Source of the DNA: Candidatus Poseidoniaceae archaeon
Lineage (GTDB): Archaea > Thermoplasmatota > Poseidoniia > Poseidoniales > Poseidoniaceae
NCBI GenBank assembly: GCA_938075675.1
Contig: CALJHE010000006.1
Location: 124,001-188,000 of the forward strand
Direction: 5' to 3'
Length of the DNA stretch: 64,000 nucleotides
This document shows, piece after piece, positions 1 to 64,000 of the stretch. A program made the translations under genes and the position numbers. Positions within the stretch are counted from its first letter, which is position 1. The number at the start of each line of letters is the position of its first letter. The notes under the pieces were generated by a model, which did not search any database, had not been told where the DNA came from, and was given only the letters and a program-made list of their open reading frames with translations.

Positions 1-3000
1 AACCCATCGGTCGACCCAATCGTCATGGGAATGAATCCAATGTTGATTACTCTCGATGAAACAATGACGACTCCTGAAATCTACGATGCTGCTCCATCAA
101 CCGATGAAGTGCAAGTAGGTGGGAACATGGTTCGCTATCCTGTCGCAGAAGGGTTTTCTCTCGACTATACTGTTCAGAGCAACCAACTCAAGCAGAATTT
201 GATTGTCAATGAACGTCCAATTCTCAAGGAAACCGATGCTTGGTTTGGATTCTCGGAACTGGTGCAACTTCCTTCTGGATTCGCACTCTTCCTCGGAGAA
301 ACAATGCTTGGGGAAGAAATGACTCAAACACAAGAACCTCTTGACATTCGAAACACTGAAACTGGACAATTGCTCGCACAAATCCCAGTTCCAGTTGTTG
401 TAGAAGAAGGCAATGCAGCTGAGCCATATACGGCAACATACTTCATTCAAGTCATTGATTCGCAAATTATCATTTCCACTCTCGTTGAGTCGGACTGGAT
501 TATGTCTGATGACCGCGCATTCCCGCTGGCCATTGACCCAACCATTCAAGTCTCTAACGTAAACAGTGGTTACTGTTACAAGAACTACAACCGATGTTAC
601 ATGGCTCGTACGACCACATACCTACAAAAGGGACAATCTTCATGGTCGTCTTACAACGCCAACGTTAACTACTACCTGCCGTTCAATTCGTTTACATTTA
701 CGACCTCAAACCAACTGCCAAACCAGGCAGTCGTTGAGTCGATTTCACATTACCAGACATGGACGTACCAAACAGGTGCGACTACGGCAAACTCCGTTGC
801 TGCAACAGTTCTACAAGACTGTGGCTCTCCGACCTCCTCCGGTATGCCTTACGGCTGGACTATGCCTGCGGCACCTACAAACGGTTGTTCAAACACCCTT
901 GCATCCAGTGCTTACGCATCTACCAGTACAATGTACAACAACGGCAACTCACGAAAACTCATCGCTTCGATGTGGAACAGTGATTCCTTTGATACAGTGA
1001 CTCCAGCATACTACTCGTCAACTACTGCTGACGTTTGTACTACGAACGCTACATGTGCTACAAGCACTCAAGCAAGTTACATCACAGATGCGCAGAACGG
1101 TAGTTCAACCATTGCTATTGGATACAAAGTCCCAGGAAACACTGGTTATACTCGCGCATACCACTCCAATGGAGGAACCACGAACTCTTACCTAAGTATC
1201 ACCTACTCTGGTGGAGTTGACACTGATGCACCGTCTTCAGATTTCATTCCTTACCACAACGTCACCTCGTACATCGAAGGTTCACGAACCTTCTTCACCA
1301 CGCTGTCTGACCTGTCAAACATCGATACGACTGCAAACAACAAACCTACGCTCAATTACGCACTCAATAACGGTTCGTTCACGAGCGTGAGTGCAACAAG
1401 CATTGGAACATGTTCAACAACTGACGCGACCTGTCAGTTCCGAGCAACAACTCCGACGATATCTGCAGGCGACTACGTCGAATATTACTGGAAGTTCCAA
1501 GACCTAAACTCCAATCCGAACATTGGATTCGATCCGGCATTGAGCGGCGCACAAACGGTCCCAACACCGTACAACTTCACCGTCGAAGATGTCGAAGATG
1601 CAGGAGATGACAAAAAACTCACAGTGCTCATGACTGATGTTCACGCAGGCAGTTATTCGAGCCCATCAGCAAATCAACTCATCGATCGACAATTCACACA
1701 CTTTGACGGAAGCGATGAATTCTACTTTGAATTCGATGTTTCTACTTGTGGAACTGGGTCCAGTCAGTGTTTCTTCACTGGTTCAAACTGGGATGCTCCT
1801 AACTACTACTTCTACAACAACTGGATGGGTCAACACGCAACTGTTGCTGGTTCAGGGTCAAACGGAATGGGTTCATCTTCAACCCGCTCGAACACCTTTG
1901 AGCACATGACTAACGACGGCGGATATCTAACAATCTCTGCTGACAAAGGGCCAGGCATGAACTTGCTTTACCTCTATGATTCAGGTAAGAATGCCTTTGC
2001 CATGGTTGGTATCGGAAGCTCTCCTTCAATCGACAGCAAATTGTCAGGTGGAAGCCAAATGGATGCAAGTTATGCCTATGGTAACTCCCCTGCTTACAAG
2101 ATCACACTGGGTTCTGACTCAGCAATGACTGCAGCAGGTGAAGAAACATACGGTGGACAAATGGGCCTCTTCTCGTTTGGTAACGCAACTGGTGGAGCGG
2201 GAATTAACGCAAACCGACTGTGCGTAACTACAAACGGTTTCGTTCACTTCTTCCGAAGTCCATTCGCTAGCCGCGACCAATGTTCAGGTGCCTACTACTA
2301 CGGTGGTTCGTACTTCAGCGGCGGTACAACCGACGAACGAGCTCTCCCATCATATGTTTGGTCGGGATGGGTACACGCAATGGGATACTACGGTTCCCAG
2401 GCTGCAAGCGGTACGCAAACATACAAGATTGGCGGCGTTGCTCCAATTCCTGACACCTTTGCGCCAATCGCAGATCACTCCGCACTTTCGGACTCCCACA
2501 GCAAGGACCGAACCATATCGGTGGTTTTGTCTGATGGTGGAGACCCACCGACCGGTTTGAACGTCAGCACAACTGCTGGTGTTGGGCCAACTCTGTATTA
2601 CAGAATCACCAGTGCAGACGGCACCACCGGTTCATGGACCAGTAAACTTCTGACTCCACAAGGTAGTTCAACTCGAGCCCAATGTGTTCTGTCCGCATGT
2701 ACTTGGTCTGCAGATCTTGAAGACCTGGAACGCGAAGACTCAGTCGAATACTACCTTTACGCTGAGGACACATCTCAAGTGGCATCAACCGTTAACAGTT
2801 TGACAACCAGCACCGAAACATTCAGTGTTGGAGACCCAAACAAGATGTTCATTGTTGAATGGAGAGACATGCAATACACCAACAACAACTTCCGTTGTAC
2901 ATTCCAAGCCGTCTTCTACGACGTCACGAATGAGATTGAATACCACTACGACGATGCTTGTAAGAACTCTTACGACGCAGCCACTGTCGGATTCATGGAT

Positions 3001-6000
3001 CAAACACGATCACATGGACAGACAATTCGTCACAGAACGAGTACTTCGTACCTCAACGGAGCAAACCCTCACACCAACAACTACCGTATTACTACGGACA
3101 GTACAGACGGCGCTTGGGAATCCTTCGACAGAGGAATGAATCCAATGGTTAACGGTATTGAAACGGATATCATGGGTACCAGCGGAGGAACTCCATCTGG
3201 ATACTACTGTTCATCGAGTTACTACTTCCGAACTTACGGCTCTCAATGTGCTGATAACATTGCAATGCCAAATGGATTCAACTTCACCTACTTCGGAACC
3301 GATTACAACTACACGGACAGCAATGACCGCATTAACATCGAGCGACATGGAAACATGCATTTCGTTAGCAGCGGCTCAACAGCAAATGTCCGTGCTATGA
3401 CGACCTGGTACGGCAACATGCCTAAGTTACCATACTCGTCGAACGTTGCTGCACCTGCAGGATTGATTGCCCCGTATTGGTCGTACTATGGATCATACTA
3501 CTGCTACCAAAACACTGCAGTCGATTGTGGTGTTTACTACCGAACAATGCCATTCGAAGGCAAGGGTACTGATGTCACATCAGATATCACATCCGACACA
3601 ACGTGGGATGTTGAAGACAGTCCAGTTCGAATCAACCCGGCTGGTGACTATTTGACGATCTCTGCTGACCTCACCATCCAACCAGGTACAGTTATTCAAG
3701 TCGGCGCAGGTAAGGGAATTTCCTTTGACGGCGCTTGTGACAAGATGACAATCAACGGTAACAGCACCGACCACGTTCTCTTCGAAGGGCTTGGTGGCGC
3801 AGATTGGAAGGGTATGGCATTCACCGGAGCTTGTTCGACAAGTACCGATAACCGCCACGTCTTCTCCTATGTTGACTTCAAGAACACAACCGATGCTGCA
3901 ATCGCTGCAGGTTCTCGCCACGGCTCGAGCCCAATCAGCAATGCAAACGTAGGTAACTTCACAATGAACCACGTGACTTTCACGGATGTTGGTGCAGCTT
4001 TCGAACACGGTAGCGGCCAAGGAACAGTTGTGTCGATGACCGAATTCAGTGTCGACGGAACTGATGATTCATGTTTCGACTTCGCTGAAGACACTGTTGC
4101 AACTTTGACAGAAGGAACCATTGCGAACTGTAACAAAGACGGTGGTGCCAACAACGGCGCAATCGTTAACGTTGCGGGTTCAACAGGCGGTTCTCTCTTC
4201 TTGGAAAACACGACAATTACCAACGCATATGTGAACTTGATCAGTGTTGATCTGGACATGGTTACCATTTCCAACGTCACCGCTACGGCAACAAACGCCC
4301 AGTCCGGGTCTGCCCTCAATTCAGATGCAGGCGCTGGTGCAGAAGTTGAAATCTTCAACTTTGATGCAACAAACTATGCCTCTGTCTCTATCGATGCAAT
4401 GGGCTCAATCTTGATGACTGATGTCGATGTAGGAAGCGCTTCAATGAACTTCTTCCCTGGTGGTAGTACCACCTCCTCGACAACCGGTGCGTTCGGAGAC
4501 AATGCAGTCTTCGATACAGTTACCGCAGGCAACATGATCATGCGCAACTTGCAACCTGGAACCTTTGATGATATCAGTGTTGATGATTTGAAGATTGAAG
4601 GTGACACTACGAACTCCGACATGGTCTTCATCAACAACCTTGATGTTGCGCATTTCGAAGTGACTGGTTGCAGTGGCTGGAATGTAGGAATCAATTCCAT
4701 GACTGCAGAACGCGTTACCACAAACGGATGTTCCGCAGCAAAGAACTCGGTTCTCATTGCCGACTCGACTATTGCACACACCTCAGCACTTGATTCAGCC
4801 GTTTATGCACGATATTCTGATGTCACAATTGGTGAAACTACCATGACATCGACGACAGCAGGAACTGGAAGCATTTACCTCGCACAAGCAGACACGAACT
4901 CAAACATTCGTCTCATTGAAGTTACCCAAAACGGTGACGATTGCGCAAATGTAAACGGTGGAACTGGAGATTGTGACGTTGATGTCGCATCTTCATCCTC
5001 TGAGATTTGGTACGGTGGATTGTCAACAGTTCGAACATATCGAATTGCTCTTGTCAACAACGTGCCAACGAACATCTACAAGTCTGGACATACCGTAACT
5101 GCTGCAGTTACGGACAGTTCTGGTTCTGAACTCTTTGAAGTTGGAAGTCACATCACTGACACAGCCTCGTCCAACCTTGGAACTGCAAGTGTTTGGGTTA
5201 TCACCGGCGACGAATCTGGCGGAAACACCTACTCGGACCACAACATCCGTGCATTCGGACCTGCAGGTCAAAACGAAACAATGACTTCCGCTTCCTGGTA
5301 TCCAACAGCTGGATTTACCATTGGTAGTACGATTGACCTCTTGCTCGAACCTGCTCCTGTAGATTTCGATCAAGCAGGTATGGACTGTGCTTGGATGGAT
5401 GCCTATGTTGACCCATCGAACGGAGGACAATTGCCAACAAACGGTACAACTGCTAACGGAAACACAATCTTCGAATTTGACGGAACACCGATGACACTTT
5501 CGGCCGACCTAACGCTCGACGGTTGTGTCATGATTCTCAAGGGTTCATCGCTTAAGGTGAAGAGCACTGCAACCAGCAGTCCTGTTCTTACACTCACGAA
5601 CGGTGGCAAAGTAATCGTATCTGTTTCACCAGATACCGGTGCAGTCGGAGCTATTAGTGCAGTTTCACCTTCATATGGACTCAACTTGGACATTGTTGCA
5701 GGAACTCTAGAACTCGACGGCGGAATAGTACGTGATCTCGCTCAAGATTCAACCACAGACTCCGCATTGTACATCGGTGATGGGGCCACTCTCAAGATGA
5801 TGGATGGTGCATCGATTTTCGGCGCATCTGCAAACTCTGACGATATGGCTACTGTGAAAATCGACGGTGGAACAGTTAACATTGCTGATTCTTCAATCGT
5901 AAACACCGGTCAATCCGGAACAGCTCTTTGGGTTGAAGCATCTGGCGGATTCATCGACAATGTCGTTGTCAAGAACGCTGCTGTTGGTATTCAATCTTTC

Positions 6001-9000
6001 AACGGTGCTCCACAGGTTGACGGCTTCACATCAACAGACAACACCGTGGGTGTTGATATCTACGGTGGAATGTCCCTACCTACAATTTACCGAAGCACAT
6101 TGCTTAGCGGTGAAAGCACAGGATGGACGACCTACAAGATTGACTTGTCGACCTTCCTCGGTGAGGATTTCTTGCAAGTCGGTATGAACAGTATCTTTGG
6201 CGGTGGAAACGCTCACCCAAGATACAATTACGGTACCACAAAGTACTACATGATTACCGATCGATACAACATCGAATTGGAAGACGACAATGGAAACACG
6301 TGGAACATCACTGATGCAGATGACCTTGGTTACTACCCAATCAGCGCCGCTGATCCGAAGTCTGGTACGCCTGGTTACGCAACCTATGCGCCTGGTGCAG
6401 TCGGTGGTGTCCCAAGTTTGGATTGTAACACCAACGGATACGCTTACGGGCCAAATTATCCATCAAGCTCGATTGGTTATTACTACCAGATCTGGTCACA
6501 ATGGGCAGGTTCCACCCCTGGATATCCTGCTTACTATGAATCCAAGCCTCTTGAGTTCGGTTTCGACTGGGAAAACATCGAAGATGTCTCACCAACAGGT
6601 TACTACGCATACTACCCTTACCACTATTGGGGTGCTTACTACACTACTTACCACGCAATGTACAACCCAGTCTTCTATCCTCCTGAAGGAATGCAAGGAA
6701 GCTACAACATTTGTTACGACCGTGCTTACACTTACTACATGAGTCCTGGACAAGGTGCTCGAATGACCATGCCGACCATCGACATCTCTGCTTCTAACCT
6801 CAGCAAGGTTTCGTTGTACATGGACGTTCTTCACAACCGTGCAGACAACTACCAAGACCGTTTGGAAATCGTTGCCCGCTCGGGTGACAACGCAGCACTA
6901 CTTGGTGCCTACGCTCGTGAATCCGGTACTCCGCTCTTCAAGGATGGAACGATTACTGGTGCAGACACTGGAGTGTCCATTGGTGGCGCATTCGCTGCCG
7001 GACACATCCAAGATGTTACCGTTACAAACCCAACCGATTCAGGTATGGAAGTCTCAGGTCAAACTGCAGCTACAAGCGACGGATTAACCGTTACTGGTGG
7101 AGATTACGGTATTCTAGTTGGTAACTCAGCATCTGGTTCCATGGACTTCATGAACATTGATTTCGATGGAAATACCAATGCAGGTATCTACTACACGAAA
7201 GATCTCGCAGGTGATATGTCTGGAACCGTTGAAAACAGTGGAACTGCATTCAAGTACGGTGCAAACACTGCAAATGATGTCTCCTTCTCGGATGTCACCA
7301 TCTCGACCAACGCTGTTGGTGTTGAAGCAAGCGGTACTGGTGATTTCACCTTTACCAATGTGACAATGGGTAACACGAAGGATTTCTCAATAACCGGTCA
7401 ATCGAACATTGAGTTCATCGAAGGTACTGTGGATTCGACAACCGTCGATGTCACTGGCGTTGGTGAGTTCACTCGAAAGCGATCTATGGAAGTTGAGTTG
7501 CTCGCCGACACATTTGCTGTCTCCGGCGCAACGGTCACATTGATTGACGCTGATGGTGGTGCTGCTGGATCTGGAACTACGGACTCCAACGGTATCGCAG
7601 AAGGATTGAACTTCATCACTGCTGTCGTTGATAGCAATGGATTGACAATTCCTTCCCTCGCAGGATACGAAGTAATGAGTGTTGCAGAAATCGACTACTT
7701 CTACACAACCAGTACGAACAACAAGGCTGACTTCCGCTATGCCACCCAAGGCGTAACACTTACTGACGTTTCAGGGAACAGTGCAACGGTGCCACTTACC
7801 ACTCAGATTTCTGAGCGTGTATGCTGGTACTCAACCAGTTCTGCTTACACAACCGTGACTCCTTGTGCGGGTTCATTCTTTACGAGTGGAACACGTACCT
7901 ACGACGATGGTAACGGTGGAACGGTCAATGAATACGCATACTCGAATTCCTTGACGATCAACCAACAAGGCAACACCATCATGATGGACGTGCCATACAT
8001 CTACCTGAAGTCAAACACACCTTACAACTTCAACGGATCGACTATTCTATCCACTGGTGCATACGATTTCTATGACTCACAACGTTGGTACACAAATTAC
8101 CCATACGGTGGCGAAGTTTACATGAACGATGCTGCTCTATATGGTGTCACTGTCAACGATGACACCGGTGGCATGTACGGTATCGAACTTGGTTATTATG
8201 GTTCTCCTATTACCACATTCGTGGCAAACAATTCCATCTTCTCCAACATTGCGAAGATTGAGTCACAGAACGGATACACATGGGGTTCGAGCAACCAATA
8301 CATTTGGGAAATTGAAGAATTCTCTGTCACGAATTCAACAATTACTCACTTCAAGGGCTATACTGCACTTAACAATGCAATCCAGAACACGGACATGTGT
8401 ATGGTTCTATCCGGTGGCGAAGGTTCAGTCGTGAGTGATAACATATTCAACGACTGTGGCGTCGGTGTTGAACTCACACGTTCACCTTATTGGAATCGAC
8501 ACGGAACGAATGTAGGAGTAGACAATGTCACAATCTCGAACAACGTCTTCAATGACGGTGGAGAAATTGCTGATATCTGGCTCTACCGTGACGGTTCGAG
8601 CGAAAACGCATTGATTTCGGGTAACATAATGAACAACGGTGGTGCAGCAGTTGCAGCAATTGGGATTTACGACGGTGGACACACTGGTACAATGATTACT
8701 GGAAACACGATCAATTCAGTGACCGATGGAATTTACATTGATAATGCATTGGATTACCGTGTAACTGGCAACACCATCAACGGAGCTGGAGATTCTGCAT
8801 ATACTGCAATCAGTACCGTGGAAGGCTACGGTGATATTGACAACAATACCATCGTTGATTCAGATGGCGGTATTGTCGTCGACAGTCCGACATCTCCTCC
8901 TGCGCCAACAACTTCGTTGTGCAGTATCTCGAGTAATTCCTATCGTTACTCCGCATCATGTACTGCAACCCTCGGTGTCGGTAAGACGCTCGATATCAAC

Positions 9001-12000
9001 ATCAGAACAGACTCTTGGGGCTATGAAGCAGCTATTCAGATTACCAAGCCTGACGGAACAACCGATTCATTCGGCCGTGGAACAAGTTCGACCTTTGCGA
9101 GCAACACTGCGTATACGCCACTTGCAACATACACTGCTCCAGGCGTTTACCTTCTTGCTCTGACAGACTCGTACGGTGACGGTGGTACAGATGTATTCAT
9201 GGTCGAAGGCGGAATTGCTGCTGGATACACCGGACCAACTCTTGCTGACAACTCGATCAGCATATCTGCTGGACGCACAGCACCAAGCGCTGTTGGACTT
9301 GTACTGGAAGACTGTGATGGAGTGAGCATTAATACCGCTCGTAACACCATTACTTTGTCTGACATGGCAATGGACATCGACAACTGTGACGTTACTGATC
9401 AATCCTCGGTGCTTACCGGTAACGATGATTCCACAACTGTTGGAATTGATTCTGACGATGCTAGCGGAGACACACTTACCCTCAGCGGTACGACAATCTC
9501 TGGATACGCAACAGGTGTCGAGAAGACCAGCGGAGAACTCATCCTTACAGGTGATGCATCCATCTCTGGTGACGACTACGGTGTCTATGTTGATGACGCA
9601 ACTGTTGTAGCGATTAACGCTGCAGTAGATGGTGGAGCAACCGGTACCGGTCTCTATGTCGTTGACAGTGATGATGTATGGGTATACCCAATGAACGCTT
9701 CCGGATTGGTCGGAATGTACGTCGAAAACTCACCATTCCGTTGGGATGGAGGAACATCGACTGCTACGACAACCATCGAAGTCGTTGAATCACAAGGTAG
9801 TGTTGAAAACATGACTTGGACCACCTCCTCGACTCAGATTGATGCAGGAAGCAACGCCTACGTTACATCGATTGGTAACACAATTGATGAAAACAAGCTG
9901 ATTGTCGACTCATCTGCAACTATTGATGAAGCAAACTTGTTCTCGATGGATTCAACCCACTTGAACGCTGCTCCAACAAATGAAGTTGCAATGATGATTA
10001 AGTCTACTGACGGTACACGTGCATCCTATGTTTCGACAACCTTCCAACCAGAAATCATGAACGTTGATGGTTCAAACGATGACTGGGTTGGTGGAAACGC
10101 CCTCAACCCATCTGGCTATGCAATGCCAGGTCTCATGAGCGGTAATGGAACAAACGACATGCTTGTAACGTACATCGAAGGCGATGATCTCTACATTGGT
10201 CTAACCGGTGAAGATCTTGCAGCAAGCGATGTTCTCATCTACCTCAGCGTTGATGGCAGCGGAAGCAGCACAGGATACAACCTCGGCGGATCTCACGAAC
10301 TGCCATTCCAAGCAAACTACGTGCTTTGGGCAGACAGCGAGACATCCTATGACCTGTACAGCTACGGTTTCCTCGGATGGGGTGCAACCTCACTCAGCTC
10401 GGCTACCGTTGATATCGCATCCACATCTGGATTGACTGAAATTTCCATACCGTTCTCACGAATTGGTGGAACACCAAGTCAGATTGACATCGTCGCAATC
10501 GTTCAAGGTGAATCGACCGCTGATGTCAGCACAGTTCACCCAACTCAAACGATCGATGCTTTGAACACGCTTCAGGACTTCTCTGAATACATCACTGTGG
10601 AACTCAACCACGATGATTTGTTGACTGGAGAGATTAATGATGAAGTGCTTGTTTACCGCTCATTCAAGGGTACAACCACTCCGAGTGTTGCTAAGAACTA
10701 CGATGTTCTCATCAAGACCGAAGCAGATTGTGAATACGATTGGGAAACTGCAACAGACTTGTCTCTTGCTACCAATGTCGCAATCACACTCGACATGGCT
10801 CGTGCTTGTCCTGAGATTCAATCGACTCTACAAGACATCACAGTTGCGGAAGATTCTGGCGCTTACACATTCAGCCTGACCAACATGGCAGACGACGTGC
10901 AAGACCTCGAAGCTGACCTCACATGGACCTCAGCAGCTGGCAACCTTGTCGCATACGACAATGTGCTTGTTGATTGGAACCAAAATGGACAAACTGTGAC
11001 CATTACTCCGCTCGATGACCAATTCGGTACTCTCGATTACGAGTTTGAAGTCACTGACAGCAATGGTTTGACAGACAAGAAGAACATCTCCTTCATTGTC
11101 ACCAACGTGAACGATGCCCCGGTAATCTGCAACGTTGAAGACGCAGGATGTATGCCTATCTTCTCCTCTGATGATAACTTCGACAACATCCTTGCAGAAG
11201 GATTTGGAACACATACCAAGGATCTCGGAGACGTTTCAAACGCTTCCAAGTCCTACATCCGTGACATGGCAAACGAACAATCACCTGTTCGCCAAGTCTA
11301 CGATTGGGATGCATCTGTTGACTCGACTTGTATCGCGTTCAGTGTTGAAGTGAACACACTCAACTCGCTTATCATTACCGAGAACACTTCCAACGAAAAG
11401 GGCGGTTCATGCACAGTTACGCTTGAACTCTCTGATGACGGCAACGAAAACACCGATGCTATACCGTACACAGTCGACTTCTCAGTCGCTCCAGTGAACG
11501 ACGCACCTGTGATTACCTTGCAAGATGTTGACGGACAGAACTTGTTGGTCAGTGATGCTGGAAGCCGTGCAAACGGTGAAGGTGAATTCATCACCATGAC
11601 GGAAGACGACACCAATGTTGACAACCTCACTTGGGATCTTCTACCATTGATGAACGATATCGACCACGATGTTCCTGCAGACCTTACTTGGACTGTTGAG
11701 CCAACTGCACAGTGTGCATACACCAACTACTTCACAACGGCAATCGTCGGAACTGATTTGGTCTTCACACTGATTCCAGACGCAACCACAAACGGTTACG
11801 ATTGGGAAGTTGATTACATGAACGACAACGGTATCCACCAACTACGACCTGCTGGCCAAACTTTCTGTGCCATCAACTTGGTTCTCAAGGATACTGCTAC
11901 CGCACCATCACACACGCCTAACTACGACACGACTGTCCTCAACTCAGCATTCACTGAGCAACTGGCACCGTACGCTCAAGGCCAAGATGATGTTGTGATG

Positions 12001-13320
12001 TATGTCACAATTGATCGTGTTGCAGAGAACGTCGCAGACTACTCACTTGACACAACATCTGGAGTGAACTTCAACGGCATTACCAACATCATGACTGGCA
12101 CCTATGTTCCTGTTTCAGTGAACATCGATGCTGGTGGCGATGAAGGACCATACACGTACGACCACATGTTGGCAGTGACCTTCCACACAGATGGACACAC
12201 TGAAGAAGAAACCACACGATACTACAACGTTCCTGATTACGGAACAACGTTGACTGTTGAGGAATACATCTTCATGACCAAGGACACGACCAAGGTAGAA
12301 GTTTCAATGGATGTTCTAACATGTTTGAACAACCCATGTGACCTCACTGTTTCATCCAGCGAGCGATTCCAATCCGATGACCCTGAGTCCCACCGTGCAA
12401 ACAACGGCGGTTCCCAAGGTGCTCTTTGGTCCTCTCCTGGTCAATATGGACAGAATGCATCGCAGACCTCGGAACGCCGACCAATGCTCGAAGACAGTTT
12501 CTGGTGTAACAACCGAATGACGACCTTGGACCTTGCAACAGCTGAAGCAAACAGCGATTGGGGCAAGTGTAACGAATACGCATCTGGCTCAGGTTCCTTC
12601 GGAGCAACTGGACAGAACCTACCGATCGTTGTCCGAACCATTGGAGCAAGTTCTGTTCCATCGTTCGCACCAAGCATCGTTGTGGTCAGTCTAACTGGCT
12701 TGTTTGTCAGCGCTCTTGCCTTCTCCAGCCGCCGTGCTGACGATGAAGAAGAAGTTGTTGAGAACAAACTCGAAGACGACGAAATGGCTGTGAGCCCAGT
12801 TATTGCTACCATCCTTATGGTTGCAATCACAGTGGTTCTTTCTGGTGTCATCTATGTGTGGGCAAGCAGCCTCGCAGAAACTGATGTCAAGGGTGTACCT
12901 CGAGTCACCTTTGCTATCGATGATGTCAACAGCTTTGATGTCGACGAAGGCCACTGGAGAATTACAGTTCAAGCGTCCGAAACTGACTTGGCAACCCAAG
13001 CAGTCGAGGTTCGTGTGTTCTATGTTGATGCCAACGGTGAGGCACAAGTAAAGACAACCAATCTAGCAGATACTGCAGGCGTTTATGGGTTCAATCCTCA
13101 GAACAGTGACTCTATGGTTACGTTCGTGGACCAAGTGAATTCTGAAGGTGATGACAAGGTTTCGACCTTTAACACCGGTGACACAATCTTTGTGCGCACG
13201 CATGACACTGACGGAACACCACTTGAAGATGTGACCATCTCCTTGAACTACGCACCAAGTGCTGGTCAAGGTGCGCAACTTCGTACATGGTCTGGCTTGT
13301 CTTACGACATCAGCGCTTGA
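1..13320 (+). CDS. Giant secreted surface protein with beta-helix and cadherin-like repeats and a C-terminal pilin-like module (5' partial)
   Basis: The frame is open from base 1 and the first ATG (25) is not followed by a signal peptide, so the gene starts upstream of the window; at least 4,431 residues lie here. The N-terminal part has an AFPLAIDPT motif, typical just before DNRLRE-type domains. Residues of about 1195-3300 carry many short Asn/Thr/Gly-rich repeats (NITNSTIT-like), as in right-handed parallel beta-helix surface proteins. Residues of about 3600-3980 hold tandem-95/cadherin-like units ending in NVNDAPV. A membrane segment (about 4212-4235) is followed by an Arg pair and an acidic stretch (DDEEEVVENKLEDDE). 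The last 178 residues (from 4254) begin MAVSPVIATILMVAITVVL, the archaeal type IV pilin/archaellin-like N-terminal helix. The role is probably adhesion or cell-surface structure; substrate unknown. Repeat structure and anchoring are seen; function is inferred. Confidence 0.85.
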   Translation, partial: NPSVDPIVMGMNPMLITLDETMTTPEIYDAAPSTDEVQVGGNMVRYPVAEGFSLDYTVQSNQLKQNLIVNERPILKETDAWFGFSELVQLPSGFALFLGETMLGEEMTQTQEPLDIRNTETGQLLAQIPVPVVVEEGNAAEPYTATYFIQVIDSQIIISTLVESDWIMSDDRAFPLAIDPTIQVSNVNSGYCYKNYNRCYMARTTTYLQKGQSSWSSYNANVNYYLPFNSFTFTTSNQLPNQAVVESISHYQTWTYQTGATTANSVAATVLQDCGSPTSSGMPYGWTMPAAPTNGCSNTLASSAYASTSTMYNNGNSRKLIASMWNSDSFDTVTPAYYSSTTADVCTTNATCATSTQASYITDAQNGSSTIAIGYKVPGNTGYTRAYHSNGGTTNSYLSITYSGGVDTDAPSSDFIPYHNVTSYIEGSRTFFTTLSDLSNIDTTANNKPTLNYALNNGSFTSVSATSIGTCSTTDATCQFRATTPTISAGDYVEYYWKFQDLNSNPNIGFDPALSGAQTVPTPYNFTVEDVEDAGDDKKLTVLMTDVHAGSYSSPSANQLIDRQFTHFDGSDEFYFEFDVSTCGTGSSQCFFTGSNWDAPNYYFYNNWMGQHATVAGSGSNGMGSSSTRSNTFEHMTNDGGYLTISADKGPGMNLLYLYDSGKNAFAMVGIGSSPSIDSKLSGGSQMDASYAYGNSPAYKITLGSDSAMTAAGEETYGGQMGLFSFGNATGGAGINANRLCVTTNGFVHFFRSPFASRDQCSGAYYYGGSYFSGGTTDERALPSYVWSGWVHAMGYYGSQAASGTQTYKIGGVAPIPDTFAPIADHSALSDSHSKDRTISVVLSDGGDPPTGLNVSTTAGVGPTLYYRITSADGTTGSWTSKLLTPQGSSTRAQCVLSACTWSADLEDLEREDSVEYYLYAEDTSQVASTVNSLTTSTETFSVGDPNKMFIVEWRDMQYTNNNFRCTFQAVFYDVTNEIEYHYDDACKNSYDAATVGFMDQTRSHGQTIRHRTSTSYLNGANPHTNNYRITTDSTDGAWESFDRGMNPMVNGIETDIMGTSGGTPSGYYCSSSYYFRTYGSQCADNIAMPNGFNFTYFGTDYNYTDSNDRINIERHGNMHFVSSGSTANVRAMTTWYGNMPKLPYSSNVAAPAGLIAPYWSYYGSYYCYQNTAVDCGVYYRTMPFEGKGTDVTSDITSDTTWDVEDSPVRINPAGDYLTISADLTIQPGTVIQVGAGKGISFDGACDKMTINGNSTDHVLFEGLGGADWKGMAFTGACSTSTDNRHVFSYVDFKNTTDAAIAAGSRHGSSPISNANVGNFTMNHVTFTDVGAAFEHGSGQGTVVSMTEFSVDGTDDSCFDFAEDTVATLTEGTIANCNKDGGANNGAIVNVAGSTGGSLFLENTTITNAYVNLISVDLDMVTISNVTATATNAQSGSALNSDAGAGAEVEIFNFDATNYASVSIDAMGSILMTDVDVGSASMNFFPGGSTTSSTTGAFGDNAVFDTVTAGNMIMRNLQPGTFDDISVDDLKIEGDTTNSDMVFINNLDVAHFEVTGCSGWNVGINSMTAERVTTNGCSAAKNSVLIADSTIAHTSALDSAVYARYSDVTIGETTMTSTTAGTGSIYLAQADTNSNIRLIEVTQNGDDCANVNGGTGDCDVDVASSSSEIWYGGLSTVRTYRIALVNNVPTNIYKSGHTVTAAVTDSSGSELFEVGSHITDTASSNLGTASVWVITGDESGGNTYSDHNIRAFGPAGQNETMTSASWYPTAGFTIGSTIDLLLEPAPVDFDQAGMDCAWMDAYVDPSNGGQLPTNGTTANGNTIFEFDGTPMTLSADLTLDGCVMILKGSSLKVKSTATSSPVLTLTNGGKVIVSVSPDTGAVGAISAVSPSYGLNLDIVAGTLELDGGIVRDLAQDSTTDSALYIGDGATLKMMDGASIFGASANSDDMATVKIDGGTVNIADSSIVNTGQSGTALWVEASGGFIDNVVVKNAAVGIQSFNGAPQVDGFTSTDNTVGVDIYGGMSLPTIYRSTLLSGESTGWTTYKIDLSTFLGEDFLQVGMNSIFGGGNAHPRYNYGTTKYYMITDRYNIELEDDNGNTWNITDADDLGYYPISAADPKSGTPGYATYAPGAVGGVPSLDCNTNGYAYGPNYPSSSIGYYYQIWSQWAGSTPGYPAYYESKPLEFGFDWENIEDVSPTGYYAYYPYHYWGAYYTTYHAMYNPVFYPPEGMQGSYNICYDRAYTYYMSPGQGARMTMPTIDISASNLSKVSLYMDVLHNRADNYQDRLEIVARSGDNAALLGAYARESGTPLFKDGTITGADTGVSIGGAFAAGHIQDVTVTNPTDSGMEVSGQTAATSDGLTVTGGDYGILVGNSASGSMDFMNIDFDGNTNAGIYYTKDLAGDMSGTVENSGTAFKYGANTANDVSFSDVTISTNAVGVEASGTGDFTFTNVTMGNTKDFSITGQSNIEFIEGTVDSTTVDVTGVGEFTRKRSMEVELLADTFAVSGATVTLIDADGGAAGSGTTDSNGIAEGLNFITAVVDSNGLTIPSLAGYEVMSVAEIDYFYTTSTNNKADFRYATQGVTLTDVSGNSATVPLTTQISERVCWYSTSSAYTTVTPCAGSFFTSGTRTYDDGNGGTVNEYAYSNSLTINQQGNTIMMDVPYIYLKSNTPYNFNGSTILSTGAYDFYDSQRWYTNYPYGGEVYMNDAALYGVTVNDDTGGMYGIELGYYGSPITTFVANNSIFSNIAKIESQNGYTWGSSNQYIWEIEEFSVTNSTITHFKGYTALNNAIQNTDMCMVLSGGEGSVVSDNIFNDCGVGVELTRSPYWNRHGTNVGVDNVTISNNVFNDGGEIADIWLYRDGSSENALISGNIMNNGGAAVAAIGIYDGGHTGTMITGNTINSVTDGIYIDNALDYRVTGNTINGAGDSAYTAISTVEGYGDIDNNTIVDSDGGIVVDSPTSPPAPTTSLCSISSNSYRYSASCTATLGVGKTLDINIRTDSWGYEAAIQITKPDGTTDSFGRGTSSTFASNTAYTPLATYTAPGVYLLALTDSYGDGGTDVFMVEGGIAAGYTGPTLADNSISISAGRTAPSAVGLVLEDCDGVSINTARNTITLSDMAMDIDNCDVTDQSSVLTGNDDSTTVGIDSDDASGDTLTLSGTTISGYATGVEKTSGELILTGDASISGDDYGVYVDDATVVAINAAVDGGATGTGLYVVDSDDVWVYPMNASGLVGMYVENSPFRWDGGTSTATTTIEVVESQGSVENMTWTTSSTQIDAGSNAYVTSIGNTIDENKLIVDSSATIDEANLFSMDSTHLNAAPTNEVAMMIKSTDGTRASYVSTTFQPEIMNVDGSNDDWVGGNALNPSGYAMPGLMSGNGTNDMLVTYIEGDDLYIGLTGEDLAASDVLIYLSVDGSGSSTGYNLGGSHELPFQANYVLWADSETSYDLYSYGFLGWGATSLSSATVDIASTSGLTEISIPFSRIGGTPSQIDIVAIVQGESTADVSTVHPTQTIDALNTLQDFSEYITVELNHDDLLTGEINDEVLVYRSFKGTTTPSVAKNYDVLIKTEADCEYDWETATDLSLATNVAITLDMARACPEIQSTLQDITVAEDSGAYTFSLTNMADDVQDLEADLTWTSAAGNLVAYDNVLVDWNQNGQTVTITPLDDQFGTLDYEFEVTDSNGLTDKKNISFIVTNVNDAPVICNVEDAGCMPIFSSDDNFDNILAEGFGTHTKDLGDVSNASKSYIRDMANEQSPVRQVYDWDASVDSTCIAFSVEVNTLNSLIITENTSNEKGGSCTVTLELSDDGNENTDAIPYTVDFSVAPVNDAPVITLQDVDGQNLLVSDAGSRANGEGEFITMTEDDTNVDNLTWDLLPLMNDIDHDVPADLTWTVEPTAQCAYTNYFTTAIVGTDLVFTLIPDATTNGYDWEVDYMNDNGIHQLRPAGQTFCAINLVLKDTATAPSHTPNYDTTVLNSAFTEQLAPYAQGQDDVVMYVTIDRVAENVADYSLDTTSGVNFNGITNIMTGTYVPVSVNIDAGGDEGPYTYDHMLAVTFHTDGHTEEETTRYYNVPDYGTTLTVEEYIFMTKDTTKVEVSMDVLTCLNNPCDLTVSSSERFQSDDPESHRANNGGSQGALWSSPGQYGQNASQTSERRPMLEDSFWCNNRMTTLDLATAEANSDWGKCNEYASGSGSFGATGQNLPIVVRTIGASSVPSFAPSIVVVSLTGLFVSALAFSSRRADDEEEVVENKLEDDEMAVSPVIATILMVAITVVLSGVIYVWASSLAETDVKGVPRVTFAIDDVNSFDVDEGHWRITVQASETDLATQAVEVRVFYVDANGEAQVKTTNLADTAGVYGFNPQNSDSMVTFVDQVNSEGDDKVSTFNTGDTIFVRTHDTDGTPLEDVTISLNYAPSAGQGAQLRTWSGLSYDISA

Positions 13321-13356
13321 GTTTAATCGCTTAAGTGATGAGAAAACGGACGCATT

Positions 13357-13380
13357 GGGGAGGGGTTTGATCCCCTCCCC
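13357..13380 (+). terminator. Perfect 9-bp hairpin after the giant gene
   Basis: GGGGAGGGG, loop TTTGAT, CCCCTCCCC, then TTT. It begins 36 nt after the stop codon of the giant gene and is the first of four consecutive hairpins. It may protect the mRNA 3' end or assist termination; the T-run after it is short. Confidence 0.55.
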
Positions 13381-13391
13381 TTTGTCTCCCG

Positions 13392-13426
13392 CATCCCTTT
13401 GATGGGATGACTACCTTTCGAGGTAG
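13392..13426 (+). other. Two adjacent small hairpins, the second with a TTCG tetraloop
   Basis: CATCCC-TTTGAT-GGGATG (13392-13409) is followed by one base and then CTACCT-TTCG-AGGTAG (13411-13426). The first reuses the TTTGAT loop of the preceding hairpin. The second has a UUCG tetraloop in RNA, known to be exceptionally stable. Function is not determined; they lie in the 3' untranslated region of the giant gene. Confidence 0.5.
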
Positions 13427-13440
13427 AGAGCTACACGATC

Positions 13441-13492
13441 GCAGGGGGTTTCCTTACGGGGCCCCCTGCCTTCGTCCTTTTTTTTATTTTTA
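13441..13492 (+). terminator. Hairpin plus T-tract terminator
   Basis: GCAGGGGG pairs with CCCCCTGC across a 13-nt loop (13441-13469), followed within 10 nt by eight consecutive T (13478-13485) and a second T-rich run. Archaeal RNA polymerase terminates at T-tracts, so this is the most likely 3' end of the giant transcript. It lies about 60 nt upstream of the next start codon. Confidence 0.65.
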
Positions 13493-13553
13493 TTCTTACT
13501 ACGGTTCCGAGCGAACCCTTTCAAGTGATGAGTCTAACAGGATATTGATACTC

Positions 13554-14234
13554 ATGTCAAATGCCTCAGAAATCCCCCTTACAAAGTGCGTTGTTTTCGA
13601 TTGTGATGGAGTCCTTGTTGACGCCGTAAGTTCGTGGAGAACCTTGCATGACCATTTTGGTACAGATAACTCTCTTCATCTCCAACGTTTTATCCGTGGA
13701 GAAATCACTGACGTTGAGTTTATGCGTTCGGATATCCAGATGTGGAAGGCTGTCCAAGACCCAATCTATCGTGATGAATTGTTTCGAGCCTATTCGGGTG
13801 TGAAACTTATGGATGGAGCACGCGAAGTTGTTGAGGAATTGCAGTCGAACGGTGTGTTCGTAGCAATAGTTAGTGCCGGTGTAGATTTGTTTGTCTCATC
13901 GATTGCTGCAATGCTCAAAGTCGACGATTGGATTGCAAATGGTTTTGTTTTCAATGATGATGATTCACTTTCAGACGAGGGAGTATGTCGACTTCATGCA
14001 ACTGGTAAGGGGGATGTCGTCCATCGTTTGTTACAGATGAATAACTTAGAGGTTGAAACATGTGTTTCAGTTGGTGACTCTGAAATGGATTTGTCGATGC
14101 ACGTCGATGGCAGCAGGTTCATCGGTTTTAATCCGACACGCGACTCTTCCATTGCAGCATTCAACGATGCGGACATCGACGTAGTCCACGGTAAGGATTT
14201 GCGTGCAATACTTCCGTTCCTGCGTTTGCAATAA
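13554..14234 (+). CDS. HAD-family phosphatase, phosphoserine phosphatase-like
   Basis: A soluble 226-aa HAD hydrolase. Motif I is FDCDGVLVD (residues about 15-23, nucleophile and acid/base Asp), motif II is the Ser in IVSAG, the conserved Lys sits in TGKGD, and motif III/IV is VGDSEMDLS. The cap between motifs I and II is helical, as in the phosphoserine phosphatase branch. The longest ORF starts at 13407 but would run through the terminator hairpins, so the ATG at 13554 is chosen. It converges on the DP1 gene with no spacer. Substrate is not certain: phosphoserine or another small phosphomonoester. Confidence 0.82.
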   Translation: MSNASEIPLTKCVVFDCDGVLVDAVSSWRTLHDHFGTDNSLHLQRFIRGEITDVEFMRSDIQMWKAVQDPIYRDELFRAYSGVKLMDGAREVVEELQSNGVFVAIVSAGVDLFVSSIAAMLKVDDWIANGFVFNDDDSLSDEGVCRLHATGKGDVVHRLLQMNNLEVETCVSVGDSEMDLSMHVDGSRFIGFNPTRDSSIAAFNDADIDVVHGKDLRAILPFLRLQ

Positions 14235-15851
14235 TCATGCAAACGGTATTGCTGTTGTAGCGTGACTCTTCAAATTAACAATGGTGAGCATACATGGTTT
14301 AGGCTGGAACCCCAGCATTCTTTGGTAGGATGTTTGGTCTTGCCAAGTACTCGAACAAATCAGCGTCGTACCCTTGAAATCAATGCAAGCGTGACCATGA
14401 ACGTGTCCTGTTACAAATATGTCAGGTACTTCACGAATCACGAGCCCATCTTCTGGTTCGGGAGAAAGTGGAGTTTTCCCACCCCATTGGGGGGCTAAGT
14501 GTCGGCGTCTGAGCATTTGTCGCATCGCTTCCACAGGGTCTGCGTATGTAACCGTCCTTAGACCTGCCACAAAGTCGTCAATTGACTTGCCGTGATAGGA
14601 CAAGAGGCGAACGCCATGGAGCGAGAAATCACACGGGTTACCTACGAAGGTCGTTGTATTGTAATCCTGCTGAATGTCTTTTTCGAATGTGGGCTGAGGC
14701 TCAGCAGGTCGTACTGCATCGTGGTTTCCAGGAAGCATGACACATTCCACCCATTCCGGTAATAATTCCAATAAGCGAGCAAATTCTGAGTATTGGCCAA
14801 ACAGGTCAGGAATCGACAATTCACTGTCTTGGCCTGGATAAATACCGACTCCATCGACACAATCTCCAGACAGAATAAGATATTTGATTGTCTTTGCTAA
14901 CGGGTCGGTATGGAACCATCGAACCATTTTATGCCATTGAGCCTCCAAAAATGTCTTCGAGCCAACATGAATGTCCGAGAGAAATGCTACACTAACCCCG
15001 TGCTCTGCTGAGGCCTTCTTGTGGCTTGCTTCCATCGGGAAATGCAAGTCATCCACATAGAACATATCTCCTGTTTGACTGAACGTCCCTGAAACGCCAA
15101 GGACATCGTCAGGCATGAGTCCAGCTTCCAAAATCTGCTCTTGGGCTCGGTCTCTGTCGTCACCCTTTCTCTTGGTAAGCAAGCAGGTGAGTTCACCGGT
15201 TTCATCCTCAAGGTTCCACATGAGGTGGCCGTTTTTTGTGTAGCGAGGTTCATTCACTAGCCCAATCGCTACTGCTTTGTTTTCATACCCCTGATACCGA
15301 CTGCTTTCCGCATGAAGCCTTGAGATTTCAGTCGGAGTTCGTGGTAATCTAGAATTTTGAATGATCATTTTGCGTATACTTTGCAACCGGTCTCCAAAGC
15401 ACGATGTAATGTCTGCCATTTTTCCCTCGGTTACACTGTTGCCAGTGATGTCATAGTGGACCAAAATATCTGTGGGAGCATCCGATGCATGTTCGCTAAA
15501 GTCAGAGGTATTCCAGTCTGGCAAGTTGTTCCGGAATCGAATATCGAGTGGTTCTGGTGCTTTTATTGGAGCAATGGTGCGACCGAGTTCAGCAGCTGGC
15601 GGTTTCACAACAGGTTGGGCAACAATCGGTGTTTGCGGAGGCTGTCGTGCGCTCTTTTTCCCATTCCATACTTCAAGCATGGACTCCAATATTTCTTGAG
15701 TGAGATATCCCTTGCTGAATCCGACGATTTCTGCACAATCCAACACGCCATTGAGGTCCTCGAGTTCGAGAAGCCGTGGACGAACTGAAGCCGCAGGGAG
15801 GATTCCACGGGTGCGTAGAAGCCCCGTCATCTCCTCCTCGGTGGCACCCAT
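14235..15851 (-). CDS. DNA polymerase II (PolD) small subunit DP1
   Basis: Small subunit of archaeal replicative polymerase D, carrying the Mre11-like 3'-5' proofreading exonuclease. The order is as expected: an N-terminal helical region (about 1-65), a Pro-rich linker (about 70-100), an OB-fold region (about 180-275) and a calcineurin-like phosphoesterase domain (about 285-525). Metal motifs are visible: FLSDIHVG (about 292), LSGDCVDG (about 328), LPGNHDA (about 372) and VTGHVHGHA (about 488), so the nuclease looks intact. Length (538 aa) fits the family. It lies 63 nt downstream of the CinA-like gene on the same strand. The large subunit DP2 is not in the window. Confidence 0.93.
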   Translation of the reverse strand: MGATEEEMTGLLRTRGILPAASVRPRLLELEDLNGVLDCAEIVGFSKGYLTQEILESMLEVWNGKKSARQPPQTPIVAQPVVKPPAAELGRTIAPIKAPEPLDIRFRNNLPDWNTSDFSEHASDAPTDILVHYDITGNSVTEGKMADITSCFGDRLQSIRKMIIQNSRLPRTPTEISRLHAESSRYQGYENKAVAIGLVNEPRYTKNGHLMWNLEDETGELTCLLTKRKGDDRDRAQEQILEAGLMPDDVLGVSGTFSQTGDMFYVDDLHFPMEASHKKASAEHGVSVAFLSDIHVGSKTFLEAQWHKMVRWFHTDPLAKTIKYLILSGDCVDGVGIYPGQDSELSIPDLFGQYSEFARLLELLPEWVECVMLPGNHDAVRPAEPQPTFEKDIQQDYNTTTFVGNPCDFSLHGVRLLSYHGKSIDDFVAGLRTVTYADPVEAMRQMLRRRHLAPQWGGKTPLSPEPEDGLVIREVPDIFVTGHVHGHACIDFKGTTLICSSTWQDQTSYQRMLGFQPKPCMLTIVNLKSHATTAIPFA

Positions 15852-15914
15852 GATGAGAGGTGACGCATTCAGTGCAAAAGCACATCGGCTGGTCTGGTTG
15901 AGAAAAGGTGATGT

Positions 15915-16601
15915 CTAGTCCCATTCGACTTGAGTGTCAAGTGTCGATTCTTCGGCAGGGTCGGCTTCTCCATCCCAGGCATCATCTTGCCAAGGTGCAG
16001 ATTCACGTGCCGCTTCTTCTCGCTTTTGCCGCTCCAATTCAAATTGCACTTTGACCGCTTCTTCATCCGCCAGTATCCTCAGTTCTTCTTTGCGCTGTTC
16101 TTCAGCCATCGTCATTGCCTCGTCCCATCTTTTGATGGTTGAGTTGAGTGCGAAATGAACGAAACCGATTTTGTTTTCTGCACGGTTTCCTCCAATTTGA
16201 GTTGATTCTGCATTTGCCCAATATCGAGAGGCAATACCCACGTAAACCAGTCCAACTTTCTTGTTTGAACCGTCATTCTTTGGTCCGGCAATACCCGTAA
16301 TTGAGATGGCAATGTCTGCATTGGCGTTCTTGAGAGCTCCTTGAGCCATTTGGATGGCTACTTCCGCAGATACAGCCCCTTTCTTTTCCAAGGATGCTGG
16401 TTTGACACCGAGTTCACGGATTTTTGCATCGTTTGAATAGGTGACCCATCCTTGATTGTACCAACTTGACGCACCTGCAATATCGGTAAATGCACTCGAG
16501 AGCAAGCCTCCAGTACATGATTCTGCAACGGTGATGGTGTGGCCACCTTCCTTGATACGCCGAACAAGGCGAGCCGCAGCGGCTTGAACGTCTTCATCCA
16601 T
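15915..16601 (-). CDS. CinA C-terminal family protein (nicotinamide-nucleotide amidase-like) with a charged C-terminal extension
   Basis: Residues 1-160 match the CinA C-terminal/PncC fold: TVAESCTGGLLSS, GAVSAEVAIQMAQGA, SITGIAGP and KVGLVYVGIA are diagnostic. Known members deamidate nicotinamide mononucleotide to nicotinate mononucleotide in pyridine-nucleotide salvage. The last 70 residues are a highly charged helical extension (many Glu/Arg) ending in an acidic tail, not part of the usual domain. The longest ORF begins at a TTG (16610); the in-frame ATG at 16601 (MDEDVQ) is preferred. It reads towards DP1 and diverges from tRNA-Val. Confidence 0.85.
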   Translation of the reverse strand: MDEDVQAAAARLVRRIKEGGHTITVAESCTGGLLSSAFTDIAGASSWYNQGWVTYSNDAKIRELGVKPASLEKKGAVSAEVAIQMAQGALKNANADIAISITGIAGPKNDGSNKKVGLVYVGIASRYWANAESTQIGGNRAENKIGFVHFALNSTIKRWDEAMTMAEEQRKEELRILADEEAVKVQFELERQKREEAARESAPWQDDAWDGEADPAEESTLDTQVEWD

Positions 16602-16683
16602 GCGAGTCAATCGCAGAGTTCACCCGCTTTGAGGTTAACGCCTGCATCAATGCCTTCAATAACACCTTCTTACAGGAACGGTT

Positions 16684-16756
16684 GGGTCTGTGGTCTAGTG
16701 GTTATGACACCGCCCTTACACGGCGTTGATCGAGGGTTCAAATCCCTCCAGACCCA
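16684..16756 (+). tRNA. tRNA-Val (anticodon TAC)
   Basis: Acceptor stem GGGTCTG/CAGACCC, D-arm GTC...GAC, anticodon loop CTTACAC (anticodon TAC), T-arm GAGGG-TTCAAAT-CCCTC and discriminator A. The outermost anticodon-stem pair (27-43) is a C-T mismatch; the other four pair. CCA is not encoded. The next base (16757) starts the stop codon of the convergent 104-aa gene. Confidence 0.93.
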
Positions 16757-17071
16757 CTACCAAAGGTAAGTACGAATATCCTCTTCAGCGTTCGCAATCA
16801 CTTTCGTGATTCCAGACTGGCGTCGGAACTCTAACGCCTGTTGTTCAGTTCCATCAACGAGTATGAGGTGCACCGCTCTTTGCCATAGGCCGGGGAGGGG
16901 TGTTGAGCCTCTGTGGTCGACAGCAACTAAGATGTCGTCTAATTCTGTGAACATTAGCAATGGTGTAGAGTCTTCGATATCTTTGGCATCGAGAAGCAGC
17001 CATCGCGCCCCATGCATTGATGCACGAACATCATCGCCTAAATCCTGCAGTGTGACGACTCGGACGTTCAT
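16757..17071 (-). CDS. Small conserved-looking protein coupled to pelota, function unknown
   Basis: A 104-aa ORF whose ATG overlaps the pelota stop codon in an ATGA arrangement, which implies translational coupling. The sequence reads as a small alpha/beta protein with alternating hydrophobic strands (ARWLLLDAKD, DILVAVDHRG, AVHLILVDG) and a helix near the end. I do not recognise the family. Its stop codon lies immediately next to tRNA-Val. Coupling to the ribosome-rescue factor pelota could suggest a translation-quality-control role, but that is inference from position only. Confidence 0.7.
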   Translation of the reverse strand: MNVRVVTLQDLGDDVRASMHGARWLLLDAKDIEDSTPLLMFTELDDILVAVDHRGSTPLPGLWQRAVHLILVDGTEQQALEFRRQSGITKVIANAEEDIRTYLW

Positions 17072-18138
17072 CCCTCCATCGAATAGCGCAGCATGGCCAT
17101 AACTCCACCAAGCCCCATCAACTGCTGTCCACCGTCATGGTCTATTGAGCATTGTACCATTTCTGCGCCGATGTCAGCGAGCCCTTTGGTCCATTCCAGC
17201 CATGTCTTGCCGGCAATACGATCGGTTTCAGAGCGTAGCAAGTCCGCTGAAATCAAGAGGGTTTCAATTGCCCCTTCCTCCATGGCACGAACGAGTGCGT
17301 CTTCACCATAAGCGACCGCTCCACCGGTTGAGAGGCGCTTCCACGCCTCCTCAATCAGTGCGATTTCTTTGGAAATTGCGTATTCGCTCAAAAGATTACC
17401 AGCGAGTCCTTCCCGGAGTACTTCGTTTGCACCTGCTCGTCCACCCATCGATGTTGCTATCGACTTCATGATTCGTGTTTCTCCCGTTGATTTCAGGTCC
17501 GATAGCAGTGCATCTCTTGCATGCCCAGGTCCACAGACAATCAATGGTGTATCGCTGCCGAGGGTATCCACGAGAGCTTTGATGACATTGGAACGGAACG
17601 TGCTAGCAATGCTTTCCGAGTGACGAATTTCACCACGCTTTCCACCGCCTCGCATTGTCCAAGTTGCTCCTTCGCGTAGTCCACGTGCAGTGACATGGAA
17701 GATTACCACTTCATCGGTTTCGACGACGGCCAACACCACTTGAGATTGGCCTGATGCTTTTTCCGATTGCAACAGGAGTTCGACGTCTGCTGGAGTGAAC
17801 ACATTGTGCGATGAAATTTCGATTTCATCTCGTATCTCAACCAGGTGTGTATGATGCATGCCAATGTCAAAGTGCGCTTCTTCGATGGTGCCATGAACAC
17901 GAAGATGCTCGCTAAATGTTTGGTATTCGGTAGATTCGACTCGTAGGCGAATCCACATTTTCTTTCTTTCAGCAGATTTTGCACGCCCGCCTTCCTCTCC
18001 TCCGGTCGTTTGGTCACGGCGTTCGCCGAGCATGGCGAATTGCATCCCCTTTCGAGTCATTCGGGCGAGAGCCCACAAGTCATCTTCAGTCTCCAAACGG
18101 AGTCGCCAAACTTGTGTTTCACGCTTCAAGATTTTCAT
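17068..18138 (-). CDS. pelA: mRNA surveillance protein pelota (aPelota/Dom34)
   Basis: Homologue of eRF1 that recognises stalled ribosomes with an empty A site and, with an aEF1A-type GTPase and ABCE1, drives ribosome splitting and no-go decay. The 356-aa length and three-domain layout fit. The N-terminal Sm-like domain (about 1-130) starts MKIL and contains the EDDLWAL strand; the central domain (about 135-260) contains VVLAVVETDEVVIFHV, followed by a RGGGKRG basic loop; the C-terminal domain (about 265-356) resembles eRF1 domain 3 with VAYGEDALVRAMEEGAIETLLIS. It starts 5 nt downstream of the fhs stop and overlaps the next small gene by 4 nt. Confidence 0.92.
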   Translation of the reverse strand: MKILKRETQVWRLRLETEDDLWALARMTRKGMQFAMLGERRDQTTGGEEGGRAKSAERKKMWIRLRVESTEYQTFSEHLRVHGTIEEAHFDIGMHHTHLVEIRDEIEISSHNVFTPADVELLLQSEKASGQSQVVLAVVETDEVVIFHVTARGLREGATWTMRGGGKRGEIRHSESIASTFRSNVIKALVDTLGSDTPLIVCGPGHARDALLSDLKSTGETRIMKSIATSMGGRAGANEVLREGLAGNLLSEYAISKEIALIEEAWKRLSTGGAVAYGEDALVRAMEEGAIETLLISADLLRSETDRIAGKTWLEWTKGLADIGAEMVQCSIDHDGGQQLMGLGGVMAMLRYSMEG

Positions 18139-18143
18139 TCACT

Positions 18144-19859
18144 TCACCCAAAAACGCCGGTGAGTTTTCCATTTTCATCCATGTCCATGTCAAGTGCAGC
18201 CGGTCGCTTCGGAAGACCGGGCATCGTCATCATGTTTCCAAGTACGGCAACGATGAACCCTGCTCCAGCATTCAATCTGAATTCGCCTACAGGCAGTGTA
18301 AATCCAACGGGTGCTCCGAGTTGCCCAGGGTCATGGGAGAACGAATACTGGGTTTTAGCCATGCAAACGGGTAAATGCCCATATCCCCACGATTGCAACT
18401 TGCTCAATTGCTTCATTGCTGCACTGCTGACGTCAATTCCATCTGCTTTGTAGATGCGTTTTGCAATTGATTCCATTTTTTCCAAAACCGGCGTATCGGC
18501 AGTAAAGAGCGGTGTGAAAGGCCGACCGTTTGCAACATGGTCGTGTACTGCAGCAACGACGGCTTTCGCCAGTTGTTCACCGCCTTTGCCACCGTTTGCA
18601 TGCACTTCGGTAAGCGTCACGTCTGCTGCTCCGCTCTTTCGAGCAGCTGTTCGAAGAGCGTCGAGTTCAGCATCTGTATCCGATGCAAATCTGTTGATGG
18701 ATACGATGACAGGCATTCCAAAACCAGCCATGTTCTTGATGTGGCGGTCAAGATTCCCCTGGGCCCCTCGCATCACGGCATCTACATCTTCCGTTTCCAA
18801 TTCTTCCTTTGTCGGGCGGTAACCACCACGGCTGCCAAATGCTCCACCATGGAGTTTCATCGAACGAACTGTGACGTTCATGACGACACAGTCCGGTGCC
18901 TTTCCAGAATTTGCCGCTTTGATGTGCATGAACTTTTCAGCACCCATGTCCGAACCAAAGCCAGCTTCGGTTACGACGATATCAGCAGCCCCCAATGCGA
19001 GGCGATCAGCGATAATACTCGAATTTCCGTGAGCGATGTTTGCAAACGGGCCACCGTGAATAAAGGCAGGATTTCCTTCAAGAGTTTGGACTAAGTTTGG
19101 TAAAAAGGCGTTCCGTAGCAGTAATGCCATCGAACCCGCAGCACCGATATCTTCCGCTTTAACGGGATTTCCACTGATGGACTGACCGACCACTATCTCC
19201 CCGATTCGCTTTCTCAAGTCTGCATAATCGTTCGCAAGTACCAAAATCGCCATCACTTCGCTCGCAGCAGTTATGTCAAATCGGTCTTGTCTCGGATTTC
19301 CATTTGCAGGGCCACCCAGCCCGATGACGATATTGCGCAGCGAACGGTCGTTCATGTCGATGACACGTGGCCAGAATACCCGGGTCGGGTCTAACTGTGA
19401 TTCATTGCCTTGTTTGATGTGATTGTCAATTAGGGCAGAGAGGAGGTTGTGAGCGGAGGTAACAGCGTGAAGGTCGCCAGTAAAATGCAAGTTAATGTCT
19501 TCCATGGGGATGACTTGAGAATGTCCTCCGCCAGCAGCGCCACCTTTGATTCCAAAGACGGGGCCCATTGAAGGTTCGCGAATGACGCAAGTGGCGCTCT
19601 GTCCAATGGCGCACAGTGCTTGGGTAAGTCCAATTGTGGTTACAGTCTTGCCTTCTCCAAACGGTGTTGGATTAACTGAAGTGACCAGCACAAGGCTACC
19701 TTGAGGTTTAGAAAAGCGTTGGCTGAGGGCATCCCACGTTATTTTTGCCATGCCTCTGCCCATTGGCATCAATTCATGTGATGAAATACCAAGTTTCCAC
19801 GCAATGGTCTCAATTGGTTCAAGGGTTGCTTCACGTGCGATATTCAAATCACTTGCCAT
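18144..19859 (-). CDS. fhs: Formate-tetrahydrofolate ligase
   Basis: Catalyses ATP-dependent formation of 10-formyl-tetrahydrofolate from formate, feeding purine and one-carbon metabolism. Diagnostic features include the P-loop TPFGEGKTVTTIGL, REPSMGPVFGIKGGAAGGG, GDLHAVTSAHNLL and EAGFGSDMGAEKF. The longest ORF begins at a GTG (19931); the ATG at 19859 (MASDLNIA) fits the family N-terminus better and gives 571 aa, close to the normal length. It lies between pelota and flotillin on the same strand. The enzyme is common in bacteria and patchy in archaea. Confidence 0.93.
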   Translation of the reverse strand: MASDLNIAREATLEPIETIAWKLGISSHELMPMGRGMAKITWDALSQRFSKPQGSLVLVTSVNPTPFGEGKTVTTIGLTQALCAIGQSATCVIREPSMGPVFGIKGGAAGGGHSQVIPMEDINLHFTGDLHAVTSAHNLLSALIDNHIKQGNESQLDPTRVFWPRVIDMNDRSLRNIVIGLGGPANGNPRQDRFDITAASEVMAILVLANDYADLRKRIGEIVVGQSISGNPVKAEDIGAAGSMALLLRNAFLPNLVQTLEGNPAFIHGGPFANIAHGNSSIIADRLALGAADIVVTEAGFGSDMGAEKFMHIKAANSGKAPDCVVMNVTVRSMKLHGGAFGSRGGYRPTKEELETEDVDAVMRGAQGNLDRHIKNMAGFGMPVIVSINRFASDTDAELDALRTAARKSGAADVTLTEVHANGGKGGEQLAKAVVAAVHDHVANGRPFTPLFTADTPVLEKMESIAKRIYKADGIDVSSAAMKQLSKLQSWGYGHLPVCMAKTQYSFSHDPGQLGAPVGFTLPVGEFRLNAGAGFIVAVLGNMMTMPGLPKRPAALDMDMDENGKLTGVFG

Positions 19860-19953
19860 GAGCATGTATGCGGTACGATATGGCTTTGAAACCCTCGGGT
19901 CATGTTTGGCCAGAAACGACTGTTTCAACACCTGAGAAACTGCGCCGAATGAC

Positions 19954-21420
19954 TCACTCGTCTTTCATTTCGCCAAGATAGGCTGGCAATTCAATTCCAG
20001 CCATCTTCGCAACATCATGAACAGGTGGTAGGCTTTGCATGAGAGAGGAGATGAAGTTCGATGTTGAGCCACCTTCTCCATTGTTTCCGCCGTTGCCAGA
20101 ATCCCAAACGGTAATCTTGTCGATCTTGAGATTGGATATTGCTTCAGTTTGACGAGAGACCAATTCTTCAATCTTCTCAACCATCAGTAACGTTGCAGCA
20201 GCCTTGGTGTCTCCGCCTGCGCTTGCAACCAGTGACTTGTAACCTGCAGCCTTTGCTTCGAGGACGGCTTGTTGTCCAACCGCTTCTGCTTGGTAGCGTG
20301 CAAGGATTGCATCTGCTTGACCTTGTGCGATACGGCGTTGGCGCTCAGCCTCTGCATCAGCAGAAATCTCGATTTGTTCCTTGGCGACGATCTCACGTGC
20401 GATGTCTGCAGCACGAAGACGTTCGCTCTCAAGCGAATACTGAGCCTTTTCGATTTCTTCTTGAGCACGGCGTTGAGCAACTTCAGCACGTTGACGTGCT
20501 TCGGCTTCTTTCTCAGCAAGTGTTGCATTGGAGATTGCGATAGCAGCACGGCTCAAGTTCTCACCTTCAATGGCGTTCTTCTCTTGCTCTTGGACGAAAA
20601 CTCTCTGGCGACTGATTGCAGATGCCTTACCTTGTTCGGTAGCGGACTTTGCTTCTTGAACTGAGATTTCTTCAGTCATGATGGCGTTTGCTTGTCCAGT
20701 CTTTGTTTCAGATTGTTGCTTCTGAACTTCAATGATACGGTTTCGGTCTGCTTCTGCAACCCGGATTTGTCCCATCTCGAGAGCCTTAGCACGGTCACCC
20801 TCTGCGGATGCAATTGCTTCTGCAGCTGCCTTTGCACCAATCGAGTTGATGTATTCAGCCTCGTCAGTGATGTCAGTGATGTTGACGTTGAGAAGAACCA
20901 GTCCAAGTTTGTGAAGTTCGGAATCGACGTTGTTTGAGACCATGCGTAGGAACGCATCACGGTCCTGGTTGATTTGCTCGATTGTGAGCGTGGCAACGGT
21001 AAGACGAAGTTGACCGAAGATAATTTCACGGGCCATCTCTTCAATTTGAACATTGGACAGACCAAGAAGACGCTCGGCTGCATTTTGCATAATCATAGGG
21101 GATGTGGAGATACCGATGACGAACGTCGATGGGACGTTAATACGAATGTTCTGTTGTGATAGAGCGTGTTCAAGTTGAATCGGAATGGTCATCGGCTTGA
21201 GGTCAAGATAGGCGTAGTGTTGTATGAGTGGCCAAACAATCTTTCCACCTCCGTGGTAACATTTTGCCGCTCCTGCATCTTTCACGTTACCGTAAACGAC
21301 CAGAATTTTGTCGGATGGTGCGAGCTTGTATCTGCTTGTAGCAACATAAATTGTGCCGAATACTGCGAGGGTGAACAAAAAGAGTCCGATAACTGCGATT
21401 GAGGTTCCTGCGTCTGCCAT
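19954..21420 (-). CDS. Flotillin-like SPFH/band 7 membrane scaffold protein
   Basis: A 488-aa flotillin. Residues 5-28 form one membrane helix, residues of about 30-200 the SPFH domain (ISTSPMIMQNAAERLLG; LVLLNVNITDITD), and residues of about 205-430 a long Ala/Glu/Arg-rich coiled coil with the repeated EA-rich heptads of flotillins. A short Gly/Asn-rich break precedes the C-terminus. Known flotillins oligomerise and organise ordered membrane microdomains. The start at 21420 (MADAGTS) is preferred to the ORF start at 21477 because the membrane helix follows directly. The upstream gene encodes an NfeD-like partner, matching the bacterial YuaF-YuaG pairing. Confidence 0.9.
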   Translation of the reverse strand: MADAGTSIAVIGLFLFTLAVFGTIYVATSRYKLAPSDKILVVYGNVKDAGAAKCYHGGGKIVWPLIQHYAYLDLKPMTIPIQLEHALSQQNIRINVPSTFVIGISTSPMIMQNAAERLLGLSNVQIEEMAREIIFGQLRLTVATLTIEQINQDRDAFLRMVSNNVDSELHKLGLVLLNVNITDITDEAEYINSIGAKAAAEAIASAEGDRAKALEMGQIRVAEADRNRIIEVQKQQSETKTGQANAIMTEEISVQEAKSATEQGKASAISRQRVFVQEQEKNAIEGENLSRAAIAISNATLAEKEAEARQRAEVAQRRAQEEIEKAQYSLESERLRAADIAREIVAKEQIEISADAEAERQRRIAQGQADAILARYQAEAVGQQAVLEAKAAGYKSLVASAGGDTKAAATLLMVEKIEELVSRQTEAISNLKIDKITVWDSGNGGNNGEGGSTSNFISSLMQSLPPVHDVAKMAGIELPAYLGEMKDE

Positions 21421-21480
21421 GGCGTAACATACAGGGCGTCCTTTATGAGTGTTCACCCGACCAAAATAGCCCGACAATCC

Positions 21481-22107
21481 TCATTCTTCTTCAGCGGCGT
21501 AGGTATTGACAGAAAGGGGCACAACGATTAATGTCTCACCAATTGCCTTGACTACTTCAATAAATTTACCTGTCTTTAGGCTCGCAGTTTCATCTTCAAG
21601 GACGGCGTCACACGTCCTCATGGCGTTTTGAAATTCGACTTGGACTTGGCCAGTTTCGCCCGCACGGATTTCCATGTAGACCTTACCCTGAGCGCCAATG
21701 GCGAGTGAATGCTTGACTGTGCCATCCACTTCGAGAGACTTCATGATTTGGAATACCTTTCCGATGATGTACATCGAGAAAAACCCTGACACTGCTGCGA
21801 CAAAAATTGCGATGAGGTCTGCTCCACCGCTCTGCGTTACGGCAAGGCCAGCAATTCCAAACATCATGATGAAACTCAGTATGCCTTGAATAGTGAGCAT
21901 GTGGAATATCCCTTCAGCCCCCATGTCAAAGTCGGTCTCAAAACCAGCGAACTCGAGAGCGCCATCAGCGACTCCGCCGAGTAAGATGAGTATGAAATAA
22001 ATCAGGAATAAAAAGGTGCCAACAATCGCCATTACGGCGAACAATACATCCACGCCGGAGATGGACCCGAGTCCTACAAGGTCAAGAACATTTGAAATCA
22101 AGGACAT
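21481..22107 (-). CDS. NfeD-like membrane protein, flotillin partner
   Basis: A 208-aa protein with an N-terminal membrane helix (about 20-45), a second hydrophobic block (about 70-120, two helices) and a soluble C-terminal region (about 130-200) rich in short strands, including AIGAQGKVYMEIRAGETGQV, consistent with the NfeD/YuaF OB-fold. NfeD-type proteins are typically encoded next to flotillin, as here. Divergence at sequence level makes the NfeD assignment a judgement from topology, the OB-like tail and context. Confidence 0.72.
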   Translation of the reverse strand: MSLISNVLDLVGLGSISGVDVLFAVMAIVGTFLFLIYFILILLGGVADGALEFAGFETDFDMGAEGIFHMLTIQGILSFIMMFGIAGLAVTQSGGADLIAIFVAAVSGFFSMYIIGKVFQIMKSLEVDGTVKHSLAIGAQGKVYMEIRAGETGQVQVEFQNAMRTCDAVLEDETASLKTGKFIEVVKAIGETLIVVPLSVNTYAAEEE

Positions 22108-22134
22108 TTTATCACTGGCCTATACTGTTGGCTT

Positions 22135-22404
22135 CTACTCTTCAACCTTCGCCTGTTGTCTTCGTTTAATTGGTCGGATGTAGATGAAGTAATAATGCCC
22201 AAAAACGATTGGTCCAAGTGAGAGGCCAAACATTAGTCCTATGCCCCAAGATGGGAGATCGAGTGCGAGGCCTATTGCCACGACGATAAGGAGACAGACG
22301 AGCATTGAGGCTTTTTCAAGGATGATTAGAATCGGTGCTGAACCCTCGTTGACGCGATCCTTCATCGCAAAGACTTCTCTAAGATTCGACATCTGAACCC
22401 TCAC
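22135..22404 (-). CDS. Small two-helix membrane protein
   Basis: An 89-aa protein with two closely spaced hydrophobic helices (about 27-50 and 53-74) and a basic C-terminal end (RPIKRRQQAK). The GTG start overlaps the stop of the upstream 138-aa gene as GTGA; an ATG four codons later (22392) is an alternative. It sits 27 nt upstream of the NfeD-like gene, so it may belong to a flotillin membrane operon. Family not recognised. Confidence 0.65.
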   Translation of the reverse strand: MRVQMSNLREVFAMKDRVNEGSAPILIILEKASMLVCLLIVVAIGLALDLPSWGIGLMFGLSLGPIVFGHYYFIYIRPIKRRQQAKVEE

Positions 22405-22787
22405 GAGAGAAGGTCAGACCATGACAACTCACTCATGATGACAATCATGAGATAGATGAAACCAATAAAAAATGCCGGATTCCGACCTTTTTCAACGAGG
22501 CTTTCAACTTGACGCAATTGTCCATTTTCATCGCGAATAATCGTTGTCGCTTCCGAAGTGATGTAGTTGCCACCTTGTGTGAACTCTTTGTGATTTTTTT
22601 TGCTGCTTTGGAATACCAAAAACACGAGTGTTCCAATAATTACACCTAGACTTGGGCCGAGGAATCCGCTGAGGGCTGAATTGAATTCAGTCCACATTGC
22701 TGCAGTGAAATAAAGACTCAACCCAGCAGTTAGCATAGAAATAAGTCCTTTACCACGTTTTTGACTCGATAAATTAAACCCGTCCAT
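22401..22787 (-). CDS. Membrane protein of unknown function, first gene of the flotillin operon
   Basis: About 128 aa from the ATG at 22787 (MDGFNLSSQK); the longer ORF uses a TTG at 22817. Three hydrophobic segments are visible: about 18-35, about 43-62 (FLGPSLGVIIGTLVFLVF) and a C-terminal one (AFFIGFIYLMIVIMSELSW). Between the second and third is a soluble region with a predicted strand pair. It overlaps the next gene by 4 nt and diverges from aroE. Family not recognised; context suggests a membrane-organisation role with flotillin. Confidence 0.62.
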   Translation of the reverse strand: MDGFNLSSQKRGKGLISMLTAGLSLYFTAAMWTEFNSALSGFLGPSLGVIIGTLVFLVFQSSKKNHKEFTQGGNYITSEATTIIRDENGQLRQVESLVEKGRNPAFFIGFIYLMIVIMSELSWSDLLS

Positions 22788-22879
22788 GGGTATTTGTAAA
22801 ATGCCACCCTTTTTCAATCCTGCCCCGGTTCAAGTCATTCGTCCATGATGTTGAAGAACTACGCCACGTAAGAGGTTCC

Positions 22880-23920
22880 ATGGCACAAGTTCGGTATGCG
22901 ATATCGGGCAGCCCTGTGACCCATTCTCTCTCACCTTTACTTCACGGTTTGGTCCTGGCCAACCTCGAAAAGTTTGGTGATGATGTTGAATTGAAAAGTA
23001 AAAACTCATCAGTGCACTTGGTCGATACACGTGCGATTGAGGACGCATTGGGGTGGGGGTATGCTGGGCACGCACCCGATGCTCCGGACTGGGAGTACAC
23101 GGGCGCTCCGTTCGGTAAGTTCCGTACCGATGCTTTGCTGAAGAAGGCAATTGATGCAGCAATGGCAATCGAAGACGCAGAACAGCGACTTGTCTCTGTT
23201 TCTGATTCGAATCCCGTCGTGCCGTTAACATCTGAAAACCGATACCTTGAGGAAGCTGCCCGCAGGCATCTGCCAACGCAATGCCTCGAAAATGAAGTTT
23301 GGATGAACCTTACCTCACCTCTCAAACACCAACTTGCAAGCGACGCAATTTCGACAATTGATGACTCGATGCGCCTTCAATCCGTTAACACATTGCGGTG
23401 GGACGGTCAAGCATGGTGGTGTGCGAGTGTCGATGGTTCTGGCGTAGTTGCATTGGCCCATCATCATGGCGTCGACATCAAATCAGGCGCGGTTCTTGGC
23501 ATCATTGGCGGAGGGGGAGCCGCACGTTCAACAGCGGATGCCTGGATTAAGGCAGGTGGGAAAATCTCTGCCCTTCCGGGGCGACGTCACCTCGAATTGC
23601 CGTACGAGTTCGAATCGCAATCATCGACCGGAACTGTTGATTTCTCTGTGGACTTTGAAGGCAGCGATTCGGATGATTCACAGTTTCCAAAGTGTAGACT
23701 ACGGCTAAACCCTACATACGGCCTTCAATCCGGTGACCTGGAGACTCGCTTCTCCGCATTGATGAGTCAACCGCTCGATGGTCGATGGATGCTCGTCGCT
23801 CAGCATTTAGAAGCGTGGAAACGGCTCTGGACTCCTCAGTATGCTCATTTTCTTCCCTCATTGGAACTTCTCCTCACACAATTGGTTCATGCTGAAAATC
23901 TGCTTGCAAAATACGCATGA
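22880..23920 (+). CDS. aroE: Shikimate 5-dehydrogenase homologue with a large N-terminal insertion
   Basis: Catalyses NADPH-dependent reduction of 3-dehydroshikimate in aromatic amino acid synthesis. Substrate-side motifs are present: YAISGSPVTHSLSPLLH (residues 6-22), MNLTSPLKH with the catalytic Lys (about 140-148), SVNTL and VDGSG with the paired Asp. The cofactor loop is GIIGGGGAARS (about 211). The protein has 346 aa against about 270-285 for typical AroE; the extra length is mainly an insertion of about 80 residues between the first motif and the LTSPLK motif, including a Trp/Ala-rich stretch and a long helix. A GAGGT-like Shine-Dalgarno sequence lies just upstream of the ATG. Catalytic residues look intact. 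Confidence 0.8.
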   Translation: MAQVRYAISGSPVTHSLSPLLHGLVLANLEKFGDDVELKSKNSSVHLVDTRAIEDALGWGYAGHAPDAPDWEYTGAPFGKFRTDALLKKAIDAAMAIEDAEQRLVSVSDSNPVVPLTSENRYLEEAARRHLPTQCLENEVWMNLTSPLKHQLASDAISTIDDSMRLQSVNTLRWDGQAWWCASVDGSGVVALAHHHGVDIKSGAVLGIIGGGGAARSTADAWIKAGGKISALPGRRHLELPYEFESQSSTGTVDFSVDFEGSDSDDSQFPKCRLRLNPTYGLQSGDLETRFSALMSQPLDGRWMLVAQHLEAWKRLWTPQYAHFLPSLELLLTQLVHAENLLAKYA

Positions 23921-23966
23921 AGCCCAAAGCGATTAGAATGAGGAAGTGAAGGAGAGAACGGTTCAC

Positions 23967-26762
23967 ATGGATATGAAGTTGCGCACAATGTGCTTGTTGG
24001 TGCTCCTCGGACTTTTGTTTCCGAGTCTAACAGGACTCGTGTCTGCGAACCATCCTCCCGAAGACCAATCGTTCACAACACCGCACTCGGGTGTCGATTT
24101 CCCAGTAGGTTGGGAAGACCTCACCTACTTTACTGGATCTGGATTCACGACCGTACAGCGCGACTACAGGCTGCTCTATCCGGCTATGACGTCCGGCGAA
24201 GGGGCTGACATGGCAGGGAATGGTCCATTTCCAAACGTACAGTTTCTCATAGATACGGGTGAATCTTCCTCTTCCTACATGGATTTCGCATCGCGCCTGG
24301 TCCAAAGAGGATTCATGGTGGCCGTTCACGATGACGTTTTAGACTCCACTAACTTTCCTACAATCCTTCGGCATGTGACTGGTGTACAAAGTGAATTGGA
24401 GCAACTAAACAACACCAGCAGCAGTTCAATAGCAGGCACCTTCGGCCAATTTGATCTCAACCATTGGGGTGTTGGCGGGCATGGTGTTGGTGCTGCTGCA
24501 GCCTACGGTATCTATCCATATTGGATGAATTCCACACTTGAAGGTCAAGTTCAACCTCCAAGAGCCGTTTTTGGGTTAGGGGCTGATTTCGAAGATTGGG
24601 ATGATGACCATTGGGATGAATTGGCACCTGATGATTGGATACATTCTCCGGCATCGCCTTCTGCAGGTCTGTTTCTTACCGGTTCAGCAGACGAAGTGTT
24701 TTCTTCGTCAGAGGTCGAAAATACGTTATCTGCCGGGAGTGGATTCGGTTGGCAGTTGATGGAAGTGCTGGGTGCAAACCATTACCAGTATCAGGAATCA
24801 ACTTCTATCATTGAAGGATTTAATGACGGTGATGCATCGATATCACAAGAAGAACAAAATGCAATTGCTGCAGAACATATCAATGATTATTTGGATGTCA
24901 CATTGCGTGGTTCACATGAACATTTCCGAGACGCTTTCAATCGGCCTATGGGTCCTCATGTCGTGAGTGATTCAAATGCTTACATCGTTGAAAACCTCCT
25001 TGAGAGTGATTTCCTTTTGGTTCAAAATACAACTCTCTCGCCAAACGGAACAACGACTTTCGGACCTCAAGTTACGGTGAATTTCTTTGCCGAATGGACC
25101 ATGAGAGACGGACGTACTTACTCGGATTTGCCCAGTGGATGGGATTTGAACATTGAATGCTCTGTTTCTGGCATGGAACTCACGGAAGGTCAGTTCAATT
25201 CCAATGGAACGGCAACATGTTTGTTCCCTATGCAAGATGTTGCGCCTGGACCCCAAACTGCTACCATTCGAATATATGTCGAAGGTGCATCCTCGACTCT
25301 CACCTTTTCTTTCATTCGTACTGATGCCCCATTGGTCTTGATCTCTCCACCCCCAATGATTGATGTCGAGCAACGCAGCAGTATTCACATCGATGCTGCC
25401 TCTTACGCTTACGACCCTGACGGTCAAGAGGTGTTTGTTGAGTCGGCAGAATTTTCAGCAGGCTCGACTGAAGACTTCACCTTCACCATTGACCAAGACC
25501 AAAAAGGAATCCAAATCTACCATAACGTCGACGGTGAAGAAGTCAATGGTACAGAGATTACCATGGTGCTGAGGGCCGGCGGAGAAGGCGTTGTCGATGA
25601 AGCAAACACCACAGCAATGATACGCGTGGTTCCTGTTGATGACCCTGTTAGCAAGATTTCAGATGTACCCATGCAGAATCTGGTTGAGGACGGTGCTTCT
25701 GTTACGGTCAATCTCTCGCAATATGTGAGTGACCCCGAAGGCGAAGTCTTGTTCGGAACAGTTGGAGGTGATACTGAAGGTGTATACGGGCCAGTGAGTT
25801 TCTCGATGTCCAACGGCTTGCTCAGTATATCTCCTCTTCCTGATCAAAACGGTGCTACAGTCATGCACCTACTGGTGAGCGACGGAACGACTCTCCCCGT
25901 CGAACTTGACGTACCGTTGTATGTTGAGCCCGTAAATGACGACATCATCGTCAATGAATCCAATTGGGAAATCACTGTAGCAGAGGATGGAAGCGTTTCA
26001 GTCAACCTTTCCGATTTAGCATGGGATTTGGACGGTGACAATTTGTTTTGGACCATAGACAGTTCATCCCAGTCGGTCAGTGTTGTGCGCTCTACCGGAC
26101 AACTCATCATAACACCAATTCTCGATTACTCTGGGCAAGACGCTCTTACATCGATCAATGTTACAGACCAGACGATGACCGTGAACCGAGTATTAACCAT
26201 CAACGTAACCTCTATCCCCGATGCTCCTGTTTTGTCGTTGCAAGAATTGAACCTCATCGATTCAACGGCTGGCAGTTTACAGTGGTGGGTTTACGATGCC
26301 GATGGCGTTATTCCTGAGCAAACCGAAGTTCAAGTGAACGGAACTACAATTGAGAATCTCACTCACTCATGCGTTTACGACAGCACAGATTTGACCAACC
26401 GATGCCTCTCCATGCTTCCACTTCCAAGTTCACATAACGGGAGCGTTGAAGTGCGCGTGTCGGTGTTTGACGCCGAGATTGGAGCCAATACGGTTGCTTT
26501 CATCACCGTTAACATGACTCCATCTGTAAATGAACCAGTGGTTACGGGCGATTCTGAGGAGTCAAATTTGGAAAGTTTGAGTTTCTACATCCTTGGATTC
26601 GGCGCAGTGGCTTTTGTGATTCTTATTGTCTTGTTTGTCGTACTGCGCGATGCGACTTCACCGTCGAAACCGACCACGGAGACGAATGTGACTCCGGAAG
26701 TAGAACTCGAAGGTCCTGCACCAGCTTCCGTAGGCTTACTTGCACGTGCTAAACAGCAGTAG
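23967..26762 (+). CDS. Secreted, membrane-anchored alpha/beta-hydrolase-like protein with cadherin-like repeats
   Basis: About 931 aa. A signal peptide (LRTMCLLVLLGLLFPSLTGL) is followed by an alpha/beta-hydrolase region (about 35-320), a beta-sandwich region, three tandem-95/cadherin-like units (about 470-770; recurrent VAEDGSVSVNLS-type starts) and a C-terminal membrane helix (SFYILGFGAVAFVILIVLFVV) with a short cytoplasmic tail. In the hydrolase region the nucleophile elbow reads GGHGVGAA, so the usual Ser is Gly; an Asp after a strand (LTGSADEV) and a His (LGANHYQY) remain. It resembles the PAF-acetylhydrolase/chlorophyllase branch but may be catalytically inactive or act as a binding module. 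The ORF start at GTG 23946 is replaced by ATG 23967. It converges on the next gene with a 6-nt gap. Confidence 0.82.
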   Translation: MDMKLRTMCLLVLLGLLFPSLTGLVSANHPPEDQSFTTPHSGVDFPVGWEDLTYFTGSGFTTVQRDYRLLYPAMTSGEGADMAGNGPFPNVQFLIDTGESSSSYMDFASRLVQRGFMVAVHDDVLDSTNFPTILRHVTGVQSELEQLNNTSSSSIAGTFGQFDLNHWGVGGHGVGAAAAYGIYPYWMNSTLEGQVQPPRAVFGLGADFEDWDDDHWDELAPDDWIHSPASPSAGLFLTGSADEVFSSSEVENTLSAGSGFGWQLMEVLGANHYQYQESTSIIEGFNDGDASISQEEQNAIAAEHINDYLDVTLRGSHEHFRDAFNRPMGPHVVSDSNAYIVENLLESDFLLVQNTTLSPNGTTTFGPQVTVNFFAEWTMRDGRTYSDLPSGWDLNIECSVSGMELTEGQFNSNGTATCLFPMQDVAPGPQTATIRIYVEGASSTLTFSFIRTDAPLVLISPPPMIDVEQRSSIHIDAASYAYDPDGQEVFVESAEFSAGSTEDFTFTIDQDQKGIQIYHNVDGEEVNGTEITMVLRAGGEGVVDEANTTAMIRVVPVDDPVSKISDVPMQNLVEDGASVTVNLSQYVSDPEGEVLFGTVGGDTEGVYGPVSFSMSNGLLSISPLPDQNGATVMHLLVSDGTTLPVELDVPLYVEPVNDDIIVNESNWEITVAEDGSVSVNLSDLAWDLDGDNLFWTIDSSSQSVSVVRSTGQLIITPILDYSGQDALTSINVTDQTMTVNRVLTINVTSIPDAPVLSLQELNLIDSTAGSLQWWVYDADGVIPEQTEVQVNGTTIENLTHSCVYDSTDLTNRCLSMLPLPSSHNGSVEVRVSVFDAEIGANTVAFITVNMTPSVNEPVVTGDSEESNLESLSFYILGFGAVAFVILIVLFVVLRDATSPSKPTTETNVTPEVELEGPAPASVGLLARAKQQ

Positions 26763-26768
26763 TGTTGC

Positions 26769-28331
26769 TCACAAAGGTATATTGCCGTGCTTCTTGGGAG
26801 GACTCCATTCCCGCTTTGATTGGAGTATGTTGAGGGCGCGGCAAAGGCGTAGTCGACTTTCACTCGGTTCGATGACATCATCGAGCCATCCGTTCCGAGC
26901 GGCGACGTATGGGTCGCCGAATTTTGCTTTGTATTCTGAAATGAGTTGCTGGCGAATCTCTTCACGCTTTTCTTCAGGCGCCTTTTTGATTTCTGTTCTG
27001 TGAATGACATTCACTGCACCTTCAGCACCCATCACAGCCAACTCTGCGGTTGGCCAAGCAATGTTGTAATCGCTCTGCAAGTGTTTGCATGACATTGCCA
27101 AATAAGCACCACCGTATGCTTTACGAGTGACAAGAGTGAGTTTCGGGACGGTTGCTTCAGCATAGGCAAACAGTAATTTTGCACCGTGGCGAATAATTCC
27201 ACCCCATTCCTGGACTACTCCAGGAAGGAATCCAGGTACATCCTCAAATGTGACCAATGGAATGTTGAATGAATCACAGGTCCGAATGAAACGTGCCGCC
27301 TTTATCGAGGCGTCGATATCAAGGCAACCTGCCAGAACTTTTGGTTGGTTGCCAACGACTCCAATCGTCTTGCCTTCGAGTCGGGCAAATCCGATAATGA
27401 TGTTATCAGCATACGATTCGAAGAGTTCCATGAAGATTCCATCGTCTACAATTTCTTCAACCACTTTGACCATGTCGTATGGCTTGTTTGGGTTATCGGG
27501 TACGAAGGTTTCCAAGTCTGGGTTTAGTCTGTTCGCAGGATCTGCAGTTTCTTCAAACGGGGCATCCGCCATATTGTGGTCGGGTAGATAGGACAGGATT
27601 TCTGTTGCCAATGTGCAAGCGTCTTCTTCGTCCTCTGCAATGAGGCAAGCGATTCCGGAGCGTGATGCGTGAAGTGAGGCGCCGCCGAGACCTGCAGCGT
27701 CGATCTCGCCTTCGATAACTTCCGGGGTTTCAAGAGGTGATGAGAGGAAGAGTTGCCCATGGTCTTCCCCAAGGATTGTGAAATCCGCTAGGCTTGCTGC
27801 GAGTGCCGACACGCCAACGACCGGTCCAAGGACCAAACTAATCATTGGTATTCTTCCACTGCATTGGACCAACCTGTCGAGGAGTTCCCCCGTACCGGCA
27901 AGTGCTGAAATGCCGTCATGTGCTCGCTGCCCTCCGCCATCCCACATACAGATGATTGGAACTTTTGCTCGCTCAGCCATTTCAATGATCTTGGAGATTT
28001 TCTTCGCATGCATCTCACCCATGCTGCCCCCGTGGACACTGAAATCTTGTGCGAAACAGTAGATTCGTCGGCCATTGACAGTGCCGTGTCCTGCAACGAC
28101 TCCGTCGCCAAGCGTATGGTGGAGGAACATTCCATTGTCGGTTGAACGATGGGTGACAAAAGAATCAATTTCGATGAATGAATTCTCATCGAGCAACATT
28201 CCGATTCGGTCACGGGCAGTGCCTCTCCCGCTGCTGCGAATGGCTTCTTGGCGCTTTAAGCCGCCCCCAAGGCGGGCCTGCTCACGCTTGTATTGGAGTT
28301 CCTCGAGACGTTCACTCGAATTGCCTGCCAT
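26769..28331 (-). CDS. Acyl-CoA carboxylase carboxyltransferase subunit (propionyl-CoA/methylmalonyl-CoA type)
   Basis: Transfers CO2 from carboxybiotin to an acyl-CoA, or the reverse in decarboxylases. The 520-aa crotonase-type double domain is clear: ARDRIGMLLDENSF, QDFSVHGGSMGEMHAKKI (about 100), WDGGGQRAHDG with an oxyanion loop, then VPDNPNKPYDM at the domain junction, NQPKVLAGCLDIDASIKAARF, and EDVPGFLPGVVQEWGGIIRHGAKLL with VTRKAYGGAYLAMSCKHL near the C-terminus. Start at ATG 28331 (MAGNSSERL) rather than 28364. The biotin carboxylase and biotin-carrier partners are not in the window. The exact acyl-CoA substrate cannot be read from the sequence. Confidence 0.92.
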   Translation of the reverse strand: MAGNSSERLEELQYKREQARLGGGLKRQEAIRSSGRGTARDRIGMLLDENSFIEIDSFVTHRSTDNGMFLHHTLGDGVVAGHGTVNGRRIYCFAQDFSVHGGSMGEMHAKKISKIIEMAERAKVPIICMWDGGGQRAHDGISALAGTGELLDRLVQCSGRIPMISLVLGPVVGVSALAASLADFTILGEDHGQLFLSSPLETPEVIEGEIDAAGLGGASLHASRSGIACLIAEDEEDACTLATEILSYLPDHNMADAPFEETADPANRLNPDLETFVPDNPNKPYDMVKVVEEIVDDGIFMELFESYADNIIIGFARLEGKTIGVVGNQPKVLAGCLDIDASIKAARFIRTCDSFNIPLVTFEDVPGFLPGVVQEWGGIIRHGAKLLFAYAEATVPKLTLVTRKAYGGAYLAMSCKHLQSDYNIAWPTAELAVMGAEGAVNVIHRTEIKKAPEEKREEIRQQLISEYKAKFGDPYVAARNGWLDDVIEPSESRLRLCRALNILQSKREWSPPKKHGNIPL

Positions 28332-28368
28332 AACTTCTCCACCACTTCTCGGTTTTTGATTCAAGCGC

Positions 28369-29730
28369 CTAATTCATGAGGAGATTGTTACCTTCTCCAC
28401 AAAGATTCATTCCGATTGCATCCTCGAGTTTCACATTGTTCGAGAGCGCCCAATGGACCTTGACCACAACCGTGTCTGGAGCAGCCACACTTCCATGGCC
28501 CATAATCCCCATTTCCATTTGCTTTCGGCCTTTTGAGTAGACGTTCATGTCGACTGGGCCGTGAATACATTGGTTGGTGACAATGATTGGAATTTCTCTG
28601 TTGATGCAACGCGTGAGTGCTCGCCAAACTTTGGTGTTTTCAGGTGCGTCCTTACCTGGGTCATCGATCGGCAAATGGCCCAGTCCAGTTCCTTGGATGA
28701 CAATGGCTTGGACACCGGTTTGGACAATGGCTTCAATTTCTTCTGAGTGAAGCCAAGGGCCAGCAATGAATTGAGCAATTCTCGTACTTCTTTCGTAGGT
28801 TGTCGGGCGCATGCAAACTGGGCGCTTGGAGCTGCTGAGGCGAAGTGCTTCGTAATGTTCGGTGCTGGCATGACTTAAATCACCGTTGTCGATGGTGATG
28901 TGTGCCAAGGCTTCACAGTTAACCGGTTGGAATGCGTCGCGTCGCGACGAGTGCAGTTTGCGAACTCCAGTGCCGGGATAGACGGCACATTCTCCATCGT
29001 TATTGGTCGAATGCATAACCAGAACAACTCCATCACCTGCATCGCCACATGGCTCTGGACCATTGGCTGCCCAGTGGACGGCAGAGAGTAGGTTTTCCGC
29101 AGCGTCAGAAGAGCCTCTGTCAGAAGAGCGTTGAGAGCCGACAAAGGCAATACGCCCCGGAGGGATTTCACCCTTGCCACCCCATGCGAAACTCATGGCT
29201 GCAGAAGAGATGTGCAATGTGTCGGTTCCATGCGTGACGACTACGCCATCGCATCCGTCATCGAATGCTTGCTTTGATGCTTGAATCATGGTATTCCAGT
29301 GCTGTGGGCGAATATCGTCACTGAACATATTGCCAAGTTTGACCGCTTCAATGTGAGCGATATGAGCCAATTCTGGTAGGCTTGCAATCATTTCTTCGGG
29401 CTCAAATCGAGCTACTACAGCGCCAGTGGTGTAGTCGACTTTGGATGCAATAGTCCCTCCGGTGTGGAGGATGCGCACGCGTGGAAGTGATTCGTTTGTC
29501 TCAATATCTTGTTGCACAGATTCAGTCGTATTTTTGACTGCTTTACTTGGAAGCAACTCAATGGAAGTGACCTCATCGAGAGGATAACTTGCGTTGTATC
29601 CGTTGACAAGTTTGATTGTCAAGTGATTTTTTGCGGCAGGATGCAGCACTACGCCTTCGATGAGTGTTTTCCCGTTACGGGATTCCACTTCGATTTTGAC
29701 CCTCTGGCCTGCTGGGGGGACATCAACCAT
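28369..29730 (-). CDS. gatD: Glutamyl-tRNA(Gln) amidotransferase subunit D
   Basis: The asparaginase-like subunit of the archaeal GatDE complex, which releases ammonia from glutamine/asparagine and amidates Glu-tRNA(Gln). The N-terminal beta-barrel (about 1-75) starts MVDVPPAGQRVKIEV; the L-asparaginase domain carries HTGGTIASKV (first catalytic Thr), THGTDTLH (second Thr and Asp) and FVGSQRSSDRGSSDAA. Length 453 aa is typical. The longest ORF runs to 29871 and would overlap tRNA-Met; ATG 29730 is the family start. GatE is not in the window. It implies that this organism makes Gln-tRNA indirectly. Confidence 0.93.
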   Translation of the reverse strand: MVDVPPAGQRVKIEVESRNGKTLIEGVVLHPAAKNHLTIKLVNGYNASYPLDEVTSIELLPSKAVKNTTESVQQDIETNESLPRVRILHTGGTIASKVDYTTGAVVARFEPEEMIASLPELAHIAHIEAVKLGNMFSDDIRPQHWNTMIQASKQAFDDGCDGVVVTHGTDTLHISSAAMSFAWGGKGEIPPGRIAFVGSQRSSDRGSSDAAENLLSAVHWAANGPEPCGDAGDGVVLVMHSTNNDGECAVYPGTGVRKLHSSRRDAFQPVNCEALAHITIDNGDLSHASTEHYEALRLSSSKRPVCMRPTTYERSTRIAQFIAGPWLHSEEIEAIVQTGVQAIVIQGTGLGHLPIDDPGKDAPENTKVWRALTRCINREIPIIVTNQCIHGPVDMNVYSKGRKQMEMGIMGHGSVAAPDTVVVKVHWALSNNVKLEDAIGMNLCGEGNNLLMN

Positions 29731-29816
29731 GACTCGGCTAAAAGAGGGCGGCACATCAAGGGTTCGCCATCTTGGTGCGAACAAAACTTGTTCGTGCCGA
29801 CGCCTTGTGAATTGTA

Positions 29817-29946
29817 TGGTGCCGGGAGCGGGGCTTGAACCCGCGACCTTCGGATGTCTCAGACACCGCAAGGGGTTTGCACGTCATACGATTGCCTTGT
29901 AGGCTGCCCTATGAGTCCGACGCGCCACCAACTACGCCACCCCGGC
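29817..29946 (-). tRNA. tRNA-Met (elongator, anticodon CAT) with a 54-nt intron and encoded CCA
   Basis: On the minus strand the acceptor stem is GCCGGGG/TCCCGGC (one G-U pair), the T-arm GCGGG-TTCAAGC-CCCGC, and the anticodon CAT sits at 29911-29913. The anticodon stem is TCGGA/TCCGA. The intron (29856-29909) follows position 37. CTCA pairs with TGAG as a 4-bp central helix flanked by the 3-nt bulges TAG and ACA, and an inner helix GGCA/TGTC closes it: a canonical bulge-helix-bulge for the archaeal splicing endonuclease. The spliced loop is CTCATAA. CCA is encoded at 29817-29819. It is not the initiator, since the anticodon stem lacks the three G-C pairs. tRNA-Ile2 (CAT, modified) is a less likely alternative. 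Confidence 0.92.
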
Positions 29947-30044
29947 TTATCTCTCGCCTGTCGCGTACCCCATTTCAACCATACGGATGAAAAGTGATGT
30001 AAAATCACCGTAGCCTTCATGCACTCTACGCCTCACGGAGGGCC

Positions 30045-30962
30045 ATGGTAGACCTCAATACTGCTATGGCCGCCGCTGCTGGCGATCGGCAAAAGCGTAT
30101 GGCGGATGAGGGCAAGGAGCGTAAAAAACGTCGAAGTGGCAGCGACCTTGGTCTCGAGGCCTTCGACCCCGTCAAGCACGTCACGAAGGAAAAAGCCGAA
30201 ACGGTATCAATGTGGCTGGTTATCGGTTTCTCCGTTCTCGTTTCCTTGTTAATGCGATATGTACTCATGCCTCGCACTACCGTTGAGAAATCAGATATTC
30301 TCTATCTAGCTCCTTTAGCAGCAATCGTCCTTATTCCTCAAGTTCATCGTATTGTGTTGCCTGAATCTCTGAATGAAGTGTACACGAAAGGTACCTGGTT
30401 CAAGGCAGGTTTCCTTCACACATTCACTTTTTTGGCAATGGCATTTTTACTCGTTAATCCGCCGCTGGGTGATATTGTTGCGCCACAACTTGCTGACAAG
30501 TGGGTGCTGGTGCAGGACGATAACGGTGAACTCAACTTTTCTGATATGAAAGGTGCTTCTTCGTCACTCACTTGGGAAGTCGACTCGAGCACGGGACTTT
30601 CGGGGGATATTTGGCTGTTGTTCGGTCTCGCCGACAATCTCAATGTAGAAGGAGCAAATGTTTCCATTGAACTTACCAACAACGCCGGTAACGACCTTCA
30701 GAAGACGAACGACCTCAACTTTTGGGACACTCACGCTGAATCCATCGAGAACAATACGACGTCAAGCAAATCCATTTCCAAATTGATTCCTCATGGGGAC
30801 CTAGACCAACGATTCGCTCTCTTGCTTGGCACGAACTTGGCAGTAGGGGAACATCAAATCACCGTGAACATCATTGAACAAGGCGACCCTTGGGAAAACA
30901 CTCGGAAGTATGTTTGGAACTTACTTGTCGTCGAAAAGTTGCCTGAAGCCGAAGCTTCATGA
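30045..30962 (+). CDS. Membrane protein with a C-terminal extracytoplasmic domain, function unknown
   Basis: A 305-aa protein. A basic, charged N-terminal region (KERKKRRSG, about 1-55) is followed by three hydrophobic segments (about 56-75, 82-100 and 124-145), then a soluble beta-rich domain (about 150-300) with N-glycosylation sequons (NVS, NNTT), suggesting it lies outside the membrane. A GGAGG Shine-Dalgarno sequence sits just upstream of the ATG. It diverges from tRNA-Met and converges on a small ORF. Family not recognised. Confidence 0.8.
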   Translation: MVDLNTAMAAAAGDRQKRMADEGKERKKRRSGSDLGLEAFDPVKHVTKEKAETVSMWLVIGFSVLVSLLMRYVLMPRTTVEKSDILYLAPLAAIVLIPQVHRIVLPESLNEVYTKGTWFKAGFLHTFTFLAMAFLLVNPPLGDIVAPQLADKWVLVQDDNGELNFSDMKGASSSLTWEVDSSTGLSGDIWLLFGLADNLNVEGANVSIELTNNAGNDLQKTNDLNFWDTHAESIENNTTSSKSISKLIPHGDLDQRFALLLGTNLAVGEHQITVNIIEQGDPWENTRKYVWNLLVVEKLPEAEAS

Positions 30963-31157
30963 CAGCATGTCGCTGTGGGCAACGAGTATTCTGTTTAACA
31001 GACGGCTGATTCTGTGAATGTCACGCTGCTCTTGCGTTTGTTTCTGTAGTTGTCGAACTCGTAAATGCCTCACGAGCGGGGCAGCAGCGGTCCAGCACAT
31101 CAAGTCCAGAGAACGGTTCAGTAGGTTGGTCATGATGCTGGGTGAAGGAGCGCCCAT
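30957..31157 (-). CDS. Possible small helical protein downstream of rfcS
   Basis: A 66-aa ORF with an ATG start, 43 nt downstream of the clamp-loader gene, filling most of an otherwise empty 240-nt gap. The composition is Leu/Arg/Gln-rich with a central amphipathic stretch (VRHLRVRQLQKQTQEQRD) and one Cys. It overlaps the convergent gene by 6 nt. The compactness of the window favours a real gene, but nothing in the sequence identifies a family. Confidence 0.35.
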   Translation of the reverse strand: MGAPSPSIMTNLLNRSLDLMCWTAAAPLVRHLRVRQLQKQTQEQRDIHRISRLLNRILVAHSDMLS

Positions 31158-31200
31158 GGTGTGATTTCTTCACGCCCGTAATGTGAAAGTGAAAGTGAAA

Positions 31201-32157
31201 TCAATCACGCAGATGAATGACTAAGCGTGCTGTGAGCGCATCCAACTGAATCTGCTCGCCCCCGCCTTCGACCAATCTGTAATCGACTTCAGCCATCCAC
31301 TCTGTCATGTCCAGTTTGGCATCCTCTGTGAGGAAGTCTGCAGTGTACAGTTCACGGTGGAGTTGATTGACAAAGTCAGTCCCAGCAAGTCCATACTTGT
31401 CAAGCAGTTCCCTCAATCGCCGCCGTGCAGCATGGAATCCGTCGTCTCGACAAGCCATGAGATATTGGTGGAGCGATTCTGGTGGAGCGGTTGCTGAAGT
31501 CTCATAGATGAGGTCGCGACTGATTTTCATGTCCAAGGCTGCAGCAACCTGTAGTCCTGTCAATGCCTTTCGCAAATCACCCTGTGAGATACGAGTCAAA
31601 GCCTCACCAGCATCATCGGCAAGTTCCACACCCTCTGCTTCTGCGACATGGTGGATTTGAGCATTTACATCAGCGTCAGCCAACGGCCTAAATCGAAACA
31701 CAGCACATCGTGATTGAATGGGTTCGATGATCTTCGAGGAGTAATTACACGAGAGAATAAACCGGCATGTTTCGGCGTACTGTTCCATAATACGTCGCAG
31801 AGCGCCTTGAGCGTCATTGGTGAGTGCATCGGCTTCATCAAGGAAGATAATTTTGAAACTCGCTTGGCCGTACGGTGCCGTTCGTGCAAACTGCTTCACC
31901 TTTGTTCGGATACTTTCTAATTTCCGTTCATCCGAAGCGTTCATTTCCAGCAGATTACGACGATACTCTGGCCCGAATACGTCCTTGGTGAGAGCCATTG
32001 CGGCGGTTGTCTTACCTGTTCCCGGTGGGCCTGCAAACAGCAGGTGTGGGAATTCCTTTTTCTCGGAGTAGATTGTCAATCGCTGTACTACCGCTGCTTG
32101 GCCACGGATTTCAGTTACGGACTGAGGTCGGTGCCTTTCAACCCACAGTTCACTCAT
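31201..32157 (-). CDS. rfcS: Replication factor C small subunit
   Basis: AAA+ clamp-loader subunit that loads the PCNA sliding clamp during replication. Starts MSELWVERHRPQSV, as in archaeal RfcS. Walker A is FAGPPGTGKTTAAM (about 40), Walker B FLDEADALT (about 100), sensor 1 SCNYSSKIIEPIQSRC with the SRC arginine finger, followed by the lid and a C-terminal collar domain. At 318 aa the length is typical. No intein is present. Start ATG 32157 is chosen over the ORF start at 32190. It diverges from the giant surface-protein gene across 138 nt. Confidence 0.95.
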   Translation of the reverse strand: MSELWVERHRPQSVTEIRGQAAVVQRLTIYSEKKEFPHLLFAGPPGTGKTTAAMALTKDVFGPEYRRNLLEMNASDERKLESIRTKVKQFARTAPYGQASFKIIFLDEADALTNDAQGALRRIMEQYAETCRFILSCNYSSKIIEPIQSRCAVFRFRPLADADVNAQIHHVAEAEGVELADDAGEALTRISQGDLRKALTGLQVAAALDMKISRDLIYETSATAPPESLHQYLMACRDDGFHAARRRLRELLDKYGLAGTDFVNQLHRELYTADFLTEDAKLDMTEWMAEVDYRLVEGGGEQIQLDALTARLVIHLRD

Positions 32158-32295
32158 GGACTGGTGTCGTTGCCGAGCCTCCTTGAACATTCTCCTCGCC
32201 AGCGAAGAGATTCCGATTGCATTTGCCCAACTTTTTCATTCTCTCAACAGTGATGCGTAATGTGTTTTCATGATGCTCAAGCGAAAAGACAGTAT

Positions 32296-35200
32296 ATGGA
32301 GGTGGGCTTGAAGGCTCTGAGCCCCATGCTACGCGAGACAGCCCCCCGCCGAACCGCTTTAACCGTCTTCCTTGTTTTGATGTTCCTTTTCGCAGATTTA
32401 CTTCTGCCTCAGTCTATCGATTTTGAAAAGGAACTTGACGATGAACCTCGTATATCTTACGTTACTTCAACGGATACAGTACTGTCTGATACCTACATCA
32501 TGGAGGCAAACCCTTCAAACAACTACAATGCATCCGCAACAGGTTTTCTTGGAACTTCTATGGATGGATACGAATCAAGAATACTACTTGATTTTGCAAT
32601 GAATTTTTCGTCGGCAGACTCGATACAGTCGGCAACTTTGAACATTGTTTGTGATGCAAGTTCTTCATCTGCAGCAACAATGAACATTTATGCGGCATCA
32701 TCGAATTCATGGAATTCGAGCACAGTCTCCTGGTATCAGTTCGACATGGGTATGCCATGGGGCGAAGCAGGTGCTGATGGCGCAAACGACCGAAGTTCTT
32801 GGGAACCGCCTTTTAGAGCGATGACCAATGGCACATATTCGCTCAACGTCACAGCGTTCGCACAGGAAGCTGCCTCGAACAACGAATCCCATTTTGGCGT
32901 TCTGCTTTCTGGCCTTGGTTCACACTTTGAGTGCAAGATGTCAGAATCATTCCCCGTAACTGACCGTCCCGAACTCGTCATGGTTACCTCCTCAACTGCA
33001 GCAGGAAACGGTGGCTCAGTTACCTCCAACTTTGCTACAGATGGAATGCCATTGATGGCCGGCGGCCTCGTCTTGGCGGCAGATACAGCTCCTACTCTGT
33101 CCTATGAGTCACTCATTGGGGCACATGTGGAATTCCAACTTTCCCTCGATTCTACTTTCAAAGATTACAACGATTTGGATTGGCATTATTCAACACTCAG
33201 GAACAGTTTCTCAACCACAAGTTCCAGCGGAACATACACCGTTCCATCATCTGACCGTTTCGACAACGGAACTCGTATATTCTACCGAGTTCGCAGCGTT
33301 GATACAACCGATACACTCAGCGAATGGTCGTCAACCGAAAGTTTCCTTCTGCCGTCTCACACTGTGACTGACAACGGCGACGGTACGGCCAGTATCGAAG
33401 TCTCCCGTAATCAGTTGGGTGATATCGGTACATTCATTGAAGACTCGTACTCGAACGAACTGAGCAAGAATACCAAATACGGTTCTGACAGCACACTCCA
33501 AACCAGCGTAACTTCGAACAAGGAGTCACTCATCCATCTTCGAATGGATTTGAGCCTTCTTGGGCTCCCATCAAACGCAACCATCATTGATGCTCAACTG
33601 AACTTGACTCGTGATTCGTCATCCAACGACCCGATGCTTTCGATGCACGAAATGGAGTCGACATCTTGGGTCGAGTCCGAGTTGACATGGAACCGTGAAT
33701 CAAACGCAAACGGCTGGTCTGATGGAGGGCGTGTCTATTCATCGATTGCTTCTGCGACTGGATTCAACGGTACGCAGACCAGTGATGACTATGGATTTGG
33801 ATTCACCGATGTTGCGCAGTCTTGGCTTGAAAGCGGCGATACCAATGCTTCCGAGTTCTTGATTACGGCACGTGGTAAGGACGAAGCATACTCGACGACA
33901 GGTACCAAGAGTATCTCGTTTTTCAGCACCGAAGCATCTCTTGAAGACGACCAACCCTATGTCTACATTCACTACGGATTGAACTCGGGCAATCAACTCT
34001 CATCAGTTGTACTCACTGGGCCGGCCGAAGATGCAGCAGTTTGGAACCAGTCAGGTCACAACTTCACCGCAAACCTCACCCCTTCGATAACTTGGACTCC
34101 GCCGACTTCCAACAATGAAATGATCTTGCAGATGGCGACCGATGAACAATTCCGAAATGTAGTTTTGACATCCAATACCGGCATAGAAAGCGACTTCTCT
34201 CCATCCGATGGCATCCTCAACATGACAGGTGTAAACACCCTTGCTGCAGGAAATATGTATTTCTGGAGGATGGCTTACTTGGATTCTGACGGAAGATACG
34301 GGCCATGGTCCTCTTCCAACTTCTTGGTGAGTTCACTCGAAAGTACATGGCTTGGTGGTGAGCGCTCAGAATTTAGAATGAAGCACGGTAATGGGACAAC
34401 GGATGGCCTGTACCCCGAATGTCTCGATACGTACATTGACAGCGGCACTCCAAACCAAAATTACGATGAAGAATCGAAACTTCTCGTTTCTTACAACACC
34501 TATCCGATTGAAGCAATGGCTCTACTTAATTGCAACCTGCGTTCCAATCTGCTGCCCGCTGGCTACGCTGTTGAATCGGCTCAACTCTCTATGGTCGTCG
34601 CCAATACCCCCTCAAATTCACCTCGAGTCGCCGTATGGGAAAACACCCAAAGCAATTGGACCGATAGCGGTGCCACTTGGAATTCTTACGATGGCACAAA
34701 CTCTTGGGCTACCGCTGGAGCGAAAGGCTCCGAGCGCTCTTCACTGCTCGATTCAATTCAACTCGATTCATCGTATTCAAACGGCGACCGTATCTCTTGG
34801 AACGTTACATTGGGCGTTCAAAACGCAATGCGGCAAAACAGCAGTGCAGACTTCATGATTGGTATACTCGGAGTCGGCTCGGGTTCAAACCGTGAAGTCC
34901 AACTTTATCCAGGATTTGCTGCGGATGTTCGCAAACCGGAATTGACCTTCGTTTATGTCCCAGGTTCAAACGTTGTACCTGTCGACCCATCTCCAGTCTC
35001 ACCGCTCAACGGCTCATGGTCCATGGGCACGGGTGTTGACCAAACACCGATTAAGCGACCAACGCTGGAATGGTCCTTTGGAAACGCCGCTGGTGTTGCT
35101 GGCTGGGCAGTTCAACTCGATACCACTGATTCATTCGATTCAGCATCTCTTCTCACGCGCACCTCATGGAACGATGGTGGCTTTGACTCAACCAACTTCA

Positions 35201-38200
35201 CCTACACGCCAACCTCTGATTTGGACGATGGTGCAACATGGTACTGGCGAGTTCGTGCAATTTCCGCAACCAACCAAATCGGTAACTGGTCCAACATATT
35301 CACCTTTTCAGTGCCAGACCTTACAACTTGGCAAACCTGTGTTGACGGCTCGTGTGCATCTGTAGAATTGCATCACAGAGAGGCCATGCCTGATTTGAAT
35401 TTGCCGAATTTTGTTGACACCTATGTCATACAGTCTGGTTCAGGTTCATCCAATACTTACGACACATCAACTCAACTGAAAGTTGGCGCAACCAGCAACA
35501 ATGTGCAAGCGCTCTCTCTTCTTCGAATCCCATTGAATTCTCTTCCTCAGCCAACGAATGCTCGCGTTACTGGTGCTGAATTGAATTTGTATTCTGAGTT
35601 TTCATCAGCGGTCGGTGAACCAATCGCTATCCGGCCAGTACTCCAAGCGTGGAATACTTCGGCGAATGGACTTATGTTTGACGGCGTGAACAACTGGTCG
35701 CAAGCAGGAGGGCGTGGCCTTGGAACCGACCTAGGTCCGTACGTCGACCTGCAGGATTCGGTTGCTTCCGGATGGATGAATTGGGATATCACTGAGGCCG
35801 TTCAAGCAGCACTGGATGCCGGCTCATCGACGCTTTCCTTAGCCATTTACGCTTCAAACGACATCACATCGTACTCCAATGGACCCAATGTGGTGACGTT
35901 CACTTCGACGGACGGAACATCTGCTCAGCATCCTTGGCTGAACCTCACATGGTCGAACGGTACGGGAACTGTTCCAGCCACACCCGGCATAAACGCTGGT
36001 CCATCGAACGATTCCATCTCATGGGATTCAAGTTCGCATGCATTGCTCGCAGAGGAAATGCCTCTGTTCTCATGGAATTATCCTTCATCGGTCGCTGCTG
36101 ACGCATGGCGAATACACATTTTTGCTGACTCTACGGATGATATGGCAGGTCGCTACACTTTCGATTCTCGTGATGATCCAGACTTGTTCGATTTGCCAAA
36201 CAAGACGTTCCAACCGACTTCCCCAGTTGACTACTCTCAAACGGTTCGGTGGACCGTTCAACCAATTAAGCTCGGTATGATTGGTCCTCAAAGCACCTCC
36301 ACTCTTTTCCACGTTCCAGATGTTGATTCAGCAGAAGTTGACGCTACACATGCATGGGTCTCTCTCCAAGAAGGGGCGATGGTCGAAGGAGAAGGATATC
36401 CAATGATTACATCGGACACAACACTTGACGGTGGCAATGTATTCAACAACAACGGGGCCTCAGCGGGTCTTCTTGTGGGCCGTAGCCCATCGAACAGTTT
36501 GCTTCGGACCAGTTCACTTATCGAAATAGATTTCTCGTCTTTCCCACTGCCAGCAGTTTACGAAATTACGAATGCGACTTTGACACTTACTGCTTTTTCT
36601 GGAAGCGGTGAAGTGTATGTGACCGTTTCAGAGATGATTACCAACTGGAATGAGTCATCGAGTTGGGCTTATCCAGGTAACAATTCTACCTCATGGGTTG
36701 GTGTAGGCGCATACCAATCCGCTGACTCTATGATTCCAGAGACTCACGGCTTTTGGATGAATGAAACGGCGGATTTTGAAATCAATGTTACTTCCATGCT
36801 TCAACATGCTGTTGAAAGAGGCCAAGAGAGCCTCAATATTCTATTGCAAGCTGAAGACGCTTTCGGAACCGTTGCAGGAACATACTATATCGCCAGCAGC
36901 GAGAACTCGGCCATCGATGAGCGTCCAAAACTCACGATTGGATACGAACTCACATCACCATGGAGTCCAACAAGTCCCTCAAACCTCGAACCTCTGGATG
37001 GATCCACACTTTGGAACCTTTCCTCTCCGATACCCGCTGGAGCAGAGACTGTGGAAAGCAATTGGACCTCATCATCTTCAAATCAAACGCAGTGGGTTCT
37101 TTGCGGTGCGTTCAATTCGAGAATGACAGAAGGCCTTGAATGCTTCAATTCCACCGCACTCTCCTATGATTCGGACCTCGACATCACTTGGGATGCCCAA
37201 AACCTCTCTGTTTTCGTTGAAGGTCTTGAGCAGGCTGACGAATGGAAGTATTGGCGAGTCCGTGGCGACCAAGACGACCGGATTGGTCATTGGTCAACGG
37301 TTCATAAGTTCCGTATTCCCGATGTAAAAACTTCTGATGCTTCATCTGATGGACTCGGAAATTACTCGGTAACGCTCTCACGTGGCTCGCTCTTTAGTGA
37401 AACTGGCCTCCTTCCAGCAGTTCCAGATGCTGAGATCTCATCCTCGGCTACAACCTCTCTCGGTTTATCGAGCCAACTGAATATAGGGACTTCTGCATCT
37501 GGAACCGGTGAAAGTCAAGTTCTGCTTGAATTCGATTTGAGTTCGCTTCCATGGCCCGCTGCAATAACGCCAACATCGATGCTTCTCAGTTTGTACCGAA
37601 CCAGCGTGACTGGTACTTCAGCAACAACAGTGTCAGTACATGCATGTTCACCGTTTGTTGAAGCAACCGTCAACTGGAGCACGAATGTATCGTGTCAAAA
37701 CAGTGAAATTACTCGTTCGACTCTCACTTTGAGCCCTGCTTCTGGTTGGGCTTCTTGGGATCTGACAAGTCTAGCGCAGAGCAACATCGCCAATGGAAAC
37801 CTCACCATGACCATCTTGCTGAAGACTGTTGGTGCACCTGCGACAAACCATGCTTTCTACTCGTCAGATGGAAGTAATTCACTCCTAAGACCGAAGCTCG
37901 TTATCGATTATGTGGACAATGTTAACGGCGTATTACCACCTGCTCAGCCAACACTTAACACGCCTCAAGATGGTTCAGTACTCTACAATGTGTCTGGCTC
38001 AGTTCTCGAATCGAACGACCGTCCAGTTCTTGTGTGGTCTCCAGTATCGGGCGCCACTGGCTACATTCTGACCATCGCTAATGAAACTGGTGTCGTCAAA
38101 TACAATTCATTGGATTCCTCGGAAATTACCGGAACGACCTTCCGCTTTGCCAACTCACTACCGAGCGGTGAAGTGTTTACATGGTGGGTTCAAGGCATTA

Positions 38201-41200
38201 ATCAATCCATACCTGGTCCGTCTTCATCACGATGGACCTTCGCTATCGGCGCTCCAAACCATGTCGATAATGGTGATTTGACTTTCACATACACCTTCCA
38301 AACGGGCAGTGAAGTCTCACAGTTTGGGCACACCAACATTCGCGAAACACATCTCAACGAGGCAGAACCAACGATGAATTTCGGTGATTCCAGCATTGTT
38401 GAGATTGGAACTGGCTTTGGACCAAACTCTGGGATGCAGTCTCATCTCACCTTTGCTTTGGATAATGGACAAGTTCCTCTCGCTGCGTATTCAAACATTC
38501 ATTCAGCAAGCGCAGGATTCTACCTTGATTCTTGGACGCCAACCGGTGGTGCAACAGAGATGACATTCAGCGTCCATCGAATTATCAACTCTCAATGGGC
38601 ACAATACTCGTCAACTTGGAACGCGTCATCAAGTTCTGCTTCTGGCGCATGGGGTGCACCTGGGATGCAGGCGGGCGTTGATTACGATGCCACGCCAATC
38701 TCAACGTTTGTTGAGACGAACTTGAATGAGAACCGATGGATTTGGTTTGATATTGGTGTGAGCGGTATGCTCATCGATAACGACAACTCTTGGATTATCA
38801 TCGGAACTCCAAATCAGGGGACTCTCTTAGGAGAGTTCTATTCAAGCGAATATTCGATTTCCGACATGCGTCCTAAGATTCTGCTCAACCACACGAATGT
38901 AACGACAATTTCAGTTTCTCCGACCGCACCTACGACGGACGCTGACACAAGTGTATCGTTCTCGAATGTTGTGTACGACCATCTTAACATGGCAGCAGGT
39001 GCTCCAATCGTCTGGAGTGCAAGCAACGGCTCGATCACACAAGCTGGCGTATTCACGCCGTATGCAACAGGCCAACACACCGTCTCTGCATGCTTTGGCA
39101 TCATTTGTGCCAGTGAAACAGTAACGGTCACACCCGGTGCGCCTGTTGAATTGGTTGTGACACCTGAGACTGCAACAATTACCGCAGATCAATCCTTGCA
39201 AATCATGGCATATGTTATCGATCAATTTGGTAATACTGTGCCCGGTCAGACCATTGCCTATCTTCCAAGCAACGGAAGCATGGACTCGTCAACAGAAGGT
39301 TTGTTCTTGCCGGTAGGGGCTGGAACTCAAACCGTCGATGTGACTTGGAACGGTGTCATGATGACACCACAGACCATCTCAGTGTCTGTTCTTGTTGAGA
39401 CTGGTATTCCGGCCTATTTCGTTCTCGAGGGTTGCCAAGGTACGGTACCCGCTGGAATTCTTTGTGCAGTCACGCATACGCTTTACGACCAATTTGGAAA
39501 CGAAATCATCGATGACTCGGAGGCTGGAGACTTCACGTGGACAACCACGAATGGTAATTACAGCGAGACAACGGATGAGTACTTCCCAGACCACGTCGGT
39601 GATTGGTACCTCAACTTGACATCGACTTCCGGTGCATACGGCTCACTGGCAATCAGCGTCGGTCATGGCCAAATGGCAAGTCTCGAATTGGATGCTTCGT
39701 CAACATCCATCACAGCAGATGAACAAGTTTGGATTAACACGACTCGCATTGACATTCGTGGAAACCGACTGCCAGTTCTTCTTGAACTCGACAACTGGAT
39801 TACTCCACAGGACAGCCAATTGTTACCAGGTGCTCCAGCTATTTGGTCACCGACCTCTCGAGGTGCTAAGATTATCCAGGCCACGTACGAAACAATCTCT
39901 TCTGAAATAACCATCACCGTTGAAGAAGGTGCAATTGTTTCTCTTATCCTTCTTGTCGATAATGATGTAGCAACTTGGGAAAATTTCGATATCACCGCAG
40001 ACGATCTCTTCGATGTGAAGGTCAAAGCGTACGACCAAAAAGACAACCGTTGGATTGTGTCTGCGAATTGGAGTTTGGCTCATCCGGAATGGACCTCACA
40101 ATCTGCTCTGGAGCAGTTGCAAGGAGACGAGACCACATTTGTTCCATACCTCGCTTCAACTGAACACTACACCATTACCGCCGAATATTACGATGGAGTC
40201 ACTTTCCATGAGGTGAGCATCAATGTTACAGTTGCACACGGCGATTTGAATTCAGTCACACTTACTGCAACCGGCAGCGATGGCTTAGCAAACACTGTCT
40301 TCGACATTACTTCTGATGAACACATCGACTTTACATCGGCTCTCGCCGATTTGGACATGAACCCAATCGACCCTTCAATTCTTGAATGGTATCTCAAGAA
40401 CACCGACACCGGTGTCTCTACCGTAATCACCGATGAATTGGTTGCGAACAACATGCGCTGGGATGCTTCTGCGGTTGGCAATTGGTCGATTTCAGCATCT
40501 GCTATCAGCGACTCAGGATACAACATCAGCGACGCTGTTGCCGTTTCAGTCGTTCATGGAGAGGCTGTCAATGTGAATGCAGATCTCGATACCACGACCC
40601 AAACAGCAGGAGAAGAAATCACCATGGTTGTTACTGGAACTGATTCAGATGGCAACACATTCCCACAAATTGTAGAATGGTTGGAAAACGATGTAACAGT
40701 TGAGAACATCACAGCCGGGGAAAACGAAGGGACATATGTCTACTTGGCGACCACAGCCGGTGAACATACGCTGAAGTACACGACAGGGTCCACAGACTCT
40801 ACGCTTGTAATCACTGTTGAAGCACAACGTATCGTTGATTCATTGGATATCCAAATATCCTCACAATCAGTGGACCAACTCTCGAACTTTACGGTGACCG
40901 TCAAAGCCTTTGACGTGTATCTCAATCAAATTGAAGTCCCACCGAGTGCGGATGTAGACGCCACAGGTCGAGCAGAAGTATCGCAGCAAGGGCCTGGTGT
41001 TTGGAACGTTATCACGCTTGATGATGGCACAGTAACGGTGACGATTACCGCAGGTAAAGTCTCAGAAGAAAGAAACATCGAAGTTGAAGGCAACTTTGCT
41101 GGTTTCTTCAAGGCAGGTGGACCACTCTACTATGTTGGAGCAGGACTTCTCGGAATTGTTAGTATCGTCATTGTCGGGCTATTATTCTCAATGCTTCGCG

Positions 41201-41499
41201 GAGGCGAATCCGGTTACGATGACGACGATGATGAGTACGACGACGACGATGATGAGTACGACGATGACGACGATTCAAACACCCCTCGGGCTGCAACTTC
41301 AGGTCCAACAGGCCCTGCACCTGGACCATCAGGCCCCGCTCCAGAACAGAAAGAAGTGCCAGAAATTGTGCAAGAAGACACGGCATGGCAAGTTGATCAT
41401 CGAGTCGACGATGAAGGCACGGAATGGGCAGAGGATGAAAATGGCACATGGTGGTATCGCCAAGAAGGCGACACCGATTGGGGCGAATGGAAGGATTGA
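32296..41499 (+). CDS. Giant membrane-anchored surface protein with seven DNRLRE/fibronectin-like units and Ig-like repeats
   Basis: About 3,067 aa. Signal peptide TALTVFLVLMFLFADLL (about 28-45). Residues of about 65-2200 contain seven recurrences of a DNRLRE-type domain (DTYI-like start, then LL(E/R)FDLSSLP and the A.L.L strand), beginning near residues 65, 378, 709, 1039, 1361, 1705 and 2012, each followed by a fibronectin-III-like region (YWRVRAI...GNWSN...F.VP). From about 2200 to 2920 are Ig-like (BIG-type) repeats with a DQFGN motif. A membrane helix (YYVGAGLLGIVSIVIVGLLF) precedes a D-rich tract and a Trp-rich C-terminus (GTWWYRQEGDTDWGEW). DNRLRE domains occur in secreted polysaccharide- and surface-binding proteins. 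Start at ATG 32296; ATG 32326 is an alternative. Confidence 0.85.
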   Translation: MEVGLKALSPMLRETAPRRTALTVFLVLMFLFADLLLPQSIDFEKELDDEPRISYVTSTDTVLSDTYIMEANPSNNYNASATGFLGTSMDGYESRILLDFAMNFSSADSIQSATLNIVCDASSSSAATMNIYAASSNSWNSSTVSWYQFDMGMPWGEAGADGANDRSSWEPPFRAMTNGTYSLNVTAFAQEAASNNESHFGVLLSGLGSHFECKMSESFPVTDRPELVMVTSSTAAGNGGSVTSNFATDGMPLMAGGLVLAADTAPTLSYESLIGAHVEFQLSLDSTFKDYNDLDWHYSTLRNSFSTTSSSGTYTVPSSDRFDNGTRIFYRVRSVDTTDTLSEWSSTESFLLPSHTVTDNGDGTASIEVSRNQLGDIGTFIEDSYSNELSKNTKYGSDSTLQTSVTSNKESLIHLRMDLSLLGLPSNATIIDAQLNLTRDSSSNDPMLSMHEMESTSWVESELTWNRESNANGWSDGGRVYSSIASATGFNGTQTSDDYGFGFTDVAQSWLESGDTNASEFLITARGKDEAYSTTGTKSISFFSTEASLEDDQPYVYIHYGLNSGNQLSSVVLTGPAEDAAVWNQSGHNFTANLTPSITWTPPTSNNEMILQMATDEQFRNVVLTSNTGIESDFSPSDGILNMTGVNTLAAGNMYFWRMAYLDSDGRYGPWSSSNFLVSSLESTWLGGERSEFRMKHGNGTTDGLYPECLDTYIDSGTPNQNYDEESKLLVSYNTYPIEAMALLNCNLRSNLLPAGYAVESAQLSMVVANTPSNSPRVAVWENTQSNWTDSGATWNSYDGTNSWATAGAKGSERSSLLDSIQLDSSYSNGDRISWNVTLGVQNAMRQNSSADFMIGILGVGSGSNREVQLYPGFAADVRKPELTFVYVPGSNVVPVDPSPVSPLNGSWSMGTGVDQTPIKRPTLEWSFGNAAGVAGWAVQLDTTDSFDSASLLTRTSWNDGGFDSTNFTYTPTSDLDDGATWYWRVRAISATNQIGNWSNIFTFSVPDLTTWQTCVDGSCASVELHHREAMPDLNLPNFVDTYVIQSGSGSSNTYDTSTQLKVGATSNNVQALSLLRIPLNSLPQPTNARVTGAELNLYSEFSSAVGEPIAIRPVLQAWNTSANGLMFDGVNNWSQAGGRGLGTDLGPYVDLQDSVASGWMNWDITEAVQAALDAGSSTLSLAIYASNDITSYSNGPNVVTFTSTDGTSAQHPWLNLTWSNGTGTVPATPGINAGPSNDSISWDSSSHALLAEEMPLFSWNYPSSVAADAWRIHIFADSTDDMAGRYTFDSRDDPDLFDLPNKTFQPTSPVDYSQTVRWTVQPIKLGMIGPQSTSTLFHVPDVDSAEVDATHAWVSLQEGAMVEGEGYPMITSDTTLDGGNVFNNNGASAGLLVGRSPSNSLLRTSSLIEIDFSSFPLPAVYEITNATLTLTAFSGSGEVYVTVSEMITNWNESSSWAYPGNNSTSWVGVGAYQSADSMIPETHGFWMNETADFEINVTSMLQHAVERGQESLNILLQAEDAFGTVAGTYYIASSENSAIDERPKLTIGYELTSPWSPTSPSNLEPLDGSTLWNLSSPIPAGAETVESNWTSSSSNQTQWVLCGAFNSRMTEGLECFNSTALSYDSDLDITWDAQNLSVFVEGLEQADEWKYWRVRGDQDDRIGHWSTVHKFRIPDVKTSDASSDGLGNYSVTLSRGSLFSETGLLPAVPDAEISSSATTSLGLSSQLNIGTSASGTGESQVLLEFDLSSLPWPAAITPTSMLLSLYRTSVTGTSATTVSVHACSPFVEATVNWSTNVSCQNSEITRSTLTLSPASGWASWDLTSLAQSNIANGNLTMTILLKTVGAPATNHAFYSSDGSNSLLRPKLVIDYVDNVNGVLPPAQPTLNTPQDGSVLYNVSGSVLESNDRPVLVWSPVSGATGYILTIANETGVVKYNSLDSSEITGTTFRFANSLPSGEVFTWWVQGINQSIPGPSSSRWTFAIGAPNHVDNGDLTFTYTFQTGSEVSQFGHTNIRETHLNEAEPTMNFGDSSIVEIGTGFGPNSGMQSHLTFALDNGQVPLAAYSNIHSASAGFYLDSWTPTGGATEMTFSVHRIINSQWAQYSSTWNASSSSASGAWGAPGMQAGVDYDATPISTFVETNLNENRWIWFDIGVSGMLIDNDNSWIIIGTPNQGTLLGEFYSSEYSISDMRPKILLNHTNVTTISVSPTAPTTDADTSVSFSNVVYDHLNMAAGAPIVWSASNGSITQAGVFTPYATGQHTVSACFGIICASETVTVTPGAPVELVVTPETATITADQSLQIMAYVIDQFGNTVPGQTIAYLPSNGSMDSSTEGLFLPVGAGTQTVDVTWNGVMMTPQTISVSVLVETGIPAYFVLEGCQGTVPAGILCAVTHTLYDQFGNEIIDDSEAGDFTWTTTNGNYSETTDEYFPDHVGDWYLNLTSTSGAYGSLAISVGHGQMASLELDASSTSITADEQVWINTTRIDIRGNRLPVLLELDNWITPQDSQLLPGAPAIWSPTSRGAKIIQATYETISSEITITVEEGAIVSLILLVDNDVATWENFDITADDLFDVKVKAYDQKDNRWIVSANWSLAHPEWTSQSALEQLQGDETTFVPYLASTEHYTITAEYYDGVTFHEVSINVTVAHGDLNSVTLTATGSDGLANTVFDITSDEHIDFTSALADLDMNPIDPSILEWYLKNTDTGVSTVITDELVANNMRWDASAVGNWSISASAISDSGYNISDAVAVSVVHGEAVNVNADLDTTTQTAGEEITMVVTGTDSDGNTFPQIVEWLENDVTVENITAGENEGTYVYLATTAGEHTLKYTTGSTDSTLVITVEAQRIVDSLDIQISSQSVDQLSNFTVTVKAFDVYLNQIEVPPSADVDATGRAEVSQQGPGVWNVITLDDGTVTVTITAGKVSEERNIEVEGNFAGFFKAGGPLYYVGAGLLGIVSIVIVGLLFSMLRGGESGYDDDDDEYDDDDDEYDDDDDSNTPRAATSGPTGPAPGPSGPAPEQKEVPEIVQEDTAWQVDHRVDDEGTEWAEDENGTWWYRQEGDTDWGEWKD
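41218..41274 (+). repeat. 21-bp tandem repeat encoding an Asp-rich cytoplasmic tract
   Basis: Two full units (41218-41238 and 41239-41259) and a partial third (41260-41274) of GAY-GAY-GAC-GAT-GAT-GAG-TAC encode DDDDDEY twice and then DDDDD, immediately after the membrane helix of the surface protein. The number of units is likely to vary between strains. Confidence 0.85.
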
Positions 41500-41540
41500 A
41501 CAGCAAATCATTGATACACATTGACGAGGAAGTTGAGCAC

Positions 41541-44243
41541 ATGAAAGATGCAAATCAGTACAAGAGCATGATCTTGAGTTGCGTTTGCGTCCTGCTTTTT
41601 GGCTTCCACGGCTTTTCCATCTCAGAACCTCAGTTTTCTTCCCTTGAAGACGAGAGCATTGTTTCGAACCAAGGCGGCGCCCAACCCGTTCGTGTTGAAC
41701 TCTCAGCAGAATTTGTCTCGATTACCGCAGATGAAGTAGTCATGCTTACGGCACAACTTTACGACAATCTCAACAATATCGTCACTGGAGAGGTGGTATG
41801 GAGTTGCGCAAACGGCTCAATCACCGAAGATGGGATCTTCTATCCGTGGTCTTCTGGCTTGATTCAGATTGAAGCATCACACAATGGATTAGTTGGCTCC
41901 ATCAATATCACCGTTACACCTGGCGTAGGACAATCCCTTCGAATTACAAGTTTGACTGCACATGCGCTCCTGCCAGTATCTCTCACGGCTGAAGTTTTAG
42001 ATGCTCGTGGAAATGCTCAACCCGCATCCAATGTGGTTTGGTCCATTGATGGTTCATATGCTGGAGTCGGTTCACCGACTTGGACTGCCCAAGATATTGG
42101 TGAATACGCGATTCGTGCACGGCTCTACCAAATGGAGCATGTCGATACAATCGAGGTTTTGGCAGGAGCTCCTCACGAGTTCATTTTTGACGAGGGTATG
42201 CAAGTACGCAGCGGCTCAGCATTCTTGATGACTCCTCGCTTGGTGGATGTGAATGGCTTTGAAATGAACATTACTACTGCAGGTAACCGCATATGGGAGG
42301 TGGAGAACGGCACGATTCTTCCGTCAGGATGGTTTACTGCAACCCAACCTGGACTCTGGGCAGTCAATATATCGGCTGGCAACATTACCGGTACGGGAAT
42401 GATTCGAGTTGTTCCAGCAGATGCGACCATCTCGCAAGTAACTGTGCTCTCTGAAGGTGAGCAAGGAAGTCAACAATTTACCGCAGGTGTGGCCTACGAG
42501 CTTGTAGCAATGCGTACCGATTCTCTCGGTTATACAGGTACAATCACCCCGCCTTTGGCGAATTTCACTGTGTCAAGTGGAGGTCTTTCGAACATCAGTG
42601 GAGCGGTCTACTGGACTCCTGGCTCAGTGGGTACGCATGAAGTGCGAGTGAATGATGAAGGAGTTCTTTCGACGTTGTCTGTCGAAGTCGTGCATGGTCC
42701 TGCTATCGACGCAGTACTGACACTTACTTCCCCGGACTTTTCAGCAGGTGGACAAAGTACCATTGCTTTCATCGCATCCGACGTTATTGGCAATGAATGG
42801 CTTGTCAACGGCTCGATGACACTCGTCAACGGCAACAGTTCACAATATTCAGTCTCAACAGGGTACGCTGTGGTAACACCGGAAGAAACGCTCATCTGGA
42901 GGATTGAAGGGAACTGGTATGACGTGTCGACAGGCACTCGTTTTGAACCGGTATTCCAAATGCAGTCCACGCCGGGGCAACTTGCTTTCATCCTTCTCAA
43001 CGGTGAAGGGTCAATACTCCCTGCTGACACCTTACTCGCACTTAATCCGGTTTTCTATGATGCGTATTCGAATCAACTTGATGAAATTGGATTGAACTGG
43101 ACCGTTGATGGCATTGATTCCACCGTCGACATTTTACTTTCAGATCTGCATTGGATACCGACGACAGTTGGAGGGCACGAGATCCGCGCAAATGCCGCTG
43201 GAGTCTTTGCTACGGTTCGATTAACCGTCGTTGCAGGTGATGCTCGGAACCTTGTCACCAATTTTGAGGATGGGCTTACTGTTCAAGCAGGTGTTCCGAC
43301 TGAATTATTTATTCAAACCATCGACGCACATGGTAACTTGGCACCATCGACGGCCGTTCTCTCAACGCTTGATGAAGAGTTTGGCTCACTTGTTGCCTCC
43401 TCATCTGGTGACGGTTACTGGGACTTTACTGGCCGAATGAAAGGCACATATTCGCTTGAACTCATACAGGACAACGCAACCCACATTCTTCCATTAACAA
43501 TTGAGTCCGGTGCACCAGTACGAATCTTCTCAACCATGGAAATTGAGAACATCGCACAAGGCGATACTGTCCTTCTACGTGTTGAATCGGTAGATGTTTA
43601 CGGCAATCCTGTTGACGTCGTTCCGTCGAACACAACGGTCAGTTGCACTTCAGGATCTTCGGAACACGTTACTTCAGACACATGGGAATTGGATATTTCT
43701 TCCTCCGGAAACGACCGTTCTTGCAATATTCTATGGAATGGTTTACTTTCTCAGAACTATTTCGATGTGGAGTCTGTTCTGCTCGGAGGTGCAGTTGGTT
43801 CGACCAATACGGCCATGGGTCTTGGTATCTTTTTCTTGACATTGATTTTGGTAACTCTTGTGGTTTTGGTTCGTAAAGCCAACCAAGAAGAAGTTGACTG
43901 GACCGATGATGCATTCGACGAGACCGATGAATATGAGTCTGAAGATGATGAGGACAACGGCGAAATGCACGATACTACGCGTGAATCCGCTGATGAAGGT
44001 GCATCTGATGACTCATACGGTGATGGAGATAAATCGAGCAGTGAAAGTGTAGATGCTAAATCCACACAGCCAACATTATCTGATGATGAGCGTAATACTC
44101 TTGCAGGAAAAGCTGCAGAAGTCGGAGTAATGCAAGCCATTACTGGGACAGAACAAGGATCGAGTGGTTGGTATGTGGACGTTAGCGGTGAAATCCAGTA
44201 CTGGAACGTCGGCGACGATGGTTCATGGACTCGGGTTGAATGA
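41541..44243 (+). CDS. Membrane-anchored surface protein with Ig-like repeats, paralogous to the C-terminal half of the upstream giant
   Basis: 900 aa. Signal peptide (SMILSCVCVLLFGFHGFSI), then about eight Ig-like (BIG-type) repeats of 75-90 residues, each with SITADEVV-like or DAHGN motifs. A membrane helix (GLGIFFLTLILVTLVVLV, about 765-785) is followed by an acidic Ser/Asp/Glu-rich tail and a Trp-containing C-terminus (SSGWYVDVSGEIQYWNVGDDGSW). The same order (Ig repeats, helix, acidic tract, Trp motif) ends the upstream giant gene, 41 nt away, so the pair looks like a tandem partial duplication. A GAGG sequence lies about 12 nt upstream of the chosen ATG. The function is probably adhesion or cell-surface scaffolding. 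Confidence 0.83.
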   Translation: MKDANQYKSMILSCVCVLLFGFHGFSISEPQFSSLEDESIVSNQGGAQPVRVELSAEFVSITADEVVMLTAQLYDNLNNIVTGEVVWSCANGSITEDGIFYPWSSGLIQIEASHNGLVGSINITVTPGVGQSLRITSLTAHALLPVSLTAEVLDARGNAQPASNVVWSIDGSYAGVGSPTWTAQDIGEYAIRARLYQMEHVDTIEVLAGAPHEFIFDEGMQVRSGSAFLMTPRLVDVNGFEMNITTAGNRIWEVENGTILPSGWFTATQPGLWAVNISAGNITGTGMIRVVPADATISQVTVLSEGEQGSQQFTAGVAYELVAMRTDSLGYTGTITPPLANFTVSSGGLSNISGAVYWTPGSVGTHEVRVNDEGVLSTLSVEVVHGPAIDAVLTLTSPDFSAGGQSTIAFIASDVIGNEWLVNGSMTLVNGNSSQYSVSTGYAVVTPEETLIWRIEGNWYDVSTGTRFEPVFQMQSTPGQLAFILLNGEGSILPADTLLALNPVFYDAYSNQLDEIGLNWTVDGIDSTVDILLSDLHWIPTTVGGHEIRANAAGVFATVRLTVVAGDARNLVTNFEDGLTVQAGVPTELFIQTIDAHGNLAPSTAVLSTLDEEFGSLVASSSGDGYWDFTGRMKGTYSLELIQDNATHILPLTIESGAPVRIFSTMEIENIAQGDTVLLRVESVDVYGNPVDVVPSNTTVSCTSGSSEHVTSDTWELDISSSGNDRSCNILWNGLLSQNYFDVESVLLGGAVGSTNTAMGLGIFFLTLILVTLVVLVRKANQEEVDWTDDAFDETDEYESEDDEDNGEMHDTTRESADEGASDDSYGDGDKSSSESVDAKSTQPTLSDDERNTLAGKAAEVGVMQAITGTEQGSSGWYVDVSGEIQYWNVGDDGSWTRVE

Positions 44244-44244
44244 G

Positions 44245-44394
44245 ATGCCTCTCGAACAACCTCTTGACGCTACCAGCGAGTTCTACGAATTGATATGGCT
44301 TCTCTCTGCTTTCCTTTGTTGGAAAGGTGAAACGGTCATCGCACTCATTCTAACCAGAGTTGTCGAACCGCTGGCGGGCTTGGCTCTCGGATAG
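44245..44394 (+). CDS. Possible 49-aa hydrophobic small protein
   Basis: An ORF with ATG one base after the stop of the surface protein and a stop that abuts the convergent permease stop exactly. It encodes MPLEQPLDATSEFYELIW followed by a hydrophobic stretch (LLSAFLCW; TVIALILTRVVEPLAGLAL), consistent with one or two short membrane helices. The fit into the gap suggests a real gene; there is no independent support. Confidence 0.35.
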   Translation: MPLEQPLDATSEFYELIWLLSAFLCWKGETVIALILTRVVEPLAGLALG

Positions 44395-46020
44395 TTATTC
44401 TTCACTTTCCGCCTCGAAGGCAAGGAAGAACTCATCGATATCAATGACGCCGTTTTCATCCATGTCAGCGTTATGGAATATGCATCGGACCTCATCCGAT
44501 GTATACTCGAAGCCGAGGGCTTTCAATGCGTTTTGGAACTCTCGTAAGGTGAGGTGGTTCTTGCCGCCGAAGTCTGCAGCGTGGAACGCAGCAAGGCGAC
44601 GCTCATGCTCGGCAGCAGTCGTGAATTGAAATTGCTTTCGAAACGACTGGATCGGAGTTGTTTGAGTCACTGCGTGTTTCTTCCCGTAGAGATAGTATGT
44701 GGCTGCACCCGAAAGAATCGCAGCGCCACCGCCGATGAATGCCTTTGAACCGATGAAACTAATCAGCACTGCTCCAGCAAGTATTCCCCAGATGTGAATG
44801 TAGGGGTACAACGGAGCCTTGTACTTTGGATTCCAACCGTGCTCTTTACTGGTTCTTCGTAGAATGATGACGCAGCTATTTATCATGATGAAAATCATAA
44901 TCTTAAATCCTGATGCGAGTTTGACGACGTCCTTCAACGGCACGAATAGAATGGCCAGCCCCATAGCTAAGCCAGTGACGATTATAGGCCAGTGAGGGGT
45001 TTCAAACCGGACATTGACTTCTTCGAGAGCTTGTGGCAGTAGGTTGTCTCTTGACATTGCGAACAAAAATCGTGATGAAGCCAAGATTCCTGCGAGTGCC
45101 ATCGAGATCATGGTGAGAACGGAGAGAATCGCCGCAAAGATTCCAAATTCAGTCCCCGCTACCTTTTCAGCGAAAACGAATATTGGGTTTTCAACCACGG
45201 CGCCGTCTTGAATCCACCATGTGCCCGGTATTGCCGCCATCATAAGGTAAGCAATGGCAGAGTAGAGTACAGTTGCGATGAGGAGTGAGAGCATTATTCC
45301 AGCGGGTAGATTCCGCTCAGGATTCTTCACTTCTCCACCGATAGCAGCGACTTTGGTGACGCCAGCATAGGCTACGAACACAAACGCCGCTGCTTCGGCC
45401 AGCGACCAAACACTCGCATCAAAGGCGTCCGCTATTGGCCTCTTGGCATCGAAATCATCGACAAAAAATGCACCTATACAGATAACCACCAGCAGTCCGA
45501 CCGTGGAGACGACAATTGGAGCTTGTATGGCTTTCACCTTCGATACCCCGAAAATATTGATCATCGTGATGAGGACCAGAGCACTCATTGAGAGCACCAT
45601 TATACTAATTTCGACGTCAAAATATGTGGTGACGGTAATAAGGTAAGCAGAGAACCCAATCAGTGCAAAAGCCGATTTGAGAAGGAATGATGCCCACAAT
45701 CCTAGACCGCTAATGGTTCCAATAAGCGGCCCATATGTACGCTCTAAGTACACATACGATCCACCGCTGGAAGGCATGCCTGATGACAACTCCGATTTCG
45801 ACAAGGCACCAGGAAGAACTACTGATGCAGCGAGGAGATAGGCAAGCCATATTCCTGAACCCATGATTTCAGCAGCGAATGTTGGTGTCACGAAGATGCC
45901 GGGTAGCATTGCTGAGAGCGAGATGATTACAACGCCTGCAAGGCCAGTAGATCGCTTCAGAGTATTCTTCAACTCATCAGTTGCATTTACGATAATGGTT
46001 TTTGGTTTTGAACCCGACAT
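44395..46020 (-). CDS. APC-family amino acid permease fused to a C-terminal EF-hand pair
   Basis: 541 aa. Residues of about 15-455 form about 12 membrane helices of the amino acid/polyamine/organocation superfamily, with GIFVTPTFAAEIMGSGIW and the SSGGSYVYLERTYGP signature after helix 2. The last 75 residues are soluble: one degenerate EF-hand (DFGGKNHLTLREF) and one canonical calcium loop, DMDENGVIDIDE, with D1, D3, N5, D9 and E12 all in place. APC proteins exchange or import amino acids across the membrane; a calcium-binding tail is unusual. Start at ATG 46020 (MSGSKPK). A TATA-like AACATAATAA lies about 60 nt upstream on the coding strand. Substrate unknown. Confidence 0.88.
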   Translation of the reverse strand: MSGSKPKTIIVNATDELKNTLKRSTGLAGVVIISLSAMLPGIFVTPTFAAEIMGSGIWLAYLLAASVVLPGALSKSELSSGMPSSGGSYVYLERTYGPLIGTISGLGLWASFLLKSAFALIGFSAYLITVTTYFDVEISIMVLSMSALVLITMINIFGVSKVKAIQAPIVVSTVGLLVVICIGAFFVDDFDAKRPIADAFDASVWSLAEAAAFVFVAYAGVTKVAAIGGEVKNPERNLPAGIMLSLLIATVLYSAIAYLMMAAIPGTWWIQDGAVVENPIFVFAEKVAGTEFGIFAAILSVLTMISMALAGILASSRFLFAMSRDNLLPQALEEVNVRFETPHWPIIVTGLAMGLAILFVPLKDVVKLASGFKIMIFIMINSCVIILRRTSKEHGWNPKYKAPLYPYIHIWGILAGAVLISFIGSKAFIGGGAAILSGAATYYLYGKKHAVTQTTPIQSFRKQFQFTTAAEHERRLAAFHAADFGGKNHLTLREFQNALKALGFEYTSDEVRCIFHNADMDENGVIDIDEFFLAFEAESEE

Positions 46021-46127
46021 GTCAACCCCCGCTTTCCGGCCATTAGACGACCCGTATTCGACTTCAAGCAACGGCACTCCTTATTATGTTGTATTGAATG
46101 TTGTTCAAGTCTGTTGGAAAACGGTAA

Positions 46128-47555
46128 TTATTCAAGACTCGGAGCCTTTGCAATTACTTTCATTTCCACAGCGATAGGCGTAGGCAAGGCACGGATGGCG
46201 AGTGTTGTTCGAGTTGGTCCGACTTTACCCAGTGTTTCTGCCCAAACTTCGTTGTATCCTTTGAAATCCCGGTCCATATCGACCAGGAAAGAAGTGACAT
46301 CCAGTACGTCATCAATCGAACCACCTGCTTCTTCAAGAATACGGGTGATGTTTTGGACAACAGCATGTGTTTGAGCCTTGATGTCATATTCAAGGGGTTT
46401 GCCATCTGCGTCATGTATGGGTCCACCCGGTATGGAATTGGTCCCAGGTTGACGCGGGCCAACTCCAGAGAGATACAAGAGGTCACCAACTCGTCGAGCA
46501 TGAGGGTAGGCGCCCACAGGTTTAGGTGCAGCAGCACTGTTGACTGAGTCTTTACTCTCAGTTGGTTCCCACAATGCCGGGCCGTTTGAGTTTGAGGGCT
46601 TAGCCGATACAATTTCACTTACAATCTCAGTTTCGTCGCTTTGAGCATCGAGAACATTTCTTTCTCCTAAGAAATATTCGACATCGTCTTCATCGTATTC
46701 TTTGTCCCCAGCACCGGATGCAGCAGGGTCGAGGTGAACTACAGCGCCTCCAGCACCGTGAATTGCTTCGTATGCCAAGACTTCACCTGTGAGATTATTC
46801 CTGTTTTGGTTCATTCCAGAAAGCCACCACATTGGTTTGAAAGCAACCACTTTGTTGACACGTATTTGTCGGTGTATGGTGCGAGAAAGTTGACCAACAT
46901 CTTCGAGCCGACCTTCTCCCAAGAACTCCAGAATTTTACGATTCCATTCATCGTCTTTGAGAGAGTGAATTTTGTCGTCTTTTGGATCTATGGGTTTTGT
47001 GAACATTCTGTTCGATAGGGACATTGCAGTAACTGCAACGGCTTTTCGTCCAGTCGCCTTGATCACATCCATACACGCTTTAGCAAGAACAGTCGTTTCA
47101 GCACGGTTCGCATATACATTGGATGAAACGATAACGGCAGGAATGGCATTGTCGGGATTCAGTAACTTGAGCGCGACAACTGAACCAACATCGATTGGGA
47201 ATCCATGGTATGCTACAGTACGGCTCTTGAGTCCGCGGTTTTCATTGGCCTGATTCCATGCGTGTGCAAATTTATCATCGATGTTGAACGAATAGGGTAT
47301 TGACCCTAAGTCATGGAAGTCATTGTCAACCATAACCCATTCAGGATTCGGGTCGGCAATGATTTGATGGCCAATGATGCTAGGCCACGTGGTTGAGTAA
47401 ATGATGAGAAGGTCTGCACCACTGTCTTTAATTCGCTGAGCAGCTTCTCCAAAAGCATCTCTTAGGCGACCCCAACCCTCGTTTTGGTCTGCTGCCAAAA
47501 CGGTATGCGGGTGGACAGGTACGATGTATGACCCCACTAATTCCCCATCACTCAT
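46128..47555 (-). CDS. LigB-type dioxygenase alpha (non-catalytic) subunit fused to a RidA/2-aminomuconate deaminase-like domain
   Basis: 475 aa. Residues of about 1-285 match the class III extradiol dioxygenase (LigB) fold: IVPVHPHTVL, LLIIYSTTWPS and VAVTAMSLSNRMF. Where the catalytic subunit has SPHW and SLSH, this has STTW and SLSN, so metal and catalytic His are missing, as expected for the alpha subunit of 2-aminophenol 1,6-dioxygenase. An acidic Ser/Glu linker (about 286-340) leads to a RidA domain (about 343-475): GAYPHARRVGDLLYLSGVGPRQPG, and PTRTTLAIRALPTPIAVEMKVIA with the conserved Arg and Glu of deaminating RidA proteins. This closely resembles 2-aminomuconate deaminase. The ATG overlaps the stop of the catalytic-subunit gene (4 nt). 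Confidence 0.85.
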   Translation of the reverse strand: MSDGELVGSYIVPVHPHTVLAADQNEGWGRLRDAFGEAAQRIKDSGADLLIIYSTTWPSIIGHQIIADPNPEWVMVDNDFHDLGSIPYSFNIDDKFAHAWNQANENRGLKSRTVAYHGFPIDVGSVVALKLLNPDNAIPAVIVSSNVYANRAETTVLAKACMDVIKATGRKAVAVTAMSLSNRMFTKPIDPKDDKIHSLKDDEWNRKILEFLGEGRLEDVGQLSRTIHRQIRVNKVVAFKPMWWLSGMNQNRNNLTGEVLAYEAIHGAGGAVVHLDPAASGAGDKEYDEDDVEYFLGERNVLDAQSDETEIVSEIVSAKPSNSNGPALWEPTESKDSVNSAAAPKPVGAYPHARRVGDLLYLSGVGPRQPGTNSIPGGPIHDADGKPLEYDIKAQTHAVVQNITRILEEAGGSIDDVLDVTSFLVDMDRDFKGYNEVWAETLGKVGPTRTTLAIRALPTPIAVEMKVIAKAPSLE

Positions 47556-48454
47556 TCGCTCCCCTCCTTGTGGTTCCGCTCGGGCCATTCAACGATTGCA
47601 TTCCCTGTTCCAATGATGGTACCGTAACCGTGCAATATCCCGGGGTAATTCGGAATATCAAGCGTTGAGAGAAGCCAAGACAAACCGCCTCCGTCGCTTT
47701 CTGCGATTGCTTGTTCGGTAAACTCTGGCATTTCGTCAAGTATGCGTTGTGATTGTCCAGTTCGGAAGTATTCGATCATTCGCATGTCCCATAGATGCAT
47801 TGCATGGCTGGTAATATGTTCCTTGCTCATGTCTTCAGGGATGGCTGATTCCGTTGTGAAATGTCGGTGTGAAAGTGAATTACTCGCAAGTACAACTACT
47901 TTCTTCCCACTGGCAAGGATTGCTTCGCGTGTGACTCGGCCGAGTTCCATCATCATTTCTTGCATAACTTCGACGGAATAGTAATCTCTCGAACGGTTGC
48001 TCGACAAAACCACCAGTGGCTTATCCCATTGCGGATTGAACATGTGCCCGGTCGTTATTGTTCCATAGTCCACTCGGAAGTCTGGGTTCTCCATCATTTT
48101 GACGGCGAGTCCAGCATCCGCAGCCTTGTCATGTATCTGGCGAGCCAAGTCAACATCGATGCTCAAGTCGTAGTGGTATCGGAATAAGTTCGGGAAGACT
48201 GGGTCGACTGAGAGACTCTTGAATTTGGGCAGGCCAAGGAAGTGCGTGCCGATGTAGGTCTGCCAATGGGGTGAAAGCAAAACGATTGCATCGTATTCAA
48301 CATCCGCAAGCGACTCACGCAAGCGCTCATACCCCCAACGCAATTGTTCCCAGCCGCCTTCCGCAGTGGGCTCATTTTGCTCAGGATTCTCTGCATAAAC
48401 CAAGTGCGGTGGGTGCGGTGCTAAGCAGCCTGCGACGATTTCGCCCTTCGACAT
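47552..48454 (-). CDS. LigB-type extradiol dioxygenase catalytic (beta) subunit, 2-aminophenol 1,6-dioxygenase-like
   Basis: About 300 aa of the class III extradiol dioxygenase family, which opens aromatic rings using non-haem iron. Metal ligands are visible: His14 in LAPHPPHL and His63 in LLSPHWQT, with a candidate Glu near residue 250; the acid-base His is in NSLSHRHF. The pattern and the adjacent non-catalytic paralogue match 2-aminophenol/protocatechuate-type two-subunit enzymes. Substrate could be an aminophenol, a hydroxyanthranilate-like compound or a catechol; sequence alone does not decide. Start at ATG 48454 (MSKGEIV) rather than 48538. It diverges from a small membrane protein gene. 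Confidence 0.85.
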   Translation of the reverse strand: MSKGEIVAGCLAPHPPHLVYAENPEQNEPTAEGGWEQLRWGYERLRESLADVEYDAIVLLSPHWQTYIGTHFLGLPKFKSLSVDPVFPNLFRYHYDLSIDVDLARQIHDKAADAGLAVKMMENPDFRVDYGTITTGHMFNPQWDKPLVVLSSNRSRDYYSVEVMQEMMMELGRVTREAILASGKKVVVLASNSLSHRHFTTESAIPEDMSKEHITSHAMHLWDMRMIEYFRTGQSQRILDEMPEFTEQAIAESDGGGLSWLLSTLDIPNYPGILHGYGTIIGTGNAIVEWPERNHKEGSE

Positions 48455-48555
48455 GAACAAACCCATACATCGGGGGATTATATCGGCATCGGAGAATGCC
48501 GCTTCTCTCGCTCTTCCAACCGAACCCTCAAACAACACGGACTTTTGGGGGTGCT

Positions 48556-49047
48556 ATGGAGCAAGATGAGGTGGGCACCGAGGTGCCGATTGAAAATCGT
48601 TTCTTACTTCGAGTCTTTGATTTTGATACAGGATTGCGGCATATCATCGCCCCTGCGCTACTTGGCGCGGTTTTCGGTGGTTTCTGGCAATACAGTGTTA
48701 TGCCAAACATCGGTGAAATCAATCTTCCAAATCCCATTCACGGCGCGTTTTTGATTAGCATACTGTTGTCTCCCGTTTTGTATCGGGTTTTGGTCGGTGA
48801 CGAAATGTCCCGGTGGAAGGAATACACGCTCGGTCTCACTCTACTTGGGCTCATTTTTTCGATGATATGGCTCTCCGGCTGGGGCGCAGTATTTTGCGGT
48901 GGATACGGTGCCTTGCTGGTTTGGGTTTGGATCAGTACGGATTGGGGGAGATATGACCTCCCTCCATTCCGGTATGGCTTGTGGCACGCCTTCGCCATTG
49001 ATTTAGGTGCATTTGCTGGTAGTGTCCTGGTATACGCACAACTGTGA
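48556..49047 (+). CDS. Membrane protein of unknown function
   Basis: About 163 aa with four or five hydrophobic segments: IIAPALLGAVFGGFWQYS, GAFLISILLSPVLYRVL, YTLGLTLLGLIFSMIWLS, AVFCGGYGALLVWVWIS and AFAIDLGAFAGSVLVYAQL. The N-terminal 25 residues are acidic and soluble. Start at ATG 48556 (MEQDEVG) is preferred over 48496. It abuts the panB stop (convergent). Family not recognised. Confidence 0.75.
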   Translation: MEQDEVGTEVPIENRFLLRVFDFDTGLRHIIAPALLGAVFGGFWQYSVMPNIGEINLPNPIHGAFLISILLSPVLYRVLVGDEMSRWKEYTLGLTLLGLIFSMIWLSGWGAVFCGGYGALLVWVWISTDWGRYDLPPFRYGLWHAFAIDLGAFAGSVLVYAQL

Positions 49048-49869
49048 TCACGAAGTGTAACTTTCATCGTTGTTCGGGAAATCTCCCGAGCGGACATCCG
49101 AGCAGTAACTCTTGATAGCACCATCAATCTCATCAGCGAGATTGAGGTAACGTCGGAGGAAACGTGGTGAGAAGTCCATTGTGATTCCAAGTAGGTCATG
49201 AAGAACCAACACTTGTCCATCGCAATCTGGTCCTGCTCCAATTCCAATCGTCGGTATGGAGATGGCTTCACTGACTTTTTGAGCAAGTTCGCGAGGTATT
49301 TTCTCCAAGACGATTGCAAAGCAGCCGGCCTTTTCGAGTAACTTTGCATCCTCAATAAGTTTCTCAGCCTCTTCATCTTCCTTCGCACGGACTGTGTATG
49401 TTCCAAACTTGTAGATTGATTGAGGTGTCAGGCCGAGGTGACCCATTACGGGTATTCCGGCGGTAAGGATTCGCTCGATGGATTGCAGTATTTCAGCACC
49501 ACCTTCAAGCTTGACAGCATGGCCTTCAGATTCTTTCATGATTCGAATTGCTGATTCCAGTGCGATAGCAGAGTTTCCTTGGTATGTACCAAAGGGCATA
49601 TCGACGACAATCAAGGCACGATCGACTGCTCTTTGGACACATTGCGCGTGATAAATCATGTGTTCAAGAGTAATCGGTACGGTTGTGACCTGTCCCGCCA
49701 TAACATTTGACGCAGAGTCTCCGACCAAGATGACATCGACACCTGCTTTGTCAACAAGTTTAGCCAGAGAGTAATCGTAAGCGGTCAGCATGGTGATTTT
49801 TTCACCAGCACGCTTCATCTCCTGAAGTGTGTGGGTGGTAATCTTGCGCGCTTCCTTGTGAACCGACAT
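49048..49869 (-). CDS. panB: 3-methyl-2-oxobutanoate hydroxymethyltransferase
   Basis: First step of pantothenate synthesis: transfers a hydroxymethyl group from methylene-tetrahydrofolate to alpha-ketoisovalerate, giving ketopantoate. The TIM-barrel markers are clear: [26 protein letters not shown] (Mg-binding Asp), [48 protein letters not shown]. Length 273 aa is typical. ATG 49869 (MSVHKEA) chosen over 49944, which would overlap the upstream gene. PanB is the bacterial-type enzyme, found patchily in archaea. Confidence 0.94.
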
Positions 49870-49912
49870 GGATGTGCCACAGTTAAGTTTGATTTGAAAC
49901 CCTCGCAGGACT

Positions 49913-50638
49913 TCATTCCTCGTCGTCTTGCACCATGGCCACATTATGAATCAATTCTTCAATCGCCTCGTCAATGGTAGAGGATGCAAGGATTTGCTGT
50001 TTCGCTTCTAAAGTAGAGAGCATAAGGCCAGCAACAGCGTAAATGGAGTCCGAATCCTCGTCGATTGTTCGATTGACCCGCTCCCTTACCCACATTTCCA
50101 AAACATCGTCTTCAATACGCAAGACCGTTCCAATACGGGTGAGGACATGTTTCATCATACCTTTGAGAATGGATTGCTGTTCTGCGGTAATGTTTGAATC
50201 CATTGTGTGGAACTCCACATTAGCACTGATGTAGAGTTTTGAATGTTCAGCATCGTCTGGAATCATGTCAAGCAGTTGTTGGACATCGGGTAAGATTCCA
50301 TCGTCTTCAACCACTTCCTCAAACATCGGAGCACTGAATGGGGGCAATGCAGGAGCAGTGACGTCTGTAACCGTGAATCGCCTCCTACCAATGATTTGCA
50401 CGAAATGATTGCTGCCTTTGGTTTCGTGATGAAGAATTTCAGCCTCACAACCATGCGTTCTTGGTCCATCCCAAGCATTTGTTGGTGAGAACGGGTCGTT
50501 CAACACCACGCCGAAATTATTCTCATCAAGCAGACAGTCATCGAGCATTTGTCTGTATCTTGGTTCGAAGATTCGTAATTCTTGAATTTCTCCTGGCATC
50601 AGTACCATCGGGAGAACGAACAGCGGTAGTTGAGACAT
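49913..50638 (-). CDS. Stand-alone LON substrate-binding domain protein
   Basis: 241 aa starting [31 protein letters not shown], the N-terminal signature of the LON protease substrate-binding (PUA-like) domain, followed by [14 protein letters not shown] and GRRRFTV. No ATPase or protease domain is present. The C-terminal half is helical ([17 protein letters not shown]), as in short bacterial LON-domain proteins. The role of such stand-alone proteins is not established; substrate recognition is a possibility. It lies 36 nt downstream of the aldehyde dehydrogenase and 43 nt upstream of panB. Confidence 0.85.
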
Positions 50639-50674
50639 ATTTCGAAAATCGGCGTTTACCTTTTGAAGATATGT

Positions 50675-52135
50675 TTACTCAGGAGAATCTGGGTTTTTGA
50701 CGCAAATGTTGGTCATTTCCGAGAAGAATTCCATCGACCATTTACCGCCTTCTCTCCCTACGCCTGAATTCTTAACACCGCCGAAAGGTGTTCTTAGGTC
50801 TCTGTGTAGCCAGGTATTCACCCATACGATTCCAGTATCTATTTTCGTAGCAAAGTTACGACCACGTTCCAGGTCCTTGGTCCAAACAGAACCAGCTAGG
50901 CCGTATTCGGAATGATTGGCCATGACAATGGCTTCCTCTTCTGAATCAAATGTATGAAGCGTTACCATTGGACCAAAGATTTCCTCAGTCGCACATCGGG
51001 AAGTGTAGGATAAGCCAGATACAACCGTCGGTCGCAAAAAGGCTCCAACCCCATCAGGACCCGTGAAACCAGTCATTGCCCGAGTTCCACCCGTCAGCAC
51101 AGTACCCCCTTCGGCAAGTCCTAATTCAATGTACGACTCGACTTTTTCGAGATGCTCGGGTGAGATAACAGACCCCATAACCGTCTCATCGAGAGATGGA
51201 TTACCAATCGAGATTGAATTGACCTTTTCGATAAAACGCTTGGTGAACTCTTCTGCTATTGCCGAGTCGACTAAAATTCGTGAACCACAGAGGCACACTT
51301 GCCCCGAATTTGTGAAGGCAGCACGTACCGCACCGTCGACGGCCAGTGAGAGGTCGGCATCTTTGAGCACGATTGTTGCGTTTTTTCCGCCCAGTTCCAA
51401 TGACAATTTCTTGAACATAGGCGCAGCAGTTCGTGCCACAATTCTGCCGGTCGCTGTGCCACCGGTAAAGGAAATACCCTTGATACCGGGTGCTTCAAGG
51501 ATAGACTGGCCAACCTCAGGCCCGAGCCCATGCACGAGGTTAAACACTCCAGAAGGTAAGTCCAATTCATGCAAGGTTTCAGCCAAAATGTTGGCTGTGA
51601 GCGGTGTGATTTCACTCGGTTTGGCTACAATTGTATTCCCCATCAGCAGTGCAGGTGCTACTTTCCAACTAAGGAGATACAGAGGTAGATTCCACGGTGT
51701 GATGAGACCAACTGTTCCAACCGGCGAACGGTGGACATAGTTCATTGCATCAGCCATTTCAAACGTCATTTCAGATTGTTCTCGACTGAAACCAGCAAAA
51801 AATCGAAAGTTACTGACTGAGCGCGAAGCATCCACGCGGCGAGCAAGTGAAATTGGTTTTCCAGTATCCATCGATTCAGTCTGAGCAATGTGTTCATGTT
51901 TCTTTTCCAGTGCGTCTGCGATGCGGTCGAGCCAATCTGCGCGTTCAAGCATTGAAAGAGCCCCCCATTCCGACTGGGCTGAATGCGCAGCATCAACAGC
52001 CATTTGGACATCGTTCACCTTTGAGCGGGGAATCGTTGCAATACATTCAGCGGTTGCTGGGTTGTAATCCTCAAGAGTCTCTCCATCCAATGCGGCTTGA
52101 AAGACTCCGCCGATGTAGTTCTTGATTTCGAGCAT
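50675..52135 (-). CDS. Aldehyde dehydrogenase, 2-aminomuconic/2-hydroxymuconic semialdehyde dehydrogenase-like
   Basis: 486-aa NAD(P)-dependent aldehyde dehydrogenase. Seen: ITPWNLPLYLLSWK (oxyanion Asn, about 147), SFTGGTATGR (cofactor), LELGGKNATI (general base Glu, about 247), SGQVCLCGSRI (catalytic Cys, about 280) and TPFGGVKNSGVGREGGKWSMEFF near the end. The combination of PWNLPLYL, CLC-SRI and GREGG.-S-EFF is characteristic of semialdehyde dehydrogenases of the 2-aminomuconate/2-hydroxymuconate group. It starts 2 nt after the asparaginase-like stop, in an operon with the LLM oxidoreductase. Start ATG 52135 (MLEIKNY). Confidence 0.88.
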   Translation of the reverse strand: MLEIKNYIGGVFQAALDGETLEDYNPATAECIATIPRSKVNDVQMAVDAAHSAQSEWGALSMLERADWLDRIADALEKKHEHIAQTESMDTGKPISLARRVDASRSVSNFRFFAGFSREQSEMTFEMADAMNYVHRSPVGTVGLITPWNLPLYLLSWKVAPALLMGNTIVAKPSEITPLTANILAETLHELDLPSGVFNLVHGLGPEVGQSILEAPGIKGISFTGGTATGRIVARTAAPMFKKLSLELGGKNATIVLKDADLSLAVDGAVRAAFTNSGQVCLCGSRILVDSAIAEEFTKRFIEKVNSISIGNPSLDETVMGSVISPEHLEKVESYIELGLAEGGTVLTGGTRAMTGFTGPDGVGAFLRPTVVSGLSYTSRCATEEIFGPMVTLHTFDSEEEAIVMANHSEYGLAGSVWTKDLERGRNFATKIDTGIVWVNTWLHRDLRTPFGGVKNSGVGREGGKWSMEFFSEMTNICVKNPDSPE

Positions 52136-52137
52136 GC

Positions 52138-53253
52138 TCACATCTCCACATCGTACAGCCATCTGTCTTGATCTGGATCCCATTCATCCCAAGTCGGTAA
52201 CTTTTCCAGATGAGGAAGGTAATGTTCGGGTACAATTCCTGGGACAATGAATGCTTTTTGTCTGTGAAGTGGGTACGGGTTACGCAAGTTTATCCCGAGT
52301 ACTCCGAGAACTGCACGGGCAACATACCACATGGCTTGAGAGTTCCAGCCGTGTGCGATTTTGACAACAATACCGAGTCCTTTTGGATAATCAGGGTGTT
52401 CTATGGCAAGTCCAAGTAGTCCATCAGCGCCTTCCTTAGCGATGACTTTTCCTTCACCTGCCTTGAGAACGGTTGAGTCGAGGCGATTGAAACCTCCAAC
52501 GAGGTCAGGATGACGAACCATTGCCTCCCATATCCAATCTTTGTCCTTGTCTCGCACAAGTCCAGCATAGATTTGAGCCAGTTCAGCAACGGTGTTGGAC
52601 ACCGTAGGAAGTCCACATCCGTCTTTTGCAATACGAAGGGGTTTCCATTCTTCGCCGAGGTAGGTTCTCAATTCAACCATGTAGGCGTCGAAGACTTCGT
52701 GAGTTGGAAGCGTATATCCTGCACGATTCCATCCTTTTTTCCGGCAACCGAGTAAGATTGCGGCGTGTTCTCCCGAGCAAGTGTGGTACCATCGGCGAGG
52801 CCTTCGAACCTGTCGGCCAAATTGAATCAATGGTACATCAAGCGGAGTGAGCATGAGAGGCCATTCCTCCTGCGCTAGAAGCGATTGAGCGGCAGCAACG
52901 TGCTCTGTGTCGCCGTTGTGAGATGCCACAGCTATCGCTTTCTGTTCCCAACTGGTGTCTGCCAGTTCTTCAGTGAATGCCTTGAGCATGAACGGTTTCA
53001 TCATCGAACGACCGTAGCACAATACATTTCCTCCAAAGGAATGGATGACTTCATCGCCGTGTGACCAAGCAATTGCTCCGTGAATGGTCGTCTCAGATAC
53101 ACCGTTTCTTCGATAATCGACCAAGGGCTCCCAAGCCACTTCTCGACCGGTTGGAATACCTTCGATTTTCTCGCCGAGAGGTGATTCGGGGTAAAGCGAA
53201 CTGCCTGGCTTGCCGGGTTCAACTGCGGATGGTGTGTCATGCTCGATTGCCAC
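52138..53253 (-). CDS. L-asparaginase II (Rhizobium-type) family amidohydrolase
   Basis: 371 aa with a GTG start. Matches the plant/Rhizobium-type asparaginase II family: RSMMKPFML (Ser-x-x-Lys nucleophile pair), AVASHNGDTEHV, HTCSGEHAAILLG and DGCGLPTV. In characterised members the second block reads CSGKH, with Cys, Lys and the DGCG Cys around a metal; here that Lys is Glu, so specificity may differ. It is 4 nt downstream of the LLM gene and 2 nt upstream of the aldehyde dehydrogenase, which links it to that pathway. It could hydrolyse an amide intermediate rather than asparagine; that is inference. Confidence 0.8.
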   Translation of the reverse strand: MAIEHDTPSAVEPGKPGSSLYPESPLGEKIEGIPTGREVAWEPLVDYRRNGVSETTIHGAIAWSHGDEVIHSFGGNVLCYGRSMMKPFMLKAFTEELADTSWEQKAIAVASHNGDTEHVAAAQSLLAQEEWPLMLTPLDVPLIQFGRQVRRPRRWYHTCSGEHAAILLGCRKKGWNRAGYTLPTHEVFDAYMVELRTYLGEEWKPLRIAKDGCGLPTVSNTVAELAQIYAGLVRDKDKDWIWEAMVRHPDLVGGFNRLDSTVLKAGEGKVIAKEGADGLLGLAIEHPDYPKGLGIVVKIAHGWNSQAMWYVARAVLGVLGINLRNPYPLHRQKAFIVPGIVPEHYLPHLEKLPTWDEWDPDQDRWLYDVEM

Positions 53254-53257
53254 GCTT

Positions 53258-54508
53258 TCACGCTCCTGTAAGGATGTTTTCGACCCGAGGTGCGACCTGT
53301 TCCATGTAGGCGGTCATGTCTCGACATACTCTTTCCGAGTCGTGGTTGAAGAAATCGAACCAGGCCATGATTCGATCCTCTGGATGGAAACGTTCAACGA
53401 TTTGCTGGGCAATCTCTTCTGCGTTTCCAATGAGTGCATTTTGTGCAGCATTCTCGACTTTCGACGGGTCGATTGTCCCTTCAAGTGCGTTCCAGTATGC
53501 ACCCAAGGCAGCTTTGGCTTCACGATGAGCAGCCAAACTCTGTTCTTCAGGTGTAAGGCCTTCTTCTGCGTTCAAGAACACAAACGATGTCCGTGGCATA
53601 TCACTTCGCTTCCAAGAGCCTCCATCGGGATGGAATACTTCACTCATCCTTGCGTGAGTTGAATCGATAACCTCCGGTTTGGTTATTGAAAGGTTGAACA
53701 CTTTAACCGGCAATATCGTGTTCAAATATTCTTGAGCGCGTGGGTCATGAGTACCTGCTATAAGACTCAACAATTCTCTTCGGAAGGTGCACGGAATAAT
53801 TTTCAATTCTTCGAAAACGTATCGTTTTGGGATTTCAATTTTCTCAGGAGCCTCGTTCAATTGTTCAAACTCTATTGCAGCATTCTGCACTTTCTCCCAA
53901 TCTTCATCGCTGCGGAAATTCGCACGAGTGAGGACGGTTTCATAGGTGGAGTTTGAATGAACGACATCGCCACGTAGGAGTTTCAAGAAAATGTCACTTG
54001 CTTCCATGAAAATCTGTCCACGGAGTGCGGGCCACGCAGCCTCTTCAATCGAATTGCGTGGTACTATGCCATAGGGTCTTGCCATAAATTCAAATCGCCC
54101 AGCGGAGAATCCGATGTGCAATTTACGATTCTCATCGGGGTTGAGTCCGTGCAACTGGAGCGTGTTTGCTATGCGTTCGGCCTGAGCAATCGGGCCACCG
54201 GATGCTAGAATCGAGACGACAGCGCTTCCAATTTCGATGTTCTTTGTTTGTCGAAAGGATTCCATCGCCAGTTGTGGGAAGTCGGTACAAAGACCGACTT
54301 CACCTTTCCAGTGAGGTACGACTGGTTTCGAATTTAATTGTTGAGTTACCGTCGATAAATGGGCTTGAGCAATCCATCCAACACCGAAGCCAAGTGAATC
54401 GGCAACCTTGAGTTGTTGGAAGTAGTTTCGGAACATATCTTGTTCTGTTGGTACATGTCCATTGGCGTCAGGTGTCTGACTGATTGAGAAAAAAATGTCA
54501 TGGTCCAT
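53258..54508 (-). CDS. LLM-class (luciferase-like) flavin-dependent oxidoreductase
   Basis: 416-aa bacterial-luciferase-type TIM barrel. Typical features are VADSLGFGVGWIAQAHL in the first beta-alpha unit, IEIGSAVVSILASGGPIAQAERIANTLQLH and KLHIGFSAGRFEF; the C-terminal EEIAQQIVERFHPEDRIMAWFDF is the usual terminal unit. LLM enzymes use reduced FMN or F420 for monooxygenation or dehydrogenation. First gene of a tight three-gene operon with the amidase and aldehyde dehydrogenase. Substrate unknown; a ring- or heteroatom-oxidising monooxygenase is plausible by context. Start at ATG 54508 (MDHDIFF) instead of 54544. Confidence 0.87.
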   Translation of the reverse strand: MDHDIFFSISQTPDANGHVPTEQDMFRNYFQQLKVADSLGFGVGWIAQAHLSTVTQQLNSKPVVPHWKGEVGLCTDFPQLAMESFRQTKNIEIGSAVVSILASGGPIAQAERIANTLQLHGLNPDENRKLHIGFSAGRFEFMARPYGIVPRNSIEEAAWPALRGQIFMEASDIFLKLLRGDVVHSNSTYETVLTRANFRSDEDWEKVQNAAIEFEQLNEAPEKIEIPKRYVFEELKIIPCTFRRELLSLIAGTHDPRAQEYLNTILPVKVFNLSITKPEVIDSTHARMSEVFHPDGGSWKRSDMPRTSFVFLNAEEGLTPEEQSLAAHREAKAALGAYWNALEGTIDPSKVENAAQNALIGNAEEIAQQIVERFHPEDRIMAWFDFFNHDSERVCRDMTAYMEQVAPRVENILTGA

Positions 54509-54571
54509 GGGGGCACCGTTACGCCCCAGTCGAAACCACATCATAACGAGTGTGGGTAAACAGTCTGGATT

Positions 54572-55417
54572 TCAATCTTGATTTTGATTTGAATTGCGGT
54601 TGTTGAAATCAGCGAGGTCCTCTATTCTTTGACGAACCGCTATGGGGGTTGGTAATCCTGCATTGATGAATGTGTGGAGGCAATCCGAGAGTTGCAGCAT
54701 TGCTGTTTCGTAGTCCTCCGCAATCTCAGCGATGTCGGCGAGTCCCCACCGTGCAACGAGTTGTCCTGAGAGGTCCTCCAACTCACCGGCGAGTTCCAAA
54801 GATTGTTCATACAAATCTTTGGCCGCAGCGAAGTTTCCGATGGTGGCCTGCGAATGCGCAAGATCAGCCATCGCTTCGATTTGTGCTTCTTCATCTTTCA
54901 TCTTCATGGCTAATTCGATGCGGCGTGTGCCGTGGACAATCGCAGTGTCGTGGTCGTTCATTCTCTTGGCACATGTTTCCAATACTGCGAGTCCGTAAGC
55001 AATGCCAGATGAGTCCTCAATGGATTCTCGTAGCCTGATGGAGCGGTTTGCGAAGGCTTGTGCTTCCTCATACTCCTCTTTTCCTAAATGCAGGAGTGCG
55101 GTATGATGGAATACTGCAGCTGCGAGTGGAGCGCCGCCCTCCATCAGTTCAGATTTGACAGCCAACTCTGCAAAGATATCAACTTCTGCAACTGAATATT
55201 TATGACCTTCAAAGTCTGCCCAACCTTGCTCAATTTCATCAGCAGCGTTTTGTTTGGCATGGTGCAACAAGCGTTCAGACAATTCAATGTCATCCAACTC
55301 CTGCGCCAATGGAATGAGTCGAAGGGCTAGAGGAGTATTGATGTCGTCCATTGCCCCACCAGCAGTGAGCATGTCCAGAATTTTACGGGCTTGCTCAGCA
55401 TTGACTTCTCCGTTCAT
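54572..55417 (-). CDS. TPR-like helical repeat protein
   Basis: 281 aa made of paired helices with TPR spacing: AAVFHHTALLHLGKEEYEEAQAFANRSI, GIAYGLAVLETCAKRMNDHDTAI and AMADLAHSQATIGNFAAAKDLYEQSLELA are clear repeats. Soluble and acidic; probably a protein-interaction scaffold. It lies 63 nt upstream of the LLM oxidoreductase on the same strand, so it may be in the same transcript. Partners cannot be read from sequence. Confidence 0.82.
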   Translation of the reverse strand: MNGEVNAEQARKILDMLTAGGAMDDINTPLALRLIPLAQELDDIELSERLLHHAKQNAADEIEQGWADFEGHKYSVAEVDIFAELAVKSELMEGGAPLAAAVFHHTALLHLGKEEYEEAQAFANRSIRLRESIEDSSGIAYGLAVLETCAKRMNDHDTAIVHGTRRIELAMKMKDEEAQIEAMADLAHSQATIGNFAAAKDLYEQSLELAGELEDLSGQLVARWGLADIAEIAEDYETAMLQLSDCLHTFINAGLPTPIAVRQRIEDLADFNNRNSNQNQD

Positions 55418-55507
55418 GCCTCGTCGCAGTCACCACGCGTCAAGAACCTATGTGTTTCTCTTCTTCAAAGTTAAACCTTGATAACAGAGTTCAATCATGG
55501 ACCTTGT

Positions 55508-56488
55508 ATGGGTAATTACGATGGGTATCTACAAGGGTTGAGCCTTGCAGCAATTCTCATCCTCGCCCCAATTGCCCTGCAATCCATTTTGTCCGACGAT
55601 TCGGATGTCGTCTATGTGTTGATTCCAGGCGAAGAGGAGACGACAACGATATACATCGAAAACAACACTTCGACGAACGATGCCCGTGCGCCGGAACTTA
55701 ATCGCTCAGAGGTCGCTCGAATCGCTTCGTTCAACATCAAAGTGTTCGGGGAAACCAAGATGGGTAAACCAGCAGTCGTTGATGCGTTGGTCGATATCGT
55801 TCTGACCTATGATTTGGTTGCCGTCCAAGAAATCAAGGATATTGACCAAACGGTCCCTTACGATTTCCTTGATGCAATTAACGCCAAATCCTCAACCGCA
55901 TGGGAAATGCTTCTCAGCCCGCGTAGTGGGCTTCAAGACGACGACCAATCTTCGCAAGAGCAATATGCGTTTTACTACAACACCTCAGTGTTTCATGCGA
56001 TGGGAAACGGAACATTGCACAATGACAGCGTCAACGATGACTTCCAGCGGGAGCCCTTCATCGGACAGTTCGAACTGCTCGATGAAAACGGTACCGGCAC
56101 TGGCTTTAATCTGAGCCTCATCACAATTCACACGAAGCCAGGCGAAGCGACCATTGGAGAAATCAATGCCCTTCACAATGTAGTGAACACCTATCTTGAA
56201 AACAACACTGAAGAGGAGGAAGTGGTTATCCTCGGTGATTTTAACGCTGCATGCTCCTATGTTTCATCAAACGAATTATCCAATTCACCTCTCGCTCATT
56301 CGAATTACACTTGGATCATTGAAAACAACGTTGATACAACCGTTTCGGACAGTTATTGTGCCTATGACCGTATCGTTACGAACGGTGACTTAGATGGTCG
56401 CTTGGTCGGCACTTGGGGCGTTGATACATCCTTCTCTGACAGCGATATATCTGACCATTATCCAGTTTGGTTTGACATCAAAAGATGA
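55508..56488 (+). CDS. Secreted or membrane-anchored DNase I-like (endonuclease/exonuclease/phosphatase) protein
   Basis: 326 aa. An N-terminal hydrophobic segment (SLAAILILAPIALQSIL) is followed by a linker with sequons and an endonuclease/exonuclease/phosphatase domain: ASFNIKVFG (about 75), VAVQEIKD (metal Glu, about 105), IHTKPGEA, VILGDFNAAC (Asp/Asn, about 247) and SDISDHYPVWF (catalytic His). All metal and catalytic motifs are present. Likely an extracellular nuclease for DNA-derived phosphate or nucleotides, although a phospholipase-type activity is possible. The longer ORF uses a TTG (55478); ATG 55508 is chosen. Confidence 0.87.
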   Translation: MGNYDGYLQGLSLAAILILAPIALQSILSDDSDVVYVLIPGEEETTTIYIENNTSTNDARAPELNRSEVARIASFNIKVFGETKMGKPAVVDALVDIVLTYDLVAVQEIKDIDQTVPYDFLDAINAKSSTAWEMLLSPRSGLQDDDQSSQEQYAFYYNTSVFHAMGNGTLHNDSVNDDFQREPFIGQFELLDENGTGTGFNLSLITIHTKPGEATIGEINALHNVVNTYLENNTEEEEVVILGDFNAACSYVSSNELSNSPLAHSNYTWIIENNVDTTVSDSYCAYDRIVTNGDLDGRLVGTWGVDTSFSDSDISDHYPVWFDIKR

Positions 56489-57304
56489 TCATATTCCGCG
56501 CAAACGTCCACCATCAACGGCGAGACTGACACCTCGAATGCCACCCGATGCAGGTAGGGTGAGGAAGGTGATTGCGGATGCAGTTTCAAGAGGCTCGATT
56601 AACCGCTCAATTGGAACTTGGCTCATCCAACCGTCGTGGACTTCTTCGACCGTTTTTCCTGTACGTTGGTTGATGGACGATGCCAACGAACCCAAGCGTT
56701 CGGTGTTGGTGAATCCAGGAAGTACATTGTTGATGGTAATGCAAGGGGGCAATTCTCTGGACAAACTCTTGGCCCATGAAGCCATAGCTCCCCGTAGGGT
56801 ATTGGAAAGGCCAATGTTCGGGATTGGCTCTTTTACGGAAGTCGAAATTATTTGGACAATCCGTCCATAGCCTTCTTGCTCCATGCCAGGACTGATGATT
56901 TGTGTCAGCGTATGGGCTGCGTGGAGATGGCGTTTGAATGGAGCCTCAAAGTCGCTCACTGTATTTGCAAGAAGCGGGCCTCCAGGAGGTCCTCCAGCAT
57001 TGTTGATGAGGATGTGTACATTGCCCCTTTGCTGGAGTAAATCAGTAACTGCAGTTCGTATTGATTCAGTATCTTCGAGATCAAGTGGTAGAGCATGGTG
57101 ATTGCCGCTGCCAAGCGTTTTCAGTTCTTGACAAAGTTGATTCAAAGCCTCTTCATTTCGGGCGCATACGGTTACATCAGCGCCGGCTTTAGCGAGCATT
57201 TTTGCTGTTGCAGCACCGATTCCTTTGCTTGCTCCGCATACCAAGGCATGCTTGCCAGTGAGAGCGCTGGTCGAATAGGGGTAGTCGTTACCGAGGAGGT
57301 CCAT
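56489..57304 (-). CDS. Short-chain dehydrogenase/reductase with atypical active site
   Basis: 271-aa Rossmann SDR: LVCGASKGIGAATAKML (TGxxxGIG site with Cys at the Thr position), DLED, INNAGGPPGG, and a catalytic Ser in QIISTSVKE. Where YxxxK is expected it has SNTLR, so Tyr is Ser and Lys is Arg. The C-terminus ends VSLAVDGGRLRG, as in FabG-like proteins. NAD(P) binding looks intact, but standard proton-relay chemistry does not. It converges on the DNase-like gene with no spacer and follows the hydrolase by 40 nt. Confidence 0.85.
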   Translation of the reverse strand: MDLLGNDYPYSTSALTGKHALVCGASKGIGAATAKMLAKAGADVTVCARNEEALNQLCQELKTLGSGNHHALPLDLEDTESIRTAVTDLLQQRGNVHILINNAGGPPGGPLLANTVSDFEAPFKRHLHAAHTLTQIISPGMEQEGYGRIVQIISTSVKEPIPNIGLSNTLRGAMASWAKSLSRELPPCITINNVLPGFTNTERLGSLASSINQRTGKTVEEVHDGWMSQVPIERLIEPLETASAITFLTLPASGGIRGVSLAVDGGRLRGI

Positions 57305-57344
57305 GTACTCGGCAGAGGGTGCTCTTCAAAGGCTCTTCTGTTCA

Positions 57345-58109
57345 TTAAAGCCAGTCGAGGATGGCGTCCAATTCGACCAACCAATCGTCTGAAGCGACAT
57401 CGATGATGGAATAATGGTCACCAGGTAGCCACAACTTCTGCACATCCGTACCCTTCGCCGACATTACTCGGGCGTACGTCTCAGACTGTTCTTTCGGCAC
57501 ATCTACATCCTTTTCTCCGTGAATCAATAACACCGGTGCAACCGGGGAATGGTCCACAGGATTCAGTTGGCTCCATAGTGTTGGGTCTTCCTCTGGACTG
57601 CATCCAATCCATTTTCGCACAGCATCACCCTCGTCTGAGAGTTGTGCTCTGTCGGCACTCACCAAGTCCGTTAGAGGCGCTTGAGCGATGGCGAGCCAAG
57701 GCTTTCTCTCTGCCTTAGATGCCAACAAAAGGGCGAGGTGACCTCCAGCAGAATGGCCCATCACCATAGAGCGGGTCACATCGATGCCTGGTAACAAAGC
57801 CAACTGACCCCAAGCACGCATTACATCAGATAGGGTGTCCATCCAAACGCCCTCGTCGCCTTCACTCCAACCCTTGAATTCTATGTTCCATGCTGCAACT
57901 CCAGCCTCTGCAAGGTCTTCAGCAATAGGTTTCATCAGTTCACTGGTCCACTTCGTTTTCCAGAAGCCACCGTGGATGAGCATTACACAAGGGATGCCAG
58001 GTCCCTTCTGGTAAGGTGAAGGATCGTCTGGCATATACAAGTCCGCAAATTGCCACTCTTCAGCGCCCCATTGCATACGGTCAACGGCCATATGGTTCTC
58101 ACACCGCAT
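57345..58109 (-). CDS. Alpha/beta hydrolase, kynurenine formamidase/esterase-like
   Basis: About 254 aa. The oxyanion motif is MLIHGGFWKTKW (HGGxW as in arylformamidases and the BD-FAE group), the nucleophile elbow MGHSAGGHLALLLAS, the acid in IHGEKDVDVP and the His in PGDHYSI; the triad is complete. Known HGGxW members include kynurenine formamidase, which would fit an aminoaromatic pathway, but esterases share the motif. It diverges from the glutathione peroxidase gene; start at ATG 58109, with 58091 possible. Confidence 0.84.
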   Translation of the reverse strand: MRCENHMAVDRMQWGAEEWQFADLYMPDDPSPYQKGPGIPCVMLIHGGFWKTKWTSELMKPIAEDLAEAGVAAWNIEFKGWSEGDEGVWMDTLSDVMRAWGQLALLPGIDVTRSMVMGHSAGGHLALLLASKAERKPWLAIAQAPLTDLVSADRAQLSDEGDAVRKWIGCSPEEDPTLWSQLNPVDHSPVAPVLLIHGEKDVDVPKEQSETYARVMSAKGTDVQKLWLPGDHYSIIDVASDDWLVELDAILDWL

Positions 58110-58177
58110 GTCGTCTATCACCCTTGCTCTTCGAAACGAATACAAGAATTGAAGTGCCGAACCCTGTACTGGCAATT

Positions 58178-58633
58178 ATGGACAACCCATTAGACATTGA
58201 GATTGAGACCATGGACGGCGAGAACACTACATTGAAGGCTTTGGGTGACGAAGGAACTGAGCATTGGGTTGTTGTTAATGTCGCAAGTGCATGTGGTTTT
58301 ACTCGTCAATACGCTGGTCTACAGACGCTTTCTCAGCAAGATGGAGTTACAGTCGTAGGTTTTCCCTGCAATCAATTCGGTGCTCAAGAACCTGGAACGC
58401 ACCAAGAAATCTGTGATTTCACAGCAGAGAAGTTTGAAGTTGATTTTCCACTGATGGCTAAGATTGATGTCAAAGGGGACGCATCCACGCCATTGTTTCA
58501 GGCTCTTTCTACTTCAACAGATGCTTCAGGATACACGGGTGACATTCGCTGGAACTTTGCAAAATTCGTCATCAACGCTGACGGCAATGTTTCGAGATTC
58601 ACAAGCAGTGATGAGCCTGAAGAGCTACTCTGA
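58178..58633 (+). CDS. Glutathione peroxidase-family thiol peroxidase
   Basis: 151 aa with a thioredoxin fold. The peroxidatic Cys is in VASACGFTRQ (Cys, not selenocysteine), the Gln in FPCNQFGAQEPG, and the Trp/Asn in WNFAKFVI, giving the complete tetrad. The FPCNQF Cys is the likely resolving Cys, so thioredoxin is the probable reductant. The C-terminus is a little shorter than usual. It reduces hydroperoxides in the cytoplasm. Start at ATG 58178 (MDNPLD); the longer ORF overlaps the divergent hydrolase. It converges on the GST-like gene (3-nt gap). Confidence 0.9.
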   Translation: MDNPLDIEIETMDGENTTLKALGDEGTEHWVVVNVASACGFTRQYAGLQTLSQQDGVTVVGFPCNQFGAQEPGTHQEICDFTAEKFEVDFPLMAKIDVKGDASTPLFQALSTSTDASGYTGDIRWNFAKFVINADGNVSRFTSSDEPEELL

Positions 58634-58636
58634 TGT

Positions 58637-59302
58637 TCACTCGAGGTCAAATGCGCCGGGCTTGAACACCCATCGGTACTCATCCTCTCGATCATAGTAT
58701 GCCTTCACTCGTGGGTCATTTGCTACTTTGTCGTGATACTTCAAGAGGGTCGGGTATGCATGAGCCATTGCTGAATCAATTCCGTCAAACTGCCCTGAAA
58801 ACATCATAAAAATGTTGAGGAAGGCTTTGACATCAGCGAGTGTCATGTCTTCAGTATCTGCCAACCATCCAGTTGTTGATTTGTTGAACAGTGATTCTAA
58901 GTCCTTCAAGCCGAGGTCCAGTTTTGTTCCTTCAACGAACAGGGCCTTACGTGCTGCGATGCGCTCATCGAGGTCTTCGATTCTAAATGTCGGAGTGAAC
59001 TCAGTTCTCCACCCTTGAATGAGTTCGAGGATTTCATCAACCTTTCCTCGAACAAAGAGGTCTTCAGGTTCGAGTCCAGCGACTGCAGCAGCGTATCTCA
59101 TTAGCGCACTGGATTCAGCGATTGTGCCTTGAGGTGTCTTGAGCACAGGTAGGAATCCCCATGGCAGTTCTCCGCTTTCCTTGAGGGCTTGGTAACCCTC
59201 CCAATCGACGGTCGTATTCTTCCAAGGCAGTTCTGAAATTTCTAAACAAAGGCGGGTCGGCTCGGCATATCCTGGCGAGTTGAAGTAAATCAGTTCGTGC
59301 AT
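58637..59302 (-). CDS. Glutathione S-transferase-fold protein
   Basis: 221 aa. An N-terminal thioredoxin-like domain (about 1-78) reads LIYFNSPGYAEPTRLCLEISELPW and GFLPVLKTPQGTIAESSALMRYAA, with the cis-Pro (LPVL) and ESSA glutathione-contact motif. The C-terminal domain is all helical (TLADVKAFLNIF carries the conserved capping Asp). It resembles Sigma/Mu-type GSTs. GSTs are uncommon in archaea, and glutathione itself is generally absent, so the real cofactor is open. It is convergent with the peroxidase gene. Confidence 0.85.
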   Translation of the reverse strand: MHELIYFNSPGYAEPTRLCLEISELPWKNTTVDWEGYQALKESGELPWGFLPVLKTPQGTIAESSALMRYAAAVAGLEPEDLFVRGKVDEILELIQGWRTEFTPTFRIEDLDERIAARKALFVEGTKLDLGLKDLESLFNKSTTGWLADTEDMTLADVKAFLNIFMMFSGQFDGIDSAMAHAYPTLLKYHDKVANDPRVKAYYDREDEYRWVFKPGAFDLE

Positions 59303-59347
59303 AGAGTCGGCTCAAAGCCGAGGTTCAAGAAGACTTCGCCAAACCAA

Positions 59348-60754
59348 TCAGGGGCTTACTCTTCGTCGGTCGCGTGGGAACAAGACCGTTTCTCGAACAT
59401 TCTTTGAGCCAGTGAGTTTCATCAAAATGCGCTCAACACCGAGTCCCCATCCAGCATGAGGCGGAACTCCATGTCGGAATCCAGCGACATAGAATTCAAA
59501 TTCTTCTGGGTCAAGTTCCATTGCCTTTAGGTTTTCAATGAGCACATCCATTCGGTGCTCTCTTTGCCCACCGGATGTAAGTTCATCACGGCCGAAATTA
59601 AGGTCGAATCCACGGCTAAGCTGACGGCCAGTGCTCCCATCCTCACCTTCGACATGGTGGATGTAAAACGGCTTGAGGTCCATTGGCCAGCGTGGGAGGA
59701 AGTAAAATTGGGGCAAATCTTCAGCCAGGAGGTCAGAGTTCTCCGCGTCAATATCGTCACCCCATTCGATTTCTCCACCTTTTCGTTGAATCGTTGCAAT
59801 GGCGTCACAGTAGGAAAGTCTCGGGAATGGCAGTTCAGGAACGATGACTTCGATTGGTTCTTCGTCTTGAGTTGCTCGGTAAGTGTTGATTGTAGCGATG
59901 TGTTGTTGGGATTCAGGGTCTTCGGAAACCGATTTCCACATGTGGTGGATCATGCGCTCAAGAACGCCCATAACGTCATCGTCGTTTGCCCAAGAGCATT
60001 CAATATCAAACGATATAAATTCGTTCAAGTGTCGATATGTATCGTGCTTTTCGGCACGGAATGCGGGTCCAATTTCAAACACTCTTTCGAGTCCGCCGGA
60101 CATGCACAGTTGTTTGAACAACTGCGGTGATTGGTTGAGGAATGCAGGAGTGTCGAAGTACATCATCGGAAACAAGTCAGTGCCGCCTTCTGTTGCAGTA
60201 GCCACAATTTTGGGTGTATGTGTTTCAAAAAATCCCTCATTAATCAGTGCTTCACGGCCGTATTGGAGTATCTTTCCTCGCAAATGGAACATGGCGTTGA
60301 CATGCGAGCGTCGCAGGTCAAGGAATCGATTGTCCAGACGGGTGTCAAGTGCGACGTGGACGGTGTCTGTGACGCCGAGAGGAAGAGGGGCTTCGGCACG
60401 GGCGATGACGTTCACTGAGGTTGCAATGACTTCGTATGCAGGGGGTGGAACAGGCTCGCCTTCTTTGGTCTTCGGTGGGCGCTTTTCAGAAACAGTGCCG
60501 GTGAATTGTAAGGTTGATTCACGGGTCATGCGTTGAACCATATCGAGTTCTTCTTCACCAACGTTGTCTTTCTTTAGGAAAATTTGAGTAATTCCAGTTC
60601 CGTCACGCAGGTCGACAAAACAGATGGCGCCTTTGCCTCTGTTTGCTTCCATGAATCCGGATACGGTTACTTCTTGGTCGATGAGTTCAGCGCCTTTGCT
60701 TTGAATTTCACCAAGTGTGTGCGTACGGTATGCAGTCGGAACCCAAGTGCTCAT
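59348..60754 (-). CDS. aspS: Aspartyl-tRNA synthetase (archaeal/eukaryotic type)
   Basis: 468-aa class II synthetase. The OB-fold anticodon domain (about 1-110) begins with VTVSGFMEANRGKGAICFVDLRDG; the catalytic domain starts RFLDLRR (about 140), then PKIVATATEGGTDLFPM, FLNQSPQLFKQ, motif 2 (FEIGPAFRAEKHDTYRHLNEF) and motif 3 (AGWGLGVERILMKLTG) with the terminal FPRDRRRVSP. Start ATG 60754 (MSTWVP). The archaeal form may be discriminating or not; the sequence does not decide this. A 158-nt divergent region separates it from metK. Confidence 0.93.
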   Translation of the reverse strand: MSTWVPTAYRTHTLGEIQSKGAELIDQEVTVSGFMEANRGKGAICFVDLRDGTGITQIFLKKDNVGEEELDMVQRMTRESTLQFTGTVSEKRPPKTKEGEPVPPPAYEVIATSVNVIARAEAPLPLGVTDTVHVALDTRLDNRFLDLRRSHVNAMFHLRGKILQYGREALINEGFFETHTPKIVATATEGGTDLFPMMYFDTPAFLNQSPQLFKQLCMSGGLERVFEIGPAFRAEKHDTYRHLNEFISFDIECSWANDDDVMGVLERMIHHMWKSVSEDPESQQHIATINTYRATQDEEPIEVIVPELPFPRLSYCDAIATIQRKGGEIEWGDDIDAENSDLLAEDLPQFYFLPRWPMDLKPFYIHHVEGEDGSTGRQLSRGFDLNFGRDELTSGGQREHRMDVLIENLKAMELDPEEFEFYVAGFRHGVPPHAGWGLGVERILMKLTGSKNVRETVLFPRDRRRVSP

Positions 60755-60837
60755 AATACGGGGGGTAAGGGTTGAGGACATCAACCATTCGTTTCTTTTC
60801 GGTTGTCAACAGTAGAGTAATTGTGTATATTCTTACT

Positions 60838-60860
60838 GAATATTCCTTTACAGAATATTG
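60838..60860. promoter_or_regulatory. Repeated palindrome upstream of metK (putative operator)
   Basis: GAATATTC (60838-60845, perfectly palindromic) and GAATATTG (60853-60860) start 15 nt apart in the 158-nt aspS-metK divergent region, in nearly identical contexts (ACTGAATATT / ACAGAATATT), about 25-50 nt upstream of the metK TATA box. Paired sites at that position fit a regulator-binding operator; no regulator is identified. Confidence 0.4.
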
Positions 60861-60880
60861 TTGGCCAAGAATAAGCGGTT

Positions 60881-60893
60881 TATTCATATATAC
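60881..60893 (+). promoter_or_regulatory. TATA box of metK, near-leaderless promoter
   Basis: TATTCATATATAC, with TATATA at 60887-60892, is centred about 24 nt upstream of the metK ATG. Archaeal TATA boxes lie about 25-27 nt before the transcription start, so transcription should begin at or within a few bases of the start codon, giving an mRNA with little or no leader. Confidence 0.6.
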
Positions 60894-60912
60894 CGGGCAA
60901 AGCGCCACTGCC

Positions 60913-62151
60913 ATGACTGGAGACCTGTTTTCATCCGAATCAGTAACACGCGGCCATCCTGATAAACTATGTGATACCATTTCCGACGCTATTGTTGATG
61001 CCTGTTTGGCAATTGACAGCAATGCCCGAGTCGCTGTTGAAACATGCGTCAAAGGAAAGGAAGATATGGGGCTCATTGTGCTTGCAGGTGAAGTTTCACT
61101 CACTGGCGAAGCACCGGATTATGAAGCAGTGGCCCGTGAAGCAGCAGCTCAAGTTGGCTATACCTCACACGCTATCGGCATGGATGCAACCACTTCGCAA
61201 TATACCGAAGTTCAAGTCCACATCACGACCCAATCATCGTACATTGCACAAGGTGTCAATCAAGACTTGCTCGCTCAAGGAGCAGGAGACCAGGGTTTGA
61301 TGTTTGGCTATGCTTGCACAGAAACCGAGGATTTCGAGCAACTCAAAGGCCGATATTTTCCACTCGCAGCAGCGCTTTCTCAGCGCCTGACCCGTCGCCT
61401 AACTCAAGTTCGAGAACAAGGAGTTCTACCTTGGTCGAGGCCTGATGGAAAGTCACAAGTAACTGTTGAATACGACGAAAATGGTGATGTTTCACGAGTC
61501 CATACAGTCATCATTGCTATCCAGCACGATGACAAACTGAAAGACCAATTCGATGGCTCTGAAGAGGAGGAATTGGAATACGTACGTTCGCAAGTGGTTG
61601 AACATGTCGTGAAAGAAGTCATACCCGCTCAACTTCTTGACGAAGATTGCAAAGTAGTGGTCAACGGTACTGGCCGTTTTGCAGACCCTGGAGGTCCATA
61701 CGCTGACGCAGGTCTAACCGGGCGTAAAATCATCGTTGACACTTACGGCGGCATGGGTCGTCACGGCGGTGGCGCTTTCTCAGGAAAAGACCCTTCGAAG
61801 GTCGACCGCTCTGCAGCGTATGCATCTCGCTGGGCAGCCAAGCACGTTGTTGCATCTGGCCTCGCATTACGCTGTGAAATCCAACTGGCTTATGTGATCG
61901 GAATCGCAGAGCCTGTGAGCGTTCGTGTTGAAACCTTTGGAACATCCACCGTTCCAGCACGTGAAATTGCTGAGCGTGTTAAATCGACGTTTGACTTCCG
62001 TCCGGGAGCGATTGCTCGAGATCTCAAACTCCTCAACCCAATTTATTCAGTTACTGCGTCCGGCGGTCACTTTGGTCGCAACCCCGGTTCCGATGGAAGT
62101 TTCCCATGGGAGCAAATTGAGGAAAGTCGAATCAACTCGTTACTCAACTGA
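60913..62151 (+). CDS. metK: S-adenosylmethionine synthetase, bacterial type
   Basis: Makes S-adenosylmethionine from methionine and ATP. 412 aa with bacterial/eukaryotic MAT signatures: ESVTRGHPDKLCDTISDAIVD, GAGDQGLMFGYACTET, DTYGGMGRHGGGAFSGKDPSKVDRSAAYASRW. Most archaea instead carry the archaeal MAT family, whose sequence is very different, so this suggests acquisition from bacteria. Active-site His, Asp and Lys motifs are intact. The start at ATG 60913 (MTGDLFSSES) is supported by both the family N-terminus and the TATA box position; the longer ORF to 60772 overlaps the aspS start region. Confidence 0.94.
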   Translation: MTGDLFSSESVTRGHPDKLCDTISDAIVDACLAIDSNARVAVETCVKGKEDMGLIVLAGEVSLTGEAPDYEAVAREAAAQVGYTSHAIGMDATTSQYTEVQVHITTQSSYIAQGVNQDLLAQGAGDQGLMFGYACTETEDFEQLKGRYFPLAAALSQRLTRRLTQVREQGVLPWSRPDGKSQVTVEYDENGDVSRVHTVIIAIQHDDKLKDQFDGSEEEELEYVRSQVVEHVVKEVIPAQLLDEDCKVVVNGTGRFADPGGPYADAGLTGRKIIVDTYGGMGRHGGGAFSGKDPSKVDRSAAYASRWAAKHVVASGLALRCEIQLAYVIGIAEPVSVRVETFGTSTVPAREIAERVKSTFDFRPGAIARDLKLLNPIYSVTASGGHFGRNPGSDGSFPWEQIEESRINSLLN

Positions 62152-62167
62152 AAAAGCCAGTTTTGAA

Positions 62168-62182
62168 CGGCCCGTAGGGCCG
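62168..62182 (+). terminator. Short hairpin after metK
   Basis: CGGCCC-GTA-GGGCCG, a perfect 6-bp stem, begins 16 nt after the metK stop. No T-tract follows, so it is a weak terminator candidate or an mRNA 3'-end stabiliser. Confidence 0.4.
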
Positions 62183-62223
62183 ATTCACTCAAGTGGTATG
62201 CACGGGTGGCTTGACTTGGTCTT

Positions 62224-64000
62224 ATGTCGAATCGTCCAACTCGTGCCGTCGCCTTTGTGCTCGTGCTGCTGTTCGCAAGCATGTCTCCACTTGCAATGCA
62301 AGTTAGCGCTCACCAGAGCATCCTCTTGTCAACAGACACATCTCATGTCGTCCTCATTGGAGGCGAATCCGGCAATGTCACCTTGACCATCGGAAACAAT
62401 GCTACTGCTATTGAATCATTCAATGTCACTGTCGACACTTCAGGGCTCTCATCCGTTTGGCAAGTTATCCCAAGCGAGAGTACAGTTGAAAATGTCTTTC
62501 CAACATGGAGCAAAAACACAACCATTGTTGTCCGGCTGAGTGAAGGTGCTCTCTCAACCGACAGTGGCTCTTTTGATATTCATGTTACTGAACCTGATCA
62601 AAACTTCAGCAGTTCAATTACGATTTATGTTTCAGTTGCCCCATCGTATAATCCGTCGCTGGATCTCTCGCAAATGGGAGGGCCGCTGACCTCGATGGAG
62701 GCAGGTTCAAACAATACGTATTCGATTGGAGTCGAAAACCTCGGCTCAGTTGAAGACACATTACTCCTCGATGTAGGATTTGAGCCTGATTTGGCAGCAT
62801 GGTGGGCAAATTACACCAATGGCTCAAGCAACAATTCTGGAAATAACACCGGCAACAACACCGGCGGCAACGGTACTGGAAACGGAACGGGCGGCAATGG
62901 AACCGGTAACGGCAACGGGACAGGCGGTAACGGAACAGGCGGCAATGGAACCGGTAACGGCAACGGGACAGGCGGCAATGGCACCGGTACTGGAAACGGA
63001 ACGGGCGGCAATGGAACCGGTACTGGGAACGGAACCGGAAACGGAACCGGAAATGGCACCGGCAGTAACACGACTTTGACCGTAGACAATGTATTGATGT
63101 TTGGCAACAGTTATACTTTCTTCAACTCACTCGGCTCTATGGTCGAAGCAATGGGTGTTACCAACGCTGATGTTGTTGCTGCTGGCGGTAATGACCTGGC
63201 AGATCACTGGGCCAATGTCAATTTTTCAGGAAGCAATTCGAACACTACACTGCGTGACCCAAATATCGATTGGGACTTCGTCGTCTTACAAGACCAAAGC
63301 CAAATTCCCTCATTGCCAACAAACGATTCCAATTGGCAGGCAAGTAAGAACGGTTCAGTCCATCTCGCTACCGAAATCGAAGTTGAAGGTGGAGACTCCG
63401 TGCTTTTCATGACTTGGGGGCGACGCAGCGGCGAATCACCGAACCAATGGCACCAATACAACAACATCAATCAAAACTTTACGGATATGCAAAACCGGTT
63501 AGCCGATGGATACTATCACTATGCAGAGAACATGAGTGCTGCTGGAAATACGGTATGGATTGCACCGGTAGGTCTTGCCTTTGAACACATACACGACTAC
63601 ATCGTCGCAGGTGGAGTCGACCCAACCGCATCGGGCAATACGTTCTACAATTTGTACGACGCAGACGGAAGTCACCCCTCCGCATCAGGCAGTTATCTCG
63701 CTGCTTGTGTACTCTATGCGACCATGACTGGCAATTCACCTGTTGGTTCCAACGATACAGTGTCGCTTAGTGCAGCACTCAAACTTGAACTCCAACAAGC
63801 CGCTGCTGCAACAGTCTTCAACGAAACTTCGCACATCGATTACCCTTGGGAATCCTCTCCATCTCCATCGAGCATGATGATGTCATCTCCCCGTGGACTC
63901 GGTGGAGGTATCCCAAGTGGTTGGAATGTGCATTGGGCCAACGACGAGTATTCGAACATGCCTGCAGGCAGTTCACAAACCGCAAATCTTCACATTTCTG
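62224..64000 (+). CDS. Secreted SGNH/GDSL hydrolase with a sequon-rich linker (3' partial)
   Basis: The reading frame is open to the window edge, so it is absent from the ORF track. Signal peptide TRAVAFVLVLLFASMSPLAMQVSA, then a beta-sandwich domain (about 30-135, CARDB/NEW3-like), a second short beta region with NTYSIGVENLGSVEDTLLL, and a linker of about 85 residues (about 200-285) built of N-G-T-G repeats. The catalytic domain (about 288-510) has VLMFGNSYTFF (nucleophile Ser in a GNSYT block), DFVVLQDQSQIP and DGSHPSASGSYLAACVLYA (Asp-His pair), matching the SGNH hydrolase layout. It probably deacylates or de-esterifies an extracellular substrate, perhaps a polysaccharide; inference. It lies 72 nt downstream of metK. 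Confidence 0.82.
   Translation, partial: MSNRPTRAVAFVLVLLFASMSPLAMQVSAHQSILLSTDTSHVVLIGGESGNVTLTIGNNATAIESFNVTVDTSGLSSVWQVIPSESTVENVFPTWSKNTTIVVRLSEGALSTDSGSFDIHVTEPDQNFSSSITIYVSVAPSYNPSLDLSQMGGPLTSMEAGSNNTYSIGVENLGSVEDTLLLDVGFEPDLAAWWANYTNGSSNNSGNNTGNNTGGNGTGNGTGGNGTGNGNGTGGNGTGGNGTGNGNGTGGNGTGTGNGTGGNGTGTGNGTGNGTGNGTGSNTTLTVDNVLMFGNSYTFFNSLGSMVEAMGVTNADVVAAGGNDLADHWANVNFSGSNSNTTLRDPNIDWDFVVLQDQSQIPSLPTNDSNWQASKNGSVHLATEIEVEGGDSVLFMTWGRRSGESPNQWHQYNNINQNFTDMQNRLADGYYHYAENMSAAGNTVWIAPVGLAFEHIHDYIVAGGVDPTASGNTFYNLYDADGSHPSASGSYLAACVLYATMTGNSPVGSNDTVSLSAALKLELQQAAAATVFNETSHIDYPWESSPSPSSMMMSSPRGLGGGIPSGWNVHWANDEYSNMPAGSSQTANLHIS
62851..63066 (+). repeat. Low-complexity repeat encoding N-G-T-G sequon linker
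   Basis: Degenerate tandem repeats of GGN-AAY-GGN-ACN. The block GGCGGCAATGGAACCGGTAA with its flanks recurs about 48 nt apart, indicating recent duplication, while other units differ at synonymous positions. It encodes 13 N-G-T tripeptides in about 70 residues. Confidence 0.85.

Follow-up and report, generated by a model that had tools for sequence, protein, structure and literature searches.

The array of four hairpins that follows a giant pilin-domain gene in a Poseidoniales (Marine Group II archaea) genome of 1.89 Mb likely forms the structured 3' untranslated region of the giant-pilin mRNA and serves as its terminator. What makes this reading probable is the combination of covariation, position and synteny, U-tracts, a promoter-like block before the neighbouring HAD gene, hairpins that recur in other genera, and a pilin paralogue with a comparable 3' end. 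All positions below refer to the window, the stretch of 64,000 nucleotides of contig 6 that was analysed.

The giant surface-protein ORF occupies positions 1..13320 of the + strand and extends beyond the window, giving an open frame of 4591 aa in the genome. At its C-terminus, a TM segment leads through a charged linker into an archaeal type IV pilin domain (PF07790 Pilin_N, aa 4263-4307), all fused in frame. The first hairpin of the array, P1, starts 27 nt after the stop codon of this ORF, and the last, P4, about 115 nt after it. Downstream follows a gene for a HAD-IB phosphoserine-phosphatase-like hydrolase (13554..14234, +), which is found next to the array in all array-bearing relatives examined. 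The pilin region of the giant ORF is matched in 193 of 319 Poseidoniales genomes from both families, often within a giant open frame. Contig 6 also carries, at about 85-88 kb, an archaellum-type cluster in which two archaellin-like genes lie in tandem.

Four perfect stems of 9, 6, 6 and 8 bp lie inside 113 nt (13357-13469) and are followed by eight T; stem lengths, span and T-tract are all as the original prediction had described them. Stem 1 pairs GGGGAGGGG (13357-13365) with CCCCTCCCC (13372-13380) around the loop TTTGAT, and stem 2 closes the same loop, TTTGAT, with CATCCC (13392-13397) and GGGATG (13404-13409). Stem 3 is formed by CTACCT (13411-13416) and AGGTAG (13421-13426) with a TTCG loop, and stem 4 by GCAGGGGG (13441-13448) and CCCCCTGC (13462-13469) with a 13-nt loop. 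In the predicted fold of the + strand, P1 (13348..13389) consists of the 9-bp apical stem on top of basal helices, GGA/UCC and GCA/UGU, with small pyrimidine internal loops between them. P2 (13392..13409, +) and P3 (13411..13426, +) have 6 bp each, while P4 (13436..13474, +) comprises a CAGGGGG/CCCCCUG core, a short inner helix and a CGA/UCG base. The T8 tract (13478..13485, +) begins three bases beyond the extended P4 and is itself followed by T5. The loop common to hairpins 1 and 2, to which the original prediction had drawn attention, is present here but is not conserved in relatives, so its sharing between P1 and P2 is coincidental.

Folding of 13340-13500, a check proposed together with the original prediction, returned a strong structure with a predicted energy of -76.4 kcal/mol (z -6.7), and none of 200 shuffles was as stable. 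Among 280 sampled gene 3' ends of this genome, the array ranks first both by energy (-73.8 over 150 nt) and by z (-6.0). With this fold and this rank, the four-hairpin array is not a chance arrangement. Clusters of at least three perfect hairpins within 140 nt occur three times in a background sample of 401 kb (the window plus further sampled loci, 21% of the genome), where shuffled sequence leads one to expect 0.6.

To judge from the substitutions in relatives, the + strand RNA structure is shown to be under selection here, with a U-tract in most members. In a model-fitted alignment of 34 sequences, 96.8% of the cells are paired and 27 of the 42 pairs show double changes. Cells changed on both sides number 171, compared with 45 in shuffles, and the covariation score is 0.392; shuffles reach 0.178, and slid pairings do not exceed 0.126. 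Since a model-fitted alignment leans to the model, we repeated the count on a sequence-only MAFFT alignment. Here, 17 pairs carry double changes, with 73 cells against 21, and the score is 0.243 against 0.136. RNAalifold predicts the same stems. Double changes occur in 10 of the 15 pairs of P1, where 99.4% of the cells are paired, in five of the six pairs of P2, and at all six pairs of P3, the fastest-varying stem, whose TTCG loop is present in some members only. Conserved sequence is found at the base of P1 and in P4, and the loops of the array vary freely among relatives. P4, conserved in sequence, is a terminator-type hairpin, and runs of T4 or longer stand just 3' of it in 30 of the 34 aligned relatives. 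Covariation and conservation in relatives, on which the idea of a functional RNA had been made to depend, were thus both found, and the idea passed strongly.

G-U pairing is legal on the RNA strand alone, and a DNA palindrome would tolerate G-U and A-C equally. In the array, G-U accounts for 108 cells and A-C for 6; when wobble-dominated pairs are excluded, the numbers are 39 and 5. Because G-U lies so far above A-C, it is the + strand RNA on which selection acts, not a palindrome in the DNA, and this asymmetry is the strongest single argument for the + strand RNA as the selected entity. It also bears on the proposal that the array is a DNA-level element, be it a recombination site, a mobile palindrome, a cruciform or a protein-binding repeat. 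Tandem perfect palindromes are what such an element would look like, but the wobble asymmetry, a single copy per genome, vertical inheritance with fixed synteny and the lack of any match in viral contigs together render it extremely improbable. The same observations contradict the 'recombination-prone element' of the original prediction. A REP/BIME, attC or IS-type repeat was considered and rejected, given one copy at a fixed site, and a viral origin was discarded after the search of viral contigs gave no match.

Within the genus, the region was found by DNA similarity in 32 of 63 genomes. A covariance model of the array, whose E-values are rough by design, places it in 42 of the 63, each time at a single site that separates the giant gene from the HAD gene. 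All 13 divergent members examined keep the order pilin, array, HAD. A pattern derived from P4 occurs in 25 named genomes, all of them Poseidoniales or Euryarchaeota marine bins, including the MG-II chromosome CM001443. The covariance-model search across 319 genomes of the order detected the four-hairpin form in no other genus. Of 40 loci in six other genera, which represent both families, 39 have one to four unrelated strong stems (6 bp or more) in the interval between giant pilin and HAD gene; the remaining interval was wrongly bounded. The U-tract is absent from most of these loci though the hairpins are kept. A TGA apparently 'inside' the pilin of another genus proved to be merely the natural stop codon. 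Nine genomes of the genus without a model match form a sub-clade with a single long hairpin at the position of P1, which has a UUCG loop and no U-tract. P1, the hairpin closest to the stop codon, is the most persistent one within the genus. Across the order, hairpins persist, while sequence, hairpin number and U-tract turn over.

A scan with Rfam 15 assigned the array to no family at the curated threshold and returned only two tRNAs in the window. The only Rfam match of the array, RF00481 HCV_X3 (E 0.22; 21.4 bits, threshold 65), likewise describes consecutive stem-loops at the 3' end of an RNA, but was judged an unrelated chance match. On the - strand at 29820-29946, a 127-nt tRNA with an apparent intron (Rfam match 52.6 bits) was missed by ARAGORN.

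The HAD gene is as constant a neighbour as the pilin gene, and a terminator-like hairpin 5' of a metabolic gene raises the question whether the array, as part of the HAD phosphatase gene's 5' leader, acts as a riboswitch or attenuator. We consider this very unlikely. An alternative pairing between the arms of P1 and P4 is not conserved: 63-70% of its cells pair, with 0-8 compensating cells, compared with 99% paired and 56 compensating cells for P1 itself. A mutually exclusive antiterminator pairing for a HAD riboswitch was rejected on the same grounds. Furthermore, the pilin stop codon lies just 27 nt 5' of the array, and the probable promoter of the HAD gene is located 3' of it. This candidate promoter is the conserved block GCGAACCCTTTCAAG (13511..13525, +), 28 nt 5' of the HAD ATG and present across most of the genus; its TT[CG]AA core is enriched upstream of gene starts, and the assignment, probable but statistically weak, serves as a lead only. 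The exact motif GCGAAGCCTTTCAAG, searched in the window as a general promoter, is not more frequent than by chance. Scans for sigma-70 promoters and simple terminators also remained at chance level, such scans being uninformative for archaea.

The original prediction also considered a small RNA. One measuring about 140 nt, either expressed from its own promoter or cut from the giant-pilin mRNA, and acting in trans or binding a protein, appears rather unlikely. It would agree with a compact, strongly conserved fold that has its own terminator, with sequence conservation at the base of P1 and in P4, and with the abundant ncRNA Tan1 (229 nt), which is known from related Marine Group II archaea (PMC5069720). 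However, no conserved promoter-like block was found from the stop codon to P1, there is no clear synonymous-site constraint upstream, the loops of the array are unconserved, and one sub-clade retains a single hairpin. Synonymous change toward the pilin stop codon displays no slowdown hinting at an internal promoter, the last few codons apart; for the last nine codons, the synonymous value is 0.92, resting on four sites. Tan1 and the array, set beside each other by description only, are both structured RNAs of the same archaeal order, but Tan1 comes from Thalassoarchaea and is longer, at 229 nt (PMC5069720).

In our best reading, the array would terminate pilin-type mRNAs and stabilise their 3' ends; this is preferred over a role specific to long transcripts and over a recombination element. 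The array would be transcribed together with the giant gene. P4 and the U-tract would mark or cause transcription termination, ahead of the HAD gene's own promoter, GCGAACCCTTTCAAG, from which that gene is probably transcribed. P1, P2 and P3 may act as stacked barriers that shield the coding region from 3'-to-5' decay, and P1, 27 nt past the stop codon, should stay free to fold during ribosome termination. As in a terminator, a GC-rich hairpin occurs soon after the stop codon, and a U-tract stands right after the last hairpin.

Archaeal termination is directed by U-tracts with aCPSF1 and does not strictly require a hairpin (PMC8716108), which we counted against the terminator reading. The array resembles the U-tract terminators read by aCPSF1/FttA in that T8 and T5 follow it directly in the window, and differs from them in that the hairpins are conserved while some lineages lose their U-tracts (PMC8716108). 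Termination cannot be the whole function, because hairpins persist where U-tracts are missing. The '3'-end protection structure' of the original prediction fits the position of the array, the hairpins kept without a U-tract and the lack of an alternative pairing, from which we infer the protection itself.

In bacteria, clusters of hairpins have been described as intrinsic terminator units (PMC8355165). They share with the array several adjacent hairpins in about 80 nt after the stop codon, and a U-run that is helpful but not always there (PMC8355165). The reported clusters mostly contain two hairpins, larger ones being increasingly rare (PMC8355165), whereas the array is archaeal and has four individually covarying stems in conserved order.

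The array had also been proposed to serve a transcript over 13 kb. Two genes of the same genome do not support this. No array follows the window's second giant gene (3' end z -0.45), and a short pilin gene that stands alone is closed by two hairpins and T11. What such 3' ends share is therefore a gene of pilin type and not a large transcript, and transcript length was rejected as the reason for the array. The second giant ORF (3079 aa, window 32260-41499) overlaps an ORF of 931 aa (41448-44243). At most of the 18 loci examined in relatives, the stand-alone pilin gene is followed by a first hairpin (about 7-8 bp), a GAGAGCC-like linker, a second hairpin (up to 14 bp) and a U-tract 5 to 12 long. 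Compensatory changes are visible in these tandem hairpins. GAGAGCC also precedes P4 in many giant-pilin arrays. In a Red Sea study, the strongest start sites of Marine Group II include that of a gene with a pilin domain (PMC5069720). One speculative extension, which we hold to be unlikely, is that the pilin-type genes of Marine Group II share a 3'-UTR module of tandem hairpins, a GAGAGCC-like linker before the last hairpin, and a terminator. Such a module, either recognised by a dedicated protein or set free as RNA, could coordinate pilin expression or the placement of the mRNA at the membrane.

As a structured RNA family, the array is clear and uncurated; it stands at the end of one of the largest genes of abundant, uncultivated ocean archaea. 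It offers a concrete case of compensatory mutation maintaining hairpins that are considered unnecessary for termination in archaea, with the U-tract present in some lineages and missing in others. What the hairpin and what the U-tract contribute to an archaeal 3' end can thus be tested separately.

Follow-up and report, generated by a model that had tools for sequence, protein, structure and literature searches.

An APC-family permease with a conserved C-terminal EF-hand pair in Candidatus Poseidoniales

Calcium control of membrane transport through fused EF-hands is well established in mitochondrial carriers and little documented in archaea. In the SLC25 ATP-Mg/Pi carriers, the calcium-loaded EF domain holds an amphipathic linker helix, and at low calcium the helix is released and the carrier is blocked (PMC6283063). 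Calcium-binding domains have been noted in Poseidoniales-specific protein modules, in passages that do not name the permease discussed here (PMC9258230). The bacterial amn cluster for 2-aminophenol, which is relevant to the genes beside that permease, comprises AmnA, AmnB, AmnC and AmnD (PMC3790839). The original prediction for this locus described an APC permease with a C-terminal EF-hand pair and held that the architecture was not a standard one, and no report of an APC and EF-hand fusion was found in the literature searched.

The window, meaning the whole 64,000-nucleotide stretch of Poseidoniaceae DNA that was analysed, encodes this protein on the minus strand at 44395..46020, with an ATG at 46020, a stop at 44395 and 541 amino acids between them. 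The reading frame is as originally predicted, and both domains score above their Pfam cut-offs: AA_permease_2 (PF13520) matches residues 33-423 (9.1e-38, 130.7 bits against a cut-off of 27), EF-hand_7 (PF13499) matches residues 478-532 (3.2e-9, 37.5 bits against a cut-off of 30), and EF-hand_6 and EF-hand_1 are likewise above cut-off in the tail. The AlphaFold2 (AF2) model of the full chain, with a mean pLDDT of 81.5, has 12 transmembrane (TM) helices followed by a linker helix and then four EF helices, and the permease core occupies residues 33-449 (44674..45924, minus strand). The closest solved permease is GkApcT (6f34, E 6.9e-32), which Foldseek also ranks first with a TMt of 0.85. The score against TIGR00909 (2A0306) is 191.5 bits where the curated cut-off is 556.8, which by NCBI's cut-off makes the permease a relative of that family outside its membership. 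Taken together, the domain and fold matches identify the protein as a 12-TM secondary transporter of the APC superfamily, CAT/SLC7-like, with a predicted cytosolic tail.

The side of the membrane on which the tail lies was read from the positive-inside rule. By our count the inside loops carry most of the lysines and arginines, so the N and C termini are predicted to be cytosolic and the EF-hand tail is predicted to lie on the same side. This fits the setting originally proposed, a marine archaeon with abundant calcium outside the cell and little inside it: the organism belongs to the Poseidoniales, and the predicted location of the tail is where free calcium is low.

The permease differs from known relatives in two places. 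In known APC relatives a GSG motif in TM1 holds the carboxylate of the amino acid. At this position the window's permease reads LPGIF (residues 39-43, 45892..45906, minus strand) where other members of the order read GSG[LI]F, one residue longer, and the G-x-G substrate-binding motif is therefore missing from the unwound part of TM1. The same one-residue deletion and loss of GSG is common to a clade of 35 rows that includes the window's permease, and in the alignment most Poseidoniales permeases outside that clade have GSG. In TM5, T173 (45502..45504, minus strand) aligns with a lysine of GkApcT, which we take to be K191 and which has a role in proton coupling. The lysine is absent from the aligned Poseidoniales copies. 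Given the loss of GSG and the absence of the TM5 lysine, both cargo and coupling may depart from those of textbook APC permeases.

The tail itself was examined by profile, structure and alignment. A phmmer search of the PDB with the tail returned centrin (3.7e-12) and many calmodulins. Both AF2 models have the EF-hand fold in this region, and the model made from the tail only (mean pLDDT 81.4) matches centrin and calmodulin as well as 4zcu (rmsd 2.0), the regulatory domain of the human ATP-Mg/Pi carrier. Canonical ligands were judged at loop positions 1, 3, 5, (9) and 12, with at least one hand required. The loop of the second hand, EF2 (DMDENGVIDIDE, residues 519-530, 44431..44466, minus strand), has them, and that of the first, EF1 (DFGGKNHLTLRE, residues 483-494, 44539..44574, minus strand), does not; EF1 is degenerate and conserved in a form of its own. 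This is the pairing of one degenerate and one fully canonical hand that had been predicted. Calcium binding by the tail is very likely, and EF2 is the only hand able to bind calcium canonically.

An alignment of 95 homologous tails, equivalent to about 54 effective sequences, was used to ask which positions are kept. EF2 has aspartate at position 1 and glycine at position 6 in all 95, and positions 3 and 5 are D, N or S in every tail, whereas positions 2 and 4 are unconstrained. Strictly canonical ligands are found in EF2 of 91 of the 95 tails and in EF1 of 3. Pooled dN/dS across 24 close pairs comes to 0.048 in the permease, 0.106 in the linker and 0.070 in the tail, the last value indicating strong purifying selection. 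Fixed ligand positions, free neighbours and low dN/dS form the pattern expected if calcium coordination by EF2 has been selected, and we regard the EF-hand tail on the permease as real, conserved and selected.

Between TM12 and the EF-hands lies a juxtamembrane amphipathic helix with the motif TPxxxFRxxF, at residues 455-464 (44629..44658, minus strand); in the AF2 model the helix spans residues 456-464. The proline of the motif is present in 95 of 95 tails, as is a hydrophobic residue at motif position 3, and positions 6 and 10 are mostly hydrophobic. The AF2 model has low confidence (pLDDT 52-58) in the stretch that joins TM12 to the EF pair, so it yields no docking surface. By analogy with the ATP-Mg/Pi carriers, the linker helix is a candidate switch element.

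Genome searches for the fusion covered the window's phylum. The permease was found in 91 of 100 relatives, and a sample drawn from the phylum shows it in both families of the order, Poseidoniaceae and Thalassarchaeaceae. The fusion also occurs in both (the tail is present in 95 copies and missing or unreadable in 34). A scan of contigs gave matches that, among the best 80 listed, are essentially all Poseidoniales by title or by sequence. One contig titled as a Rhodobiaceae bacterium (L231) carries a Poseidoniales permease and operon and is probably mis-binned. The tail is also present in isolate AH-273-F07 (L228), whose title makes no mention of a MAG and which looks like a single-cell genome.

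The tree, built from 135 permease cores, places every member of the order in one clade (support 100), which contains 87 rows with EF-hands and 30 rows without a tail and requires at least 9 changes of state, a rough count from a quick tree with some long branches. The tail is absent in about a quarter of copies, and many of these retain the linker motif (TPF..., TPL...) and end before the EF domain. The tree and the leftover linker motifs point to one old fusion followed by repeated loss, and a single fusion before the two families split is suggested as the simplest reading. Repeated loss also implies that the tail is dispensable and that transport does not need it. Two EF-less permeases (L049, L149) end instead in a short tail of the NI-I-DSVV-DS-I type. 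An EF-like tail is present in none of the 18 outside-order rows of the tree. Among the closest permeases found outside the order, in other Thermoplasmatota, those scanned have a PTS-EIIA-like domain (PTS_EIIA_2, PF00359) or a Usp domain (PF00582) at the position of the EF-hand tail, which indicates that this type of permease repeatedly takes on a C-terminal domain.

The neighbouring genes bear on the possible cargo. Directly upstream on the minus strand is a fusion of a 2-aminophenol 1,6-dioxygenase alpha-like domain of the LigB fold with a RidA domain (46128..47588); the alpha-like part matches 3vsg_A (6.3e-37), and the RidA domain is nearest to 2-aminomuconate deaminase (6izh_A, 4.8e-26). 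Next upstream is a 2-aminophenol 1,6-dioxygenase beta-like gene (47552..48538, minus strand; 8ihg_A, E 2.8e-105) whose true start is likely near 48454, and both alpha-type and beta-type dioxygenase subunits are present (3vsg_A for alpha, 8ihg_A/3vsg_B for beta). About 2 kb further upstream is an aldehyde dehydrogenase nearest to 2-aminomuconate 6-semialdehyde dehydrogenase (50675..52183, minus strand; 4u3w, E 2.3e-137). Across the order the permease lies near, and on the same strand as, two LigB-fold genes and a RidA domain, and often follows them immediately downstream. At some loci in Thalassarchaeaceae it is separated from them by other genes, and certain second copies of the permease have no LigB-fold or RidA neighbours. 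The idea that the aminophenol operon goes with the GSG-less PGIF type but not with the GSG type was rejected, as both types adjoin the operon. Elsewhere in the window, at 25-13320 and 32260-44243, are giant reading frames of 4431, 3079 and 931 amino acids that are probably surface proteins; CBM96 and disaggregatase repeats occur in the 3079-residue frame, and a weak Big_1 match in the 931-residue frame.

The conserved operon makes an aromatic or aminoaromatic compound, or else an aromatic amino acid, a possible cargo in place of amino acids in general, and we are unsure of the "amino acid" that the original prediction gave as substrate. A tryptophan/kynurenine route was considered as the source of the operon's substrate: the same genome, roughly 90% complete, has a homologue of tryptophan 2,3-dioxygenase (L278, G000:C1:38788-39792) and gave no match to kynureninase or to a dmpH-type 4-oxalocrotonate decarboxylase. 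The canonical aminophenol and tryptophan pathways are incomplete in this genome as it stands.

The fusion occurs across the whole group, which makes a calcium switch on uptake the probable role of the tail, and by analogy with the mitochondrial carriers it likely regulates the transporter by calcium. In the proposed mechanism, EF2 would bind one Ca2+ and EF1 would act as its structural partner. A rise in cytosolic calcium would fill EF2 and open the EF pair, and the opened pair would capture or release the linker helix, much as happens with the amphipathic helix of the EF-hand ATP-Mg/Pi carriers, changing permease activity by activation or by inhibition. The cargo, judging by the conserved operon, would be supplied to an aminophenol-type ring-cleaving pathway. 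For this combined reading, a cytosolic calcium sensor that modulates the permease and a cargo that feeds ring cleavage, we see the chances as slightly favourable. Counting against this combined reading are the single canonical hand, the dispensable tail, the incomplete pathways and the low-confidence linker.

As a rival, the tail may bind Ca2+ (or Mg2+) only for its own folding or stability, or as an assembly or docking element for another protein, and would then not gate transport at all. In favour of this, one hand of the two is degenerate, losses of the tail have occurred several times, its tether is modelled with low confidence, and unrelated soluble proteins of this genome bear EF-hands too. 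However, an amphipathic helix directly after TM12 and strongly kept ligand positions fit a switch better, and we regard this explanation as plausible and on the doubtful side. A role as a cytosolic calcium buffer, or as a local calcium reservoir at the membrane, in either case without allosteric effect, would suit the abundance of EF-hand proteins in Poseidoniaceae (4-13 PF13499 matches per genome), but a single site on each permease would buffer little calcium and the conserved linker is left unexplained, which makes this role improbable. A chance EF-like motif or an assembly or frameshift artefact, for which a frameshift that cuts the tail of one relative (L048/L253) could be cited, is already refuted by the present data, because 95 tails occur in many independent assemblies across the order, 91 of them with a strictly canonical EF2, and the Pfam and PDB matches are significant; the fusion thus survives the artefact check that the original prediction had named.

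EF-hand pairs are common in this order and rare in the remainder of the phylum: genomes of the window's family have 4-13 matches each, those of the order's other family 0-5 (12 in one genome), and genomes elsewhere mostly 0. The same module, of roughly 90 amino acids and about 50-68% identical, is found in two other membrane complexes. Subunit I of the A-type ATP synthase (L004/L158, G000:C1:25141-27486) has an EF-hand pair inserted at about residues 317-406 in the window's genus (g1), and the insert is absent from that place in the other genera checked. NuoL of complex I (L269, L270, L273 and L279-L284) carries the module in all five genomes of genus g13 and, from the other family, in genome G075; the remaining matched genomes lack it there. 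No report of either insertion, as of the permease fusion, was found in the literature searched. Three multi-TM proteins of about 650 amino acids (L268, L271, L272), whose membrane part has no Pfam name, have the same module at their end, and a DNA gyrase subunit A (L008, G000:C2:116516) ends in a single EF-hand.

The EF-hands in subunit I and NuoL suggest a wider calcium theme. In its broadest form, cytosolic calcium signalling in Poseidoniales would act directly on membrane energetics, with EF modules attached, in one lineage after another, to the permease (the whole order), to subunit I (g1) and to NuoL (g13), and calcium would tune uptake, proton pumping and ATP synthesis together; we offer this as speculation that is rather unlikely to hold in full. 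What is at stake is a fusion conserved across one of the most abundant groups of planktonic archaea, beside a ring-cleavage operon, and the question of whether archaea use calcium as a signal can be put to a precise biochemical test on a single protein that can be expressed.

Set beside the systems described at the outset, the locus combines familiar parts. The window's permease and GkApcT (Geobacillus kaustophilus, 5oqt/6f34), of the CAT/SLC7 branch, have the same fold at about 24% identity over the whole permease, but GkApcT has the TM5 lysine and no EF-hand tail, whereas the window's permease has the tail and a threonine in TM5; the window's clade also lacks the G-x-G motif of TM1, unlike GkApcT and the CAT/SLC7 branch. 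The permeases of other Thermoplasmatota with Usp or PTS-EIIA-like domains are the nearest homologues found outside the order and share the point of attachment, but their soluble domain is a different one and does not bind calcium. As in the bacterial amn cluster, the neighbouring genes include homologues of AmnB, of AmnA fused to an AmnD-like domain and of AmnC; unlike it, they have the A-D fusion and an adjoining APC permease, and the genome lacks a match to the dmpH-type decarboxylase. The SLC25 ATP-Mg/Pi carriers (SCaMC) likewise join a membrane carrier, an amphipathic linker helix and a calcium-sensing EF-hand domain (PMC6283063), but they are mitochondrial, have an unrelated fold and bear four EF-hands at the N-terminus, whereas the window's permease is of the LeuT fold. 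The two belong to different families and at most work alike. EF-hand-regulated carriers are already known, and by this analogy the APC permease with its EF-hand tail would be the same idea on a new scaffold.
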